Positions 1 to 64,000 of a stretch of 64,000 nt of DNA are shown in pieces (position 1 is the first letter of the stretch; each line of letters begins with the position of its first letter). A program made the position numbers and the translations under genes. The stretch covers positions 112,422,461 through 112,486,460 of the forward strand of contig NC_089595.1 of assembly GCF_019320115.1 (NCBI RefSeq), read 5' to 3'. Origin of the DNA: Miscanthus floridulus. Lineage: Eukaryota; Streptophyta; Magnoliopsida; Poales; Poaceae. Under the pieces are notes generated by a model that had not been told where the DNA came from, ran no database searches, and was given only the letters and a program-made list of their open reading frames with translations.

Positions 1-756
1 GTAGTAAATGTTTATGGAACACTTGGACAGTTATAGTGAATATGATAGGATGAAAGTTGTTTAATGATCATTGGTTATCATTATCTGCTTAATTATATGT
101 TTGCTCTAGTATAGGTGCAAATCTAGTCGACAGGTTAATAATAATTAAATTGACAATAATGCTTTTAGGAAGGTTCTTGAAAGGCTAAAAATGCTTCTTT
201 TGCAAATGAGTCAGCTACCCTACTATAAAGCCCTTCATAATCCTTGGTGTCACTTATTTTCGGTTATGTCGGGTAAGTCTAGCTGAGTACCTTCTCGTAC
301 TCAGGGTTTTATTCCCACTTGTTGCAGATAGGCAGATGTATTACGGCTACTGTATCAACTGCCTTTATCCTGCGATGGGTGATGCTTAGGACCATGGGCA
401 TGGTCATTCCTTACGTCTCGTCTGATGCTTTTGTTGGAGATGATCATTCGCTGGCACTATATTTGAACTCCGCGTGAGTGTGTGTGTGGTTTGAACAAAT
501 GGCTTCCACTACTTTTATTCGAACTTGTTTTGTAATAACTATGTTGAAACTCTGATGTATCTGAGATTGCAAACTTTTATGTAATATGTGACGGTGACCG
601 CTAAACTTATTATGATCTTGGCTGGAATGGAAGTTGGTTTGAAATCCTTCATGATTTCACGGACTACCGGGTTATACGGGCTTAAGTTTGCTAAATTGTC
701 TGCTCTGGCGGATGATTTTCTTACTTAATTTCATATAATTGGTCGGTTCTGTTACA
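1..756 (+). repeat. 5' LTR (3' portion) of Tekay-type element
   Basis: Collinear with 10557-11312 and ending in GTTACA just before the primer binding site. The rest of the LTR, about 3.1 kb by comparison with the 3' copy, lies left of the window. Confidence 0.92.
224..229 (+). promoter_or_regulatory. Candidate TATA box of the 5' LTR
   Basis: TATAAA, conserved in the 3' LTR at 10780-10785. If used, transcription would start about 30 bp downstream and leave a leader running through the LTR end. Motif only; no start-site evidence. Confidence 0.4.
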
Positions 757-758
757 GC

Positions 759-770
759 TGGCATCAGAGC
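759..770 (+). other. Primer binding site (initiator-Met tRNA type)
   Basis: TGGCATCAGAGC lies two bases after the LTR end. It differs by one base from TGGTATCAGAGC, the usual complement of the 3' end of plant initiator methionine tRNA. Confidence 0.85.
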
Positions 771-1547
771 ATGGTTTAGTGTGTGTACTATTCATAAGTG
801 TATTTAAAACAAAAAGGCATTTGGAAAACGTGATTTTCAAAATATAAAGTGTGCCAGTGATCATATCCTTTATGCCCAGTTAAGGACTTTAGGTGGCTTA
901 ATTAAGTACTGACTTGGGGTTCTTGCATCATATTTCTCTTTCGTCGCTCATACGGCGTGCTATTGTATGAGTGCCACTTGTTTGAGTGGTAATGAATGGA
1001 TCATTTGCCTCTACGCCTTGGTAAGTGTGAGTTGTGAGAGCATGATCGGATACACCGCCGATCTAGGGTGAATGCTTATATGATGCTGGAGTAATTACAT
1101 GTTCTACGCATGTTTTACAAAGGTATCTCATGTATGGGTCTTCCGTCTGTGGAGGCGATGCCATCAATAGGACGATGGTTCGGGTAGTTACTACCGTTGT
1201 ACACGTTTCTGGGGATTCGTGTAGAGCGTGTAGATAAAAATTTACTGCTTTTATGCATTCATTGGAAATTGGGCTGAAATGAATCTTCTGCAGGTACATA
1301 ACAACGCTATCGTGTAGAACGTATTAGCTACGTATTGAGAGATCGTTTGTATGCCACCGAATTCGTCGTTAGAAATTATTTATTTCATAAGTTTGTGAGA
1401 ACGTACGGCATGTACATACATCATATTACTTGTGCATTTCATTCATGTCATGCATTCCTCCCCTTATAAATTGATTATCTCCTTTTGATATAAGTTGTAT
1501 CACCTAAAATATGTTTCCCCGGGGTAATAAAAGAACTTTTGCTACAG
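771..1547 (+). other. Untranslated leader of the Tekay-type element
   Basis: About 780 bp with no supported coding frame. It ends in a pyrimidine-containing stretch and CAG directly before the next reading frame, so it could be an intron whose acceptor is at 1545-1547. That is inference. Confidence 0.45.
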
Positions 1548-2537
1548 ATAGCCTGCACGAAGCAGACCGCCCGTAAGTCCACCGGAGGAAGAGCACCTCG
1601 ACGTCCGTTGGCCCTGAGGGCGCACCGCACCACGGACACCTTCTTGAGCGAGTTTGGCATGCCAACTTTGCTTTGGAGAGTGCTCCATGATGTGGGGTAC
1701 CCAGAGGGTCAAGAGCCGGTGTACTCTTGGAATGAGAGCCAGTTAGCAGAGGATGGACTCGCAGTGGTGGAGATCACGGTTCCTGCTCTCGGTGATGCTC
1801 CAGATTGGGATGGTTGGCATTTGGAGTTTGAGGGTCGCACTCCAGCTGAGGGTGCAGAGGGAGCAGCCTTCCGTGTCATCAGGGATATTACGAGCAGATT
1901 TCCCAGTGAGCTTGCAGCAGCTCTAGCTGGCACTTTTCCTAGGGATGATCCTCGTGATGCCATTTGGGTTCAGCCTCAGGGAAGTGCATTGGTCAGAGGT
2001 CCAGCTGAGGGACAGGCTAGCGACAACCATTCTATGAGCGCTATGTTCGCCGCCATCAGAGCATATGAGGGTCTCGAGAGTACCTACTAGACTTTGACTG
2101 GCTTGCGTGGTCAGGATAAGCTCAAGAGGAGAAAGCAGAAGAAGAGACAGGCACGTGCTATAGCTAGCTTGCAGGAGCAGTTGGCTGATATGAACTTACA
2201 GCGAGATCAGGTGGTTGAGAGAGGTGATAGAGCTATGCAGCGGGTGCATACGTTGACTCAAGCCAACAACAATGCAGATCGCATGATAGGACAGTTGGTT
2301 CAGGAAAAGAATGAAGCCTGGGACGACAGGGACCTTCTGTTGTAGAGGGTCAATGAGCTAGAGGAATACAATGGCAACCTGCACGAGGAGTTTCACGCGC
2401 TCTACAATGGGGTTGGCCCATATGCTCCACCGGACGCCGCTGGCATGGACATCGACAACGACAACGAGGATGAGCCTGTAGTTTCACCTGGGGGCGATGG
2501 TGACGTCTCTGATCCCGACGATGGCCCCGAGGAGTAG
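1548..2537 (+). pseudogene. Extra frame upstream of gag with histone H3 tail-like N-terminus, coiled coil and acidic tail
   Basis: One frame of 329 codons interrupted by TAG at 2088-2090 and 2343-2345. Counting the histone way, residues 3-13 are identical to the H3 tail (TKQTARKSTGG), then A15, P16, R17, L20 and A21 match, while positions 14, 18 and 23 are Arg instead of Lys. Position 2 is Cys (TGC) instead of Arg, and the codon at the usual Met position is ATA. Residues of about 40-180 form an unrecognised, probably globular region rich in Gly, Asp and Trp. Residues of about 186-265 are a basic then heptad-like coiled coil. The last 35 residues are strongly acidic. There is no histone fold, so it is not a histone gene. 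A CAG just before the frame could be a splice acceptor. Its role is unknown; histone-tail mimicry is inference. The tail match is certain; that it was once expressed is likely because the frame stays coherent over 990 bp. Confidence 0.7.
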
Positions 2538-2896
2538 GCTAGTTGCCTTGCGCTAGTATCTAGGTCCTGTCGTGATGACCTTTCTTTTGTTGGCATGTAA
2601 CCTATTGTATGTTGCTTCGAACGTATGAGACTTTGCATGTGGTTGGAACTTGATTTTCGAATGCGATATCTGAACGCATAAAAGTCCAGTGTATGTATGC
2701 TAGCAAATTGGTTGTATGGACGCGATGTTTGCCGTTGAAGTAATTTGATTAAGTGCTGTTGTTTTAATTGGGATGCGATTGTTGTGCCTCTGTTTTATTG
2801 TATGAATTTATTCTCTCCAGTAAATTCAGTACGGCATAATTTTTCCTTCACTCGCAATTATTATAGCTTCACTCAATCATTACTTATTGCTGAAAT
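2538..2896 (+). other. Non-coding spacer between the H3-tail frame and gag
   Basis: AT-rich, no supported frame. It ends in TGCAG directly before an ATG (2903) in the gag frame, so gag may also be reached by splicing. Nothing else recognised. Confidence 0.4.
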
Positions 2897-4045
2897 ATGC
2901 AGATGACAAACACTCACCGAACCACGTATGAGGCCGCTGAGACCGGTGCTAATGGTGCGGGGACCGGTGGTGGTGGTGGTGGAAACCACGGCAACAACAA
3001 TGAACCTCCCCATGAACCGCATTTGCCACCTCCTCCCCCGTTTACCCCCGAGATGTTCCTCGCACAGCTGCTCGGGAGTCAGCGCAACGTGGAACAATCC
3101 CAGAAGAACATGGAGGATTTTCTGCGCACCATCGCCAACAATGTTCAACGTGGTAACAATCAAGGTGGTGGCATGGGAGTGAACCAATATAGCAGCTTCA
3201 AAGATTTCATGGACACCAGGCCGCCAGTATTCAAGGAAGCAATAGCACCACTCGATGCTGAGGAATGGATCAACACGATGGAAGATAAATTCCATGTGTT
3301 GAGGATGACTGAGGTGTTGAAAACGGAGTATGCTGCACTTCAGCTGCAAGGACCAGCGGGAATGTGGTGGAAGCACCATCGCACCACCTTCCCTCCAAAT
3401 GCTCAAATTTCTTGGAGAGAGTTTGCTAAGGCCTTCCGTGGAGTCTATATTCCACCCGGGCTGACCGAGATGAAGTTGGGAGAATTCTTGGCATTAAGTC
3501 AGTGCACGACCGTGACACAATATCTGCATGCCTTCAACAACTTGTGTCGCTATGCTCCCGACATGGTTGACACAGATGCTAAAAGAATAGCCAGTTTTAA
3601 GAGGGGACTCAATCCAAAAATGATGAAGCATGTTGGTACCAACAACTGCGTCAGATTCAATGACTTCATCAGTGACTGTCTGAAGCAGGAGAAGAATAAC
3701 AACGCCAGCACCGCAGCCAAGACACGCAAGAGAGCCCTTGAAGGTGGTCCATCACAAGCTAGAGCACCTATGAGAGGTCATCCTCCATATCGCCCATCGG
3801 CACCTGGCGCTAGGTTCAGGCCACCTCAGCAAAGAAGTCAGAATTTCTGTGGACCCTAGAAGCCTTACAAGATGGCAGTACAGCCCAACAAGGCAGCCGC
3901 AACTGTGGTACAAGGCAGTTCCAAGGGAGTTGTGGGATCTGTTGGGACAGGGAGGGGACCCTGCTATAACTGTGATCAACCCGGCCACTTCTCGAGGTTT
4001 TCTCTATACCCGCCCAAGAAGAAGCAGCAGACTTATAATGCTAGA
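2897..4045 (+). pseudogene. gag of Tekay-type element (capsid and degenerate zinc knuckle)
   Basis: Structural polyprotein that would package element RNA. After a Gly/Asn/Pro-rich N-terminus (about 70 residues) comes the retrotransposon gag capsid domain (about residues 105-265), recognisable by PPVFKEA, AEEWI, a WW pair followed by Phe-Arg runs, and the F(K/R)xGL region. An in-frame TAG follows at 3857-3859. The frame continues into a CCHC-type knuckle at 3961-4005 whose last Cys is replaced by Ser. The next residues lead into protease in the same frame, so gag and pol are one frame in this family. The start is either 2897 or the Met two codons later. Confidence 0.85.
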
Positions 4046-7000
4046 GTGCATAGTACGATAGTGGATGAAATTCCTGAGGGAGAGCCCGTCACTGCTGGTA
4101 AGTTTCCTATCAACGAAAACCCTGCAGTTGTTCTATTTGATTCTGGATCATCGCATTCTTTTATGAGTCAAGCATTTGCACAGAAACATGAACAACTATG
4201 CACAAAATTGGGTTATGGTTACCGTATAAGTTCAGCAGGGGCTGATGTTTTGACTAACCGGATGGTTCGAGGGGCAACCCTTGAATTAGGTAGCAGGAAG
4301 TTCTGAGTGAACTTGATAGTTATGCCTGGATTAGTTTTAGATGTCATTATAGGGATGAATTGGATGAAGGATTGGGGAGCAGTCATAGATACTGGAAGTC
4401 GAGTACTTACCCTTAAGGATCCCCTGGGTGAGGGTACTTTCCAAGTACCATTGCCTCAGAGAACAGACCTGATAAGTGTTACATGTGCTACGGCAGTCAT
4501 TCCTATTCATCAGATTTCGGTAGTGTGTGAATTTCCGGATGTATTCCCAAATGAGCTACCTGGTCTTCCGCCGGATAGGGAGATTGAGTTTGGAATTGAG
4601 TTAGTCCCCAGAACAGCTCCGATTTCAAGGAGACCCTATCGGATGCCTCCAGATGAGTTAGCTGAGCTGAAGAAGCAATTAAAAGATTTATCAAAAAAGG
4701 GGTTTATTCGGCCAAGCAAGTCTGAATGGGGATGTCCCGCCTTGTTTGTGAAGAATAAGAAAGAGGGCATGTTGAGAATGTGCGTAGATTACAGGCCACT
4801 CAACACTGTAACCATAAAGAATAAGTATCCCTTGCCTCATATTGATGTTCTGTTTGACCAATTATCCAAGGCCAAGGTGTTCTCAAAAATAGATTTGAGA
4901 TCCGGTTATCATCAGATCAAGATTAGGCCATAGGATATACCGAAAACTGCATTTTCCACCAGATACGGGTTGTATGAGTATCTTGTCATGTCCTTTGGCT
5001 TGACAAATGCTCCTGCATACTTTATGTTTTTGATGAGTACAGTTTTCATGCCAGAATTGGATAAGTTTGTGGTAGTGTTCATCGATGACATTCTGGTGTA
5101 CTCCGAGAACAAGAAAGATCATGAAGAGCATCTGAGAACTATCTTGACCAGACTTAGGGATCATCAACTATATGCTAAGTTTAGCAAATGCGAATTCTGG
5201 TTGAAGGAAGTTCCTTTCCTTGGTCACATTCTGTCAGAGAATGGGGTTTCAGTCGATCCAAGTAAGGTGCAAGAAGTTATGAATTGGAAAGCACCGACCA
5301 CAGTTCCTGAGATTAGAAGTTTCTTAGGACTAGCGGGTTATTACCGTCGCTTTATACCAGATTTCTTGAAAATTGCCAAACTGATGACAAGTCTCCTACA
5401 GAAGGATCACAAGTTTGTGTGGACAGAGGAGTGTGAAGCAGCTTTCCACACTTTGTAGGAACTGTTGACCACTGCTCCTGTTCTAGCACAACCAGATATC
5501 GAGAAACCATTTGATGTGTTTTGCGACGCATCGAAGACTGGATTGGGCTGTGTTCTTATGCAAGAAAGGAGAGTCATTGCTTATGCATCACGTCAATTGA
5601 GAAAGCACGAGGTCAACTATCCAACACATGATCTTGAACTTGCTGCAGTTGTGCACGCCCTAAAAATTTGGAGACATTATCTACTTGGTAATGTGTGCAA
5701 CATTTTCACAGATCACAAGAGTCTTAAGTACATCTTTACCCAACCAGAGCTAAACATGAGACAGCGCAGATGGTTGGAATTGATCAAGGATTACAACTTA
5801 AATGTGCAATATCATCCTAGAAAGGCCAATGTAGTGGCAGATGCTTTGAGCAGAAAGTCACATTACTTGAATGTACAGCCATTACTTGAAGATGGGTTCG
5901 ATCTAATGCATCCTGCTATGTTACATAGTATTCAGATTAGTTGCTCTTTGGAGAGTAAGATAATAGAAGGCTAGAAAACAGACAAGGGGATATTCCACAT
6001 CAAAGAGAAAATAAAAGAAAAGTCGTCTCCACACTTTAAAGTGGATGAACAGGGCGTGTTGTGGTTTGACGACCATCTTGTGGTTCCCAAGGATCGAGAG
6101 CTTAGGAATAAACTCATGGATGAAGCTCACCTTTCTAAGCTATCTATCCATCCCGGAAGTAGTAAGATGTATCAAGAACTAAGATCTCATTATTGGTGGA
6201 CCAAAATGAAAAAAGAAATTACAGCATATGTTGTCAGATGTGACACATGTTGTCGAGTGAAAGCCATCCACATGAAACCTACCGGTATGTTGCAACCCTT
6301 ATCAGTCCCTAGTTGGAAGTGGGACGATATAAGTATGGATTTTATCACGGGTTTGCCCACTACTCAAAAAGGACATGATTCGATTTGGGTAATTGTGAAC
6401 CGTCTTACCAAGACCGCTCATTTCTTGCCAGTCAAAACAGATTATCGACCACCTCAATATGCTGAGAAGTATATCGCAGAAATTGGAGGTTGCATAGTAT
6501 ACCAAAGACCATAGTATCTGATAGAGGCTCATAGTTCATGGCTCACTTTTGGGAACATTTACACAAAGGCTTAGGAACTAGTTTGATTCGCAGTACCGCT
6601 TATCATCCTCAGACAGATGGTCAGACTGAACGAGTGAATGCTGTTTTGGAGGATATGTTAAGAGCCTATGTATTGTCTTCTAAGGGATCATGGGAGTCAT
6701 GGTTACCGTTAGCTAAGTTTTCTTATAATAATAGTTATCAAGAAAGCATCAAGATGGCTCCCTTTGAAGCTTTATATGGCAGAAAATGTAGAACACCATT
6801 GAATTGGGTCGAGCCTGGAGATAGAAGGTATTATGGCATTGACTTTGTAGAAGAAGCCGAGAAGAAAGTTCGTATTATTCAGCAGAATATGAAAGCTGCC
6901 CAATCACATCAAAAAAGTTATGTAGACAGAAGAAGGAGACCCCTTGTGTTTGAAGTTGGTGACTATGTTTATCTGAAAGTCACGCCAATGAAGAAGAAAA

Positions 7001-7398
7001 GGTTTGGAGTCCGAAGAAAGCTTGCCGCGAGATTCGTAGGACCATACAAGATCTTGGAACAAAGAGGTTCGGTAGCCTACAAGTTAGAGTTACCTGAGAC
7101 AATGAGTACCGTTTTCCCAGTTTTCCATGTATCACACCTCAAGAAATGTTTGCGTGTTCCGGAGGAAAGAATAGAACCTCGAGGTATCCAACTCGAATCA
7201 GATTTGGTGTATCGTGAGCAACCAGTCCGGGTGTTAGACACTAAGGAACATGCTACTCAGAATAGTGTGGTGAAAACATACAAGATACAGTGGGATCATC
7301 ATGATGAGGGAGATGCAACTTGGGAAACAGGAGAGTATCTACAAAAAGCTTATGAAGATTTTTATAACAAATGGTTCGTAACCCAAATCTCGGGATGA
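4046..7398 (+). pseudogene. pol of Tekay-type element: protease, RT, RNase H, integrase, chromodomain
   Basis: Enzymes for reverse transcription and integration. The protease has an active-site DSGSSHS at about 4138. RT spans about 4750-5455 with the catalytic FIDDILVYS motif at about 5078-5104. RNase H spans about 5490-5860 (FCDAS, DLELAAV, TDHKSL). Integrase has an HHCC zinc region (about 6125-6260) and catalytic residues in MDFITGLP, SDRGS (Asp codon 6520-6522) and DGQTERVN (Glu codon 6628-6630), giving DD35E spacing. The C-terminus (about 7200-7380) is a chromodomain-like region with aromatic residues around IQWDHHDEGDATWE. In-frame stops: TGA 4304, TAG 4931, 5456, 5972 and 6532; one frameshift lies near 6470-6500. 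Gene order RT, RNase H, integrase plus the chromodomain identify a chromovirus. Cannot be functional as read. Confidence 0.88.
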
Positions 7399-7410
7399 GA
7401 TTTTTATAAG

Positions 7411-7420
7411 AGGGGAGGGA
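7411..7420 (+). other. Polypurine tract
   Basis: Ten purines (AGGGGAGGGA) immediately before the 3' LTR start; the usual plus-strand primer position. Confidence 0.85.
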
Positions 7421-7954
7421 TGTAACACCCCGGTGTTATGCCTGCATATAGGCACTGCAAATCATACATATCATGCATCATCAAGCATCCTAATCATACA
7501 TGCCTAATCATGTAAATAACAATTGAAACACTGCTTCGAAACATATGAAACATGTTGTGAAACCTGAATGTTGCATACATTTGTTAGAATGGTTTTGCCC
7601 TGATTTTGCTTGCTAGGTTAGTAAAACATGTTTGGCTACTATTGTAAATCATCTAGGATTATTTAGTTCAATTTTTGGAGCAAGCTTTGTATTCAAATTA
7701 ATTCAAAATTTTGCTTCCAAAGTAATTTCCCGAAAATTAGGGTTTTGAGTTAAACATGGACTTTGATTTTACAATTCAAAATCTAGAAAGAATTTGGCTT
7801 TGGTCATAAAAGCAAAGTTGTAGAGAATTAAATTTTAATCAACTTTCATTTTTGGTACATTCTCAAAAGATGTCATTTTCTTGCTTAAAATAATATTTGA
7901 AAGTTGGCATTTAAAAATTCCTTGAAAATACAAATGAAAAAGGGCTTTTTCTCC

Positions 7955-8765
7955 TTCGCGGGCCGCCGCCTCGCTTCTGGCCCACGGCCGAAGCCGGCCC
8001 AGCCAGCCTCTCGCCGCGCCGCGCGCCTCGCCTTGGCCCAGCCCAGCCCAGCGCCGCGCCTGGCCTGCCTTCGCGCGCGCCTGCCCGCTGACGCGCCGCG
8101 CCGCACCCGACCACGGCAGAGCTTGCCCGCCGCGTGGCGGCCATGCGCCGTCGACGCCGCCGCGCGTCGCAACCGGCCTGCGCCCGTGCCCACGTGCCCG
8201 CCTATTCCTGCCGAAGCCGGTGCGCTCGCTCGCTCACTCCCGCGCTGCTTCTCCTCTCCGCCAGCACCGCGCGCACTCGCTCTCCTCCTCGCCGCGCCAC
8301 CGCACCCGCCGGCCAAATTCACCGCGCCTTCTCCACCGCGGCCAGCAATCACGCGCCCACAGTTCTGCCTCGCTCTCCGGCACGTCGTGCTCGCACCCGT
8401 GCCGACTTCCGAGCTCAGGTAGCGCCATCTCGAGCTTCGCCACCGTCGGCCATGGCGCCGCTGTGCTCGGCCGCCGTGGAAGTCGCCCTTCCTTCTCTTC
8501 TCCACCCTGCCTAGCTACCTTCCCGCCTTCGCCATCTTCTCGCAAGCCTCATGCTCCCGCTAACTCGCCCTGTCACGGCCGGCAATGGCCACCGGCCTCG
8601 TGGCCGAGCCGCGCCGCCGCGACGTCGCAGCACCGGCGTGGCCTCTGCCTCAGCCGAGCCAGGCCGAAAGGCCATGGGCCGACGCCCTGCCGGGCCATCT
8701 CCCCCTTCCATTCGCTCGGGCCGCGCAGGCCAAATGTGGCCGTGGGTCGATTGAATCCAGCGGGC
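7955..8765 (+). other. GC- and CpG-rich island inside the LTR
   Basis: About 0.8 kb dense in CG dinucleotides and repeated GGCCCA/GCCCA motifs inside an otherwise AT-rich LTR. Several overlapping frames are open only because stop codons are rare in such sequence; they are Ala/Pro/Arg-rich and unrecognisable. It may be promoter-like or derived from a host gene's 5' end. Inference only. Confidence 0.55.
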
Positions 8766-9691
8766 TGGCCCAGTAGAAATAGGATGAATTGTTTTCAATT
8801 TATTCTTTATTATTTAAAAATAGAAATGGTTTGAAAAATGTTTGGATACTCAAAGTTGCTCCAAATCTATTGAAATAAATTTGTCTAGGTTACTTATCAT
8901 CAGATCTACTTGGGAAAATTATTGCATGTCATTTTTGAGATACTTTGCTGTAGAATTTTATTTAATCATGTATATTGCTGATAACTTGAAAAATATGTAG
9001 AAAAATCTATAGGCTTTAGAAAAATATGATTCCAAGTTTGTTAATCTTCTTATGTCATGTACTTCCTAGGAAAAATATGTTTCATGCATGTGCTATGGGA
9101 AAATTTTGAGGTGTAGTTCAAGTACCTTTAATGGCTGATTTTTGTTATTTTAGTTAGAGAGCAAACTTTGTATAAAACATTAATGTGATAATTTTTGTAT
9201 AGTCATTGTATGCTATGAAGAATATAGGAAAAATACTAACTCTGTTGTTTGACACTTTTCACAGTACAAAGTATTTTCTTGTACATAATCATGCCATAGC
9301 TTGTTATTTTTGTGTAGGCTAATCCACTCATTCAAATACCATGAAAATCTGATAGTAAACTACTTAGGGTAGTACTATGCTGTAGTAATTTTCTAAGATT
9401 TTTCTAAGCAATAAAAATAGATATTGCTATTCAAACCTATTATTAATTAGGGTTTAATTAAGTGTTGCTTTTTGTGGGATTAAGAAATTAGTAAAGCTTT
9501 GGTGTATCTTTGAAGCATTTAATAAAATATGTTGACTTAACATATTAGTAGTAGAAGAGAATGCAGTAGATGACATGTGCTTGTAGTATATTTTCTTGGA
9601 TGATGTTGACTACCTCGCATTCAAACATATCCATTGTATTCATCTCATCCGATGCACCAATTGCATAAGCACTTACGCACATTGCATCATA

Positions 9692-9880
9692 CAGGATCGC
9701 AAACCGAGAACCCAGTTGTCATACCCGAGGAGCCCGAGGAGCAGTTCGAGGTACAGCCGTAGGAAGTGCCCAAAGCCGACGAGGAGGACGTTGAGGAACT
9801 TTCGGAGTGCCCCGATCACCGTCCGAGCTCCTTCGAGAGAGGCAAGCCCCGGAGCATTTTCTCCTGGTTTGCAATTATTA
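9692..9880 (+). other. Possible short acidic exon within the LTR
   Basis: After CATACAG (acceptor-like), the + frame starting at the GGATCG reads an acidic Pro/Glu-rich peptide, then a Phe-Glu-Arg-Gly-Lys-Pro-Arg segment and a hydrophobic end, broken by one TAG. The composition looks protein-like, but length and support are low. Confidence 0.2.
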
Positions 9881-11312
9881 ATTCAATACTTTACTTTAAT
9901 TGATGCATTATGTTCAGGAGTTGTTTGCAACCGTTGCTGCATTATACCTTGTCTACCTTTGTTATACTATATCCTTGTTACCCGGGTATCCGCAGTCGAG
10001 TCAATGCTTAGCTGGCTTAGACCGGTAGAAGTCGGGTGATTTCCTGTCACCTGCGAGCTATAGGTGGTTACCTAGATCTGCTTGGATGACTATGAAGTCA
10101 TGGTATAACTAAGTGTTAAATGAAATTGAGACCAGACGGAGACTTGCAGAGTTTTGGACTGTAGTGTTTCTGTCTGTGTCAATTAAGGACCGGCCGTTGT
10201 TGGGCCTCGAGTCATGTTGAACGCATGCCTTACATTTAGCTGGCCGGATAAAGTACCTTCTGACCACGAAGCTGGGAGATTATTCGGGCCGAGTAGATTG
10301 CCCGCAGCGCACTGTGCCGGAGCAGGTGTGGTAGGACACGGGGGCGAGATGATAAGACCAAAGTGCAGTCGGTCGGCCCCCGAGTACATGTGGTTCCTAG
10401 CAAACTCGAGATTCCTGGATAGTTGACTCGGTGATCAATATCTCACTTTAGCAGGTGAGTGAGGTTTGTGTAAGGAATAAATCACCGGCTGGTTAGGAAT
10501 CGATTCGAATCGCCATCGCTCCTGGATAGTGAGCACTTGACTTGAGTTACTTCATCGTAGTAAATGTTTATGGAACACTTGGACAGTTATAGTGAATATG
10601 ATAGGATGGAAGTTGTTTAATGATCATTGGTTATCATTATCTGCTTAATTATATGTTTGCTCTAGTATAGGTGCAAATCTAGTCGACAGGTTAATAATAA
10701 TTAAATTGACAATAATGCTTTTAGGAAGGTTCTTGAAAGGCTAAAAATGCTTCTTTTGTAAATGAGTCAGCTACCCTACTATAAAGCCCTTCATAATCCT
10801 TGGTGTCACTTATTTTTGGTTATGTTGGATAAGTCTAGCTGAGTACCTTCTCGTACTCAGGGTTTTATTCCCACTTGTTGCAGATGGGCAGATGTATTAC
10901 GGCTACTGTATCAACTGCCTTTATCCTGCGATGGGTGATGCTTAGGACCATGGGCATGGTCATTCCTTATGTCTCGTCTGATGCTTTTGTTGGAGATGAT
11001 CATTCGCTGGCACTATATTTGAACTCCACGTGAGTGTGTGTGTGGTTTGAACAAATGGCTTCCGCTACTTTTATTCGAACTTGTTTTGTAATAACTATGT
11101 TGAAACTCTGATGTATCTGAGATTGCGAACTTTTATGTAATATGTGACGGTGACCACTAAACTTATTATGATCTTGGCTGGAATGGAAGTTGGTTTGAAA
11201 TCCTTCGTGATTTCACGGACTACCGGGTTATACGGGCTTAAGTTTGCTAAATCGTCTGCTCTGGCGGATGATTTTCTTACTTAATTTCGTATAATTGGTC
11301 GGTTCTGTTACA

Positions 11313-11760
11313 CGTCCGGTCAGTATTTGACCCTCCATTTACTTCCAACTCTCGATCATATGTGAATGAAGTTTGCTCCAATGGATCTTAGGCATATTTA
11401 GGAGCTACCTAGTGCTAGTTTTAACAAGTGTGCACCACACCTAACTCACTAGACTCACCTAGGTCAAGCTACCCATCCATACCCCCCTTAATAGTATGGC
11501 CAAAGGAAAAACAAAGTCCTAAACTACTCTAAGTGTCTCTCCAAGTCCAATTGACACTTAGAACTAGTCATCCTTAACCTTGTCGTCCATCCTTTGAAAA
11601 CTGAAATGATTTTTATCATAGGGGCATGACCACCTTGATTGCCCAATCGATCTCCATTACCATGACCTAACTTAATTGCCTCTGCAAAACATATGTTAGT
11701 CATAGTAATCTTGTATTGTCATTTATCACCGAAACCCAACTAGGGGCCTAGATGCTTTCA
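11313..11760 (-). repeat. Copia-type LTR fragment (LTR start), truncated by the Tekay insertion
   Basis: On the minus strand it begins TGAAAGCATCTAGG at 11760 and runs 448 bp to the Tekay boundary, where it ends inside a GACCGGACG-type motif. The start is typical of SIRE-like grass LTRs. It abuts the middle of the gag coding region, so it is either the 3' LTR of an internally deleted copy or the LTR of a second element inserted into gag. It differs clearly from the LTR at 13113-14646, which favours the second view. Confidence 0.65.
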
Positions 11761-12271
11761 ATTGACTAGTGCAAACTTTAGCAAAGTTAAGATTTTCTTG
11801 CACAATTTCATCATAAGAAGGTAGCTCATCATCACTATCACTGTCATTGTCACTATCACTAGGGATAGGCTTTTTGTTATCTCATGCCATAAGGCACACA
11901 CGTGATGTGCTTGATGATGAGTGCTTGTGGCCTCGCCTCTTGTGATGGTCTTCTTCTTCACTTAAAGAATCATCCCGTGACCCTATTGATGTGAGGGCTT
12001 TGTCCTTGCACGCCTTTTTCTTTGTCTTGGGTGTGGGCTTGTTTGGACAAACTTCCACAAAGTGCCCCAACTCACCGCATCCATAGCATCCTTTCTTTCT
12101 TTACTCATTTCTTTGATTAGTGAAGATGAAATCTTGAATTTGGATGGGCACACCCTTGACATTGAGCCTTTGGATCATCTTCTCCACCTTGTTGATAAGT
12201 TTGATTGATTTTTCATCAAGGTAGGAGGTGGAGGAGGAAGATTGATCATCATCACTTAAATCATCATCATT

Positions 12272-12306
<35 letters not shown>

Positions 12307-13033
12307 CATTTTCTTCTTCATCTTTACTTGAGGAGCTTCAGCTTGAGCTTGTCTCAACTTGCTTGCCCTTCATCTTCTTTTTCTCACTACATGTGAGAGC
12401 TTTGCCTTTGCTTGATGATGAGGCTTCTTCTTGACCCATCTTCCATGACATTTCAAATGCCACTATCTTGCCAATGACTATGGCCGGGGTCATGGTGCTC
12501 AAGTCCTCCATGTTGTGAAGGATGGTAATGATGCTTGCATATTTCTTTTGTGGTAGCATGGAGATGATCTTCGTCATGATGTCCGCATCATCTAGTTTCG
12601 TTAATCCTATTGAATGGAGCTCATTAATAATTAGATTCAAACGAGAATACATATCACGAACATGCTCATCATCATTCATTTTAAAGGAATCATAATTTTG
12701 TTTAGCTAGATAATGTTTTTACTCACAGACATTAGTTGTGCCGTCATGAAGCTCTTGGCGTTTTAACCAAATTTCATGTGCCATATTGAAAGTGAACACT
12801 TGGTTAAACACATCAATGCTAAAAGATTCAAACAAGCAATTTTTAGCTCTAGCATTGAAATGAATTTCTTTTTCTTCACTCTTTGTGCGTTTATCGAGAT
12901 TCTTAATGGGTTTCATCCCGTCACGAGTGACTCTCCAAACACCCAAATCTATAGCCTCAAGGTGACAAGCCATTCTAGCTTTATAGTAGGGGAAATTAGT
13001 GCCATCAAAGTGTGGAGGCCTAGAGATATCCAT
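11761..13033 (-). pseudogene. gag of a Ty1/copia SIRE-like element (partial)
   Basis: Minus-strand nucleocapsid gene of a copia retrotransposon. From the Met at 13033 it reads RPPHFDGTNFPYYKARM, the typical start of the copia gag (UBN2-like) domain. It continues past an in-frame stop near 12721 through the MYSRLN and KIISMLP region. A long Asp run follows, encoded by a GAT repeat (plus-strand ATC run about 12250-12303). Next come a CCHC knuckle (CYGCGELGHFVEVC, about 12050-12095) and a Lys-rich tail. Further stops lie near 12338, 12105 and 11882. Protease, integrase, RT and RNase H of copia are absent: the sequence stops at 11761 where an LTR begins. The start at 13033 is chosen because family members begin with this segment. 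Confidence 0.8.
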
Positions 13034-13097
13034 CCCAACCACTCTAAATAGCGTTGGCTCAACGGCGGTGAAGCCAAAGGTCCAAATTGAGCCAACT

Positions 13098-13110
13098 GGC
13101 TCCGATACCA
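13098..13110 (-). other. Primer binding site of the copia element
   Basis: The minus strand reads TGGTATCGGAGCC two bases after the LTR end, close to the initiator-Met tRNA complement. It fixes the orientation of this element. Confidence 0.8.
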
Positions 13111-13112
13111 AT

Positions 13113-14646
13113 TGAAAGGGGACCGTGATGCCTAAGAGGGGGGGTGAATTAGGCAACTTAAAAGTCTAACTCTAACTAAGGCCTCTAATTTCACCTAGTC
13201 AAAACCTATGCAGTAAAGTAATCTATCTAAATGTGCAATTACGGTCTTGCTAGGTGTGTTGCTATCTCTATCGCAAAAAGGAGTTAAGCAACCTAGGTTC
13301 CAATCCTATCAACTAGCCTATCACTAAGCTAGGAAAGTAAAGCACACACCAAGATTGTAATGTAAATGCGGAAGGTAAAGAGTAAGGTAGAGATATGCAA
13401 ACTCCCATCGATGACTCTGGTATTTTTACCGAGGTATCGAGAAGCATGCAAGCTTCTCCCTAGTCCTCGTTGGAGCCCCTCACAAGGAATCTCTCGCAAG
13501 GGCCAAGCTCCTAGTCGGGTAACTCCGTGGATAGCCTCGGGCCTTCCCCACGCGCAAGTGGGTCTCCGACGTGCCTTCCGGCAAGCCTCTCCCGGATGCT
13601 CCCCGCCATCTTCACTATCAAGCTTCCAGCCAAAACATCACGGGCATTGTTCCCTCCGGTACATGGTGGTAGCCACACCACAAACGCGGTTGGTGTGATC
13701 TCACAAGACTACAAGCCCCTCTGATGTACAACAATAGTGCGCGCAAGCACCGAGTGGTAAGAGGTATGCAAACCTCACTAAACACTAGGTCTAAACCTAG
13801 AGCAAGCGCATAAGCGGTGTTCTAATCAACCTAAGCACTTCGCAAAGCACCTAGGCAAATCACCTAATGAATCACTAAGCACAATGCAAGTGGAGATCAC
13901 TAAAATGGTGTATTAACACCCTTTGTATGTTTTCTCAGCTCCACTATACTCAAATGGCCAGTTGGGGTCTATTTATAAGCCCAATTGAGAAAGTAGCTAT
14001 TGGGGATGAAACTCAGCTTTCTGCTACTGACCGAACGCTGCTGTCGTCCCGACCGGACGCTGCGTCCGGTCGTCCCGACCGTTGAAGCTAGCGCGTTGAT
14101 TGGACTTGGAATTGAGTCCGGTCACTGTCGATTGGACACGTCCGGTCATGCTGGCGCCGCTCTGGAACCTCTCTACACTCGATCGGACGGTATAGTTCCA
14201 GCGTCCGGTTGATCACCCTCCAACGTCTGGTCAGTGCTGAGCTATTGTCGCGATAGTGAATAGTGTCATCATCGTGTCTAGTCGCTTTAATCCTCAGCGT
14301 TCGGTCGCTGCTGCTGACGCCTGCTGTTGCCGAGCATCTTGATCGGACGCGTTCGGTCGCTATAAGGGCCGCGCTCGGTCACCTATGTGAAGCTCGTTTC
14401 TTTGCAATCTTGCGTCCGGCTTGGTTCCTATCTTCGTGCTTAGACTTTGCTTGATATCTTGGGTCTTCTCTTGTGCTTCTAGGGTCTTGCTTATGGTGTT
14501 GATCGTGGGATTATCATGTCGTCTTCGTCCAAGTCACGCCTTGCACCCTATTGAACTACAAAACAATTACTTATAAATTTATTAGTCCAATTTAGTTGTG
14601 TTGGTCATCAAACACCAAAATCTAAAGTAAATAGGCCTAGGGTCCA
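13113..14646 (-). repeat. 5' LTR of the copia SIRE-like element
   Basis: The minus strand ends CCTTTCA at 13113. The start is probably TGGACCC at 14646, next to Reina coding sequence. A TATAAATA box lies on the minus strand at 13970-13977. The part at about 14028-14420 is full of GACCGGACGC-type motifs in both orientations. The outer boundary is uncertain by a few bases because the matching flank is outside the window. Confidence 0.7.
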
Positions 14647-14649
14647 TTT

Positions 14650-16136
14650 TCCTTACTGGAGGATATAAAGATGACCCACAATCTGTCAAGTTACTGGATC
14701 GATTAGCTTTGACAATGTCCACTAAGCAGGGTTACTCCTTAACTGATGGAGTCATTAGATACTAGGGTAGGATATGGATTGGCAATAATGTCTTAGCTCA
14801 GCAGCATGTGGTGCAATCACTTCATAACAGTGGGATTGGATGACACTCTGGATTTCATGCAACATATCAGAGAGTCAAGAACCTATTTGCCTGGCCAAAG
14901 ATGAAGGATACTATTCAGAAGTATATCAAGGAATGTACTATGTGTCAACAAGCTAAAACTGAAAGGGTAAGACTTCCGGGTCTTTTGGCACCCTTACCTG
15001 TTCCTGATCAAGCTTGGTTTGTTGTGAGCCTAGATTTTGTGGAGGGCCTGCCAATGTCATATAGATTCAATGCTATTCTCGGTGTAATTGACAAGTTCAC
15101 TAAGTATGGGCATTTCATTCCCCTTGCACACCCTTTCACTGCTCTGCAAGTTGCACAATTGTATATGGATAATTTATACAAGTTACATGGATTGCCTCAA
15201 GTCCTTATTTCTAACAGAGACAAGATCTTCACTAGCTCTGTGTGGCAAAGTTTATTCACGCTGACAGATACACAATTGCACATGTCTTCTTCATATCATC
15301 CATGGTATGATGGACAGACTGAGAGGCTAAATCAATGTCTAGAAGCAGTTTTGAGGTGTAATGTACAATCTTGTCCAAAACAATAGAGCAAATGGCTACC
15401 CTTGGTAGAATTTTGGTACAATACATCATACCACACAGCTCTGGGGAGAACACCCTTTGAAGTACTCTATGGGCATCCACCCAGTCACTTTGGAATAGTC
15501 AATGCTGATGTCTGCCACCCTACTGAATTAGATGAGTGGTTATCTGAGAGGCAGCTTCTAAATCAAGTCATTCAGCAACAGTTAACTCGGGCTAGCCATA
15601 GAATGAAACAACAAGCTGATCGACATAGATCTGAGAGGGAGTTTGATGTTGGTGACATGGTGTATCTCAAGGTTCAGCTTTACATTCAAACAATTGTTGC
15701 AAACCGGGCGATTCAGAAACTGGCTTATAAGTATTTTGGGCCATTCAAGATATTGCAGAGGATTGGCAGTGTCGCATATAAGTTGGATCTACCTGCAATA
15801 GCTAAGATTCATTCAGTGATTCTTGTCTCTCAGTTGAAGAGGCATGTACCACCGTCAGTGGTGGTTTCTGAAGCTTTGATTGATCTAGCTTTGGTGCTTA
15901 AACCTATACATATTGTTGATTCTTGGCTGACCAGGACAGGTACCGCTAATCATACTGAGCTGTTGGTCCAGTGGGTAGGATTGCCAGAAAAGCTAATAAC
16001 TTGGGAAGAAGCCTTTGATTTGTGGCGTCGACATCCTGATGCTCTAGCTTGGGGTCAAGCTGGATTTGAAGGAGTGGGTACTATTATGTGTCGGAAGAGA
16101 AACAAGAGCGGGAAGAGAAGAAAGAACAAGGAATGA
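14650..16136 (+). pseudogene. Integrase and chromodomain of a Reina-type chromovirus (partial pol)
   Basis: The 3' part of a Ty3/gypsy pol on the plus strand, beginning in the RNase H/integrase linker at the copia boundary. The HHCC zinc region is at about 14820-14950 (HSGFHATYQR, CTMCQQAK). The integrase core has LDFVEGLP. The second catalytic Asp is replaced by Asn (AAC at 15213-15215, in SNRDKIF), and Glu is present in DGQTERLN. In-frame stops: TGA near 14840 and TAG at 15384-15386. The C-terminus carries LVQWVGLPEKLITWEEAFDL, a classic Reina-type chromodomain. Upstream gag, protease and RT lie beyond the nested insertions, outside the window. Inactive because of the stops and the lost catalytic residue. 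Confidence 0.85.
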
Positions 16137-16416
16137 AGCTTGGGCCGCGGAAGATGGATTCATTTGGGCCGTCTGACATCTTGGGCCGATGGCCTGGTTC
16201 GAGAAGTATAAGAAGCAGTCTGTTGTGTAGGCGCGGGCATCAAACCCGTTGTAACCGAATTCCCCAACTAACTCTACTCTGTTGCTTCCCAATCCTAGAA
16301 CTCTGTTCTTGCTACCTATCCTGAGTTCCGTACTTTCTATCCCGAAATCTATCCATTCTTGTATCGGATTTTATCATTTGGTTATCCTGCAACCCTAGTT
16401 ACCTGAGTTCGTATCA
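16134..16416 (+). repeat. 3' LTR of the Reina-type element
   Basis: Begins TGAAGC right after a purine-rich tract (about 16112-16133) and the pol stop. It contains a TATAAG box at about 16207 and ends TATCA where LINE reading resumes. The length of 283 bp fits Reina elements, which have short LTRs. The 5' copy is not in the window. Confidence 0.65.
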
Positions 16417-17752
16417 TCACTGCACCCGGCTTCTTTGGTAGCAGCACCATGAAAGCTCTATTAACCCTTTAATTTATAGATCGATATTGCAGTCATAGAA
16501 CCCTTGTAGGAACTTCATCACTGGTGCTCGCGTTGTAGGCAAAATTGCATTGTAGAAACTCGGCCCAAAACCATCTGGACCGGGAGCACTATTGCGGTCC
16601 TTTCCTTTTATTGCTGTCCAAGCTTCAACTGCAGTGAAAGGAGCAGTGAGGGCTGTGGTTGTTGTGGGCAGACCTGTGTAAAGTGACTGAAGATTGAAAT
16701 TCCAGTTTGCGCTGACTGTTTGATTCATCAGACTTGTAAAGTAGGCTGTCAGTGCTTCCACCTTCCCTTGATGGTGAGTGATCTGCGTACGACGTACCAT
16801 TGACCTGTATTTCCCTAATGAGGTTCCTTCTCATATGGGCGTGACTGTGGAAGAAATCGGTGTTTGCATCACAGACTCTTTGATTGCTCTTCTTTTGCCT
16901 CACTGTTTCCAATATGCTGCTTTCTCTTTTAGTGCCAATGCTAGCCTTTCTTGGCAGATTTATCTGACCAGTAGACAAAAAACGGTCTTCCTCAAGATAA
17001 TCGAACAAGAGAATTAGAAATTTGCAGTTGTGGATGAGCCAGACTGGCGCTCTGTTGCGTTTAGCCCATACCTTTACCGCGGTTCGAGCTGACTTGAGGC
17101 AAGCAACGAGTTGGTCAGCAGCGTCAGCGCAGCGAGGGGCGTCATGCTAGGCCAGGAGAACTGCAGGAAGGAGGTTGGTGTTTTGGAGCTAGTAATTTTC
17201 GAAGCGGAAGATGCAAGAGCGGGGTATTTGCAATGATGGGAGTATGGTCTGATGTAGGGCGGGGGAAGGGGTTGAGGGAGGTGTCGGGGAATTTAGCACA
17301 TTGATCCATGTTAACCAACACCCGATCAAGGCGGGCGAGGGTTGGGTGGTCTCGTTTGTTCGACCAAGTAAAACGACGTCCGAGAAGAGGGAGCTCATGA
17401 AATTCGAGATGGTCTATGGCTTGGGACACACCGGCTGTGTTTTTCTCCTCCGAACAGCGGACCAAATTGAAGTCCCCGGTAATGATCCACGGGCCAGTGA
17501 AAACATGTTTGAGGTTTTTAAGGCATTGGAGAAAATGTTCAGAATGTCTATGATCAGAGGGAGCATACACATTTGTGACTGTAATTGAGAAATCTGAAAC
17601 CGTAGAGGGAAGGATGTAGAGAGCGAGTATTGACAGCTAGTGACTGAGTCCAGCGTGAGCTGTCTCTCATCCCACGCTGTGAGGATGCTGCCACGCGAAC
17701 CCTCCGCGTTGATCAGCTAAAAGTTGTTTGCTAGTTTTGAAGGGAGGAAGGA
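16417..17752 (-). pseudogene. L1-type LINE fragment: endonuclease and start of reverse transcriptase
   Basis: Minus-strand remnant of a non-LTR retrotransposon. The endonuclease domain at about 17570-17142 shows GDFNL, RRFTWSN, LARLDRVLVN and SDHTPI, the apurinic endonuclease signature of plant L1. A linker (17008-16800) follows. The RT start reads NSAPGPDGFGPSFYNAI at about 16570-16610 and FMVLLPKKPGA at about 16425-16460. The frames change several times, so it is dead. The fragment ends at the Reina LTR, so its 3' half is presumably left of the Reina element, outside the window. The 5' end meets the assembly gap. Confidence 0.85.
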
Positions 17753-17852
17753 NNNNNNNNNNNNNNNNNNNNNNNNNNNNNNNNNNNNNNNNNNNNNNNN
17801 NNNNNNNNNNNNNNNNNNNNNNNNNNNNNNNNNNNNNNNNNNNNNNNNNNNN
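17753..17852. other. Assembly gap (100 N)
   Basis: Exactly 100 N, a conventional placeholder. The true distance and content between the LINE and the captured-gene block are unknown. Confidence 0.98.
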
Positions 17853-18633
17853 CCATAAACTTTGTATGTCGTATCACTTAGGTCCATACTTCTCCACGTT
17901 GGCTTCTCGTGCTACTGTGGCATGATGCCGTGGCCATGCGGGCGTTCCTACAACGGCTGGAGCGTTTGATGTTACCGGCCGGCCAGCCGGAATAGTCAAT
18001 GGACACGTCCCTAGCAAGCTACCTACAGCAGCAGCTGACTCCGGGGGTCAGATCATCAGATCGATCTATCACTTCCTGACGCGGCACAGCGCGAGGTACG
18101 CCAGTAGCCGATAGCCGAAGAACATGGCGACGAGCGCAGCGACACATGCGCCCGGCCCGGCCTCGCCGTCGACGGCCTCGGGCGGGAGCAGGCGCTTGAG
18201 GTGCCCGCCGTACTGCACGACGATGAGCAGGCGGTAGCAGTAGTAGGTGAAGGACGTGTACTTGGCCCACACCATGAACCCCGGCACGTTGTGGACGTAG
18301 AACCCGTCGGTGAGGAGGTATGCCAGCATGACCACCGTCACCAGCGTGGACGCGCGCTTGGCGTCCATCATGACGGCGCCCACGGCGAGTCCCAGACCCT
18401 CAGCGACGAGCACGTAGCCCAGTATCACGACCAGCGTGAGCGCGAACGCGGCGGGGGAAGGGTTGAGCGCGGCCATGAGGTACACCACGACGGTGAACAC
18501 CGTGGGCAGGGCGAGCTCCATGGGCAGGTCCCCCGCCATGCGCGACATGAACTAGGAGGAGAGCGCGTACATCCCCGACGCGCGCTCGCGGGTGAGGACC
18601 GACCGCTCCTGCGGGAAGGCGAACACGGCGTCG
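17853..18633 (-). pseudogene. ABCG (white-brown type) transporter, C-terminal fragment with 3' flank, left inverted arm
   Basis: The minus strand encodes the C-terminal transmembrane half of an ABCG transporter: AVFAFPQER, RERASGMYALSS, then after an in-frame TAG (18552-18554, where the right copy has TAC) FMSRMAGDLPMEL. Hydrophobic helices and a final LAYLALCRVRK with a stop at 18069 follow. ABCG proteins export lipids, hormones or secondary metabolites at the plasma membrane; only about 190 of 600 or more residues remain. 17853-18068 is its 3' flank, repeated in reverse at 34270-34475. Upstream it joins unrelated sequence at 18633. A captured, non-functional fragment. Confidence 0.85.
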
Positions 18634-18784
18634 CGGGCCCGAGCTCGACTGCATGCACGCTCCGACGCGGGCGCGAGCACCGCGCGGGCGGCCTCCAGGC
18701 CCCTCGCCGCCGCGAGCTCCTCTCTAGCGAGCACGCAGGCCATCCTCGCCGGCACCTCCTCGCACGCCTGTAGTGGCGGCTCGC
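18634..18784 (-). other. Unidentified GC-rich fragment between ABCG and NPF pieces
   Basis: An open minus-strand frame rich in Ala, Arg and Glu (AREELAAARGLEAARAVL). I do not recognise it. It could be a further captured exon or the end of the NPF piece in another frame. Confidence 0.3.
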
Positions 18785-19211
18785 CCACGCGCCCGAGAGC
18801 TGCTCGATCAGGTTCAGGCCCTCAGTGAGCCCCATCAGGCAGGGTTGCGGCACCAGCTTCATGGCCGACATGTGCACCGGTCCATCCGGGTGCCCCGGGT
18901 CGCGGAGCTCCTAGGCGATCGCGGCGGCTTGGCGGACGCTCTCGGTGTGCGCGGCCATGGCCATGGCCACGGCAAAGAGCGCAAGGCCGGCGCCCATCCG
19001 CTGCCGCAGGCTGAGCCCGCACGCGTGGTCAGTGAGCGGGGACAGTGGCCGCATGAGCACGCAGTCGTACACGGCAGCGTCCGCACGTTCTTAGCGCTGT
19101 TGTCCCGCTTGTCCAACTGGTCCGCCTCGAACGCCAGCGTGCAGGGCCGGATGCCGCCCGACCCGAGGGACATGAGCGCGAACGACGTGAACAGCAGCGG
19201 CAGCTGCCACG
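18785..19211 (-). pseudogene. NPF (NRT1/PTR) transporter fragment
   Basis: The minus strand reads FALMSLGSGGIRPCTLAF and ADQLDKRDNSAKNVRTL, a signature of the nitrate/peptide transporter family. It jumps, through an internal deletion with a frame change near 19085, to RQRMGAGLALFAVAMAMAAHTESVRQAAAIA, a stop (about 18913), and HMSAMKLVPQPCLMGLTEGLNLI. NPF proteins are 12-helix proton-coupled importers; this keeps parts of the middle and C-terminal helices only. It is fused directly to the kinase piece, in the same orientation. Captured and dead. Confidence 0.8.
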
Positions 19212-19408
19212 GCAGCACCACGGCGACGACGGACATGGGTGCGGTGCCGTGGAGCGCCTAGGCGATGCCGAAGTCGGCCACGTGAGCCTCCATGTCGACG
19301 TTGAGCAGGATGTTGTTGGGCTTGAGGTCGCGGTGCGCCACGGCCGGCACGCAGTCGTGGTGCAGGTAGCTCACGCCCTGCACCACGCCCACCGCGATCC
19401 GGTGCCGC
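19212..19408 (-). pseudogene. LRR receptor-like kinase, catalytic-loop fragment
   Basis: The minus strand encodes [17 protein letters not shown], then [11 protein letters not shown] (catalytic loop, RD type) and ADFGIA with the following codon a stop (19258-19260, Lys expected), ending in APMSVVA. This matches plant LRR receptor kinases of the TDR/PXY-like kind. The N-terminal side of the same domain continues at 33541: after removing the Tat element and one target copy, the frame reads through without a shift. It is a fragment of a captured gene, not a working kinase. Confidence 0.8.
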
Positions 19409-19413
19409 ACGTC
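19409..19413. repeat. Target site duplication ACGTC (left) of Tat element A
   Basis: ACGTC directly before the element and again at 33536-33540 directly after it. Confidence 0.9.
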
Positions 19414-19797
19414 TATCGATACGGGACCCACAGGATACCCCGCAAGGGAGAGAGAAGATCTAGTTCAATTAGGATTCTTCCCATGTAAATCTTAGTAGCA
19501 GAACTATTAAGTAATCATACTAGGAAATCTCATTGTAAACCGACTAGGACTCTGGCCTCCTGACTATATAAAGGAGGGCAGGGCTCCTATCAATAGAACA
19601 CGACACTTGAGAATCAATCCAACGCAAAGGCCTAAGGCCGACTGGACGTAAGGTTATTACTCGATCTACGATCGAGGGCCTGAACCAGGATAAATCGGCT
19701 GTCTCTTGCGTTAACCATCGAGTTCAGCATACGCCGAAGCCCAAACATACTGCCTCGGGTACCCCCGTGGCAGGCTATCGGTGGTGAAACATCGACA
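19414..19797 (+). repeat. 5' LTR of Tat element A
   Basis: Starts TATCGATACGGG (3' copy TGTCGATACGGG) and ends ACATCGACA. A TATA box, TATATAAA, lies at 19565-19572. 384 bp. Confidence 0.93.
19565..19572 (+). promoter_or_regulatory. TATA box of the Tat A 5' LTR
   Basis: TATATAAA, conserved in the 3' LTR at 33303-33310 and on the minus strand in both LTRs of element C (46697-46704 and 56820-56827). Cross-copy conservation supports a promoter role. Confidence 0.6.
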
Positions 19798-19817
19798 GCT
19801 GGCGCGCCAGGTAGGGG
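19798..19817 (+). other. Primer binding site region of Tat element A
   Basis: GCTGGCGCGCCAGGTAGGGG follows the LTR directly. The same sequence flanks the 5' LTR of element C. The priming tRNA is not the initiator-Met type; which tRNA it is cannot be settled here. Confidence 0.6.
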
Positions 19818-19845
19818 ACTTCGACGACTTTGCATCCGAGAGCTC

Positions 19846-22130
19846 GATGGACCTCGACAACATAATCTTCCCGACGGGATCAACTTTCATCTTCGGCTCG
19901 TGGATCTGCGAGGCAGACAACAACGGCAAGCTTCAAAGCCATCTCCTCGAAGATCCAGATCATCTTAAAGAAGTTCTTATTTCAACAACGGCAACGAATC
20001 AACTCACCAGAAGATTCGCGCAGCTCATAGTATCCGATTCAAATCAGATTTCACGACCACTCGTATCCGATTCGAATTCAAGCTCCAAGGCGAAGTTTTA
20101 TCTGAGTGCTTTCAAGAAACCGAGTTCTTTTTTGGCAAGATTCCAGAGCACAACCCAAAACAACTCGGATTACCTTCAGAGTTCTCTCAAGAAGTCGAGT
20201 TCTTTTCCATTTGGGCTCGACAACATGGCAAAATCCTATCAGGGACAGTTCGAAAGATCTTTCAATCCTAGATTCGGGATACCACTGACAGGAGCTCAGG
20301 AGGGTCTCGTGCTAACGATAACATCGCAGGACTGTATCATCCACTGGCCGGGTTCCATTCCTGAGGGTAGCGGAACCCAACTAGTCGGCACAACAACAAC
20401 CGCTATTCTACCTTACCAAGAGGGAGACTCGATCTACGACACCGAGGCTTCTACTAAAGTTATCAGCGACTCCGACAGCATGAAAACTAACGCCAATAAC
20501 AGAATGACTCACGCACGAGAAGTGCTCATGGTTCGACGTTCGCGGTCACCATTAAATCCCCCGGAAGCACCCGATATCAGATCATCAGATGAATCAGAAT
20601 CCAACATATCACCCTTTGCCCAGGGCTACGATGGAGAAACCGATAGTCAGAAACAAGCTAGAGAAAGAAAAAACAAGTTGAAGAAAGGGCGCCAACACCG
20701 TGCTAGGCAGCGCAGGGAAGCTTGGATCAGATACGAGTCAGAATTGGCTGAGTACGACAAAAGAAAATCGCAACGGGAAGTTGAAGGAAGACGCACGACA
20801 AATATGCCTTACGATAAGATTCGAGAAGCATTAGAAGAACTCGGAGCAACTTCACATCCTGGTGAGAAGTATGAACAGCTCCAGGACTTGCTCCGATCGA
20901 CGATCCCGAGAACGCATGAAGAGAAAACTCGATCAAGACTACCCGCCAGATCAACAACTCACCGGCAAGAAGATCAAAATCAAAGGAAATCCGCTTTCGA
21001 AAGACTTGGGCCGGGTGGAAGCCATGATGGAGGAAGTAGAAAGGAACATAATCAAGGCCACCGATTTGAACAACTAAGGAAGACTAGGAGCAGGGTACCT
21101 ACCTAGACAACCTCGCAAGATTGTTCCCATCAGGACAACAGTTGGCCAGAAGAAGGTGCCGAATCTGAATTCAAAGAAACCAAGGCACACGACAGGTTCC
21201 CCTGTTTCGCGAACAGGCTCGCATTAGTACGATTACCTCACAAATTCAAACCGTCTAACCATTCCAAGTATGATGGCAAAACTGAACCAAGGCAATGGCT
21301 CAGAATATATTCACACTCAATTGAACTGGCCGGAGGAGACGACGATATCAAAACCCTTTTCTTTCCCATGGCACTAGAGGCCATGCCCCTCCAATGGGTC
21401 GACAAGCTGAACCCAGGATCTATCAGAAATTGGGAGGATTTGCAAAGAGTTTTTTGCGAAAATTTTGCAGGAATCATTACACACCCAATCACTCATGCAG
21501 AGCTAAAAGGACTCAAGCAAAAGGGAGGTGAAAGTCTTAGAAATTACTATCGACGATTCAGCGAACTATGAGCTCAAGTACATGACATAACCGAACGAGA
21601 AGTAATTGAAGCTTTCTCTCACGGAATCATGGCTAGGTGGCAATTTCAAGATTTTTGCAAAGAAAACCCGAGAAACAATGAAGAATTCAGACGTACAGTA
21701 GAAAAGATGATTACTGCAGAAGAAAAAATACGAGAGAGGTTCCCGGACAGAAACAACCAGGACAACTCGGACAAGCAAAATCACCGAAATAGCAGACATC
21801 AAGAAAGAAAACGTAGACCAGACAATACTATGGCAATGGCCGACAAATCAAAGAAGTTTCCCAAACCCAGAAGATATGATGACATTGAAAACATACGTTG
21901 CCCATTGCACCCTAGTGGGAGGCACACCATCGAAAATTGCTACACTTTCAATGATCGATACACAAGAAGAGATAGTAAGGAAAACACCAAAGAGGACAAT
22001 CAGAAAAGAGAAGAAGACAACCACGAGGACAAAGGATTCCAAAAACCCAGGGGAACGGTAGCAGTGATTTTCTCAGGGGCTCCAGATTGCAGAAGCAAAC
22101 ATCAAGAAAAACTAGCACTGCGGACCATTA
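19846..22130 (+). pseudogene. gag of Tat element A
   Basis: Structural protein of the element. From the Met at 19846 (MDLDNIIF) it runs through a poorly conserved Ser-rich N-terminal part and a basic Lys/Arg-rich segment (about 20650-20780). The capsid domain follows: PLQWVDKLNPGSIRNWEDL at about 21390-21450 and KGGESLRNYYRRF. Then comes a basic nucleocapsid-like region with a single Cys/His cluster (CPLHPSGRHTIENCY, about 21900-21945). Stops at 21104 (TAG) and 21569 (TGA) interrupt a single frame that continues into pol. An upstream extension in the same frame lacks an ATG and overlaps the LTR, so I start at 19846. Confidence 0.8.
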
Positions 22131-25100
22131 TGACAGCAGAACCGGCTACACCAAGATACCTCAATTGGTCACAGTATCCTTTCCAATTTACCAGAGAAGA
22201 CCAATGGACTAGCGTGGGAAACGCAGGCCATTATCCACTGGTTCTAGATCCGACTATTGCCGGTATGACCGTCACCAAAGTACTAATCGATGGAGGAGCT
22301 GGACTCAACATCATCTTTTCAGAAACTCTAAGGAAAATGGGACTACAACTCGCCGGGATGATTACGCCAAAAAGCACACCCTTTTACGGAATAGTACCCG
22401 GCAAAGCAGCCATGCCACTCGGATAAATTACTTTACCTGTTACCTTTGGAACTCCTTCAAACTACCGAACAGAGTTTATCAAATTTGAAGTCGCTGACTT
22501 CGATTCGTCTTATCATGCAATCCTCGGACGTCCAGCACTGGCCAAATTCATGGCAATACCACATTATCCGTACTTACTGCTTAAGATGCCAGGACCAAAC
22601 GGTATCCTTTCTCTTCGAAGCGATTTGAAGCGCGCTTTTGACTGCGATGTTCAGGCAATCCAAATTGCAGCTAAAGCGCAAGCCGACAATGGAAGAAAAG
22701 AAATAGCCGCAATCGCTGTAGAGACAAGCCAAGAAGAATTAGAAATACTGGCTAAAAAGCCCAGCATCATCGCACCACCAAAAGAAGCCGACGTCAAGCA
22801 AATCGACTTAGGCACAGGCGATACCTCCAAGACAGCAACCATCAGTGCTCACCTCTCGGCAAAATAGGAACTCGCGCTCACCAACTTTCTTCGGGACAAC
22901 AAAGATATCTTCGCTTGGAAGCCGGCTGACATGCCAGGAGTCCCAAGGGAGTTGGCTGAGCACAGAATTGATGTTAACAAAAGCTCCAAGCCTGTAAAGC
23001 AACGGCTACGACGATTCTCACCCGACAAGAAGGCAGCAATTAAAAAGGAAATAACAAAACTAATGGCAGCCGGATTCATCAAGGAAATCCTTCATCCAGA
23101 TTGGCTAGCAAATCCGGTCCTTGTGCAGAAGAAAAACACGGACGAGTGGCGTATGTGCGTCGATTACACAGATCTCAACAAACATTGCCCAAAAGATCCG
23201 TCGGGCTACCACGCATTGACCAGATAGTTGACTCGATAGCAGGATCTACGCTATTATCTTTTCTCGATTGCTATTCAGGATATCACCAGATCACACTAAA
23301 AGAAGAAGACCAGAGCAAGACATCTTTCATCACCCCGTTTGGTGCCTACTGCTACAAGACCATGTCGTTTGGACTAAAGAACGCTGGCGCCACGTATCAA
23401 AGAGCTATCCAGACTTGCCTTGGGAATCAAATTGGCGAAAATGTGGAAGCATACGTGGACGATGTGGTGGTGAAAACAAAGAACCCAGACACTCTAATTG
23501 AAGATTTAAAGCAAACCTTCGAAAACTTGAAGAAATGGAGATGGAAATTAAACCCAAATAAATGTGTATTTGGAGTTCCCTCAGGACAACTACTCGGATT
23601 TTTGGTCAGTCAGTGCGGGATCAAAGCCAGCACCAAGCAAATTCGAGCTATAACAGAAATGGGCCCACCTAGAAGTGTCAAAGATGTGCAGAAACTAACA
23701 GGATGCATGGCGGCCCTCAACCACTTCATATCAAGACTCGGCGAAAAGGGATTACCTTTCTTTAAACTACTAAAGAAAACAGACAAGTTCGAGTGGACAA
23801 TAGAGGCCGATGAAGCTTTCAAAAAACTTAAAGAATACCTCACTTCGTCGCCTATCCTGACACCTCCAAAGAAAGATGAAGATATGATGCTATATATTGC
23901 GGTAACTCCTACAGTAATCAGCACAGCAATAGTCATAGAAAGAGAAGAACAAGGGCGCGTGTATAAAGTGCAACGTCCCATATACTACATTAGCGAAGTA
24001 CTGTCAGAATCTAAAACCCGGTACCCGCATGTACAAAAACTACTCTACGCTCTACTCATTACCTCACGGAAGCTTCGCCACTATTTCGAAAGCCACAAGA
24101 TTACCGTGGTGACAGATTTCCCACTCGGAGACATCCTACACAATAAAGATGCCACGGGGCGCATATCCAAGTGGGCAGTTGAAATTGGAGCTCTTGACAT
24201 CAATTTCACCCCACGGAAAGCAATCAAATCTCAAGCCCTCGCCGATTTCGTGGCCGAATGGACACAGATTCAACAGCCTTTATCAGATACAATCCTTGAC
24301 CACTGGAAGATGTACTTTGACGGATCACTCAAACTAGGAGGGGCCGGTGCAGGCGTTCTCCTCATTTCTCCAGAAGGAAAACAACTCAAGTATGTCCTTC
24401 AGATATTATGGCAAGCTACAAATAACGAAGCAGAATATGAAGCCCTCATCCACGGGCTACGAGTGGCGATCACCCTCGGAATAAAAAGATTACTCGTATA
24501 CGGCGATTCAGCAGTAGTCATCAACCAAGTCAACAAAGATTGGGATTGCACCAAAGAAAACATGGGTGCTTATTGTGCTGAAATACGGAAACTTGAAAAA
24601 CATTTCCAAGGATTAGAAATTCTACACGTCCTACGCGATTCCAACATTGCAGCAGATGTCCTTGCCAAGCTCGGATCAGACAGAGCAAAGGTTCCACCCG
24701 GTGTGTTCATAGAAGAGCTATCAATTCCCTCTATCAAACAACCCGGTGAAACAACACATGAAATTTAGGCTAAAGGCGTTTAGATCTTGGTAATCAACAC
24801 TTCATGGAGCCAAGTTTTCATCGACTATATCAAAGAAAATAAACTGCCAGCAGATAAAGCAGAAGCCACCCAAGTTGTTCGCAGAAGCAAAAACTACGTT
24901 CTAGTAGGGGATAAGCTTTACAGAAGAGCAGCATCATCAGGAGTACTACTAAAATGTGTCTCATTTGAAGAAGGCAAAGAAATCCTAGATGAAATACACT
25001 CAGGTTGCTGTGGAAATCATGCCACTTCAAGGACACTGGTTGGCAAAGCATTTCACACCGGATTCTACTGGCCAACCGCCTTGAAGGACGCAGAAGAGCT

Positions 25101-26043
25101 TGTCAGAAAATGCAAAGGTTGCCAAATGTTTGCGAGACAAGCCCACGTACCAGCTCACAATCTTATCTGCATCCCACCCGCTTGGCCTTTTTCCTACTGG
25201 GGGCTAGATCAAGTAGGACCCCTGAAAAAAGCAAAAGGCGGCTTCGAGTACATCTTTGTGGCAATTGACAAGTTCACCAAGTGGATTGAATACAAACCAC
25301 TCGCGAAATACAGCGCAACCAAAGCAGTCGAATTCATCCAAGACATTATGCACCGCTTTGGCATGCCCAATCGAATCATCACAGATCTAGGCTCCCCCTT
25401 CACAGCTACAGAATTCAAGAGCTGGGCACAAGACTGTGGTTTCAGTATAGACTATGCGTCTGTTGCACATCCAGAGGCCAACGGACAAGTAGAAAGGGCT
25501 AATGGACTCATACTAGCCGGATTAAAGCCAAGATTATATGAAGAACTAGTGGACTATGGGTCCAAATGGATTGAAGAATTACCGAAAGTAGTATGGGGAC
25601 TACGAACTCAAATAAGCAGAGCAACAGGCTACTCACCCTTCTTCCTGGTTTACGGGTTAGAGGCCGTACTGCCCGCCGATTTGATCTGGACATCCCCAAA
25701 GATAGAGCAATACGATGAAGGGGAAGCAGAACACACAAGAAGATTAGAACTCGACAGCTCAGAAGAAATCAGAGTAAACGCTACCCTCCAATCAGCCAGA
25801 TACCTACAAGGTTTAAGACGGCATTACAACAAAAGTACCCAACCCCGATCACTACAAGTCGGAGACTTAGTACTAAGAAGGATACAGAAGACTGACGGAC
25901 GACATAAGCTACTCAGTCCATGGGAAGGTCCGTTCATTGTCACAAAAGTCACCAGACCAGGCACATACAAGTTAATGACCGAAGATGGAAAAGAAGTCAG
26001 CAATACATGGCACATCAGCCAGCTAAGAAGGTTCTACGCGTAA
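22131..26043 (+). pseudogene. pol of Tat element A: protease, RT, RNase H, archaeal-type RNase H, integrase
   Basis: The protease has VLIDGGAGLNIIF (about 22280). A TAA (22424) and TAG (22865) follow. RT spans about 22990-23760 with WRMCVDYTDLN and YVDDVVVKT (Asp pair in 23458-23463). A frameshift at about 23201 moves the frame by one. RNase H (about 23880-24250) is followed by a second RNase H starting MYFDGSLKLGGAGAG (about 24310) with NNEAEYEAL and YGDSAVVI, the extra domain of Tat elements. TAG stops lie at 24766 and 24781. Integrase: HHCC (about 24990-25135) and catalytic Asp 25207, Asp 25384, Glu 25492 with DD35E spacing. It ends at 26043 without a chromodomain. Not functional as read, but all catalytic residues checked are present. 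Confidence 0.9.
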
Positions 26044-26213
26044 AAAACAACTCAAGAAAAAAAAACAGATATGCAAGCCATGAGGGACCTACGTTCACAA
26101 TCAACGAAAGACAATACTCTTCAACAACATATGTATCAGTTTATACTCATGATCAATAAAGATGATATTCATCCACAGCATGTCTTGTCATGACTTCCAA
26201 CGAGTTGTTTTCA

Positions 26214-27088
26214 CGAAACAAAAAGCAAAATGGCTGAAAACATGCCTGAGCATCCCGGCCAAGAGCAAAATAGCTGAAAAGACGCTTGAGCTCACCGATG
26301 AGGGTAGCTAAAAGCTAACACCCGAAACAAAAAGCAAAATGGCTAAAAACATGCCTGAGCATCCCGGCCGAGAGCAAAATAGCTGAAAAGACGCTTGAGC
26401 TCGCCGATGAGGGTAGCTAAAAGCTAACACCCGAAACAAAAAGCAAAATGGCTGAAAACATGCCTGAGCATCCCGGCCGAGAGCAAAATAGCTAAAAAAA
26501 CGCTTGAGCTCGCCGATGAGGGTAGCTAAAAGCTAACACCCGAAACAAAAAGCAAAATGGCTGAAAACATGCCTGGGCATCCCGGCCAAGAGCAAAATAG
26601 CTGAAAAAACGCTTGAGCTCGCCGATGAGGGTAGCTAAAAGCTAACACCCGAAATAAAAAGCAAAATGGCTGAAAACATGCCTGAGCATCCCAGCCAAGA
26701 GCAAAATAGCTGAAAAGACGCTTGAGCTCGCCGATGAGGGTAGCTAAAAGCTAACACCCGAAACAAAAAGCAAAATGGCTGAAAACATACCTGAGCATCT
26801 CGGCCGAGAGCAAAATAGCTGAAAAAAGCGCTTGAGCCCGCCGATGAGGGTAGCTAAAAGCTAACACCCGAAACAAAAAGCAAAATGGCTGAAAACATGC
26901 CTGAGCATCCCGGCCGGGAGCAAAATAGCTGAAAAAATGCTTGAGCCCGCCGATGAGGGTAGCTACAAGCTAACACCCGAAACAAAAAGCAAAATGGCTG
27001 AAAACATGCCTGAGCATTCTGGACGAGAGCAAAATAGCTGAAAAGATGCTTGAGCCCGCCGATGAAGGTAGCTAAAAGCTAACACCCA
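26214..27088 (+). repeat. Tandem array, 8 units of 109 bp, in the Tat A 3' region
   Basis: The phrase CGAAACAAAAAGCAAAATGGC recurs at 26214, 26323, 26432, 26541, 26650, 26759, 26869 and 26978: a period of 109, once 110. Each unit consists of two related halves (GCAAAATGGCTGAAAACATGCCTGAGC and a diverged copy). Element C has the same unit, five times, at 49668-50205 on the other strand. Tandem repeats here are known for Tat elements. Confidence 0.95.
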
Positions 27089-27221
27089 AAACCAGTCGAC
27101 CGAAATTTAACTTCAAAAGACCCTCCAGCATTTCGTTCCAAAAAGCAAGAGGCTGGGGGGCTACATCCAGATAGGAATACTTTCTCCTCAGAAAAGCACA
27201 AGCGCCAATCAAGAAAGCACT

Positions 27222-27420
27222 CAAGAAAGCACTCGGATGCCGAAGTTTGTCAAGGCAACATTCTATACCCACTCAAGAAAGCACTCGGATGCCGAAGTTT
27301 GTCAAGGCAACATTCTATACCGAGTCGTTTTACATAGCGCAAGAAGAAAGCACTCGGATGCCGAAGTTTGTCAAGGCAACATTCTATACCGAGTCGTTTT
27401 ACATAGCGCAGGCGAAAGGT
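27222..27420 (+). repeat. Second short tandem repeat in Tat A
   Basis: AAGCACTCGGATGCCGAAGTTTGTCAAGGCAACATTCTATACC occurs three times with spacers of varying length. The corresponding stretch of element C (49020-49380, reverse strand) repeats another related phrase four to five times. Confidence 0.85.
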
Positions 27421-27697
27421 TGTCAACGCAAAGATCTACATCTAACAAATCATAGCACGGACAAAACACTCGACGGATCACAAAAGAGGAAGAAAAGAAA
27501 AGTACTTGACAAATCGAGGGGTCTCGTCAGGATAACACACAGAGTTGTTTTGCGGAGCGGAGACAGGAACAGGACAAAGTACTCAGCAAGTCAAGTAACT
27601 TCAACCACACCCAGGCAAAGAATACATCAACAAAAATAAAGAATCTTCATTTAAAGGGGAGTGTAATATCACAAGGGGATGCTCAATCAAGTCAGGC

Positions 27698-30600
27698 GTT
27701 GTCATTAGAAAGGGGGATGTCAATATTTAGACTATCTACAACCCTACTGGCTAGACCTTCGACCTCGGGCTCCATCCTCTCAACGGCGTCAAGGTATTCT
27801 TGGCTTTCAGCTTCCTCTGCTATCTTGGACAGAGGCGCCTCTGGAGCGAGGACCCAGACCTGGGCCAGCACATTCTTAGTACATACTTGGGCACACTTCT
27901 TCACGAACTCTTGGAAACGAGTCGGAATCCGGGGAATGAACTGCGCCCAAGATTGCCCGTCATCCGCTGGAGTCCGGAGGACATCGGCTACTGAGCGAAA
28001 AGACTTCCACAAAACATTCCAATTTTCAGTAGCCGTCGCTAGCTTCCCGGACAAGCCTTCAATAGTCTTTTGGGCCTGCACAAGATCTCTGTCAGCTCCA
28101 CGCCTAATCAGCCTAGCAAGGGCGAGTTCTTCCTCAGCATGAGTAATTACCTCCTTAGCTTTATTGTGACTAGAACGGACAAGGGCCTTCATTTCATCGA
28201 TACTCTCCGAGAGCTTCTGCTTCTCGACTCGGAGAGCTAAACAAGACACCCAAGAACAAGTCAGCGAAAAAAGAAGTCAAAATACAAAAAGAAATAGGTC
28301 GAACCCGTGGCACCTTTGCATTCATTCTTCGCAGACTCCACCGCAGCATCCCTCTGCTTCTCTGTCTCCACTACCCGGGCGCGAAGGGTCTTCTCCTCCT
28401 TTTGGTACATTTGATGCTCCGTCTCCAACTCAGCCCGGAGGAGGTCAAGATTGGCTTTCAGAGCGTCCACCTCCGAAGACAACTTCCTCTCATTTTCAGA
28501 TGAGAAAAAGAAGCCAGAATGATCACGAGAGAAAGACTGGGCAAAGAGAAACAAGGCGTAAGAACAGAAGAAAAACAAGCATGCAAAAGAGGAGTAGCAA
28601 TAAAACCTACCTGGAGCTTTTCACCAAAAGAACTCGCGAGGGTCGACAAGCTCCCCCAGGCTGCGGTCAGCTCTGATAACCGATGAGTGGCATCAAACTG
28701 TTGCACCACGTCACCGGAAAAAGAGGGGCCACCGGAAGCAAGAGAAGGGGAAGGAGAAGCCGGCTGGGGCGAAGAAGGAATGACCAAAGCAACCTCCAGG
28801 GAAGCCGGAGCCAAACCCTTAGAAGGACCCAGCACGACGGCCACGGTCACCTCCGGAGCGGCCAAGTCCGCAACTCCGCCAGGAAGCTCTGAAGCCCCCA
28901 CGGCGACTTCACCAACAGAATGTTGTGAGTCCCGAGGCTCGGAACTCGTTGGCACGGCGGGAGGCAGAGAAGAAGTCGATGAAGAAATGAGAGAAGACGA
29001 AATACTAAAAAATGATAAAAGGAAGCACCATTAAGAACCAGAGGAAGGAAGATAAAAGCCGAAAAGAGAAAGCTAGAATCTACTCACCCAACCACTTTCT
29101 TCTTCGCGAAGCCAAGAGAAGGCCTCGCAGGGGGAACCACGACGGCGAAGACGTCCCCGCCACCCGACGACGGGCGCGGGATAGCCGACAATGGAGCTGT
29201 GGAAGAAGCCGGGGCTGGAGGAGGAGCAGTAGAGCTCGGGGCAGAGGCAACCAAAGAACTCGACACTGGAGCTTCAGGAGAAGTCGGCGCGGGAGTCTCG
29301 GAAGAACTCGCACCCGACCTCCGATTACTTCAAAAAGTTCAAAACTAAAAGTCAGGACGAAAAGGAGGAATTCAATACAACAAGAATATGAAAAACAACT
29401 CACCGCCACATGACGAGGGGGACTTCATCATCCTCTTCTTCCTCAGCCAAGGAAACCAGAGCACCTACTGAAAAGAGAACAAAAGTACTCGGATCAAGAG
29501 AGAGACATGAAAATAAAGGAACAAAGAGTATTAAATGTGCTCACCTAAGAGCATGCTAGCAACGACTGGAGTACCTGAGGGAGTACTTGGTTTGCGAGGC
29601 TTCTTGGAGGCAGGCAGGCCAGATGAAGACCCATCCGTTCGCCCCCTCTTCGGGACACTGCGAGGGCCGCGAGGGACTAGACGAGGAACATATTCTTCAT
29701 ATACATCAATAAATCCGGAAGAAACCCCAGGAAGGGCTGTAGAGGTTTGGGACTTACTAATTGCAGAGGTTCCAGCTAAACGATCCCCAGTCTCCGCCAC
29801 GGCAGGGAGAACATCAAGGGGGATCGGATTGACAAAGTTTCGCCCAAGCTCCTGTGAAAAAGAATAAAACAACCGAGACAAAGAAAAGCTAAGCAAGAAC
29901 GGATGCAGCAAAAGTATATAAAGTACTCAAACAAAAAGATAGACAACTCACAACTAGAGGCGGGTTGATGGCCGAGAACTCAGAGACGGCAGGAGGAATG
30001 ACGCTCACTCCTTTCAGCATCTTCTGGAGACGCTCGAGTACCTCCTCACCGGTCAGCTCAAGAGCTAGGACCATGCGTGAAGGATCCTCGGCTCCAGAAT
30101 ACTCAAAGCCGAGATGCTCCCGCTCCTTCAAAGGCTGAACCCGACGACGAAGGAAGCTTGAAACAATACCAAAGCCGGTCAAACCCTGCTGTTTCAGCAT
30201 GCTAATCCTATCAAGGAGTGGCTGGATCGCTTGAATCTCAGCAGGTGACTCAAGCTTCTTGTCCCATCGGTCATTCACCACAGGACCAGATCCGGAGTGG
30301 ACGACAAGGGAAGGGATCAAATTGGCAGCGTAGAATCACTCGGCACGCCAATCTTTGACAGAATCGACCAGGTCATAATCAAAAAACTTAATTTTGAGAC
30401 CCTGGCGAAACTGAATCCCGCAACCGCCAAGGGCGCTGGTTTCTTCACAATAGGGTTGAGGTTTCAGACGAAAGAAAAAGCGAAAAAGAGATAGAGAAGG
30501 AGGGATCCCAAGGAAGGCTTCACAAAGGTGAACAAAAATAGAAAGATGGAGAACGGCATTGGGGGTTAGATGGTTCAGACTAACCCCGAAATAACCAAGA

Positions 30601-30911
30601 AACTGATGAAGGAAGGCGGAAGCAGGAAGACAAAGTCTAGCGCGGACAAAGGAAACAAAAAGGACAATCTCACCAGGACCCGGAGCCGGAACCCGATGCT
30701 CGCCCGGAACTCTCCACTCAGCGATGACTTTGCTTTGGATCAGGCCGTCGCTAACGAGCTCGCGCAGCTGGTCTTCGCTTGTTATTGGAGCCGGCCAAAC
30801 CTTCTGAGCTGCCCTCATGGCCACAAACTCCTGGTTTTCAATCAAAGAGAGGGATGACTCCTCGTCCACGAAGGTCGCCTGAGACTTGCTTGCGGTTTTC
30901 TTCTTTCCCAT
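27698..30911 (-). pseudogene. Antisense multi-exon gene of Tat element A ('putative gypsy-type transposon' domain plus coiled coil)
   Basis: Starts at 30911 (MGKKKTASKSQ). The first exon holds the domain known as putative gypsy-type transposon (Transposase_28-like): WRVPGEHRVPAPGPGEIVLF, LGYFGVSLNHLTPNAVLHL, FVHLCEAFLGIPPSL and FRLKPQ. A TGA at 30334-30336 stands where Trp is expected. Intron borders visible on the minus strand: 29951-29852, 29544-29468 and 29403-29328, each GTGAG at the donor and CAG or AAG at the acceptor. Later exons are Ser/Pro-rich, then coiled coils (about 28510-28320 and 28245-27900), ending DIPLSNDNA near 27695. The role is unknown; similar antisense genes occur in Tat elements. 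It has its own orientation, so it needs its own promoter; TATAAATA on the minus strand near 32000 is a candidate. Confidence 0.75.
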
Positions 30912-33141
30912 GAACTGGCGGAAGCAAAAAAGACACTAAGGAAGATGAAGCTAGGATGATGGTGCCCGGGTGATGGCAACAATGACGGCGGCGGATTTCT
31001 GAGAGCTAGGGTTTAAAGGCAAGAGCTGGACAGCAAAGGAAAGGAAGATAAAAGGTCTTTAAATAGATTTTTCAGTGATACAAACGGCCCACAAGACCCG
31101 TTAAAACACAATGTGGGAACGCAACGGTCCATTTACCGACGCAGCTAAAACAACGGAGGGCACGAATCCACACAACGGTACGAACCAACGGGCAGATCTC
31201 AGACTTATCCGTCCAATGCCACGGCAGGGTTATCAGTTTGATACAAGAACAACCCGTCAAGCCAAGAAGAAAGAAAGAAGAAAGAAGGGGTTACCTCACG
31301 AGGAACAAAAGAACCCGGTTATGTAAGAAAGAACTCGGTAGCCTCGCGAACGACAGGGATCACAACAGAAAAGTCAAAGACAACTCAGAAGACAAGATTC
31401 GTTACATTACAAGCGACTTCAAAAATAGAAGATTACAAATCTTACAAGACCCAACGAACTCGGCACCACGAAAAGCAAAGTAGCAAAGAGGAACACGGGC
31501 ACGACTAGGCTCTGGAACGACTACGTGTCCCAAATTGCTACTCGGAAGGACAGACCGCCATTAGCTACACTGTTTTCTTCAAAGGACGGACGCAGTGCAT
31601 CCAAGGCGGAAATCGGTAGCACGGCAAGACAACATGGAGCAGAGAAGGCCGACGGGCATCTGTCTACCCAAGACCAATGTGATGCTGGATATGGTGTTGA
31701 TCTGCACTGGACAGTCTCAAGACAGGCGACGAGGATCAACCCAAAACTACCGGATGAAGGAATGAAGCCCACATCACAAGACTTCCTCCAACTACCACCA
31801 CGTACATCCTGGCACAATGCTGTCGCAGGATTAGCCTACCTCTAATCCGTATCACAAGACTTCCTCCAGCTACAACAAGACACACAGGAACTACAAAATA
31901 TGCCCGGGGGCTGCTCTACTTCACAAACTACCATGTTCATGACCACTAAGGTTTCAACAGAATGTCCAATGGATGAAAACAAGCACTCCGGGATAGTATT
32001 TATAGACCAAAGGATCGGCACACATGGACTAGGAGTACCAACGAAATAAGCCTAACAAAGGACACAGTGAAAAGACAGGACTCAATAATAGATGACTCAG
32101 GCGAGAGGAAGCAGTACTCGAAGACGGGCATATTCGGAAGAATATACCAGCACAGTACAACCCGTGAACAAAAGGCATTTACACTCAACCACCACCGTAC
32201 AACTACATCTGACAACAGCAGACCATCAAAGAATATGCCAAGACCTCGCATCCGAGTTCTTCCTAAACAAAACAACAAGGATATACGCTCGGAGGCTCGG
32301 CCAGCACCATAGCTTAATCAATACTAAGCTAGGGAACCCGGTTTTTATTTCAACTACTCCCGGAGGCTCGGAACCAAAGACAAAGGACCAAGAATACAAG
32401 AAACTCAACACTACAACGATGACGATACATCAAGACTCTTCATCCGACTTCATTTCTAAAGAGAAGAACTCGGAGAAAGCGCGGAGCTGCGGGATAGACC
32501 CAAAAGCACGAGGCTCGGGGGCTACACTCAGTGAGTGCACTTTTACCCAAAAGGAACCCGGACATAAGCTCAGAGGCTGCATGCCGCCAAACTACTCGGA
32601 TGATGGTTTAATCCAAGACTAAAAGGCCGCTTCGGAAAGATGCCGCGAAACTACTCGGACGATGACATAATACAAGTCTTGGGGACTACTTCAGAACACA
32701 AATTTTCAAACAACATAAAGGATCAAGACCCTCCAACTTTTTGTTCCAAATAGCAAGAGGCTCGGGGGCTACACTCAGTGAGTGCACTTTTTCTTTGAAA
32801 AAGCGCACGTCACCAAAAGACTTCCTCAACGCAGACCATTTCAAGACATTACGACAAAAAGAACCCGGAACGAGCCATATTCGAGTTCTTTTTGATAAAA
32901 CTTCAACGAACAATCAGAACAACTTCAAGACAAGATCCTCCAGCTCCTTGTTCCAAATAGCAAGAGGCTCGGGGGCTACAACCAGATGGATGTATTTTTT
33001 TCCTCAGAAAAGCACTCACCACTCAAAGATCCTAAGAAGCGCTACAAGGTTTCACTCCAGAAAGCACTCGGATGACATCTTGTTCCTACTCAACAAGACT
33101 TGAAGGGGCAGAGCGAGACTTTTAGAGCTCAACCATGAAGT
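30912..33141. other. Non-coding 3' spacer of Tat element A with repeated polypurine-like modules
   Basis: No supported gene. GAGGCTCGGGGGCTAC or a close variant recurs near 32510, 32757 and 32964, each time next to CACTCAGTGAGTGCAC or similar, and resembles the real polypurine tract before the LTR. Near 31997-32004 the minus strand has TATAAATA, a possible promoter for the antisense gene; the same flank is retained in element C at about 48385. Confidence 0.55.
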
Positions 33142-33152
33142 GCTCGGGGGCT
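33142..33152 (+). other. Polypurine tract region of Tat element A
   Basis: GCTCGGGGGCT directly before the 3' LTR; the same tract lies next to the 3' LTR of element C on the minus strand (46855-46867). Confidence 0.65.
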
Positions 33153-33535
33153 TGTCGATACGGGACCCATAGGATACCCCGCAAGGGAGAGAAAGATCTA
33201 GTTCAACTAGGATTCTTCCCATGTAAATCTTAGTAGCAGAACTATTAAGTAATCCTACTAGGAAATCTCATTGTAAACCGACTAGGACTCTGGCCTTCTG
33301 ACTATATAAAGGAGGGCAGGGCTCCTATCAACAGAACACGACACTTGAGAATCAATCCAACGCAAAGGCCTAAGGCCGACTGGACGTAAGGTTATTACTC
33401 GATCTACGATCGAGGGCCTGAACCAGGATAAATCGGCTGTCTCTTGCGTTAACCATCGAGTTCAGCATACGCCGAAGCCCGAACATACTGCCCCGGGTAC
33501 CCCCGTGGCAGGCTATCGGTGGTGAAACATCGACA
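33153..33535 (+). repeat. 3' LTR of Tat element A
   Basis: TGTCGATACGGG to ACATCGACA, 383 bp, matching 19414-19797. Followed by the target copy ACGTC. Confidence 0.93.
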
Positions 33536-33540
33536 ACGTC
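33536..33540. repeat. Target site duplication ACGTC (right) of Tat element A
   Basis: Identical to 19409-19413. Confidence 0.9.
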
Positions 33541-33790
33541 CTAGTCCAGCCCCACCTTGCCCGGGGCGCCGGCGCCGGCAGCGCCGTGCAGGAGGTCGTC
33601 CAAGCTGCCGTTCGTCGTGTACTCGTAGAGGAGCAGCGTGGCCTCGCCGTCGGTGCACCACCCCAGCAGCCGGACGATGTTGCGGTGCCGAAGGTGGCCC
33701 AGCACCTCCACCTTGGCGAGCACCTCCACCTCTAGAACACGGTCATCCGCCACGGTCCGACGACGACGTCCACGCTACCGCCGCCCGGCG
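33541..33790 (-). pseudogene. LRR receptor-like kinase, N-lobe fragment
   Basis: The minus strand encodes [28 protein letters not shown], then [18 protein letters not shown] and KVGLD, followed by TAG where kinases of this kind have Trp. This is the alpha-C helix to hinge part of the kinase domain. It joins 19408 in frame once the Tat element and one target copy are removed ([16 protein letters not shown]). The ATP-binding loop is missing and upstream sequence is unrelated. Confidence 0.82.
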
Positions 33791-33859
33791 CGCCGGTGCC
33801 GTCCTCGTGCCACTGCTCCGCAGGAACACTGCCGTCGTAAGCATTGTATCCGACCTCTA

Positions 33860-34269
33860 GAACGGGTCCACCGATGGAGAGCTACAGCGGGTCCGGCACG
33901 AGCTGGTGCAACCAGTTCACGATCCTGCTCCGGCGCAGCCTCAAGGAGCGTCGGCACGAGACGTTCACGTCGCTGCGCATCTTCCAGATCATGGCCCCCG
34001 CGCTGGTCGCGGGCGCCATGTGGTGGCAATCCACGCCGCTGGCGGTGCAGGACCGGCTGGGCCTGCTTTTCTTCGTCTCCATCTTCTGGGGTGTCTTCGC
34101 CTCCTTCAACGCCGTGTTCGCCTTCCCGCAGGAGCGGCCGGTCCTCGCCCGCGAGCGCGCGTCGGGGATGTACGCGCTCTCCTCCTACTTCATGTCGCCG
34201 CGCTCGTCGCCATGTTCTTCGGCTATCGGCTGCTGGCGTACCTCGCGCTGTGTCGCGTCAGGAAGTGAT
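33860..34269 (+). pseudogene. ABCG transporter fragment, right inverted arm, internally deleted
   Basis: The plus strand encodes WCNQFTILLRRSLKERR, QIMAPALVAGAMWW, LLFFVSIFWGVFASFNAVFAF and RERASGMYALSSYFMS. It then jumps, through a deletion of about 0.4 kb relative to the left arm and a frame change, to LVAMFFGYRLLAYLALCRVRK. The shared parts (34110-34197 and 34198-34475) are nearly identical to the left arm in reverse. The 3' flank to about 34475 is also shared. Not functional. Confidence 0.85.
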
Positions 34270-34475
34270 AGATCGATCTGATGATTTGACCCCCGGCGTC
34301 AGCTGCTGCTGTAGGTAGCTTGCTAGGGACGTGTCCATTAACTATTCCGGCTGGCCGGCCGGTAACATCCAACGCTCCAACCGTCGTAGGAACGCCCGCA
34401 TGGCCACGACATCATGCCACATCAGCACGAGAAGTCAACGTGGAGAAGTATGGACCTAAGTGATACGGCATATAA
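34110..34475. repeat. Right arm of the inverted duplication (partner 17853-18633)
   Basis: Reverse-complement match to 17853 to about 18140 and about 18545-18633, by direct reading. The left arm extends to the N gap, so the full length is unknown. Without Tat A the arms would be about 1.3 kb apart. Confidence 0.85.
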
Positions 34476-34490
34476 AGTTTATGCACCTAA

Positions 34491-35596
34491 AAAGCCACTT
34501 TAAAAGTTGATGGACCTAACCGAAATCCTCTCACAAGTTAATGGACGTCTGGTGCATTTAACTCTTTCTAGATCCTCTGGTCTCTTGTAACTCTACCTTT
34601 GTCGGAAAAAAACTCTCTTTGTGTGTGCTTGTTTGTTTTTCCCTTTTCTAATCGTGATTACGCTTTTTCGGTTCAGAGAATCCCTCACAATACACGGATC
34701 CACATGACAAATCGTGATTTTGTTGAAACGCACACACAACACAAGTATGGTCACCACACAAGCATGATTACAAAACAGTACGGCGAAATAGAATATCATG
34801 TTACTATATTTTTTTTCAGCGTTCACCCAACTTAAAATGACCTCTAGACTGATCCCTTTATGTGCACGCACAAGACCGACAGCACACAAAATTGTCTTTA
34901 TTCATGGGAGAAGAAATAAATGTTTACGTTTTTAAAGCCTGCTTATTCTAGGTTCTAGCAAATGCCTTAGGGCTTCACTAACGCTGCTTTTGAGCAGTAG
35001 CCTAAGTGCCATATATGATCGGATAAATAAAGTAGGTGCTCTAAACTTGTCATAGTTGCTTGCAGAAGCTACGTATGCTTGGAGAGAGAAGGTGGTCCAT
35101 GTTAAAAAAAAGAGGGAGAAAAAATAAAGGTGAGACATGATGAAAGAAAAAAGTTTCTTTATAAGCCACAAGTAATGATAGTTTGCATTGTATGAATAGT
35201 AATCTCAATATTTTATAATCTATATAGATTACCCCATTCCCTCTGCTCAAAACTGGTCTTTTCTTCTCCGGCAACGGAGAATCTTACCAAAAGAGTATTG
35301 TCATGCTGTCATCCATCATCGATGAGTCACGGGTTGGAAGGTTTCGGGAAAGAGGTCGGTGTTCGTCCCTGAAAAGTCACCTTGCCGTCGTCGGGCTTCG
35401 GTTGTTGGGCTTCTCAGCCTGCAGACTCCGTGCCAGGATCAGCCTCGTCCGCCGTGTAAAGCGCTGGCGGCTTAGTCAGCACGTGTATCCCGTTCACCCC
35501 TTGCCCCGGAATTCATTTTGCTGTAGATGAATCGCAATCTAGGACTCTGAAAAGGTCATGTTCTTAGGACGGCGCCGTTGGTTGCCTTTTTCACTA
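34491..35596. other. AT-rich intergenic stretch
   Basis: No supported gene. The start contains the phrases 'tggacctaa' and 'gtgcatttaactc', familiar from dispersed grass repeats near genes. The short open frames lack any recognisable domain. Confidence 0.4.
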
Positions 35597-35871
35597 GGGC
35601 CATATTTAGTTTCAACAAAATCCAAACTTTGGCACTATGTAAAAAGAAGATTTCCCATCACATTAAACTTACGGTACAAGTATGGAGTACTAAATATTGA
35701 CGAAATCAAAAACTAATTACACAGTTTGGTTGTACTTTGCGAGACGAATGTTTTGAGCCTAATTAGTCAACGATTGGACAATTATTATCAAATACAAACG
35801 AAATACTACAGTGCGCTACATGCCGCTACAGTGATTTGGGCGACGCCGGATTGGGCGAACTAAACGCGGCC
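35597..35871. mobile_element. MITE with GGGCC-TTTAGTT terminal inverted repeats
   Basis: Starts GGGCCATATTTAGTT and ends AACTAAACGCGGCC, imperfect inverted ends, flanked by CTA on both sides. The interior has AAAACTAATTACACAGTTTGG and GCCTAATTAGTC, typical of a very common grass MITE family (probably PIF/Harbinger-like). Non-coding. Confidence 0.75.
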
Positions 35872-36356
35872 TAGCACACCTTTTTTTCCCTTTCTTTCCT
35901 TCTTCTTGTTATTTGCTCTTTTGTTTCGAGCAAATCTCAAGCCTCAGTCAAAAGTCTGAGAGGCTGACGAAAGTATGAAGACCAAAGCCTGGAACAACGT
36001 TCTCGTGGATATCTTCTTTCTGTTACCTAATCTCCCAGTTAACTGCGAGTAGTATATGCACTAACGCGGCGCCTAATGCGTCACCACAAAGATTTGTTGT
36101 AGCCTGCGGTTATTGGTTGGTGTTGTGTGATGCGAAGCTTTCTGCGATGCGAAGCTTTCAGGATCCGTTGGTGCTCTGCAGGCTGTAGTGTAACGCCTTG
36201 CTCGTCACTCGTGACAAATCCATGAGTCGTCGACATCCTAAAAGGCGTCTTACAACGGTCAACGTGGGCTTCGGGTACGTATCTGACTGTCGCTGCTACC
36301 ATGTGATCCGTTTGGTTCAAGATGGTCAATACAGGTTACAGGACAACACCCTACTG

Positions 36357-36490
36357 TGGCTGCGTTCGGCTGACCTCAAACCCGCTTCTTTTTTCAGCCG
36401 GAACAGTATTTTTCTCTCACAAAATATCAGCTGCTACAGTAAAATTCAACCGCTACAGTGCTTTTTTGGGTCAGCCGAACGCACCCTGTA
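36357..36490. mobile_element. Short MITE with GCGTTCGGCTGACC inverted ends
   Basis: GCTGCGTTCGGCTGACC at the start is mirrored by GGTCAGCCGAACGCACC at the end. It shares AACAGTATTTTTCTCTCACA with the MITE at 63848-63966. The superfamily is uncertain (hAT-like or PIF-like). Confidence 0.7.
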
Positions 36491-36599
36491 TGTTACAACA
36501 CTGGTACAGATGAATTACCGGTTGATTCACCTGTGCCTTTGTCACTGTCATTCATCTGTGCCTTTGTCACCTGGAGTCCGTAAGCCTGCCAGTGATAAA

Positions 36600-37400
36600 T
36601 GCACCGTGCACTAGAGTCGACTACACTTCAGAGGAACTGATGCCGCTTTGTGTTGCTAAAAGTTGCAAAAATGCGCAAAGGCGCAACACCTGAATATTTA
36701 CCCAGTGCAACCCGAGTGGTTGTCTGGATCAGGCGAGGCGGAGTCGCGGACCCAGACGTCGGGCGTGGCCGAGGGGTCGGGCGAGACGGAGTCATGGACC
36801 CAAGCGTCGGGCGCGGCCGAGGGATCGGGCGAGACGGGGTCGCCAACCTAGGCGTCGGGCGCGGCCGTCGGGCGAACCGAGGGGTCGGGCGAGACGGAGT
36901 CGCGGACCCAGGCGTCGGGCGCGACCGAGGGATCAGGCGAGACGGAGTAGCCAACCCAGACGTCGGGCACGGCTATCGGGCGCGCCGAGGGGCCGGGCGA
37001 CCCGAGCCCCTGAGCCCCGTTGGGCTCGGTAGGGGTCGGACGAGTTTCGTGCGTTACCCCGTCCGCGGTTTCTGCAACCGGAGGGGTTGAGCTAACGTCG
37101 CTTGCCTCGATGGCTCGAGTGACGCGCTCGGTGAGCTCTCTAACGGGTATGTCCGAGTGGAATCCGGGTCCGTTGTTCATGACGGGGTTGGCATAACCCT
37201 CATGTGGCATTCCACTGCTTCTTAACCCGCCTCCCGGCAGATGCCTGAGCCGTTCCGGAGACCGACTCAGGTGGCCCGCTGGCCTCCCCTCGATGGAGAT
37301 TCTGTGGGCATGGCTCAAGGTTAGGATCGAACGAGATGGTCGAGATGACCCTGTTTGCTTCTGAGAAGATGGGGCGAGGGCTGCTAGGGCTCATCTGCGT
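36600..37400 (-). CDS. Unidentified minus-strand frame with 16-residue repeats (possibly retroelement-derived)
   Basis: The minus-strand frame holds GMPHEGYANPVMNNGPGFHSDI followed by ELTERVTRAIEASD (about 37210-37100), then at 37004-36741 five repeats of a 16- or 20-residue unit around SVSPDPS-PDAWV. All unit lengths (48 or 60 bp) are multiples of three. I do not recognise the protein. A second, diverged copy of the first part lies at 37670-37960. It may belong to the 3' region of Tat element B or to another element. Confidence 0.4.
36741..37004. repeat. In-frame minisatellite, 48/48/60/48/60-bp units
   Basis: Units begin GAGTCGCGGACCCAG or a variant and end GGGCGAGACG. Two units carry a 12-bp insertion. 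Total 264 bp. Confidence 0.85.
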
Positions 37401-37404
37401 TTTC

Positions 37405-37669
37405 TCCCCTGGCTCTATTTGACGCGAGGCGGCCTCGAGCCCTTCGCGGGCCGGCCTTCGAACCCCGGTCGGTCGTCGCTCATGTCGAATGAGGCGACTA
37501 CCGCTTCGTGACGCAACACGAAGCGTTGTGATGCATCAATTGCATATGCAATGCTTTGGATGTATGGGATGAATGAATTATTGTATGAATGAATGTGTGA
37601 ATGCATGTATGAGAAATGATGAATGAATGATTACGCTTTAAAAAATAAAATAAGAAGGTTTGGTAAAGT
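37405..37669 (-). other. Intron-like AT-rich spacer between the two related frames
   Basis: An AT-rich stretch with ATGAATGAATG runs. On the minus strand the upstream frame ends CAAG before GTAAC at about 37668, a plausible donor. No gene. Confidence 0.35.
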
Positions 37670-37960
37670 TACCTTGATGACTCGAGTGACGGGTTTGAGG
37701 AGCTCTTTATCGGATATGTCCGAATGGGATCCGTGTCCGTCATTCGTGATGGAGTTGGCATAGCCCGCATGGGGCATCCCTCTGCTCCTTACCTGTCTCT
37801 CGGCATTCGCCTGAGCCGTTCGATTGACTCGGGAAGCCCGTTGGTCTCTCCTTGATGGAGATCCCGTTGTTGGGCCCTTCCAAACCCTGCCTAGTAAGGC
37901 GGAGGGCCGTTTGCGTGTGGTTGCGCCTTGTTTCCTACGCCCGGCGTAGTGGTGGGCCAT
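37670..37960 (-). CDS. Unidentified minus-strand frame, second copy of the GYAN-type segment
   Basis: Reads RSRGMPHAGYANSITNDGHG then SHSDISDKELLKPVTRVIK, clearly related to 37100-37260. This suggests exon duplication or two related elements. It ends at a possible splice donor. Function unknown. Confidence 0.4.
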
Positions 37961-38028
37961 GCCCAGGCCGCGTCCCGTTTAACCAGGCATCGTCTCGTTG
38001 GCAGGGCGTGTCCCATCAGTTAGGACGC

Positions 38029-39963
38029 TGAAAGCTCTAGTTTGGTTTTAGTTAATTGATGAAACCCTAAGTGCTAACCTAGTTTATCAAAGTGATTATG
38101 AGATAGGTAGCACTACTCCAAGTGATAAAGCAATGGCGAAGATCATGACAATGGTGATGGCATGGTGATGGTCAAATGCTTAAACTTGGAAAAGAAGAAA
38201 GAGAAAAACAAAAGGCTCAAGGCAAAGGTAAAATTGTAGGAGCCATTTTGTTTTAGTGATCAAGACACTTAGCGAGTGTGATCACATTTAGGATAGATAG
38301 TTGTACTATTAAGAGGAGTGAAACTCGTATCGAAATGCGGTTATTAAAGTGCCACTAGATGCTCTAATTCATTGCATATGCATTTAGGATCTAGTGGATC
38401 ACTAACACCCTTGAAAATGTTTGTGAAAATACGCTAACACATATGCACAAGGTGATACACTTGGTGGTTGGCACATTTGATCAAGGGTGGTGAAGTTTAG
38501 GTGCAAGGGTAAGAAACTCCACCGTCGCCCTAGATAGAAAAGACGGAGGTCACTGTAAGTGACCAGACGCTGGTCTCTGTTGGACCGACGCGTCCGGTCA
38601 GTTGCAGCAGTGAGTGCGCGTTTCGGTCTTCGACCAGACGCTGTCGCTAAAAGTGACCGGACGCTGGCAGGGTGCGTCCGGTCAGTGCTGACGTACGCTG
38701 ACGTGGGGCGCACAGAAGAGACATTGAGTGACCGGACGCTGGGTGAGTCCGGTCGAGCATGACCGGATGTGTCCGGTCATGAAAATTCGCGTTTGGAACC
38801 TTACTGGAAATGACCGGACGTTGTGGTCCAGCGTCCGGTCACTTTCTAACCGACGCGTCCGGTCATCACTTGACCATTGAAATCGGATGATCGGCATTTG
38901 AAGTCGATGACACGTGGCGCACATCACACGACCGGACACTGAGGTCCAGCGTCCGGTCAATATGACCGGAGCGTCCGGTCAACCCGTGTTCAGTGCAATG
39001 AAGGGGTACAACGGCTCTATTTCGTGGGGGCTTCTATTTAAGCCCCATGGCCGGTTCAAGCTCACTCTCTTGCACATTTTCATTGACATAGCAACCTAGT
39101 GAGCTTAGCCAAAGCCCTCCTACTTATCTCCATCATTGATTCATCATCTTTGTGAGATTGGGAGAGAATCCAAGTGCATTGCTTGAGTGATTGCATCTAG
39201 AGGCACTTGGTATTCGTGTTTTGCTACGGATTTTGCTTGTTGCTCTTGGTGGTTGCCACCACCTAGATGGCTTGGTGCAGCGGTGGAGGATTGGCACGAG
39301 TTGGTGATTGTTCGTGGCCATCTCCGGTGATTGTGAGGGGATTTGTACCTTCCCCGGTGGAGCGCCGAAAGGTAACTCTAGTGGATTGCTCGTGTCATTG
39401 AGTTACCTCACTTGTGGGTAGGTTCTTGCGGTGTCCAATTATGTGGATGAGGTTTGTGCAACACCTCTTAGCCACCGAACCACCAAGTGTTGGTCGACAC
39501 AACGGAGACGTAGCGTGTTGGCAAGCACGTGAACCTCAGGAGAAAATCGGTTGTCTCTTGCCCTTTGGTATTCTCCCAGTGATTGATTTCATCTTCATCT
39601 TGTGATTGGTTCATCCCTCTACACGGCGGTATAATCACCCTACTCACTCTTTTATATTCTTGCAAACTAGTTGTGGCAAGCTCTTTAGTGTAATTAGAAT
39701 TGAGAGCTTGATTTGTTATTCAAGTTCATCTAGTAGAGCTCTTTAGTGTAGCAAGATTGAGAGCTCTTAGTGAGTAGTATCATAGCAAGTTGTGTGTCTA
39801 GTAATCATTGCAACTAGAATTGTTGGATAGGTGGCTTGCAACCCTCGTAGAGCTAAAGCAAGTTTGCATTACGCTATTTGTCTTACTAATCAAATTGCTC
39901 TAGTTGATTTGTAGAATTTTAAATAGGCTATTCACCCCCCTCTAGCCATATTAGGACCTTTCA
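38029..39963 (+). repeat. Solo LTR of a copia SIRE-like element
   Basis: TGAAAGCTCTAG to GGACCTTTCA, 1935 bp, flanked by GACGC at 38024-38028 and 39964-39968. There is no internal region: the product of recombination between two LTRs. It shares terminal sequence (CCTTTCA) and GACCGGACGC modules (about 38560-38985) with the LTR at 13113-14646. A weak TATA-like TATTTAAG lies near 39034. Confidence 0.93.
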
Positions 39964-40262
39964 GACGCATCCCATCGCATGCCTATCCGCATTAAATAGG
40001 GGAAGGGAGTGGGTTTTTTCACCCTATGCCTTCGTCTTTCTCCAACTGCTGCCTCTCCTCCTTAAATCGGGAAAGGGAGAGGGTTTTTCATCGCATTCCT
40101 TCGCCTTTCTCCAACTGCTACCTCTCCTCCTTCCTCCTTTTCGCCAAGCCTGTTCATACGCCATGGCAGTTTCTAGGGGAGAGAGAGTAGAGTGAGGGAG
40201 AGGAGAACTCACAGATCCATTTGTGAATCCAGAGCACGATGTTGAACTAGAGGCCATCCAAC

Positions 40263-43200
40263 ATGGACGAGGCGGTGCTGGCCGCCTTCATTGAGAAGGG
40301 GCTGCTTCCACCGAAGGAGGTGACGCATTAGAGGGCTCCTACGGCAGGGGAAGCCGTTCCGTGACCTCGGGCCAACGAGGTTGTCTCCTTCCTTGCCTTC
40401 CACGAGCGTGGGCTAGGATATCTCGCGTACTAGTTCCTATGCGGGCTCCTCAACGAGTGGGGCCTAGAGCTGCAGCACCTCAATCCGACTGGGGTGCTGC
40501 ACGTTGCCGGTTTCGTCACCATCTGCGAGACCTTCCTCGGGATAGAGCCACACGTGGACCTCTTCCGGTGGATCTTCACCGGGCGAGCCTTGTCAGAGGG
40601 GAAGCCTCCTAGGACCATGCCAGTTGGGGGCTTCGCCCTGTAGAAGAAGCCAAGGCCATCGGGCTCCTACCCCACGTACTCCCCCCGTGACTCCAATTGG
40701 GGGTGGCATGGGGAGTGGTTCTACATTAGGAACCCAGCGAAGGCGCCATTCCCGCCGTTCACCGGAAGAAGGCCGGAAAGGCAGGAGAGCTAGTCGTGGG
40801 GTCCCTCTAGTCAGCAGAACAAACTAGAGGTCATCGAGGCGGAGCTCTAGAAGCTGGTGCAGCACGGCCTCGATAGGATGCGGGTGTTCCACACCTTCTT
40901 TAGCCATCGAGTTGCCCCACTGGCGGAGAGGAGGTGGCCGATGTGGATGTACTCTGGCCCAACAGACCCCGACCACGTGTCGCCGGAGGAGTTGGCGAAG
41001 GACGAAGTCTGGAGCTGACTCGACCGAATGCTGCAACTGAGGGACAAAGAGTCCCTTGAAGGAAAGCTTGGACCTCTTCATGCCGTGAAGCTATCCAATT
41101 TAGTATGCTCCCCTCTTCTTATTCCGTGTCCTTTTCCCTCTTGCTCTCCTGTATTTTGACTTCGAGTCATCCATTTCATAGGGACTCGTGGGTTACAAGT
41201 CCCGGCCGCATCTTCCGAGGGGGGCGGAGGGCGCAGCTCAGCAAGCCGCTGTGAAATAGGTAGCGGTTGCCAAAAAGAAGAGAGCTGAGAAGGCTCGGAG
41301 GAGGCACGAGAAGGAGAAGGAGATCGCCCAGCGGGTGCGGGCCAGTGAAAACTGGAGCGACGTGGAGGCGGAGCTTGAGTCGGAGGAGCCCATGGAGATG
41401 GGTGGCGACGCGAGCACCTCCAAGGATGACGGAGACAGGGCATCGTCGTGACCTCAGTGGAGCATCGTGTGCCTACGGCCTCGTCCATCGGTGGTGGGTG
41501 GGATACGGAGAGGCGCGGTGACGTTCCTGCCTCAAGGAAGCATGCCGCGAGCTCGGATGCCGCCGTCGAGCGAGAGGCAAAGCGGCTACGGTCGCCGTGC
41601 CCTTCGGAGGCATTGTTGGCTTCACCCCCCTGCTCGAAGCGTGGCGGGGCATGCCGACCGGTCGGAGGAGCGTGCTTATACCCCCTCATCTTCAGGGTCG
41701 GTGTGTTCACGCAACCCATAATAGGGAGATGCCCCGTCAGTTGCCTCGGTGGGTGCGCCACAAGCCGGTGGTCGTGGCGACTCGTGGGCCAATCGGGAAC
41801 CGGCTGGGTCGGCACCTCCCTTGGTCGATGTGAGGGGGTAGGGGTCACGACCAATGAGCGGTCCTCATCCGGCAGGCTTCAGGGCCTTGACGCTTTGGTC
41901 TAGGTATGCATCTATGTTCCTTTTTGATCTCACAGTTGAGTTTTTTTAGCACGACTGACCTGTACTTATTTGACAACGGCTAAGGACTGATGGGTCTGGG
42001 CATCGCCCCGCCTCCCATGAGGGAGGAGTGGAGACCCATCCTATAGCGAGTCATGACGAGCGGCAGGGAAAGCAGACTAGTGGTGGTGTGACCTTCCCTT
42101 TTGGGGGTTGCGTCCTCCCGGCCGGTCGCAAGTATGGTGGCAGCGACGGTGGCAGCGATCCCCATGGTGACATCAGAGGTTGGGTCGGAGGTGACCCTTA
42201 TGATCCCTCCCCCAACAGCCACAGTGGAAAAGAGGAGGGAAACCAGGCTCCCTGCCTTGCCCGATGGAGGAACACATGACTCGCCCTCCTGGTCGAAGCT
42301 GGAGGGGTCAGGAGGAGACACGTCTAGGCTGGAGGCAGAATATCCGCCTATGGTCCATGGAGTCGAGATAGTGGAGATCCCCTGCTCCAGCGAGGCAGGC
42401 ACTAGGGTGGAGCCGCCAGCCATCCCTCCATCGCAGGAGTTGGTGATGGTCCGGTCGTCACACGATATTGCGATGGCTAGACCTTCTAGCGGGTTGGGGG
42501 CGACCCATGAGCAGATGTGGCCCTACCTCGATGACCCGAGGAAGGCTCGGTTCGTCCTTCATGATGAGGAGGATGTGGCGCTCTAGCACTTCTTAGAGGC
42601 GAGAGGACTGTCGATGGAGTCTGATCTCACCCAAACCAAGGCGAGGCTCAAGGAGGCCTTGGAGCGGGTTGAGCTTGTCCATCAGGCGGTTTCAGTCGAC
42701 CTACCACGTGTCGTAGAGGTAAGCTTTCTGTGTTTTTTGTGTTTGTCCTTGACTCCTTGGTCTTCCACTGGTTGTTTCAGTATGCTTGCTTCTTGCTTTA
42801 TAGGAGTTGGAGGCGACATCAATCCGCAAGTCATGTTTCCTCTAGGAGGAACATGGTCGGATGGAGCGGTAAACTGCGATGTCATGGTGGGTCGATGAGC
42901 TTGAGCGCCAGCTAGAATCCACCCACCGTGAGTCCCAAGACCGGGTGGCCGAGGCGATGGGGGCACGGTCGGTGGAACTGCTCGCGATGGAATGGGCGAC
43001 TGCTGCCGAGCAGGGGCTCGACACAGCGAAGGTCCACCTGGCGGAGACCGAGGTGGCACTCTAGAAGTCCTTGGAGGCTCTAGAGTTAGAGCGAAAGGCC
43101 TAGTCGGAGGCTGATCAAGAAGTGCTCGCGCTCTAGGGGTAGGTGCTTGGGGTGGAGGAGTCGAATGCTCGACTGCTCGACAAGGAGACCCAGCAGGAGG

Positions 43201-43937
43201 AAGGACTCTCTGTCCTTGAGAACACCCGCCTAAATATGTACCTGTTTTGCATTTGGTTGATGCCTTGGTTTTTCCTTTCCTTTGCTTCTGAGCTTGTCGT
43301 CTTTTTTCTAGAACTGGGCGGCAAAATTGGATCTCTGGAGCGGGAGCTGGAGATAGCCAAGGTGGCGATCGGTTGGAGCGCGGAGGCGCTAGCCAAGTCC
43401 CTTGAAGAGCGATGTGCTCTCGAGGGGGAGCTCGACTAGATCCGCAATGTCGTCTAGGTGGTTGTTTTAGAGGTGTTTGGGTTGGCGCTGAGCACCAGCA
43501 CGCCCGTCATCCAGCTGGTGGAGGTCCCGAATGAGGTTCCAGCGCTCATCTCCAATGGCATGTTCTATGGGATGTCGGGGGTGCTAACCTTAGTGGCGAC
43601 ATACCACCCGGACCTAGACTTCGCTGCCATCTATAGAGGGTACACCGATGGCTGGAGCACGGATGCCATCCATGCGCTTGGGGAGAGCTTGGTGCCATAC
43701 GAGCAGATGGTCACCGAGCAAGTCTCCGCATAGTGGGTGATGGAGGCTCGTCGTTCGAGTGTGGCTGAAGGCATGTGCCAGGAAGACATCATCCAGCATG
43801 CAGACGGTGTGGAGACCAGGTTGGAAGCTAGCGTCGTCCCACCTCCGACCAAGTCGAACGTCGTTCCATCGGAAAGCGAGCAACCCTTATCCTCATCGAT
43901 CGTGCCGTCAGCCGATGCCGTCGATCGATCACAATAG
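40263..43937 (+). pseudogene. Antisense gene of Tat element B ('putative gypsy-type transposon' domain, coiled coils)
   Basis: Reads MDEAVLAAFIEKGLLPPKEV, then NEVVSFLAFHERGLGYLAY, LELQHLNPTGVLHVAGFV and TFLGIEPHVDLFRWIF: the same domain as the antisense gene of element A, opposite to the element's gag-pol. Stops (TAG, TGA) occur early and repeatedly. Downstream are Lys/Glu-rich helices (about 41260-41440), Ser/Pro-rich parts, then coiled coils (about 42610-43440) split by probable introns (for example near 42718-42800 and 43232-43310). The final segment contains YRGYTDGWSTDAIHALG. Function unknown; clearly decayed. Confidence 0.72.
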
Positions 43938-44440
43938 GATTTAGAGTAGAAGTAGTTAGTATATGTAAAAGTTAAGTTCATGGGGGAGTCCCCGTGTGAA
44001 CAGTTTGTATTCATAAAAACTTTAATTTCATTTTGTGATGTGATCACTTTGTAAGGGGAAGCTTGTCCCATCCGTTCTTTGTTTTTTACCCTAGCATAGC
44101 TCTGTTTTTTATCCTTTATTTTTTGCACCTGCCCGTTTGACCTATAGGCTACAACCTTAAGAACCCAGGCGTGGCCCGCGAGGCTCAGCTACTCGTAACC
44201 GTATGTCGTGGCGGGGTGTGATCGGTCGAGAGTTTAAAACATAAGTTACATAGGGTGAATAAAGGAACGGACTACCCTTTCGTTTGGGTGAAAAGTATTA
44301 CTATATGATAGTAAAAAAGAGAGGTGGTATCACACCCTCATGGAGCCCCTGAGCGATCTAGGCCGAGCGTGCTCGGGCTGGGGTGCTTGTAGGAGCAAAC
44401 GTTGAATGAAAGAAAATGGTAAGACCGAGCTTTAGGGGAA
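43938..44440. other. Non-coding spacer of Tat element B
   Basis: Lies between the 3' ends of the antisense gene and integrase, which converge. No repeats or frames recognised. Confidence 0.4.
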
Positions 44441-46448
44441 GAAATGACATAATTGTTCGATATTCCAAGTGTTGGTGAGAACGTTGCCGTTGTCATCCTT
44501 CAGTCGGTAGGTGCCCAGTCGGATCACCTCAGTCACCATCCTTCAGTCGGTAGGTGCCCGGTCGGATCACCTCGGTCACCATATAGGGTCCTTCCCATGG
44601 TGGAGAGAGTTTATGTTTCTCCTTGGTTGATTGGGTTCTTCAGAGCACGAGATCACCGACCTCAAGGATCCTCCCTCTGTTCTTTCATGGTACCTATGGA
44701 GAGTTTGTTGGTAGCGAGCGGAGTGGATGATGGTCATCTCAAGAGCCTCCATGAGCAGGTCGACCGTATCCTACGGAGTGGATGATGGTCATCTCATGAG
44801 CGGCTCGGTCTCGGTCGAAGGCCTTCACTCTTGGGGCGCTGTGGTCAAGGTCAGAGGGCAGCATCGCTTCAGCTTCGTAGGCCAGGAAGAAATGTGTGAA
44901 TCCTGTGGATCGGTTTGGGGTCATTCTTAGGCTCTAGAGGATCGCTGGGACCTCTGTGACCCAACGCCCAGCATACTTACTGAGTCGATCGAAGATGCGT
45001 GGCTTAAGTCCTTGGAGGACCATGCCGTTGGCTCGTTCGACCTGACCGTTAGTATGTGGATGTCCGACCTGACCATTAGTACTAACTTCTTCCTGGTGAA
45101 GTTAGTTCCATGGTCGGTGATGATACAGTTAGGAACACCAAAATGGTAGATGATGTCAAGGAAGAACTTGACTGCCTCTTCCGAGCGAATGTTGGTGATG
45201 GGCTTTGCCTCTATCCACTTGGTGAATTTGTCCACCACTATGACTAGGTGGGTGAAGCCACACAGGCACTTTTTGAGGGGTCCTACAATGTCGAGGCCCT
45301 AGACCACGAATGGCCAGGTGATGAGGATGGTTTGAAGCTCTTGCGTCGGTAAATGAGTTTGCCGAGCGTAGAATTGGCATCCCTCACACCTATGGACGAC
45401 CTCCTCTGTATCCCATAGTAGAGTGGTCTAGTAAAAACTTTGGCGAAAGGCTTTTTAGACCAGCAACCTCAGGGCCACGTGGTGTCCGCAGATTCCGGCA
45501 TGGACCTCGAGGAGGTGCTATTTCCCTTGGTCGGTAGGGATGCACCTCATGAGTACTCCCAACAAACTACTCTTATAAAGTTCATTACCGAATGCGATGA
45601 ATGTCTTGGCGCATCGAGCGATTCATCATGCTTTAGTCCTTTCTGGTGGGAGAACCTCCTCAAGGAGGTAGGTGAGTAGTGGTGTTCTCCAGTCGGTTTG
45701 ATCGGGTGCCACCACGGCGACATCGACGAGCGATGTCATCATGGGGGCACCAAGGTCGGAGCCCCCAAGCACTAGGTTGGTGTCAGAGTGTGTCTAGATC
45801 AGACCTTCTAGGATGCGAGAGATAGCTCATGAAGGCCGTTGATGAAGACCCTGTCCGGAAATGGAACCCACCTGGCAGCCAATTTCACAAGAAAATCGGC
45901 GACATCATTGTCCTTTCAGGGGACATGATGCAGTTTGATCCCCTAGAATTTGTCCTTGAGCTTGCGCACCTCCTAGCAATATGCTGCCATGAGGGGGATT
46001 TTGTAAGAGGAATCCTTCATGACTTGGTCGACGACCAACTTCGAGTCACCGTGGACATATAGCCGTGTGGCGCTGAGCTCGATGGCGATGCACAGTCCAT
46101 TGATGAGGGCCTTGTATTCTGCGGCGTTGTTTGAGGCTAAAAAGTGGAGGTGGATCGTGTAGTGGAGTCTGCTCCCATATGGGGAGATTAGAACCACTCC
46201 AGCCCCCAAGCCGAGTGCCATTATCAACCCATCGAAGTACATCGTCCAGTACTCGTGGGTGACGTCTAGGGTCGGGAGCTGTACCTCCATCCATTCAGCG
46301 ACAAAAGTCCATGAGAGCCTAAGATTTAATAGCAGTACAAGGGATATACCTGATGTCGTGGCCCATTAGCTCAAGCACCCACTTGGAGATTCGTCCCACG
46401 GCATCGCGGTTGCGGATGATGTCTCCTAGCAGGTATGAAGTGACGACC
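44441..46448 (-). pseudogene. Archaeal-type RNase H and integrase of Tat element B
   Basis: Minus strand: RNase H starts WTMYFDGLIMALGLGAGV (about 46240), with NNAAEYKALINGL and VHGDSKLVV. Integrase follows with VDKFTKWIEAKPITN, the catalytic Asp in IITDHGTNF (about 45110), and after a disrupted stretch the C-terminal TGFTHFF region (about 44900). Frames shift several times. Small duplications occur at 44495-44582 and around 45040-45090, the latter destroying the catalytic Glu region. It is the continuation of 56983-57380: removing Tat C and one ATGAC copy joins FTNHEVMVVTSYL in frame. Confidence 0.82.
44495..44582. repeat. Tandem duplication of about 43 bp in the integrase 3' part
   Basis: CATCCTTCAGTCGGTAGGTG with its following 23 bp occurs twice in succession with two or three differences. 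Confidence 0.8.
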
Positions 46449-46453
46449 ATGAC
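46449..46453. repeat. Target site duplication ATGAC (left) of Tat element C
   Basis: ATGAC before the element and again at 56978-56982. Confidence 0.9.
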
Positions 46454-46854
46454 TGTCGATGTTTGACCACCGATAGCCTGCCACAGGGGTACCCGGGGCA
46501 GTATGTTTGGGCTTCAGCGTATGCAGAACTCGACGGTTAACGCAAGAGACAGTCGATTTATCCTGGTTTAGGCCCTCGATCCTGATCGAGTAATAGCCCT
46601 ATGTCCAGTCGGCGTTAGCCTTTGCGTTGAATTGATTGTAAAGTGTTGTGTTGCTTTATCTCTTCTGCTCCCTCCATCTAAGGAGCCCTGCCCTCCTTTA
46701 TATAGTTAGGAGGCCAGAGTCCTAGTTGGTTTACAATGTAGAGTCCTAGTAGGATTACAGGATAGTATTACTACTAGGATTACATGGGAGGAATCCTAAT
46801 CAAACTATATCTCCTCTCTTCCTTGCGGTGTATCCCATGGGTCCCACATCGACA
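46454..46854 (-). repeat. 3' LTR of Tat element C
   Basis: Plus-strand TGTCGATGTTTG to CACATCGACA. Minus-strand TATATAAA at 46697-46704. Confidence 0.92.
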
Positions 46855-48480
46855 AGCCCCCGAGCACTTCATGGTTGAACTTCAGAAGCCTTGTTTTGTT
46901 CCTCCAGGTCTTGCCGAGCAGGAACAAGCGTCGCCCGAGTACTATCTTGAGTGAAACCATGTAGCGCTTCTTGGGATCTTCGAGTGGTGTGTGCTTTTTT
47001 GAAGAAAAAAGTACTCCCATCTTGGTGTAGCCCCCGAGCCTCTTGCTATTTGGAACAAGGAGCTAGAGGGTCTTGTCTTGAAATTGCTTCGATTCTTCAT
47101 CGAAGGGCTCCCAAGCATATACCTGGGTTCTTTATAAAAAAGAACTCGGATATAGCTCAGTCCGGGTTCTTTTTGTCGAGATGCCTTGAAGTGGTCTGTC
47201 TTGAAGAAGTCTTCTTGGTGACGTGCGCTTTTTCAAAGAAAAAAGTGCACTCACTGAGTGTAGCCCTCGAGCCTCTTGCTATTTAGAACAAAAAGTTAGA
47301 GGGTCTTGAATCTTATGTTGTTTGAAAACTCCTGTCTTAAAGAAGTCTTCTGAGTTATGTGCGCTTTTTGGAAGAAAAAGTGCACTCACTGAGTGTAGCC
47401 CCCGAGCCTCTTCCTATTTAGAACAAAAAGTTGGAGGGTCTTGAATTTTATGTTGTTTAAAGAACTGAAAACCTCTTCTGAGGATGTGTAGGATCTTGTA
47501 GACATTCTCAAGGGTGTATCCAAGTAACCCACGAACTGCAGTAGGCTATCCATATACCATTGCAAGTCAACACAGTTGCGCCACCGAGTACTTTCCATAA
47601 TTATCTTGCATGCTTGATGTCTTCTTGCATGCTGCTGTATGTCATGCCTCTTCCTTTGTTTCACTTGAGTAATGAAAGTACATATAAATATGCACGTGCA
47701 TCCTCATATTTGTGCTCATCTTGCTGACGCAAAATCTTCTCATTCGACCATGATCCGATCCAAGTAAGGCAACCTAGATAATCCATCAAAAGGCTTCAGG
47801 TGGGCAGTCCCCTCACCGGAGACCCCGTATCACCCCCACCTTAGAATTTCCAAATCACCGCAACAAGGTCGACCTTAGCTGTCGAGTAGTTGATCACCCC
47901 AACCGAGTAGTCGATCACCGCAGCCGAGTAGTCGATCACCATGGCCGAGTAGTTGGACGTCCTAGCATCTTCTAGAGCAGCAACCGAGTAAGACAGCATG
48001 GGGCGTGTGTCTCACCCAACGAAGTAGTGGCCAAGTAAGACAGCCAGCGGTGGGCGAGCTCCTTATTTGATGACGTGGTCCAGAAAATGGTTCCCTCTCC
48101 TGTTGCAGCCCCCGAGCATATATCTGGGTTCTTTTATTCAAAAAGAACTAGATCTTAGTATATTCTCTAGTAGTGTGCTGTTGTCAGATGTAGTTGTATG
48201 ATGGTGGTTGAGTGTAAATGTTATTTTTTCACGAGTTGTACAGTGTTGGTAAATTCTTCCGAATATGCTTGTTCTTGAGTACTGTTCCTTCACGCCTGAG
48301 TCCTCTTTCATTGAATTCTGTCTTTTCATTGTGTCCTTTGTTAGGTTTGTTCCGTTGGTGCTCTCGGTCCATGTGCACCGCTTCTTTGGTCTAAAAATAC
48401 CCTTGCGGGTTCTTTTTGTTTCGTTTTGTGCTCAAATTTTCCTTTCTGCTGACTTGTTTTTTGGTGCCTGGTTCATGCTG
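46855..48480. other. Non-coding 3' spacer of Tat element C
   Basis: No gene. The phrase TAGCCCCCGAGCCTCTTGCTATTT with adjacent CACTCACTGAGTG occurs near 47030, 47266 and 47396, matching in reverse the polypurine-like modules of element A. Repeated 'cgagtagtcgatcacc' occurs at about 47885-47945. Confidence 0.55.
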
Positions 48481-48924
48481 AAGAAGAACTCACGCTTGCC
48501 AAGTTGATTAGGCGTGGAGCTGATAGGGATCTTGTGCAGGTCCAAAAAATTGTTGAAGTCTTGACTGGTAAGTTGGCGACGGCTACTAAGAACTAGAATG
48601 CTTTGTGGAAATCATTTCGGTCAGTAGCCGATCTTCTCCGGACTCCAACAGATGATAGTCAATCTTGGGCTCAGTTTATTCCCCAAGTTCTGACCCGTTT
48701 ATAGGAGTTCGTGAAGAGGTGCGCCCAACTACGTACCAGAAACGTTCTTGCCTAGTTTCGGGTTCTTGCTCCGAAGGTGCCTTTGTCCAAGATTGCAGAG
48801 GAAGCCAAGAGTCAAGAATATCTAGATGCCGTTGAAAAGGTGGAGCCTGAGGTAGAAGATTTAGCCAGGAGGATCGTGGATAATCTTAATATTGATATTT
48901 CTTCTCCTGATGACAATGCTTGAT
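48481..48924 (+). pseudogene. Remnant last exon of the Tat antisense gene in element C
   Basis: Plus-strand reading resembles the last exon in element A: EEELTLAKLIRRGADRDLVQ, SVADLLRTP, DDSQSWAQFIPQ and a Glu-rich end with NLNIDISSPDDNA. Stops in frame (for example near 48594, 48702 and 48754). The upstream exons and the conserved domain are missing: directly before it lies sequence matching the far upstream flank of the element A gene. Confidence 0.75.
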
Positions 48925-49019
48925 GTAATCGACCTTTGTATTCTAGCTTCTGTAATAGAACACTACACTTGAAGATTGAATGGAGATTCTTTATTTTTTG
49001 TTGATGTCTTCTTTGTCTG

Positions 49020-49380
49020 TATTTCTTTGTCTTGTAAACAACCCGGTTTAGGTAAATCATTGTCTTGACAAACTTTCTTGATCTGTCGAGTGCTTTTCTG
49101 GCTTTTGTTTGTGCCTTGTAAACAACTCGGTATATGTAGGTTGATGTTTTGACAGACTTCCTTGATTTATCGAGTGCTTGTCTGGCTTTCGTCTGTGACT
49201 TGTAAACAACTCGATATAGATCGTTGTTCTTTTCTGGCTTTCGTTTGTGCCTTGTAAACAACTCGGTATATGTAGATTGATGCCTTGATAGACTTCCTTG
49301 ATTTGTCGAGTGCTTGTGTGGCTTTCATCTATGACTTGTAAACAACTCGGTATAGATCGTTGTCTTGACAAACTTTATGT
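49020..49380. repeat. Tandem repeat with AACTCGGTATA motif in element C
   Basis: CTTGTAAACAACTCGGTATA and TTGATTTGTCGAGTGCTTGT recur four to five times in alternating order, with units of about 80 bp. Counterpart of the repeats after the array in element A. Confidence 0.8.
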
Positions 49381-49667
49381 TCTTGTTAGTACTAAAAAGA
49401 CTTAGGATATCTTCAGCTTCTTTTTTTCGGCTTAACTCAGAATGTGGTCAGCATCTGGTCCTTTCCCTGGTTGCAAAAACATCCTAGGATCAATAAGCCC
49501 CCAAGTACTTCATGGTTGAGTTCTGGAAGCCTCGTCTTGTTCCTTCATGTCCTGCCGAGTAGGTACAAGCATCGTCTGAGCGCTTTCCTGAGCCTCTTGC
49601 TATTTGGAACAAGGAGCTGGAGGGTCTTGTCTTGAAATTGCTCTGATTTATGCTCAGGCTTAGTTTC

Positions 49668-50205
49668 AGTCGTTTTGCTTTTTGGTTCGAGTGTTAGCTT
49701 ATTAGCTACCCTCATCGGTGGGCTCAAGCGTTTTTTCAGCTCTTTTGCACTCGGCCGGTATGTTCAGGCGTCTTTTCAGCCATTTTGCTTTTTGGTTCGG
49801 GTGTTAGCTTATTAGCTACCCTCATCGGCGGGCTCAAGCATTTTTTCAGCTCTTTTGCTCTTGGCCGGTATGCTCAGGCGTCTTTTCAGCCATTTTGCTT
49901 TTTGGTTTGGGTGTTCGCTTGTTAGCTACCCTCATCGGTGGGCTCAAGCATCTTTTTAGCTCTTTTGCTCTCGGCTGGTATGCTCAGGCGTCTTTTCAGC
50001 CATTTTGCTTTTTGGTTCGGGTGTTAACTTATTAGCTACCCTCATCGGCGGGCTCAAGCATCTTTTCAGCTCTTTTGCTCTCGACCGGTATGCTCAGGCG
50101 TATTTTTAGCTATGTTGCATTTTTGTTCGGGTGTTAGCTTATTAGCTACCCTCATCGGTGGGCTCAAGCATCTTTTCAGCTCTTTTGCTCTCGGCCGGTA
50201 TGCTC
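49668..50205 (-). repeat. Tandem array, 5 units of 110 bp, in element C
   Basis: TTTGGTTCG recurs at 49681, 49791, 49901 and 50011, and a variant at 50121, a strict 110-bp period. In reverse complement the unit matches the 109-bp unit of element A. Confidence 0.92.
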
Positions 50206-50323
50206 AGTGAAAACAACTGGGGGAAAGCCATAATAAGACATATGTTGTCGAGGAACACCATCTTCATTGATCATGAACGTTGATCTCTTGTGGCGTGTAT
50301 ATATATTCTTCCTTGAGTTGTTT

Positions 50324-53300
50324 TCATGCGTAGAGTCTTCTTAGTTGGCTGATGTGCCATGTATTGTTGACTTCTTTTCCATCTTCAGTTATCAACTTGT
50401 ACGCGCCTGGTCCGGTGACTTTTTTGACGATAAAAGGACCTTCCCATGGACTGAGTAGTTTATGGCGTCCGTCAGTTTTTTGTATTCTTCTTAGTACTAG
50501 GTCTCTGACTTGTAATGATCGAGACTGGGTATTCTTGTTGTAGTGGCGCCTTAATCCTTGGAGGTATCTTGCTGATTGAAGGGTAGCGTTTACTCTGACT
50601 TCTTCTGTACAGTCGAGCTCTAATCTTCGGGTGTGTTCTGCTTCTCCTTCGTCATATTGTTCTATCCTTGGTGATGTCCAGATCAAGTTGGCAGGTAGTA
50701 CGGCTTCTGATCCATAAACTAGAAAGAAAGGTGAGTATCCGGTGGCTCTGCTTATTTGAGTCTGTAGCCCTCATACGACCTTGGGTAATTCTTCAATCCA
50801 TTTTGATCCATAGTCCACTAGTTCTTCATACAATCTTGGTTTTAATCCAGCTAGTATGAGTCCATTAGCCCTTTCTACCTGTCCGTTGGCCTCTGGATGT
50901 GCGACTGATGCGTAATCTATTCTGAAGCCGCAGTCCTATGCCCAACTTTGGAATTCTACGGCTGTGAAGGGAGAACCCAAATCTGTGATGATTCGATTAG
51001 GCATGCTGAAACGGTGCATAATGTCTTGGATGAACTCGGCTGCTTTGGCTGCGCTGTATTTTGTGAGTGGTTTGTATTCAATCCACTTGGTGAACTTGTC
51101 AATTGCTACGAAGATGTACTCAAAACCGCCTTTTGCTTTCTTGAGAGGTCCTACTTGATCCAGCCCCCAGCAGGAGAAAGGCCAAGCGGGTGGGATGCAG
51201 ATGAGATTGTGAGCTGGCACATGAGCTTGTCTTGCGAACATTTGACAGCCTTTGCAACTTCTAACAAGTTTTTCTACGTCTTTCAAAGCGGTTGGCCAGT
51301 AGAATCCGGTGCGGAATGCTTTGCCGACTAGTGTTCTTGAAGCGGCGTGATTTCCACAGCAACCTGAGTGTATTTCGTCTAGGATCTCTTTGCCCTCTTC
51401 AAATGAGACACATTTTAGGAGTACTCCTGATGATGCAGCTCTTCTGTAGAGTTTGTCTCCCACTAGGACGTAGTTCTTGCTTCTGCGAACAACTCGGGTA
51501 GCTTCCTCTTTTTCCGCTGGCAACTTATTCTCTTTGATGTAATCAATAAAAACCTGAGTCCATGAAGTGGTGATTACCAAAATCTGGGTGCCTTTAGCTG
51601 AGATTTCAGGGGTTATCTCACCTGGTTGTTTGATAGAGGGAGCTGATAACTCCTCTATGAAAACACCGGGTGGGACCTTCGCCCTGTCTGATCCGAGCTT
51701 GGCGAGGACGTCTGCCGCAATATTAGAATCGCGCAGGATGTGTAGAATTTCTAATCCTTGAAAATGTTTTTCGAGCTTTCATATTTCAGCACAATAGGTG
51801 CCCATGTTTTCTTTGGTGCAATCCCAATCTTTGTTGACTTGATTGATGACTACTGCCGAATCGCCGTATACGAGTAAACGCTTGATTCCGAGGGTAATTG
51901 CCACTCGTAGCCCGTGGATGAGGGCTTCGTATTCTGCTTCATTGTTTGTAGCTTGCCATAGTATCTGAAGGACATACTTGAGTTGTTTTCCATCTAGAGA
52001 AATGAGGAGAACGCCTGCACCGGCTCCGCCTAGCTTGAGTGATCCATCAAAGTACATCTTCCAATGATCAAGGATGGTATTTGACATAGGTTGTTGAATT
52101 TCTATCCACTCGGCAACAAAATCGGTTAGGGCTTGAGATTTAATTGCCTTCCGTGGGGTGAAATCGATATTGAGAGCACCAAGTTCAACTGCCCACTTAG
52201 ATATGCGCCCTATTGCGTCTCTATTGTGCAGGATGTCTCCGAGTGGGAAATCTGTCACCACGGTAATCTTTTGGCTTTCAAAATAGTGGCGAAGCTTGCG
52301 TGAAGTGATCAGGAGGGCGTAGAGTAATTTTTGCACATGTGGGTACTGGATTTTTTATTCTGACAGTACTTCGCTGATGTAGTATACGGGGCGTTGTACT
52401 TTATATACACGCCCTTCTTCTTCTCTTTCTACGACAATCGTTGTGCTGATCACAGTAGAAGTTGCCGCAATGTACAACATCATGTCTTCGTGTTTCTTTG
52501 GAGGTGTGAGAATGGGTGAGGAGGTGAGGTATGCCTTGAGCTTCTTGAAAGCTTTGTTGGCTTCTTCTATCCACTCGAACTTGTCTATCTTCTTTAGCAA
52601 TTTAAAGAAAGGTAACCCTTTTTCACCTAGTCTTGATATGAAACGATTGAGGGCCGCCATGCAGCCTATTAGTTTCTACACATCTTTAACACTTCGAGGA
52701 GGGCCCATCTCTGTTATGGCTCGAATTTGTTTGGCGCTTGCTTCGATTCCGCGATGACTGACCAAGAATCTGAGTAGTTGTCCTGAAGGAACTCCGAATA
52801 CACACTTGTTTGGGTTCAATTTCCACCTCCATCTTTTAAGGTTTTCGAAGGTTTGCTTTAAGTCTTCAATTAGTGTATCCGGGTTCTTTGTCTTTACTAC
52901 TACGTCATCCACGTATGCCTCTATGTTTTCGCCGGTCTGATCACCAAGGCACGTTTGGATAGCTCTTTGGTAAGTGGCACCAGCATTCTTGAGTCCAAAT
53001 GACATGGTTTTGTAGCAGTAGGCACCGAATGGAGTGATGAAAGATGTCTTGCTCTGGTCTTGTTCCTTTAATGTGATCTGGTGATATCCTGAATAGCAAT
53101 CAAGGAAGGATAATAGGGCAGATCCTGCTGTTGAATTAACTATTTGATCAATGCGTGGTAGCTCGAACGAATCTTTCGGGCAGTGTTTGTTGAGATCTGT
53201 GTAGTCGACACACATGCACCACTCGTCCGTATTCTTTTTCTGTACTAGAACTGGGTTTGCTAGCCAATCTGGATGGAGGATTTCTCTGATGAATCCGGCT

Positions 53301-56300
53301 GCCATTAGTTTTGTGATTTCTTTTTTAATTGTTGCCTTCTTGTCGGGTGAGAATCATCGTAGTCGTTGCTTCACAGGCTTGGAGCCTTCATTGATATCAA
53401 TTCTGTGCTCAGCCAACTCTCTTGGGACCCCTGGCATGTCGACCAGCTTCCAAGCGAAGATATATTTGTTGTCCCAAAGAAAGTTGGTGAGTGCGAGTTC
53501 CTATTTTGCCGAGAGGTGGGCACTGATGGTTGCTGTTTTGGAGGGATCACCGGTGCCCAGGTCGATTTGCTTGACGTCGGCTTCTTTTGGTGGGTTTTTT
53601 AGCCGGTATTACTAACTCTTCTGGGTTCATTTCTGCTGCGACAGTGGCTATTTCTTTTCTTCCATCGGCGTCCTGTGCTTTTGTTGCAATTTGGATTGCC
53701 TGAACATCGCAGTCAAAAGCGCGCTTCAAATCACTCCAAAGAGAAAGGACACCGTTAGGCCCTGGCATCTTAAGCAACAGGTACGGATAATGCGGTATTG
53801 CCATGAATTTTGCTAGTGCTGGGCGCCCGAGGATTGCGTGATATGATGAATCAAAATCCGCAACTTCAAACTTGATGAACTCTGTACGGTAGTTCGAGGG
53901 AGTCCCAAAAGTAACTGGTAGAGTGATTTGTCCAAGTGGCATTGTCGCCTTGCTGGGTACTATGCCATAAAAAAGGCGTGCTTGTTGGTGTAATCATCTC
54001 GGCGAGTTGTAGTCCTATCTTCCTTAGAGTTTCTAAAAAAATGATGTTGAGTCCGGCTCTCCCGTTGATTAGTACTTTTGTGACAGTCATACCGGCAATA
54101 GTTGGATCTAGAACCAGTGGGTAATGACCTGCGTTTCCCACACTAGTCCATTGGTCTTCTCTTGAAAATTAGATTGGATACTGTGACCAATTGAGATATC
54201 TTGGTGTAGCCGGTTCTGCTGCCATGATGGTTCGTAACGCTAGCTTTTCTTGATGTTTGCTTCTAGAATCTGGAACCTCGGCAAAGATTACTGCTACTGT
54301 CCTCCTAGATTTTTGGAATCCCTTGTCTTTGTGGTTGTCTTCTTCTTTTTTCTGATTGCCTTCTTTGGTATTCTCCTTACTATCTTTCCTTGTGTATCGA
54401 TCTTTGAAGGTGTAGCAATCTCCGATGGTGTGATTTCCTTTGGGGTGCAAGATGCAACGCATGTTTTCAATGTTCTCATACCTTTTAGGCTTGGAAAACT
54501 TCCTTGATTTGTCAGTCACTGCTACGGTGTTGTCTGGTCCACATTTTCTTTCCTGATGTCTGTTGTTTCGATGATTTTGCTTGTCCGGGTTGTCTCGGTT
54601 GCTTCTATCTAGGAATCTTTCTCGTGTTTTTTCCTCTGCGGTAATCATCTTTTCTACTGTTCATCTAAATTCTTCATTGTTTCTTGAGTTTTCTTTGCAG
54701 AAGTCTTGAAATTGCCACCTAGCCATGATTCCATGAGAGAAAGCTTAGATTACTTCTCGTTGTGTGATGTCATGTACTTGAGCTCATAGTTCACCAAATC
54801 ATCGATAGTAATTTTTGAGATTTTCACCTCCTTTCTGCTTGAGTCCTTTTAACTCTACGTGGGTGATTGGGTGTGTAATGATACCCGTGAAATTTTCATA
54901 GAAAGCTCTTTGTAAGTCCTCCCAATTTCTGATTGATCCTGGATTCAATTTGTCAAACCATTGAAGGGGCATGGTTTCTAGGGCCATGGGAAAGAACAAG
55001 GTTTTGATGTCGTCGTCTCCTTTGGCCAATTCAATTGATTGCGAGTAAATCCTGAGCCACTGCCTAGGTTCAGTCTTGCCATCATATTTAGAGTGGTTGG
55101 ACGGCTTGAACTTGTGAGGTAGTCGTATTGAAGTGAGTCTATTTGCAAAGCAGGGGAATCTATCGTGCGTTCTGGCTTCTGTGTATTCTGATTCAGCACC
55201 CCCTTCTTGCCAACTGTTGTCTTGGTGAGAGTAGTTCTGTGTGACTGTCTGAATAGATGCTTTGCTTCTGACCTTTATTAGTTGTTCGACTCGGTCGTTT
55301 TGAGTATGGTCTCTTCTACTTTTTCTGTTGTGACTTCCACTTGGTCCAAGTCTCTCGAAAGCGGACTTCCTTTGATTTTGATCTTCCTGCTCATGAGATG
55401 TTGACCTATCAGGTAGTCTTGAGCGGGCCCTTTTGTCATGCGTCCTTAGGACTATTGATCGGAGGAAGTCCTGGAGCTATTCTTGTTTTTCACTAGGATG
55501 TGAAGTCGCCCTGAGTTCTTCTAGTGCTTCTCGGATCTTATCGTAGGGTGTATTCGCTGCTCGTCCTTCTTTGACCTCTCGCTCTAATTTTCTCCTATTG
55601 TACTCGGCTAGGTCTGACTCATATTTGATCCAAGCTTCCTTGCGCTGCTTAGCACGGTGTTGACGTCCTTGTTTCAATTTGTTCTTTCTCTCTCTAGCTT
55701 GCCTCTGACTCTCGGTCTCACCATCGTGCCCCTAGGTAAATGGTGATATGTTGGATTCGGATTCATCTGAAGACCTGACGTCAGGTGCTTCTGGGGGGGA
55801 CCAATGGTAATCGAGGACAGCGAATCATGAATACTTCTCGAGCGTGAGTTGTTCTGTCATCAGCGTTGGTTTCCGTACTATCAGAGTTGTTGATAACTTT
55901 AGTAGAGGCTTTAGGGTCGCAGATCGAGTCTCCTTCTTGGTAGGGTAGAGCTATTGTCGTTGTTGTGTTAACTAGCCGGGTACTGCTATCCTTAGGAACA
56001 AAATCTGGCCAGTGGATGATGCAGTCTTGAGATGTTATGGTTAGTACGAGACCTTACTGAGCTCCTGTCAGTGGTATTCCAAGCACTGGATTAAGAGATC
56101 TTTCGAGCTGTACCCGATAAGACGTTGCCATGTTGCCGAGACCGAACAAAAAAGGACCCGTCTTCTTTAAAGTACTATGAGTGTATTTCGATTTGTATTC
56201 TTGATAGGTTGCTGTCGTGCTTTGGAGCCTTGTCGGAAAAGAACTCGGTTTTCCAAAAGAACTCGGGTAAGACTCCATCTCGAAAGCGGAGCCTGAGTTT

Positions 56301-56528
56301 GAATCGGATGCGTGAAGCCACGGAATCTGAGTTGGATTGGACATCATGAGCTACGCGAATCTTCCGACAAGCTGATCTGTCGTTGTCGCCGAAATGGAAA
56401 GGTCTTGATGATGATCTGAATCTTCGAGGAGACAGCCTTGGAGCTTGCCATCGTCACCTACCTCGTAGATCCACGAACCGAAGATGAAGGTTGATCCCTT
56501 CAAAAAAATCATGTTGTCAAGGTCCATC
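50324..56528 (-). pseudogene. gag-pol of Tat element C
   Basis: From MDLDNMIF (56528) downwards: gag with PLQWFDKLNPGSIRNWEDL (about 54970), a Cys/His cluster (about 54440), protease region KVLINGRAGLNIIF (54080; the active-site Asp-Gly-Gly is Asn-Gly-Arg), and PLGQITLPVTFG intact. A TAG follows at about 53500. RT is about 53305-52680 with YVDDVVVKT, then RNase H and an archaeal-type RNase H (MYFDGSLKLGGAG, about 52050). Integrase has HHCC and the core with IITDLGSPF (about 50980), NGQVERAN after a stop at 50933, and a C-terminus to 50324. Multiple stops and frameshifts. No chromodomain. Confidence 0.88.
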
Positions 56529-56577
56529 GAGCTCTCGGATGCAAAGTCACCGAAAGCCCCTACCTGGCGCGCCAGCT

Positions 56578-56977
56578 GTCGATGTTTGACCACCGATAGC
56601 CTGCCACGGGGGTACCTGGGGCAGTATGTTCGGGCTTCAGCATATGTGGAACTCGATGGTTAACACAAGAGACAGTCAATTTATCCTAGTTCGGGCCCTC
56701 GACCGTGATCGAGTAATAGCCCTACGTCCAATTGGCGTTAGCCTTTGCGTTGGATTGATTGTAAAGTGTTGTGTTGCGTTATCTCTTCCGCTCCCTCCAT
56801 CTAAGGAGCCCTGCCCTCCTTTATATAGTCAGGAGGCTAGAGTCCTAGTTGGTTTACAATATAGAGTCCTAGTAGGATTATAGGGTAGTATTAGTACTAG
56901 GATTACATGGGAGGAATCCTAATCAAACTAGATCTCCTCTCTTCCTTGTGGTGTATCCCGTGGGTCCCGCATCGACA
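56578..56977 (-). repeat. 5' LTR of Tat element C
   Basis: Plus-strand TGTCGATGTTTG to CGCATCGACA, 400 bp. The primer-site sequence (minus GCTGGCGCGCCAGG) adjoins at 56564-56577. Confidence 0.92.
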
Positions 56978-56982
56978 ATGAC
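56978..56982. repeat. Target site duplication ATGAC (right) of Tat element C
   Basis: Identical to 46449-46453. Confidence 0.9.
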
Positions 56983-58900
56983 TTCATGGTTGGTGAAGTA
57001 GTGCAGGAGCTTCTGGGTCGCCATTAGCATAGCGTACAGAAGTTTCTGCACCTAGGGGGTACCGAACCATGGCATTGGTGAGTATCTCACCGACGAAGTA
57101 TACGGGTCGCTGGACCTTCAGATGGTGTCCTGGCTCCTCCCTCTCGATGACTAGGGCGGCGCTCACCACGTGGTTGCTTGCCGCAATGTAGAGGAGGAGA
57201 GGTTCTCCCCATTCAGGAGCGACGAGGATCAGGGCCGACATCAGTGATGCTTTAAGGCTTTCCAAAGCCTGCTATGCTTCCTTAGTCCAGACAAACATGT
57301 TCGTCTTTTTGAGAAGTTTGTAGAGAGGCATCCCCCGCTCGCCTAGCCGGGAGATGAACTAGCTCAGGGCGGCCAAATAGCCAGTGAGCCTTTGTACGCC
57401 CTTGATGTAGCGTATAGGGCCCATGTTGGGGATGGCCGTGATTTTTTCGGGGTTGGCCTCGATGCCGTGTTCGGACATGATATATCCAAGCAGCTTCCCC
57501 TTTGGAACCCTAGAAACACATTTTTAATGATTCAATTTGATGTTGAACCTTTGGAGGTTCGCGAACGTTGCGGCCAAGTTCATGATCAGGTAGTAAGCTT
57601 GAGCCGTTTTGACCACTATGTCATCAACATAGATGGCGATTGTTGGTTTTGGCCGCTCGACTTGGTCAGGTTGGTTGAGCGGGTCGATTTGGTCAGCAAA
57701 GCATTGCTGCATGCACCGTTGATAGGTGGCACCAGCGTTCTTTAGACCGAAAGGCATGATTACGTAGCAGTACGAACCATACGGGGTGATGAATGAAGTT
57801 GTGAGCTGGCTGAACTCTTTCATCGTGATCTGGTGGTAGCCTAAGTAGGCATCCAGAAAGGAGAGGATTTCACATCTCAAGGTGGAGTCGACTATCTAGT
57901 CTATGCATGGCAAAGGAAAATGGTTCTTCAGACATGCTTTGTTGAGGCCAGTATAATCAACGCACATTCTCCATTTCTCGGTCTTCTTTTTAACAAGAAT
58001 AGGATTGGCAAGCCAGTCAGAGTGGTATACCTCCATGATGAATCTAGCCGCCAGGAGTTTGGCGATCTCCTCGCCTATGGCCATGCACCTCTCATCATCA
58101 AAGCGATGCAGTCGTTGCTTACCAGGCTTTGAGCCTAGGACGAGGCATAATGCGTGCTTAGCGACCTCCCATAGTATGCCCTGAATGTCGGAAGGTTTCC
58201 ATGCAAAGACATCGCGATTGGCGCATAGAAAGTCGGTGAGCTCGTATTTCTATTTGGCTAGGAGATTGGCCCCGATCTGCACCATCTTGGTTGGATTGGT
58301 GGGGTCGATCCCCACCGCCTTGGTTTCCTCGATTGGGTAGAAGGTAGTCGAGGAGGTTGGCTTGTTGCAGTCTGGGACTGTCAGAGTCGACGAATTTTCG
58401 AGTTGAGAGAGCTCGGCTGAGTTGATGGCGGTAGTGGCGAACTCGAAATGCTCACGGTCACACGTGTAGGCATGCGAAAAGGTGCTACCCATAGTGATGA
58501 TGTTGTTCGGTCCTGGCATCTTTAGCTTGAGGTAGGTGTAGTTAGGGATCGCCTTGAACTTGGCGTAGCATGGCCGCCCCAAGATGGTGTGGGAGGACCC
58601 TAGGAAGTCCACCACCTCGAAGGTGAGGACCTCCGAGCAAAAGTTGGCTTGGTCACCAAATGTGACGGGCAGGTCGATCTACCCGAGCGGGTATGCCTGC
58701 ATCCCTAGGATCACGCCGTGGAAGGGAGAGCTCACTAGGCGGAGCTCCGACCGAGGGATGCGCATGGCGTCGAGGGTGTCGACGTAGAGAATGTTGAGGC
58801 TGCTACCTCCGTCCATCAGCACCTTGATGAGGTGCTTCTTGCGGACAATGGGGTCGATGATGAGTGGGTAGCAACCTGGTCTAGCGACATGGGAAGGATG
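56983..58900 (-). pseudogene. Protease, RT and RNase H of Tat element B
   Basis: Minus strand: protease VLMDGGSSLNILY (about 58810), PLG-stop-IDLPVTFG (58679), and a TAG at about 58250 (AK-stop-KYELTDFL). RT has WRMCVDYTGLN (about 57970), then CID-stop-IVDST, FITPYGSYCYVIMPFGLKN and YVDDIVVKT (about 57620). RNase H is LLLYIAASNHVVSAALVIE (about 57190) to the Tat C insertion at 56983. The stops stand at expected Gln codons. Within RT an unusual insertion (DPLNQPDQVERPKP) precedes the YVDD motif. Confidence 0.85.
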
Positions 58901-61389
58901 ATCTCTCTGATCAAAAGTGATCGGAAATTCTGACCAGCTAAGGAAGGAGGGGACGGCCGTTTCAACGATGCATGCCTCTCTATAGCGCACTTTGTGTTGG
59001 TGCTTGGAGTAGACGGCATCGGATCCCCCAAAGATCATGAGGCATTCCTCAGGATCGGGAAAGTCATTCCCGTCCTTGCCCACCACGCCTCCTTTCTTGG
59101 CCGCTGCCTCCTTGCCCTTTCCTTCTTTTGGCCCGCCGACCTATCGTAGAAAGTGCTTGAGGAGTTCACAGTCCTTGTAGAGGTGCTTGATGGAGTAGGC
59201 GTGGTTGGTGCATGGGCTCTCCGTGAGCTTGTCGAAGTGGTTGGGCTGGCCCTACTGGGGTTGCTTGCCCGCACGATCGGCCACGGCGACCAAAGTGGAG
59301 TTGACCGGTCGGCACCAATCCTTCTTGTTCTTTTTGCCCCTTTGTGTGGAGGGGCCCTCGTCTTGGTCCTCGCGCTTGGCCTTGCCCTTGTCTCGGCCTC
59401 CACTAAAGACCGCTCCAACCACCTCCTCGCCAGAGGCGTGGTTCGTGGCGACGTCAAGTAGGTCACAGGTGGTACGAGGCTTCAGACAGTCGAGCTTATG
59501 GATCAAGGACTCACAGGTTTTCCCGGAGAGGAACGCGCTGATGACGTCCATATTGACGACATCAGGAAAGGAGTTGCATTGTTTTGAGAACCTACAGATG
59601 TAATCCTGCAGGGACTCGTTGGGCTCCAACTGGCAGCTCTTGAGGTCCCAGGAATTCCCAGGGCGGACATACGTCCCCTGGAAATTCCCAATGAAGATCC
59701 TCTTCAAATCTGCCTAGTCGTGGATGCTGTCATGCGGGAGGAATTCGAGCCATGCTCCCCCACGTAGATGGGGAGGTATTGAATGATGAAGTGGTCATCA
59801 TCCACTCCTTTGGCTCGGTAGGCAAGCAGGAAATCTTCGAGCCAAATACCGGGGTTTGTTTCCCCGGTGTATTTGGCGATGTTGGTGGGTGGTCAAAAGT
59901 GCTACGGGAACGGCACTTTCTGGATGCGATGGCCAAAGGCCCATGGTCTCGGGCTGTCCAGGCTGGGGCTCCGGTCGTTCAGTCGGCAACCATGCCTAGG
60001 GTATGTTTCCCCGCTCCCCTCAATGGTCCGGTCGGGGCCCATGCCGCCTGCTCTCACCGCCCCTTGATGGATGTCATCATCATGCCGGGCTTGATGCCGA
60101 TTGTTGATAACACTGCGAGCATCTCGGTTCGGCCTGAGGCGTTCACGCACAGGTGGTTAGTGTGGAGCGGGCGCTGGGTCAGGCCGTGGTGCAGCTGTGG
60201 CCTCCTGTTCTGCGGGCGGCGACTGTAGCGGTGAGCGGATGGAGCGATTTGACTGGTGCGCCCCCATTCCCTCGGTGGGGAGAGAGGCCACGAGTCGGTG
60301 TCACGACGTGGAGCTCTCCGCCTGTTGAACGGCGGTGGTCTCCACCAGCGCCCAGAGGTTCCGGTGGATCGTCTACTCCTAGGGGTCGACAGGCTCTAGA
60401 AGGTCGCGTAGAAGCATCGCCGTGGCGGTAATGTTCTGGCCAGCCCAGGTAAACTGTAGGGGATTGTTTCCTCTGTCCATGATGTTGTGCTGGACCTGGA
60501 GGGCGTGACCCCGGGCGCTGCTCACCGGGTTGTGCACGCGTGGCGTGACATGTTGCGCCGAGCGCGTCGATGTAGGTGGCAGCTGGCTCTGCCGCCTTTG
60601 TCGTAACTCCTCATCGTGCTCCTACGCGTGCACGAGGGCCTCCGCATGAGGGTTCGGAGGGGTGTGAGTCTGTAGGGACTCCGCTAGCACCGGTGGCTAT
60701 CTCGGAGCGTCCGCCATAGCACACTCCCAGGATAGAGGGTGGCTAGGTGCCACGACGTTGCCGATGCGGGAGCTGTCGCTTTCAACCTCGTCATCCACGA
60801 GGTCATGGAAAGAGGCGGGAGCGTAGCCCGCCATCCCCATGAATTTAGATGTGAGAGGGGCGGCATCAGCATCTTTTGGAGCCTCCCTGCGTACGCGTCC
60901 ACGGGGGACGTGAGGCCGTAGGGGAACCGGTCACACGGCGGTTTCGGTGAGGACAACAGGGTCCCTCCAGAGAGTCAGCAGAAGATATTAAATAGCAAGT
61001 AAAGAACAATATGTACACTACTCATAGTGGGGTTTGAGCCTAGCGTGGGCTCGGAGCGGAGCGCAGGTGTCTCATCATTGAGGTCGCTGGGTGGCTCAGA
61101 GTCGATGGAGGGCGCTCCTCCTCCGACGGGTGCTGAAGCTAGTGCCTCCTCATGGAGGTGAAGCACACTGAGCTGGTCAGCGATGAAGTCTAGGCTTCCA
61201 AAGAGGAAGGTCTGGAATGGCTTGAAGACGGGAGAAACCCACATCCCAACAGGCGGGAGCGTGGGCAACTCCAGTGAGCCAAAACAAATCATATCACTTG
61301 AGCCCGTCATGCCAAAAATGGTGGAAAGGTGGGTCATCCGATGACCAAAAGCGTGAACGTATGACGTCCTCCCCACGGACAGCGCCAAC
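58901..61389 (-). pseudogene. gag of Tat element B
   Basis: Minus strand: the N-terminal part at about 61370-61030 reads ICFGSLELPT, SPVFKPFQTFLFGSLDF and LHEEALASAPVGGGAPS. A probable intron follows (about 61020-60960), then FPYGLTSPVDAYAGRLQ and a Pro/Arg-rich stretch with stops. The capsid end (MKRIFIGNFQGTYVRPGNSWDL to SGKTCESLIHKL, 59707-59500), a Lys-rich region and the C-x-H-x-C linker (about 59200) lead to protease. Primer-site sequence (minus GTTGGCGCTGTCCGTGGGGA) lies at 61370-61389. Confidence 0.75.
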
Positions 61390-62515
61390 TGTCGGTGCAA
61401 AAAGTGACCAACAAGTAAATATTTATAGTTTTGTCGTACGTTGTGATCGGATGTGGCCTAGTACTCAATGACACAGGGTTTATACTGATTCAGACAACGT
61501 GCCCTACGTCCAGTTCTAGTCGGTCAGAGACTTTATATCTGAGCCCAGGTGCTCGAAGTTTGTTGTGGGGTTACAAACGAATAGAAATGAGAAGGGGGTG
61601 TCGAAGGTCCGGTCAGACTCTGAACCGAAGGGCGAAGAGTGACGGGAGCTCCAACGTGCGCTAAGTATTGGAACATATGCTCTGTGTAGCTTTAGAGTTT
61701 GTGGAGCTGTTCGAGTGCTCAGAATGTCTAAAGCTCAGCAGAGAGTGAGTCGGAATTGATCGTCCCCTATTGGGAGAGAGCGCATCCCCTTTTATAGGTG
61801 AAGGGGATGGCCTTACAAGTGAGAGAGAGCGAGTTTGCACATGTGCTACTAAGTCTTGTTGCCCACGCTGTCAGGTACAAGACGGTCGTTGGCGCCCACA
61901 ATACTGTTTATGTCAGACGCGTGTGTCAGGTTTTACCGTGTTCGCCTGGTATGGCAAATAACGGTGCCTACAACACTGTAAGGCAAATGTCGGTGCCCAC
62001 AACACTGTTTGGGTTTCTGACATGCCTGGAAGGTTGGAGAGCACCCTTCTGACATGTCCTGACAGTACTGTCCTGCAGGTGTGCAGGGTACAGTCCTCGG
62101 TATTGCGGTTGACTTGAGCGCCTTGCCTTATCTGCTCCGCCTAATTTCTTGGGTCCTCACCGAGCGGACGTCCCTGGTCGGTCGTTCCCAGTCGGCTCCG
62201 ACTGCGTCGGTCGGAGTTGGAAGCTGTAAGCAGAGGTTCGGCGTATTCCTGGTTGGAAAAGCGGGTCGGAGTCAGAAGCGAGCGTCGTCCCCTCCTTGGC
62301 CAGTCCTTCCGGTCGGAAAAGCGGTCGGAGTGAGAAGCGAGCGTCGTCCCCTCCTTGGCCAGGCCTTCCGGTCGGAGACTGGATCGCTCTTCCAGCCTGC
62401 CGTGGGTTTATCCGGGCCAGCCTAGGAGGCGCGTATTGTCGCAACGTCATCTGCTGGGCCGAGCTTTTTGCTGGGAAGCGGGCCCATTGGGGAGCCTGGG
62501 TTTATGAACCCGACA
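61390..62515 (-). repeat. 5' LTR of Tat element B
   Basis: Plus-strand TGTCGGTGCAAAA to GAACCCGACA, 1126 bp. The minus strand has TATAAAA at 61790-61796. Short duplications occur inside (for example GTCGGTGCCCACAACACTGT variants at about 61890-62010 and GAGCGTCGTCCCCTCCTTGGCCAG at about 62280 and 62340). Its partner LTR is not in the window. Confidence 0.85.
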
Positions 62516-63847
62516 CATAGTATACATGCGATACCTTATGGTATATTTTATGATGTTTATGTAGTATAAACAAGATGTTCCACAATTATTTTGAGTATTC
62601 ATATAGTACGCGTGTCATCAGATATTGTGTGGTTATTTTAGGTTACGGAACTTTTAAAAAATGGAAAGTTATGGAATTTCCAAAAAAAAGAAGTCATGAT
62701 GAAAAATTGTGGCGATAAATTATATCACATAAAAAAGTAATGATAATGGTAGCGCCCGGACATCCGGATAGACGCCCGAACCGCCCGGATGTCTCCTGCG
62801 CCGCTAGACCACGTGCGGGACTGCTCGCGCTTCGGCTTCTCACGCGCATTGCAACATGTGCAACACCTGATCTACTTTGTGACATCCAGATCAAACACTT
62901 GCAACATAGGCCCGAAATAGATGAAACACTTGCAACATACGTCTAAAATACTTGCAAAATACTAAAAACCATTTGAAAGCCATTGCAAGCATATGCAACA
63001 TCTAGATGAAACACTTGCAACATATGTGTAAAACATATGCAACATCTAGATAAACACCCTTGCAACTTACGTCTAAAATACAGATGAAACATTTGTAACA
63101 GGCGTCTGTAACATAAGTGTATAGCCATTGCAATATATACAATATCCCGATCTACTTTTGCAACATCCATATAAAACACTTGAAACATACGCTTGCAACA
63201 TGTCAGGCGCGACACTCTAGTGGGCGGCGACCACCATGTCAGGCGCGTTGAGGAACTCGATAACCGTCTCGATGGGCAAATTGGGGCTGGGAGGAGCACC
63301 ACAAACTTGGCCACAGTGAGCTTCTTCCGCTAGGGGGCACCAGAGCGTGAGGAGTCTCAAGACGGGCGTGAAGTACGGCACGGCCATAACGCCCTTGCCA
63401 TCTCTAGCCGTAGGAGGAGGTGATGAGTTGGACGCCAGCGCTGACGATGAGGGCAGGGGTGGGCAGGAGGCGTGACTCCAACGGCTCTAACAAGGGAGGC
63501 GAGCGAGGGCCCCGGGGCGGAGGAAGCGGAAGTGGTCGCCGCTGGCAGCGGCGGAGGGGGAGGGGGAGCGGAGTTTGCGGCAAGCGCGTGGGGCAGACTG
63601 GAAGATTCTTTTTGGAGGCGGCGTCCGTTCGTGCGGACGCCCACACCGCAGCATTACCAAAAAAGTTATGCACATCATGTTGTATAACTTTGTAGCTTTC
63701 CAAAAATAGAAAGTTGTGGGAATAATTTTTCTAAAAACGAAAAGTTGCAAAGAAAAACCAGTTGATTAGTTGGCTCGCATTCCAACCATCTGGCGTTAAA
63801 GCTCAACAAAAGACTCACAGATCACTAGAGAAGAAGAATGAAACTAT
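62516..63847. other. Unassigned repeat DNA with GCAACAT-rich degenerate repeats
   Basis: 62840-63200 has many variants of AAACACTTGCAACATA spaced 20-40 bp apart, familiar from dispersed grass repeats. 63300-63660 is GC-rich. No protein domain recognised; short open frames in all directions are probably chance. Confidence 0.5.
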
Positions 63848-63966
63848 CAGCCTGATCGCTTGGTCGTAAACGATCGTGGATTATAAGCCAGAACAGTATT
63901 TTTCTCTCACACCAAACCAGCCAGCAGTAATAATCCACGATCGTTTCAGCCGAAACGAACAGGCTG
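63848..63966. mobile_element. Short MITE with CAGCCTG ends
   Basis: CAGCCTGATCGCTTGG at the start and CGAAACGAACAGGCTG at the end are imperfect inverted repeats; internal AACGATCGTGGATTAT and its complement extend them. Flanked by TAT on both sides. Shares AACAGTATTTTTCTCTCACA with 36357-36490. Confidence 0.78.
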
Positions 63967-64000
63967 TATGTTCAGAACAAACCAACACTGCAGTAGAGAA

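Follow-up and report, generated by a model that had tools for sequence, protein, structure and literature searches.

The locus described here raises the question of why a retrotransposon should carry, between its long terminal repeat (LTR) and its gag gene, a reading frame that opens with a close copy of the N-terminal tail of histone H3, and of what the product of such a frame might do. The window, by which we mean the whole stretch of DNA analyzed, comprises 64,000 nucleotides of Miscanthus floridulus (NCBI RefSeq assembly GCF_019320115.1, contig NC_089595.1, positions 112,422,461 to 112,486,460 of the forward strand), and all coordinates below count from its first letter. A Ty3 element occupies positions 1-11312, the start of its 5' LTR falling outside the window, and is made up as follows:

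1-756, + strand: 5' LTR, 3' part only (98.1% identity to 10557-11312 over 756 bases)
759-770, + strand: primer binding site (PBS)-like sequence TGGCATCAGAGC, the only match in the window in a pattern search, which we take to resemble an initiator-tRNA-Met PBS
1548-2537, + strand: ORF0 (5' additional ORF), 329 codons plus stop, with two in-frame stops and without ATG in the window copy
2903-3859, + strand: gag frame (capsid; Retrotrans_gag E 7.9e-16, Ty3_capsid 1.2e-7)
3860-7398, + strand: rest of gag (zinc knuckle) and pol, with several stops, and an integrase C-terminus with a chromodomain-like end (from the ORF list; SH3_Tf2-1 1e-23 and Chromo 0.0038 in the last frame)
7408-7420, + strand: polypurine tract AAGAGGGGAGGGA, directly 5' of the 3' LTR
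7421-11312, + strand: 3' LTR, 3892 bases, TGTAACACCCC...TGTTACA (LTR comparison and sequence reading)

The position between LTR and gag that the initial annotation had assigned to the frame holds, given the LTR remainder and PBS-like sequence before it and the gag frame and 3' LTR after it. The continuation of about 300 residues that it also described is borne out in length by the 329 codons, but the frame is not open: in-frame stops interrupt it at 2088 and 2343, and an ATG is missing from its start. With ORF0 in this condition and gag-pol split into several frames, the window copy of the element is dead. Its two LTRs (1-756 versus 10557-11312) differ at 14 positions, all 14 of them transitions, as expected of the decay of methylated, silenced DNA, and their K2P divergence of 0.019 corresponds to about 0.7 million years at an assumed rate of 1.3e-8. 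Elsewhere in the window, another integrase frame that ends in a chromodomain-like sequence, judged by eye to belong to a different Ty3 element, lies at 15387-16136, and an A-rich LTR element (19416-33535; 382-base LTR pieces 97.9% alike) has an inverted copy at 46453-56975 with 83% identity, both copies containing arrays of 109-110-base repeats (26105-27155 and 49649-50207).

An additional sense ORF lying between the 5' LTR and gag, combined with LTRs of more than 3 kb, is the mark of Retrosat2/Tekay-type Ty3 chromoviruses, and the same arrangement is described for the ORF0 or 5'aORF of Retrosat2, RIRE3, RIRE8, ZMsat2, Sorsat2, and Tekay/Sb7 (PMC3485330; PMC11728184). The Tekay chromodomain motifs are absent, the decayed window copy reading, by eye, DTKEHATQNSVVK in place of (K/R)X(L/T)RX(K/R) and GDATWETG in place of EEXTWEXE, of which TWE is kept, and we therefore call the element Tekay/Retrosat2-type without assigning it to Tekay itself. 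The integrase chromodomain had been put in a class that reads methylated H3. A chromodomain-like end is indeed found, as a weak match to Pfam Chromo (E 0.0038; 17.6 bits against a curated cut-off of 25.1), whose best PDB match is Clr4 (E 0.031); that alignment keeps Trp opposite Trp and has His opposite the second cage Tyr, and the residue at the first cage position, judged by eye, is non-aromatic. In the account of group II chromodomains given in PMC3350952, Y24 and usually Y48 are lost and W45 is kept, so that cage residues are lacking, and no binding partner is established. The chromodomain of the window element, as far as its sequence goes, resembles this group II type, and hence it cannot be taken for granted that it reads methylated H3; recognition of the tail by the chromodomain of the element itself was set aside as unproven.

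Turning to ORF0 itself, its regions are the following:

1548-1613, + strand: H3-like N-terminal tail, codons 1-22, that is, the start codon position and H3 residues 1-21 (frame reading, phmmer, relatives)
1656-1901, + strand: dsRBD-fold domain, codons 37-118, net charge -10 (fold from the P0015 and P0001 models, mapped by alignment)
2094-2402, + strand: long helix predicted as a coiled coil, basic at its start, codons 183-285 (from the helix at residues 160-296 in the model of P0015, mapped by alignment)
2403-2534, + strand: acidic C-terminal tail, codons 286-329, net charge -14 (charge count)

The frame begins at 1548 with IACTKQTARKSTGGRAPRRPLALRAHR (in a longer reading, IACTKQTARKSTGGRAPRRPLAL), which confirms the exact match to H3 residues 3-13 reported for it, as well as the matches at A15, P16, R17, L20, and A21 and the Arg residues at positions 14, 18, and 23. 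Residue 2 is Cys, not Arg, in the window copy, and the tail carries a net charge of +6. When the ORF0 frame is compared with PDB sequences by phmmer, histone H3 chains are matched (best E 6.2e-5), and a profile of 71 ORF0 relatives also retrieves H3 chains (E 1.1e-5), which is the kind of sequence match to a histone tail by which a histone mimic is recognized. A chance match is ruled out, the tail DNA motif occurring once in the window with 0 mismatches and with a mean of 0.00 in 100 dinucleotide shuffles. The likeness to H3 is confined to residues 1-21: the histone fold is absent from ORF0, which gives no PF00125 match and for which a dsRBD and a coiled coil are predicted instead.

Whether the tail is a peculiarity of this one copy was answered by its relatives. 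A whole-frame search with ORF0 returned 16 proteins, a profile search that scored 7997 candidates returned 141 matches, from the best 120 of which relatives were taken, and a search with residues 1-62 of one relative, P0109, returned 43 proteins. The pooled set comprises at least 149 proteins (P0001-P0149) from JGI, ENA, and other sources, and the tail counts cover the 34 of these 149 that show the FLxE block used as an anchor. The tail stands at the start of 28 of the 34, a figure enriched for tails since the query of the tail search itself bore one, whereas the other six begin inside or after the linker and are for that reason uninformative. The tail is thus shared, in support of the initial annotation, and a private insertion of an H3 fragment in the window copy is ruled out. 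Proteins whose called start is 'MPTLLW' (P0001-P0004 and others) show no tail in the sequence as called. Pattern searches of viral and genome contig sets gave 34 and 14 pattern matches, respectively, among which no relative was confirmed.

Several sequences at the margins of this set deserve a word. In P0146, a tail that retains K4 and K9, with R14 and H18, is fused directly to an ORF0-type coiled coil; this protein has no dsRBD and no FLxE block, thus stands outside the 28, and is either a deletion derivative or a splice form. P0141 joins a group C tail (see below) and first helix to a clearly more diverged dsRBD-like sequence, either through recombination between ORF0 types or as an assembly artefact. 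The counts exclude P0144, P0145, P0147, P0148, and P0149, whose H3-like tails are not accompanied by an ORF0 block; two of them are histone-domain proteins (PF00125), P0144 with two H3-like tails in tandem and P0147 with an H3 tail before what looks by eye like an H2B-like fold. P0009, a cluster of 177 sequences at 90%, terminates at ESTY, the residue of the first stop in the window copy, which may reflect a stop common to a subfamily or a contig end.

Among the 28, the H3 residue is kept as follows: A1 in 28, R2 in 27, T3 in 26, K4 in 26, T6 in 27, A7 in 26, R8 in 25, K9 in 28, S10 in 28, T11 in 24, G12 in 26, and G13 in 25; P0136 and P0140 are each one Gly short, so that their residues are misaligned in these counts from position 13 onward. 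Arg fills position 14 in 25, and position 18 has His in 15 and Arg in 9, Lys occurring at neither in any of the 28; R14 and R/H18 could each go back to a single change in a founder. The best relatives share 19 of 21 residues with H3 1-21. The proposal that the tail might imitate the K4 and K9 marks fits these counts at K9, constant together with S10, and in part at K4, which is not universal, being replaced by Arg in the group of P0015 and P0111. Four groups were assigned by eye: A, the type of the window copy; B, with TKLTARKS (P0127 and others); C (P0130 and others); and D (P0015, P0111), with MARRRLTA(H/R)KSTGG, in which K4 is lost and K9 kept. A constant K9/S10, a mostly kept K4, and no Lys at 14 or 18 would fit a mimic of the H3 tail that can be methylated but cannot be acetylated at those positions, and on these sequences ORF0 very probably bears a conserved H3-tail mimic.

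Conservation in this sense has to be weighed against the view that an H3 gene fragment was captured once and has merely been kept by descent without function. The decay of the copies and the death of the window copy would suit such a passenger; between groups, however, the tail is 69-89% identical, compared with 40-65% for whole dsRBD regions, 38-59% for the linker, and 64-83% for the first helix region (values from 12 of the 28 proteins with a tail, among them one from group B and six from group A, two of which stop before helix 2), and we regard the passenger as the least probable of the readings weighed here. Comparisons inside single groups do not consistently show the tail to vary less than the neighboring helix-1 block, with differences per site of 0.107 versus 0.056 in A, 0.149 versus 0.081 in B, and 0.108 versus 0.341 in C, the last block value being inflated by three damaged or recombinant sequences. 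This pattern, which would be expected where many members are decaying copies, is no proof of selection on the tail.

The same residue counts bear on a further reading, in which the tail simply brings ORF0 into the nucleus, as an import signal captured from H3. H3 tails do serve as importin cargo signals, and the tail of the window copy is, as noted, strongly basic; a nuclear location is also predicted for other Tekay 5'aORF proteins in PMC11728184. Import, however, has no need of T3, T6, S10, T11, G12, and G13, yet these are kept in at least 24 of 28 relatives (at least 25 apart from T11), and a signal of this kind would tolerate Lys at 14 and 18, which makes import alone a decidedly unlikely account of the tail.

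The globular part that follows had been described as a novel domain, a reading now ruled out by the dsRBD fold found with structure searches in the predicted P0015 model, a likeness already hinted at in PMC11728184, where a DRBM-like fold is reported for maize Tekay and sorghum Sb7 proteins (TM 0.35-0.37; e 0.04-0.25). The alpha-beta-beta-beta-alpha arrangement is seen in the P0015 model and more weakly in the second model, P0001, which is poor (mean pLDDT 60.5) and among whose matches only the top one, at E 0.15, is a dsRBD. Foldseek against the PDB gave no match at E <= 0.001 for the predicted domain (best 5.7e-3), and against a viral fold library the hits were of dsRBD or long-helix type, none of them a clear homologue. 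Sequence profiles do not register the fold: the Pfam dsRBD profile is absent from the window frame 1494-2090 (0 families) and, in 14 relatives, from the best 25 of 29 families, and outside gag and integrase Pfam yields weak coiled-coil matches at most.

Such a fold invites the suggestion, made in PMC11728184 for DRBM-like 5'aORF proteins, that RNA silencing is modulated by binding of dsRNA, in which case the H3 tail would be incidental. The domain itself argues otherwise. Its net charge is negative in 45 of 46 proteins, and the basic start of helix 2 (KKxxK), through which dsRBDs contact dsRNA, is lacking, that position having no Lys or Arg in 52 of 75 proteins, one in 16, and two in 7. The three top rows of a VIA comparison (DRB7.2:DRB4, DCL4 dsRBD2:DRB4, and the STAU1 dimer) are dsRBDs in protein-protein complexes or dimers, though RNA-bound dsRBDs come within about 1 Z unit of them. 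Since it also leaves the tail unexplained, we hold a dsRNA-binding suppressor to be very unlikely, the predicted fold notwithstanding. Compared with plant DRB/DCL dsRBDs (DRB7.2, DRB4, DCL4 dsRBD2, HYL1), to which it is 16-19% identical, the ORF0 domain largely misses their basic RNA contacts, and the window frame has no Pfam match. Mostly acidic and with few RNA-contact lysines, the modeled domain is most likely a protein-binding dsRBD, with the plant DRB/DCL machinery perhaps as its partner. The basic coiled coil and acidic tail noted beyond it are likewise recovered, as the predicted helix with a basic start and the C-terminus of net charge -14, and acidic ends also occur in the full-length relatives P0001, P0002, P0003, P0004, P0006, P0015, P0027, and P0030.

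As to how ORF0 might be expressed, a simple matrix scored the following candidate splice sites:

1021-1026, + strand: candidate donor TTG|GTAAGT, best of 147 GT sites in 757-2902
1533-1547, + strand: candidate acceptor ending directly 5' of ORF0, rank 6 of 152 AG sites in 800-3000
2888-2902, + strand: candidate acceptor ending directly 5' of the gag ATG, rank 5 of the 152 AG sites

Gln precedes Met in seven of the eight relatives with in-frame upstream sequence (the eighth, P0146, has Arg), as a CAG|ATG junction would give. The candidate sites suggest that ORF0 and gag may be expressed from alternatively spliced RNAs. At 1285-1299, a single point, ATGAATCTTCTGCAG|GTACAT, scores highest in the leader as an acceptor and second as a donor, like a recursive splice site.

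Taken together, the best explanation, to which we would give a little less than an even chance, is that ORF0 encodes an accessory protein of this Tekay/Retrosat2-type chromovirus, composed of an H3-mimic tail, a dsRBD fold, a coiled coil, and an acidic tail, that would imitate H3 against silencing. Removal of the start Met would leave an N-terminus exposing A1-R2-T3-K4...K9-S10 as H3 does, and the coiled coil would oligomerize the protein so that several tails are displayed on one particle. Host H3K9 methyltransferases and/or H3K9 readers, which the constancy of K9 makes the likeliest partners, would engage the tail, and their occupation would lower the H3K9 methylation deposited or read on element DNA, or reduce the RNA-directed silencing fed by it. 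That the tail acts as an anti-silencing decoy specifically through K9 is a tentative proposal drawn from residue conservation. More doubtful is an extended version in which the oligomeric H3-tail protein would be methylated by host H3K9 methyltransferases and its DRB-type, protein-binding dsRBD would link or uncouple the H3K9 and small-RNA arms, again to anti-silencing effect.

The tail might alternatively be thought of as a tether, binding host H3-tail readers or chaperones and bringing the particle or pre-integration complex to chosen chromatin. Its retention across groups agrees with this, the group II-like chromodomain, being of a type without an established partner (PMC3350952), leaves room for another targeting factor, and in sunflower the insertion behavior of Tekay elements differs between those that have a 5'aORF and those that lack one (PMC11728184). 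The sunflower 5'aORF is, however, described there as having no sequence similarity to the grass ones, and ORF0, encoded apart from gag-pol, would have to be packaged. We consider such a tether unlikely; blocking silencing and targeting are nevertheless both candidate roles of the tail.

Imitating H3 would have a parallel among viruses. Influenza A NS1 also has an RNA-binding domain, with a fold different from the dsRBD predicted for ORF0. Like ORF0, NS1 is the accessory protein of a mobile parasite with an H3-like tail, but its mimic is a short C-terminal copy of the start of H3, whereas that of ORF0 extends over about 21 residues at the true N-terminus (PMC12937675). Among retrotransposons, an ORF0 upstream of gag was described in Retrosat2 and in its rice, maize, sorghum, and Brachypodium homologues, an account that assigns it no function (Gao et al. 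2012, PMC3485330), and the named ORF0/5'aORF proteins resemble that of the window in being fast-diverging, in their long C-terminal helix, and in their weak dsRBD likeness (maize Tekay, sorghum Sb7; PMC11728184). The hydrolase-like and other enzyme functions inferred for ORF0 by Gao et al. (PMC3485330) receive no support from the predicted dsRBD fold. The word 'histone' has 0 occurrences in the main text of PMC3485330 and PMC11728184 and was not found in the review PMC7264820, and the titles and abstract starts of the open-licence literature yielded nothing on a transposon-borne H3 tail. It appears, therefore, that ORF0 and its dsRBD likeness were already known and that the conserved H3 tail is new, the named ORF0s being compared by description.

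PMC3485330 and PMC11728184 treat what ORF0 does in these abundant elements as an open question, and the kept H3 tail provides a precise and testable hypothesis for its role, namely that a retrotransposon mimics the very substrate of H3K9-based silencing and in this way resists that silencing or turns it to use. One protein would thereby pair the two currencies of plant silencing, H3K9 and the dsRBD fold, and, if the hypothesis is true, histone mimicry, known from viruses, would extend to transposable elements.
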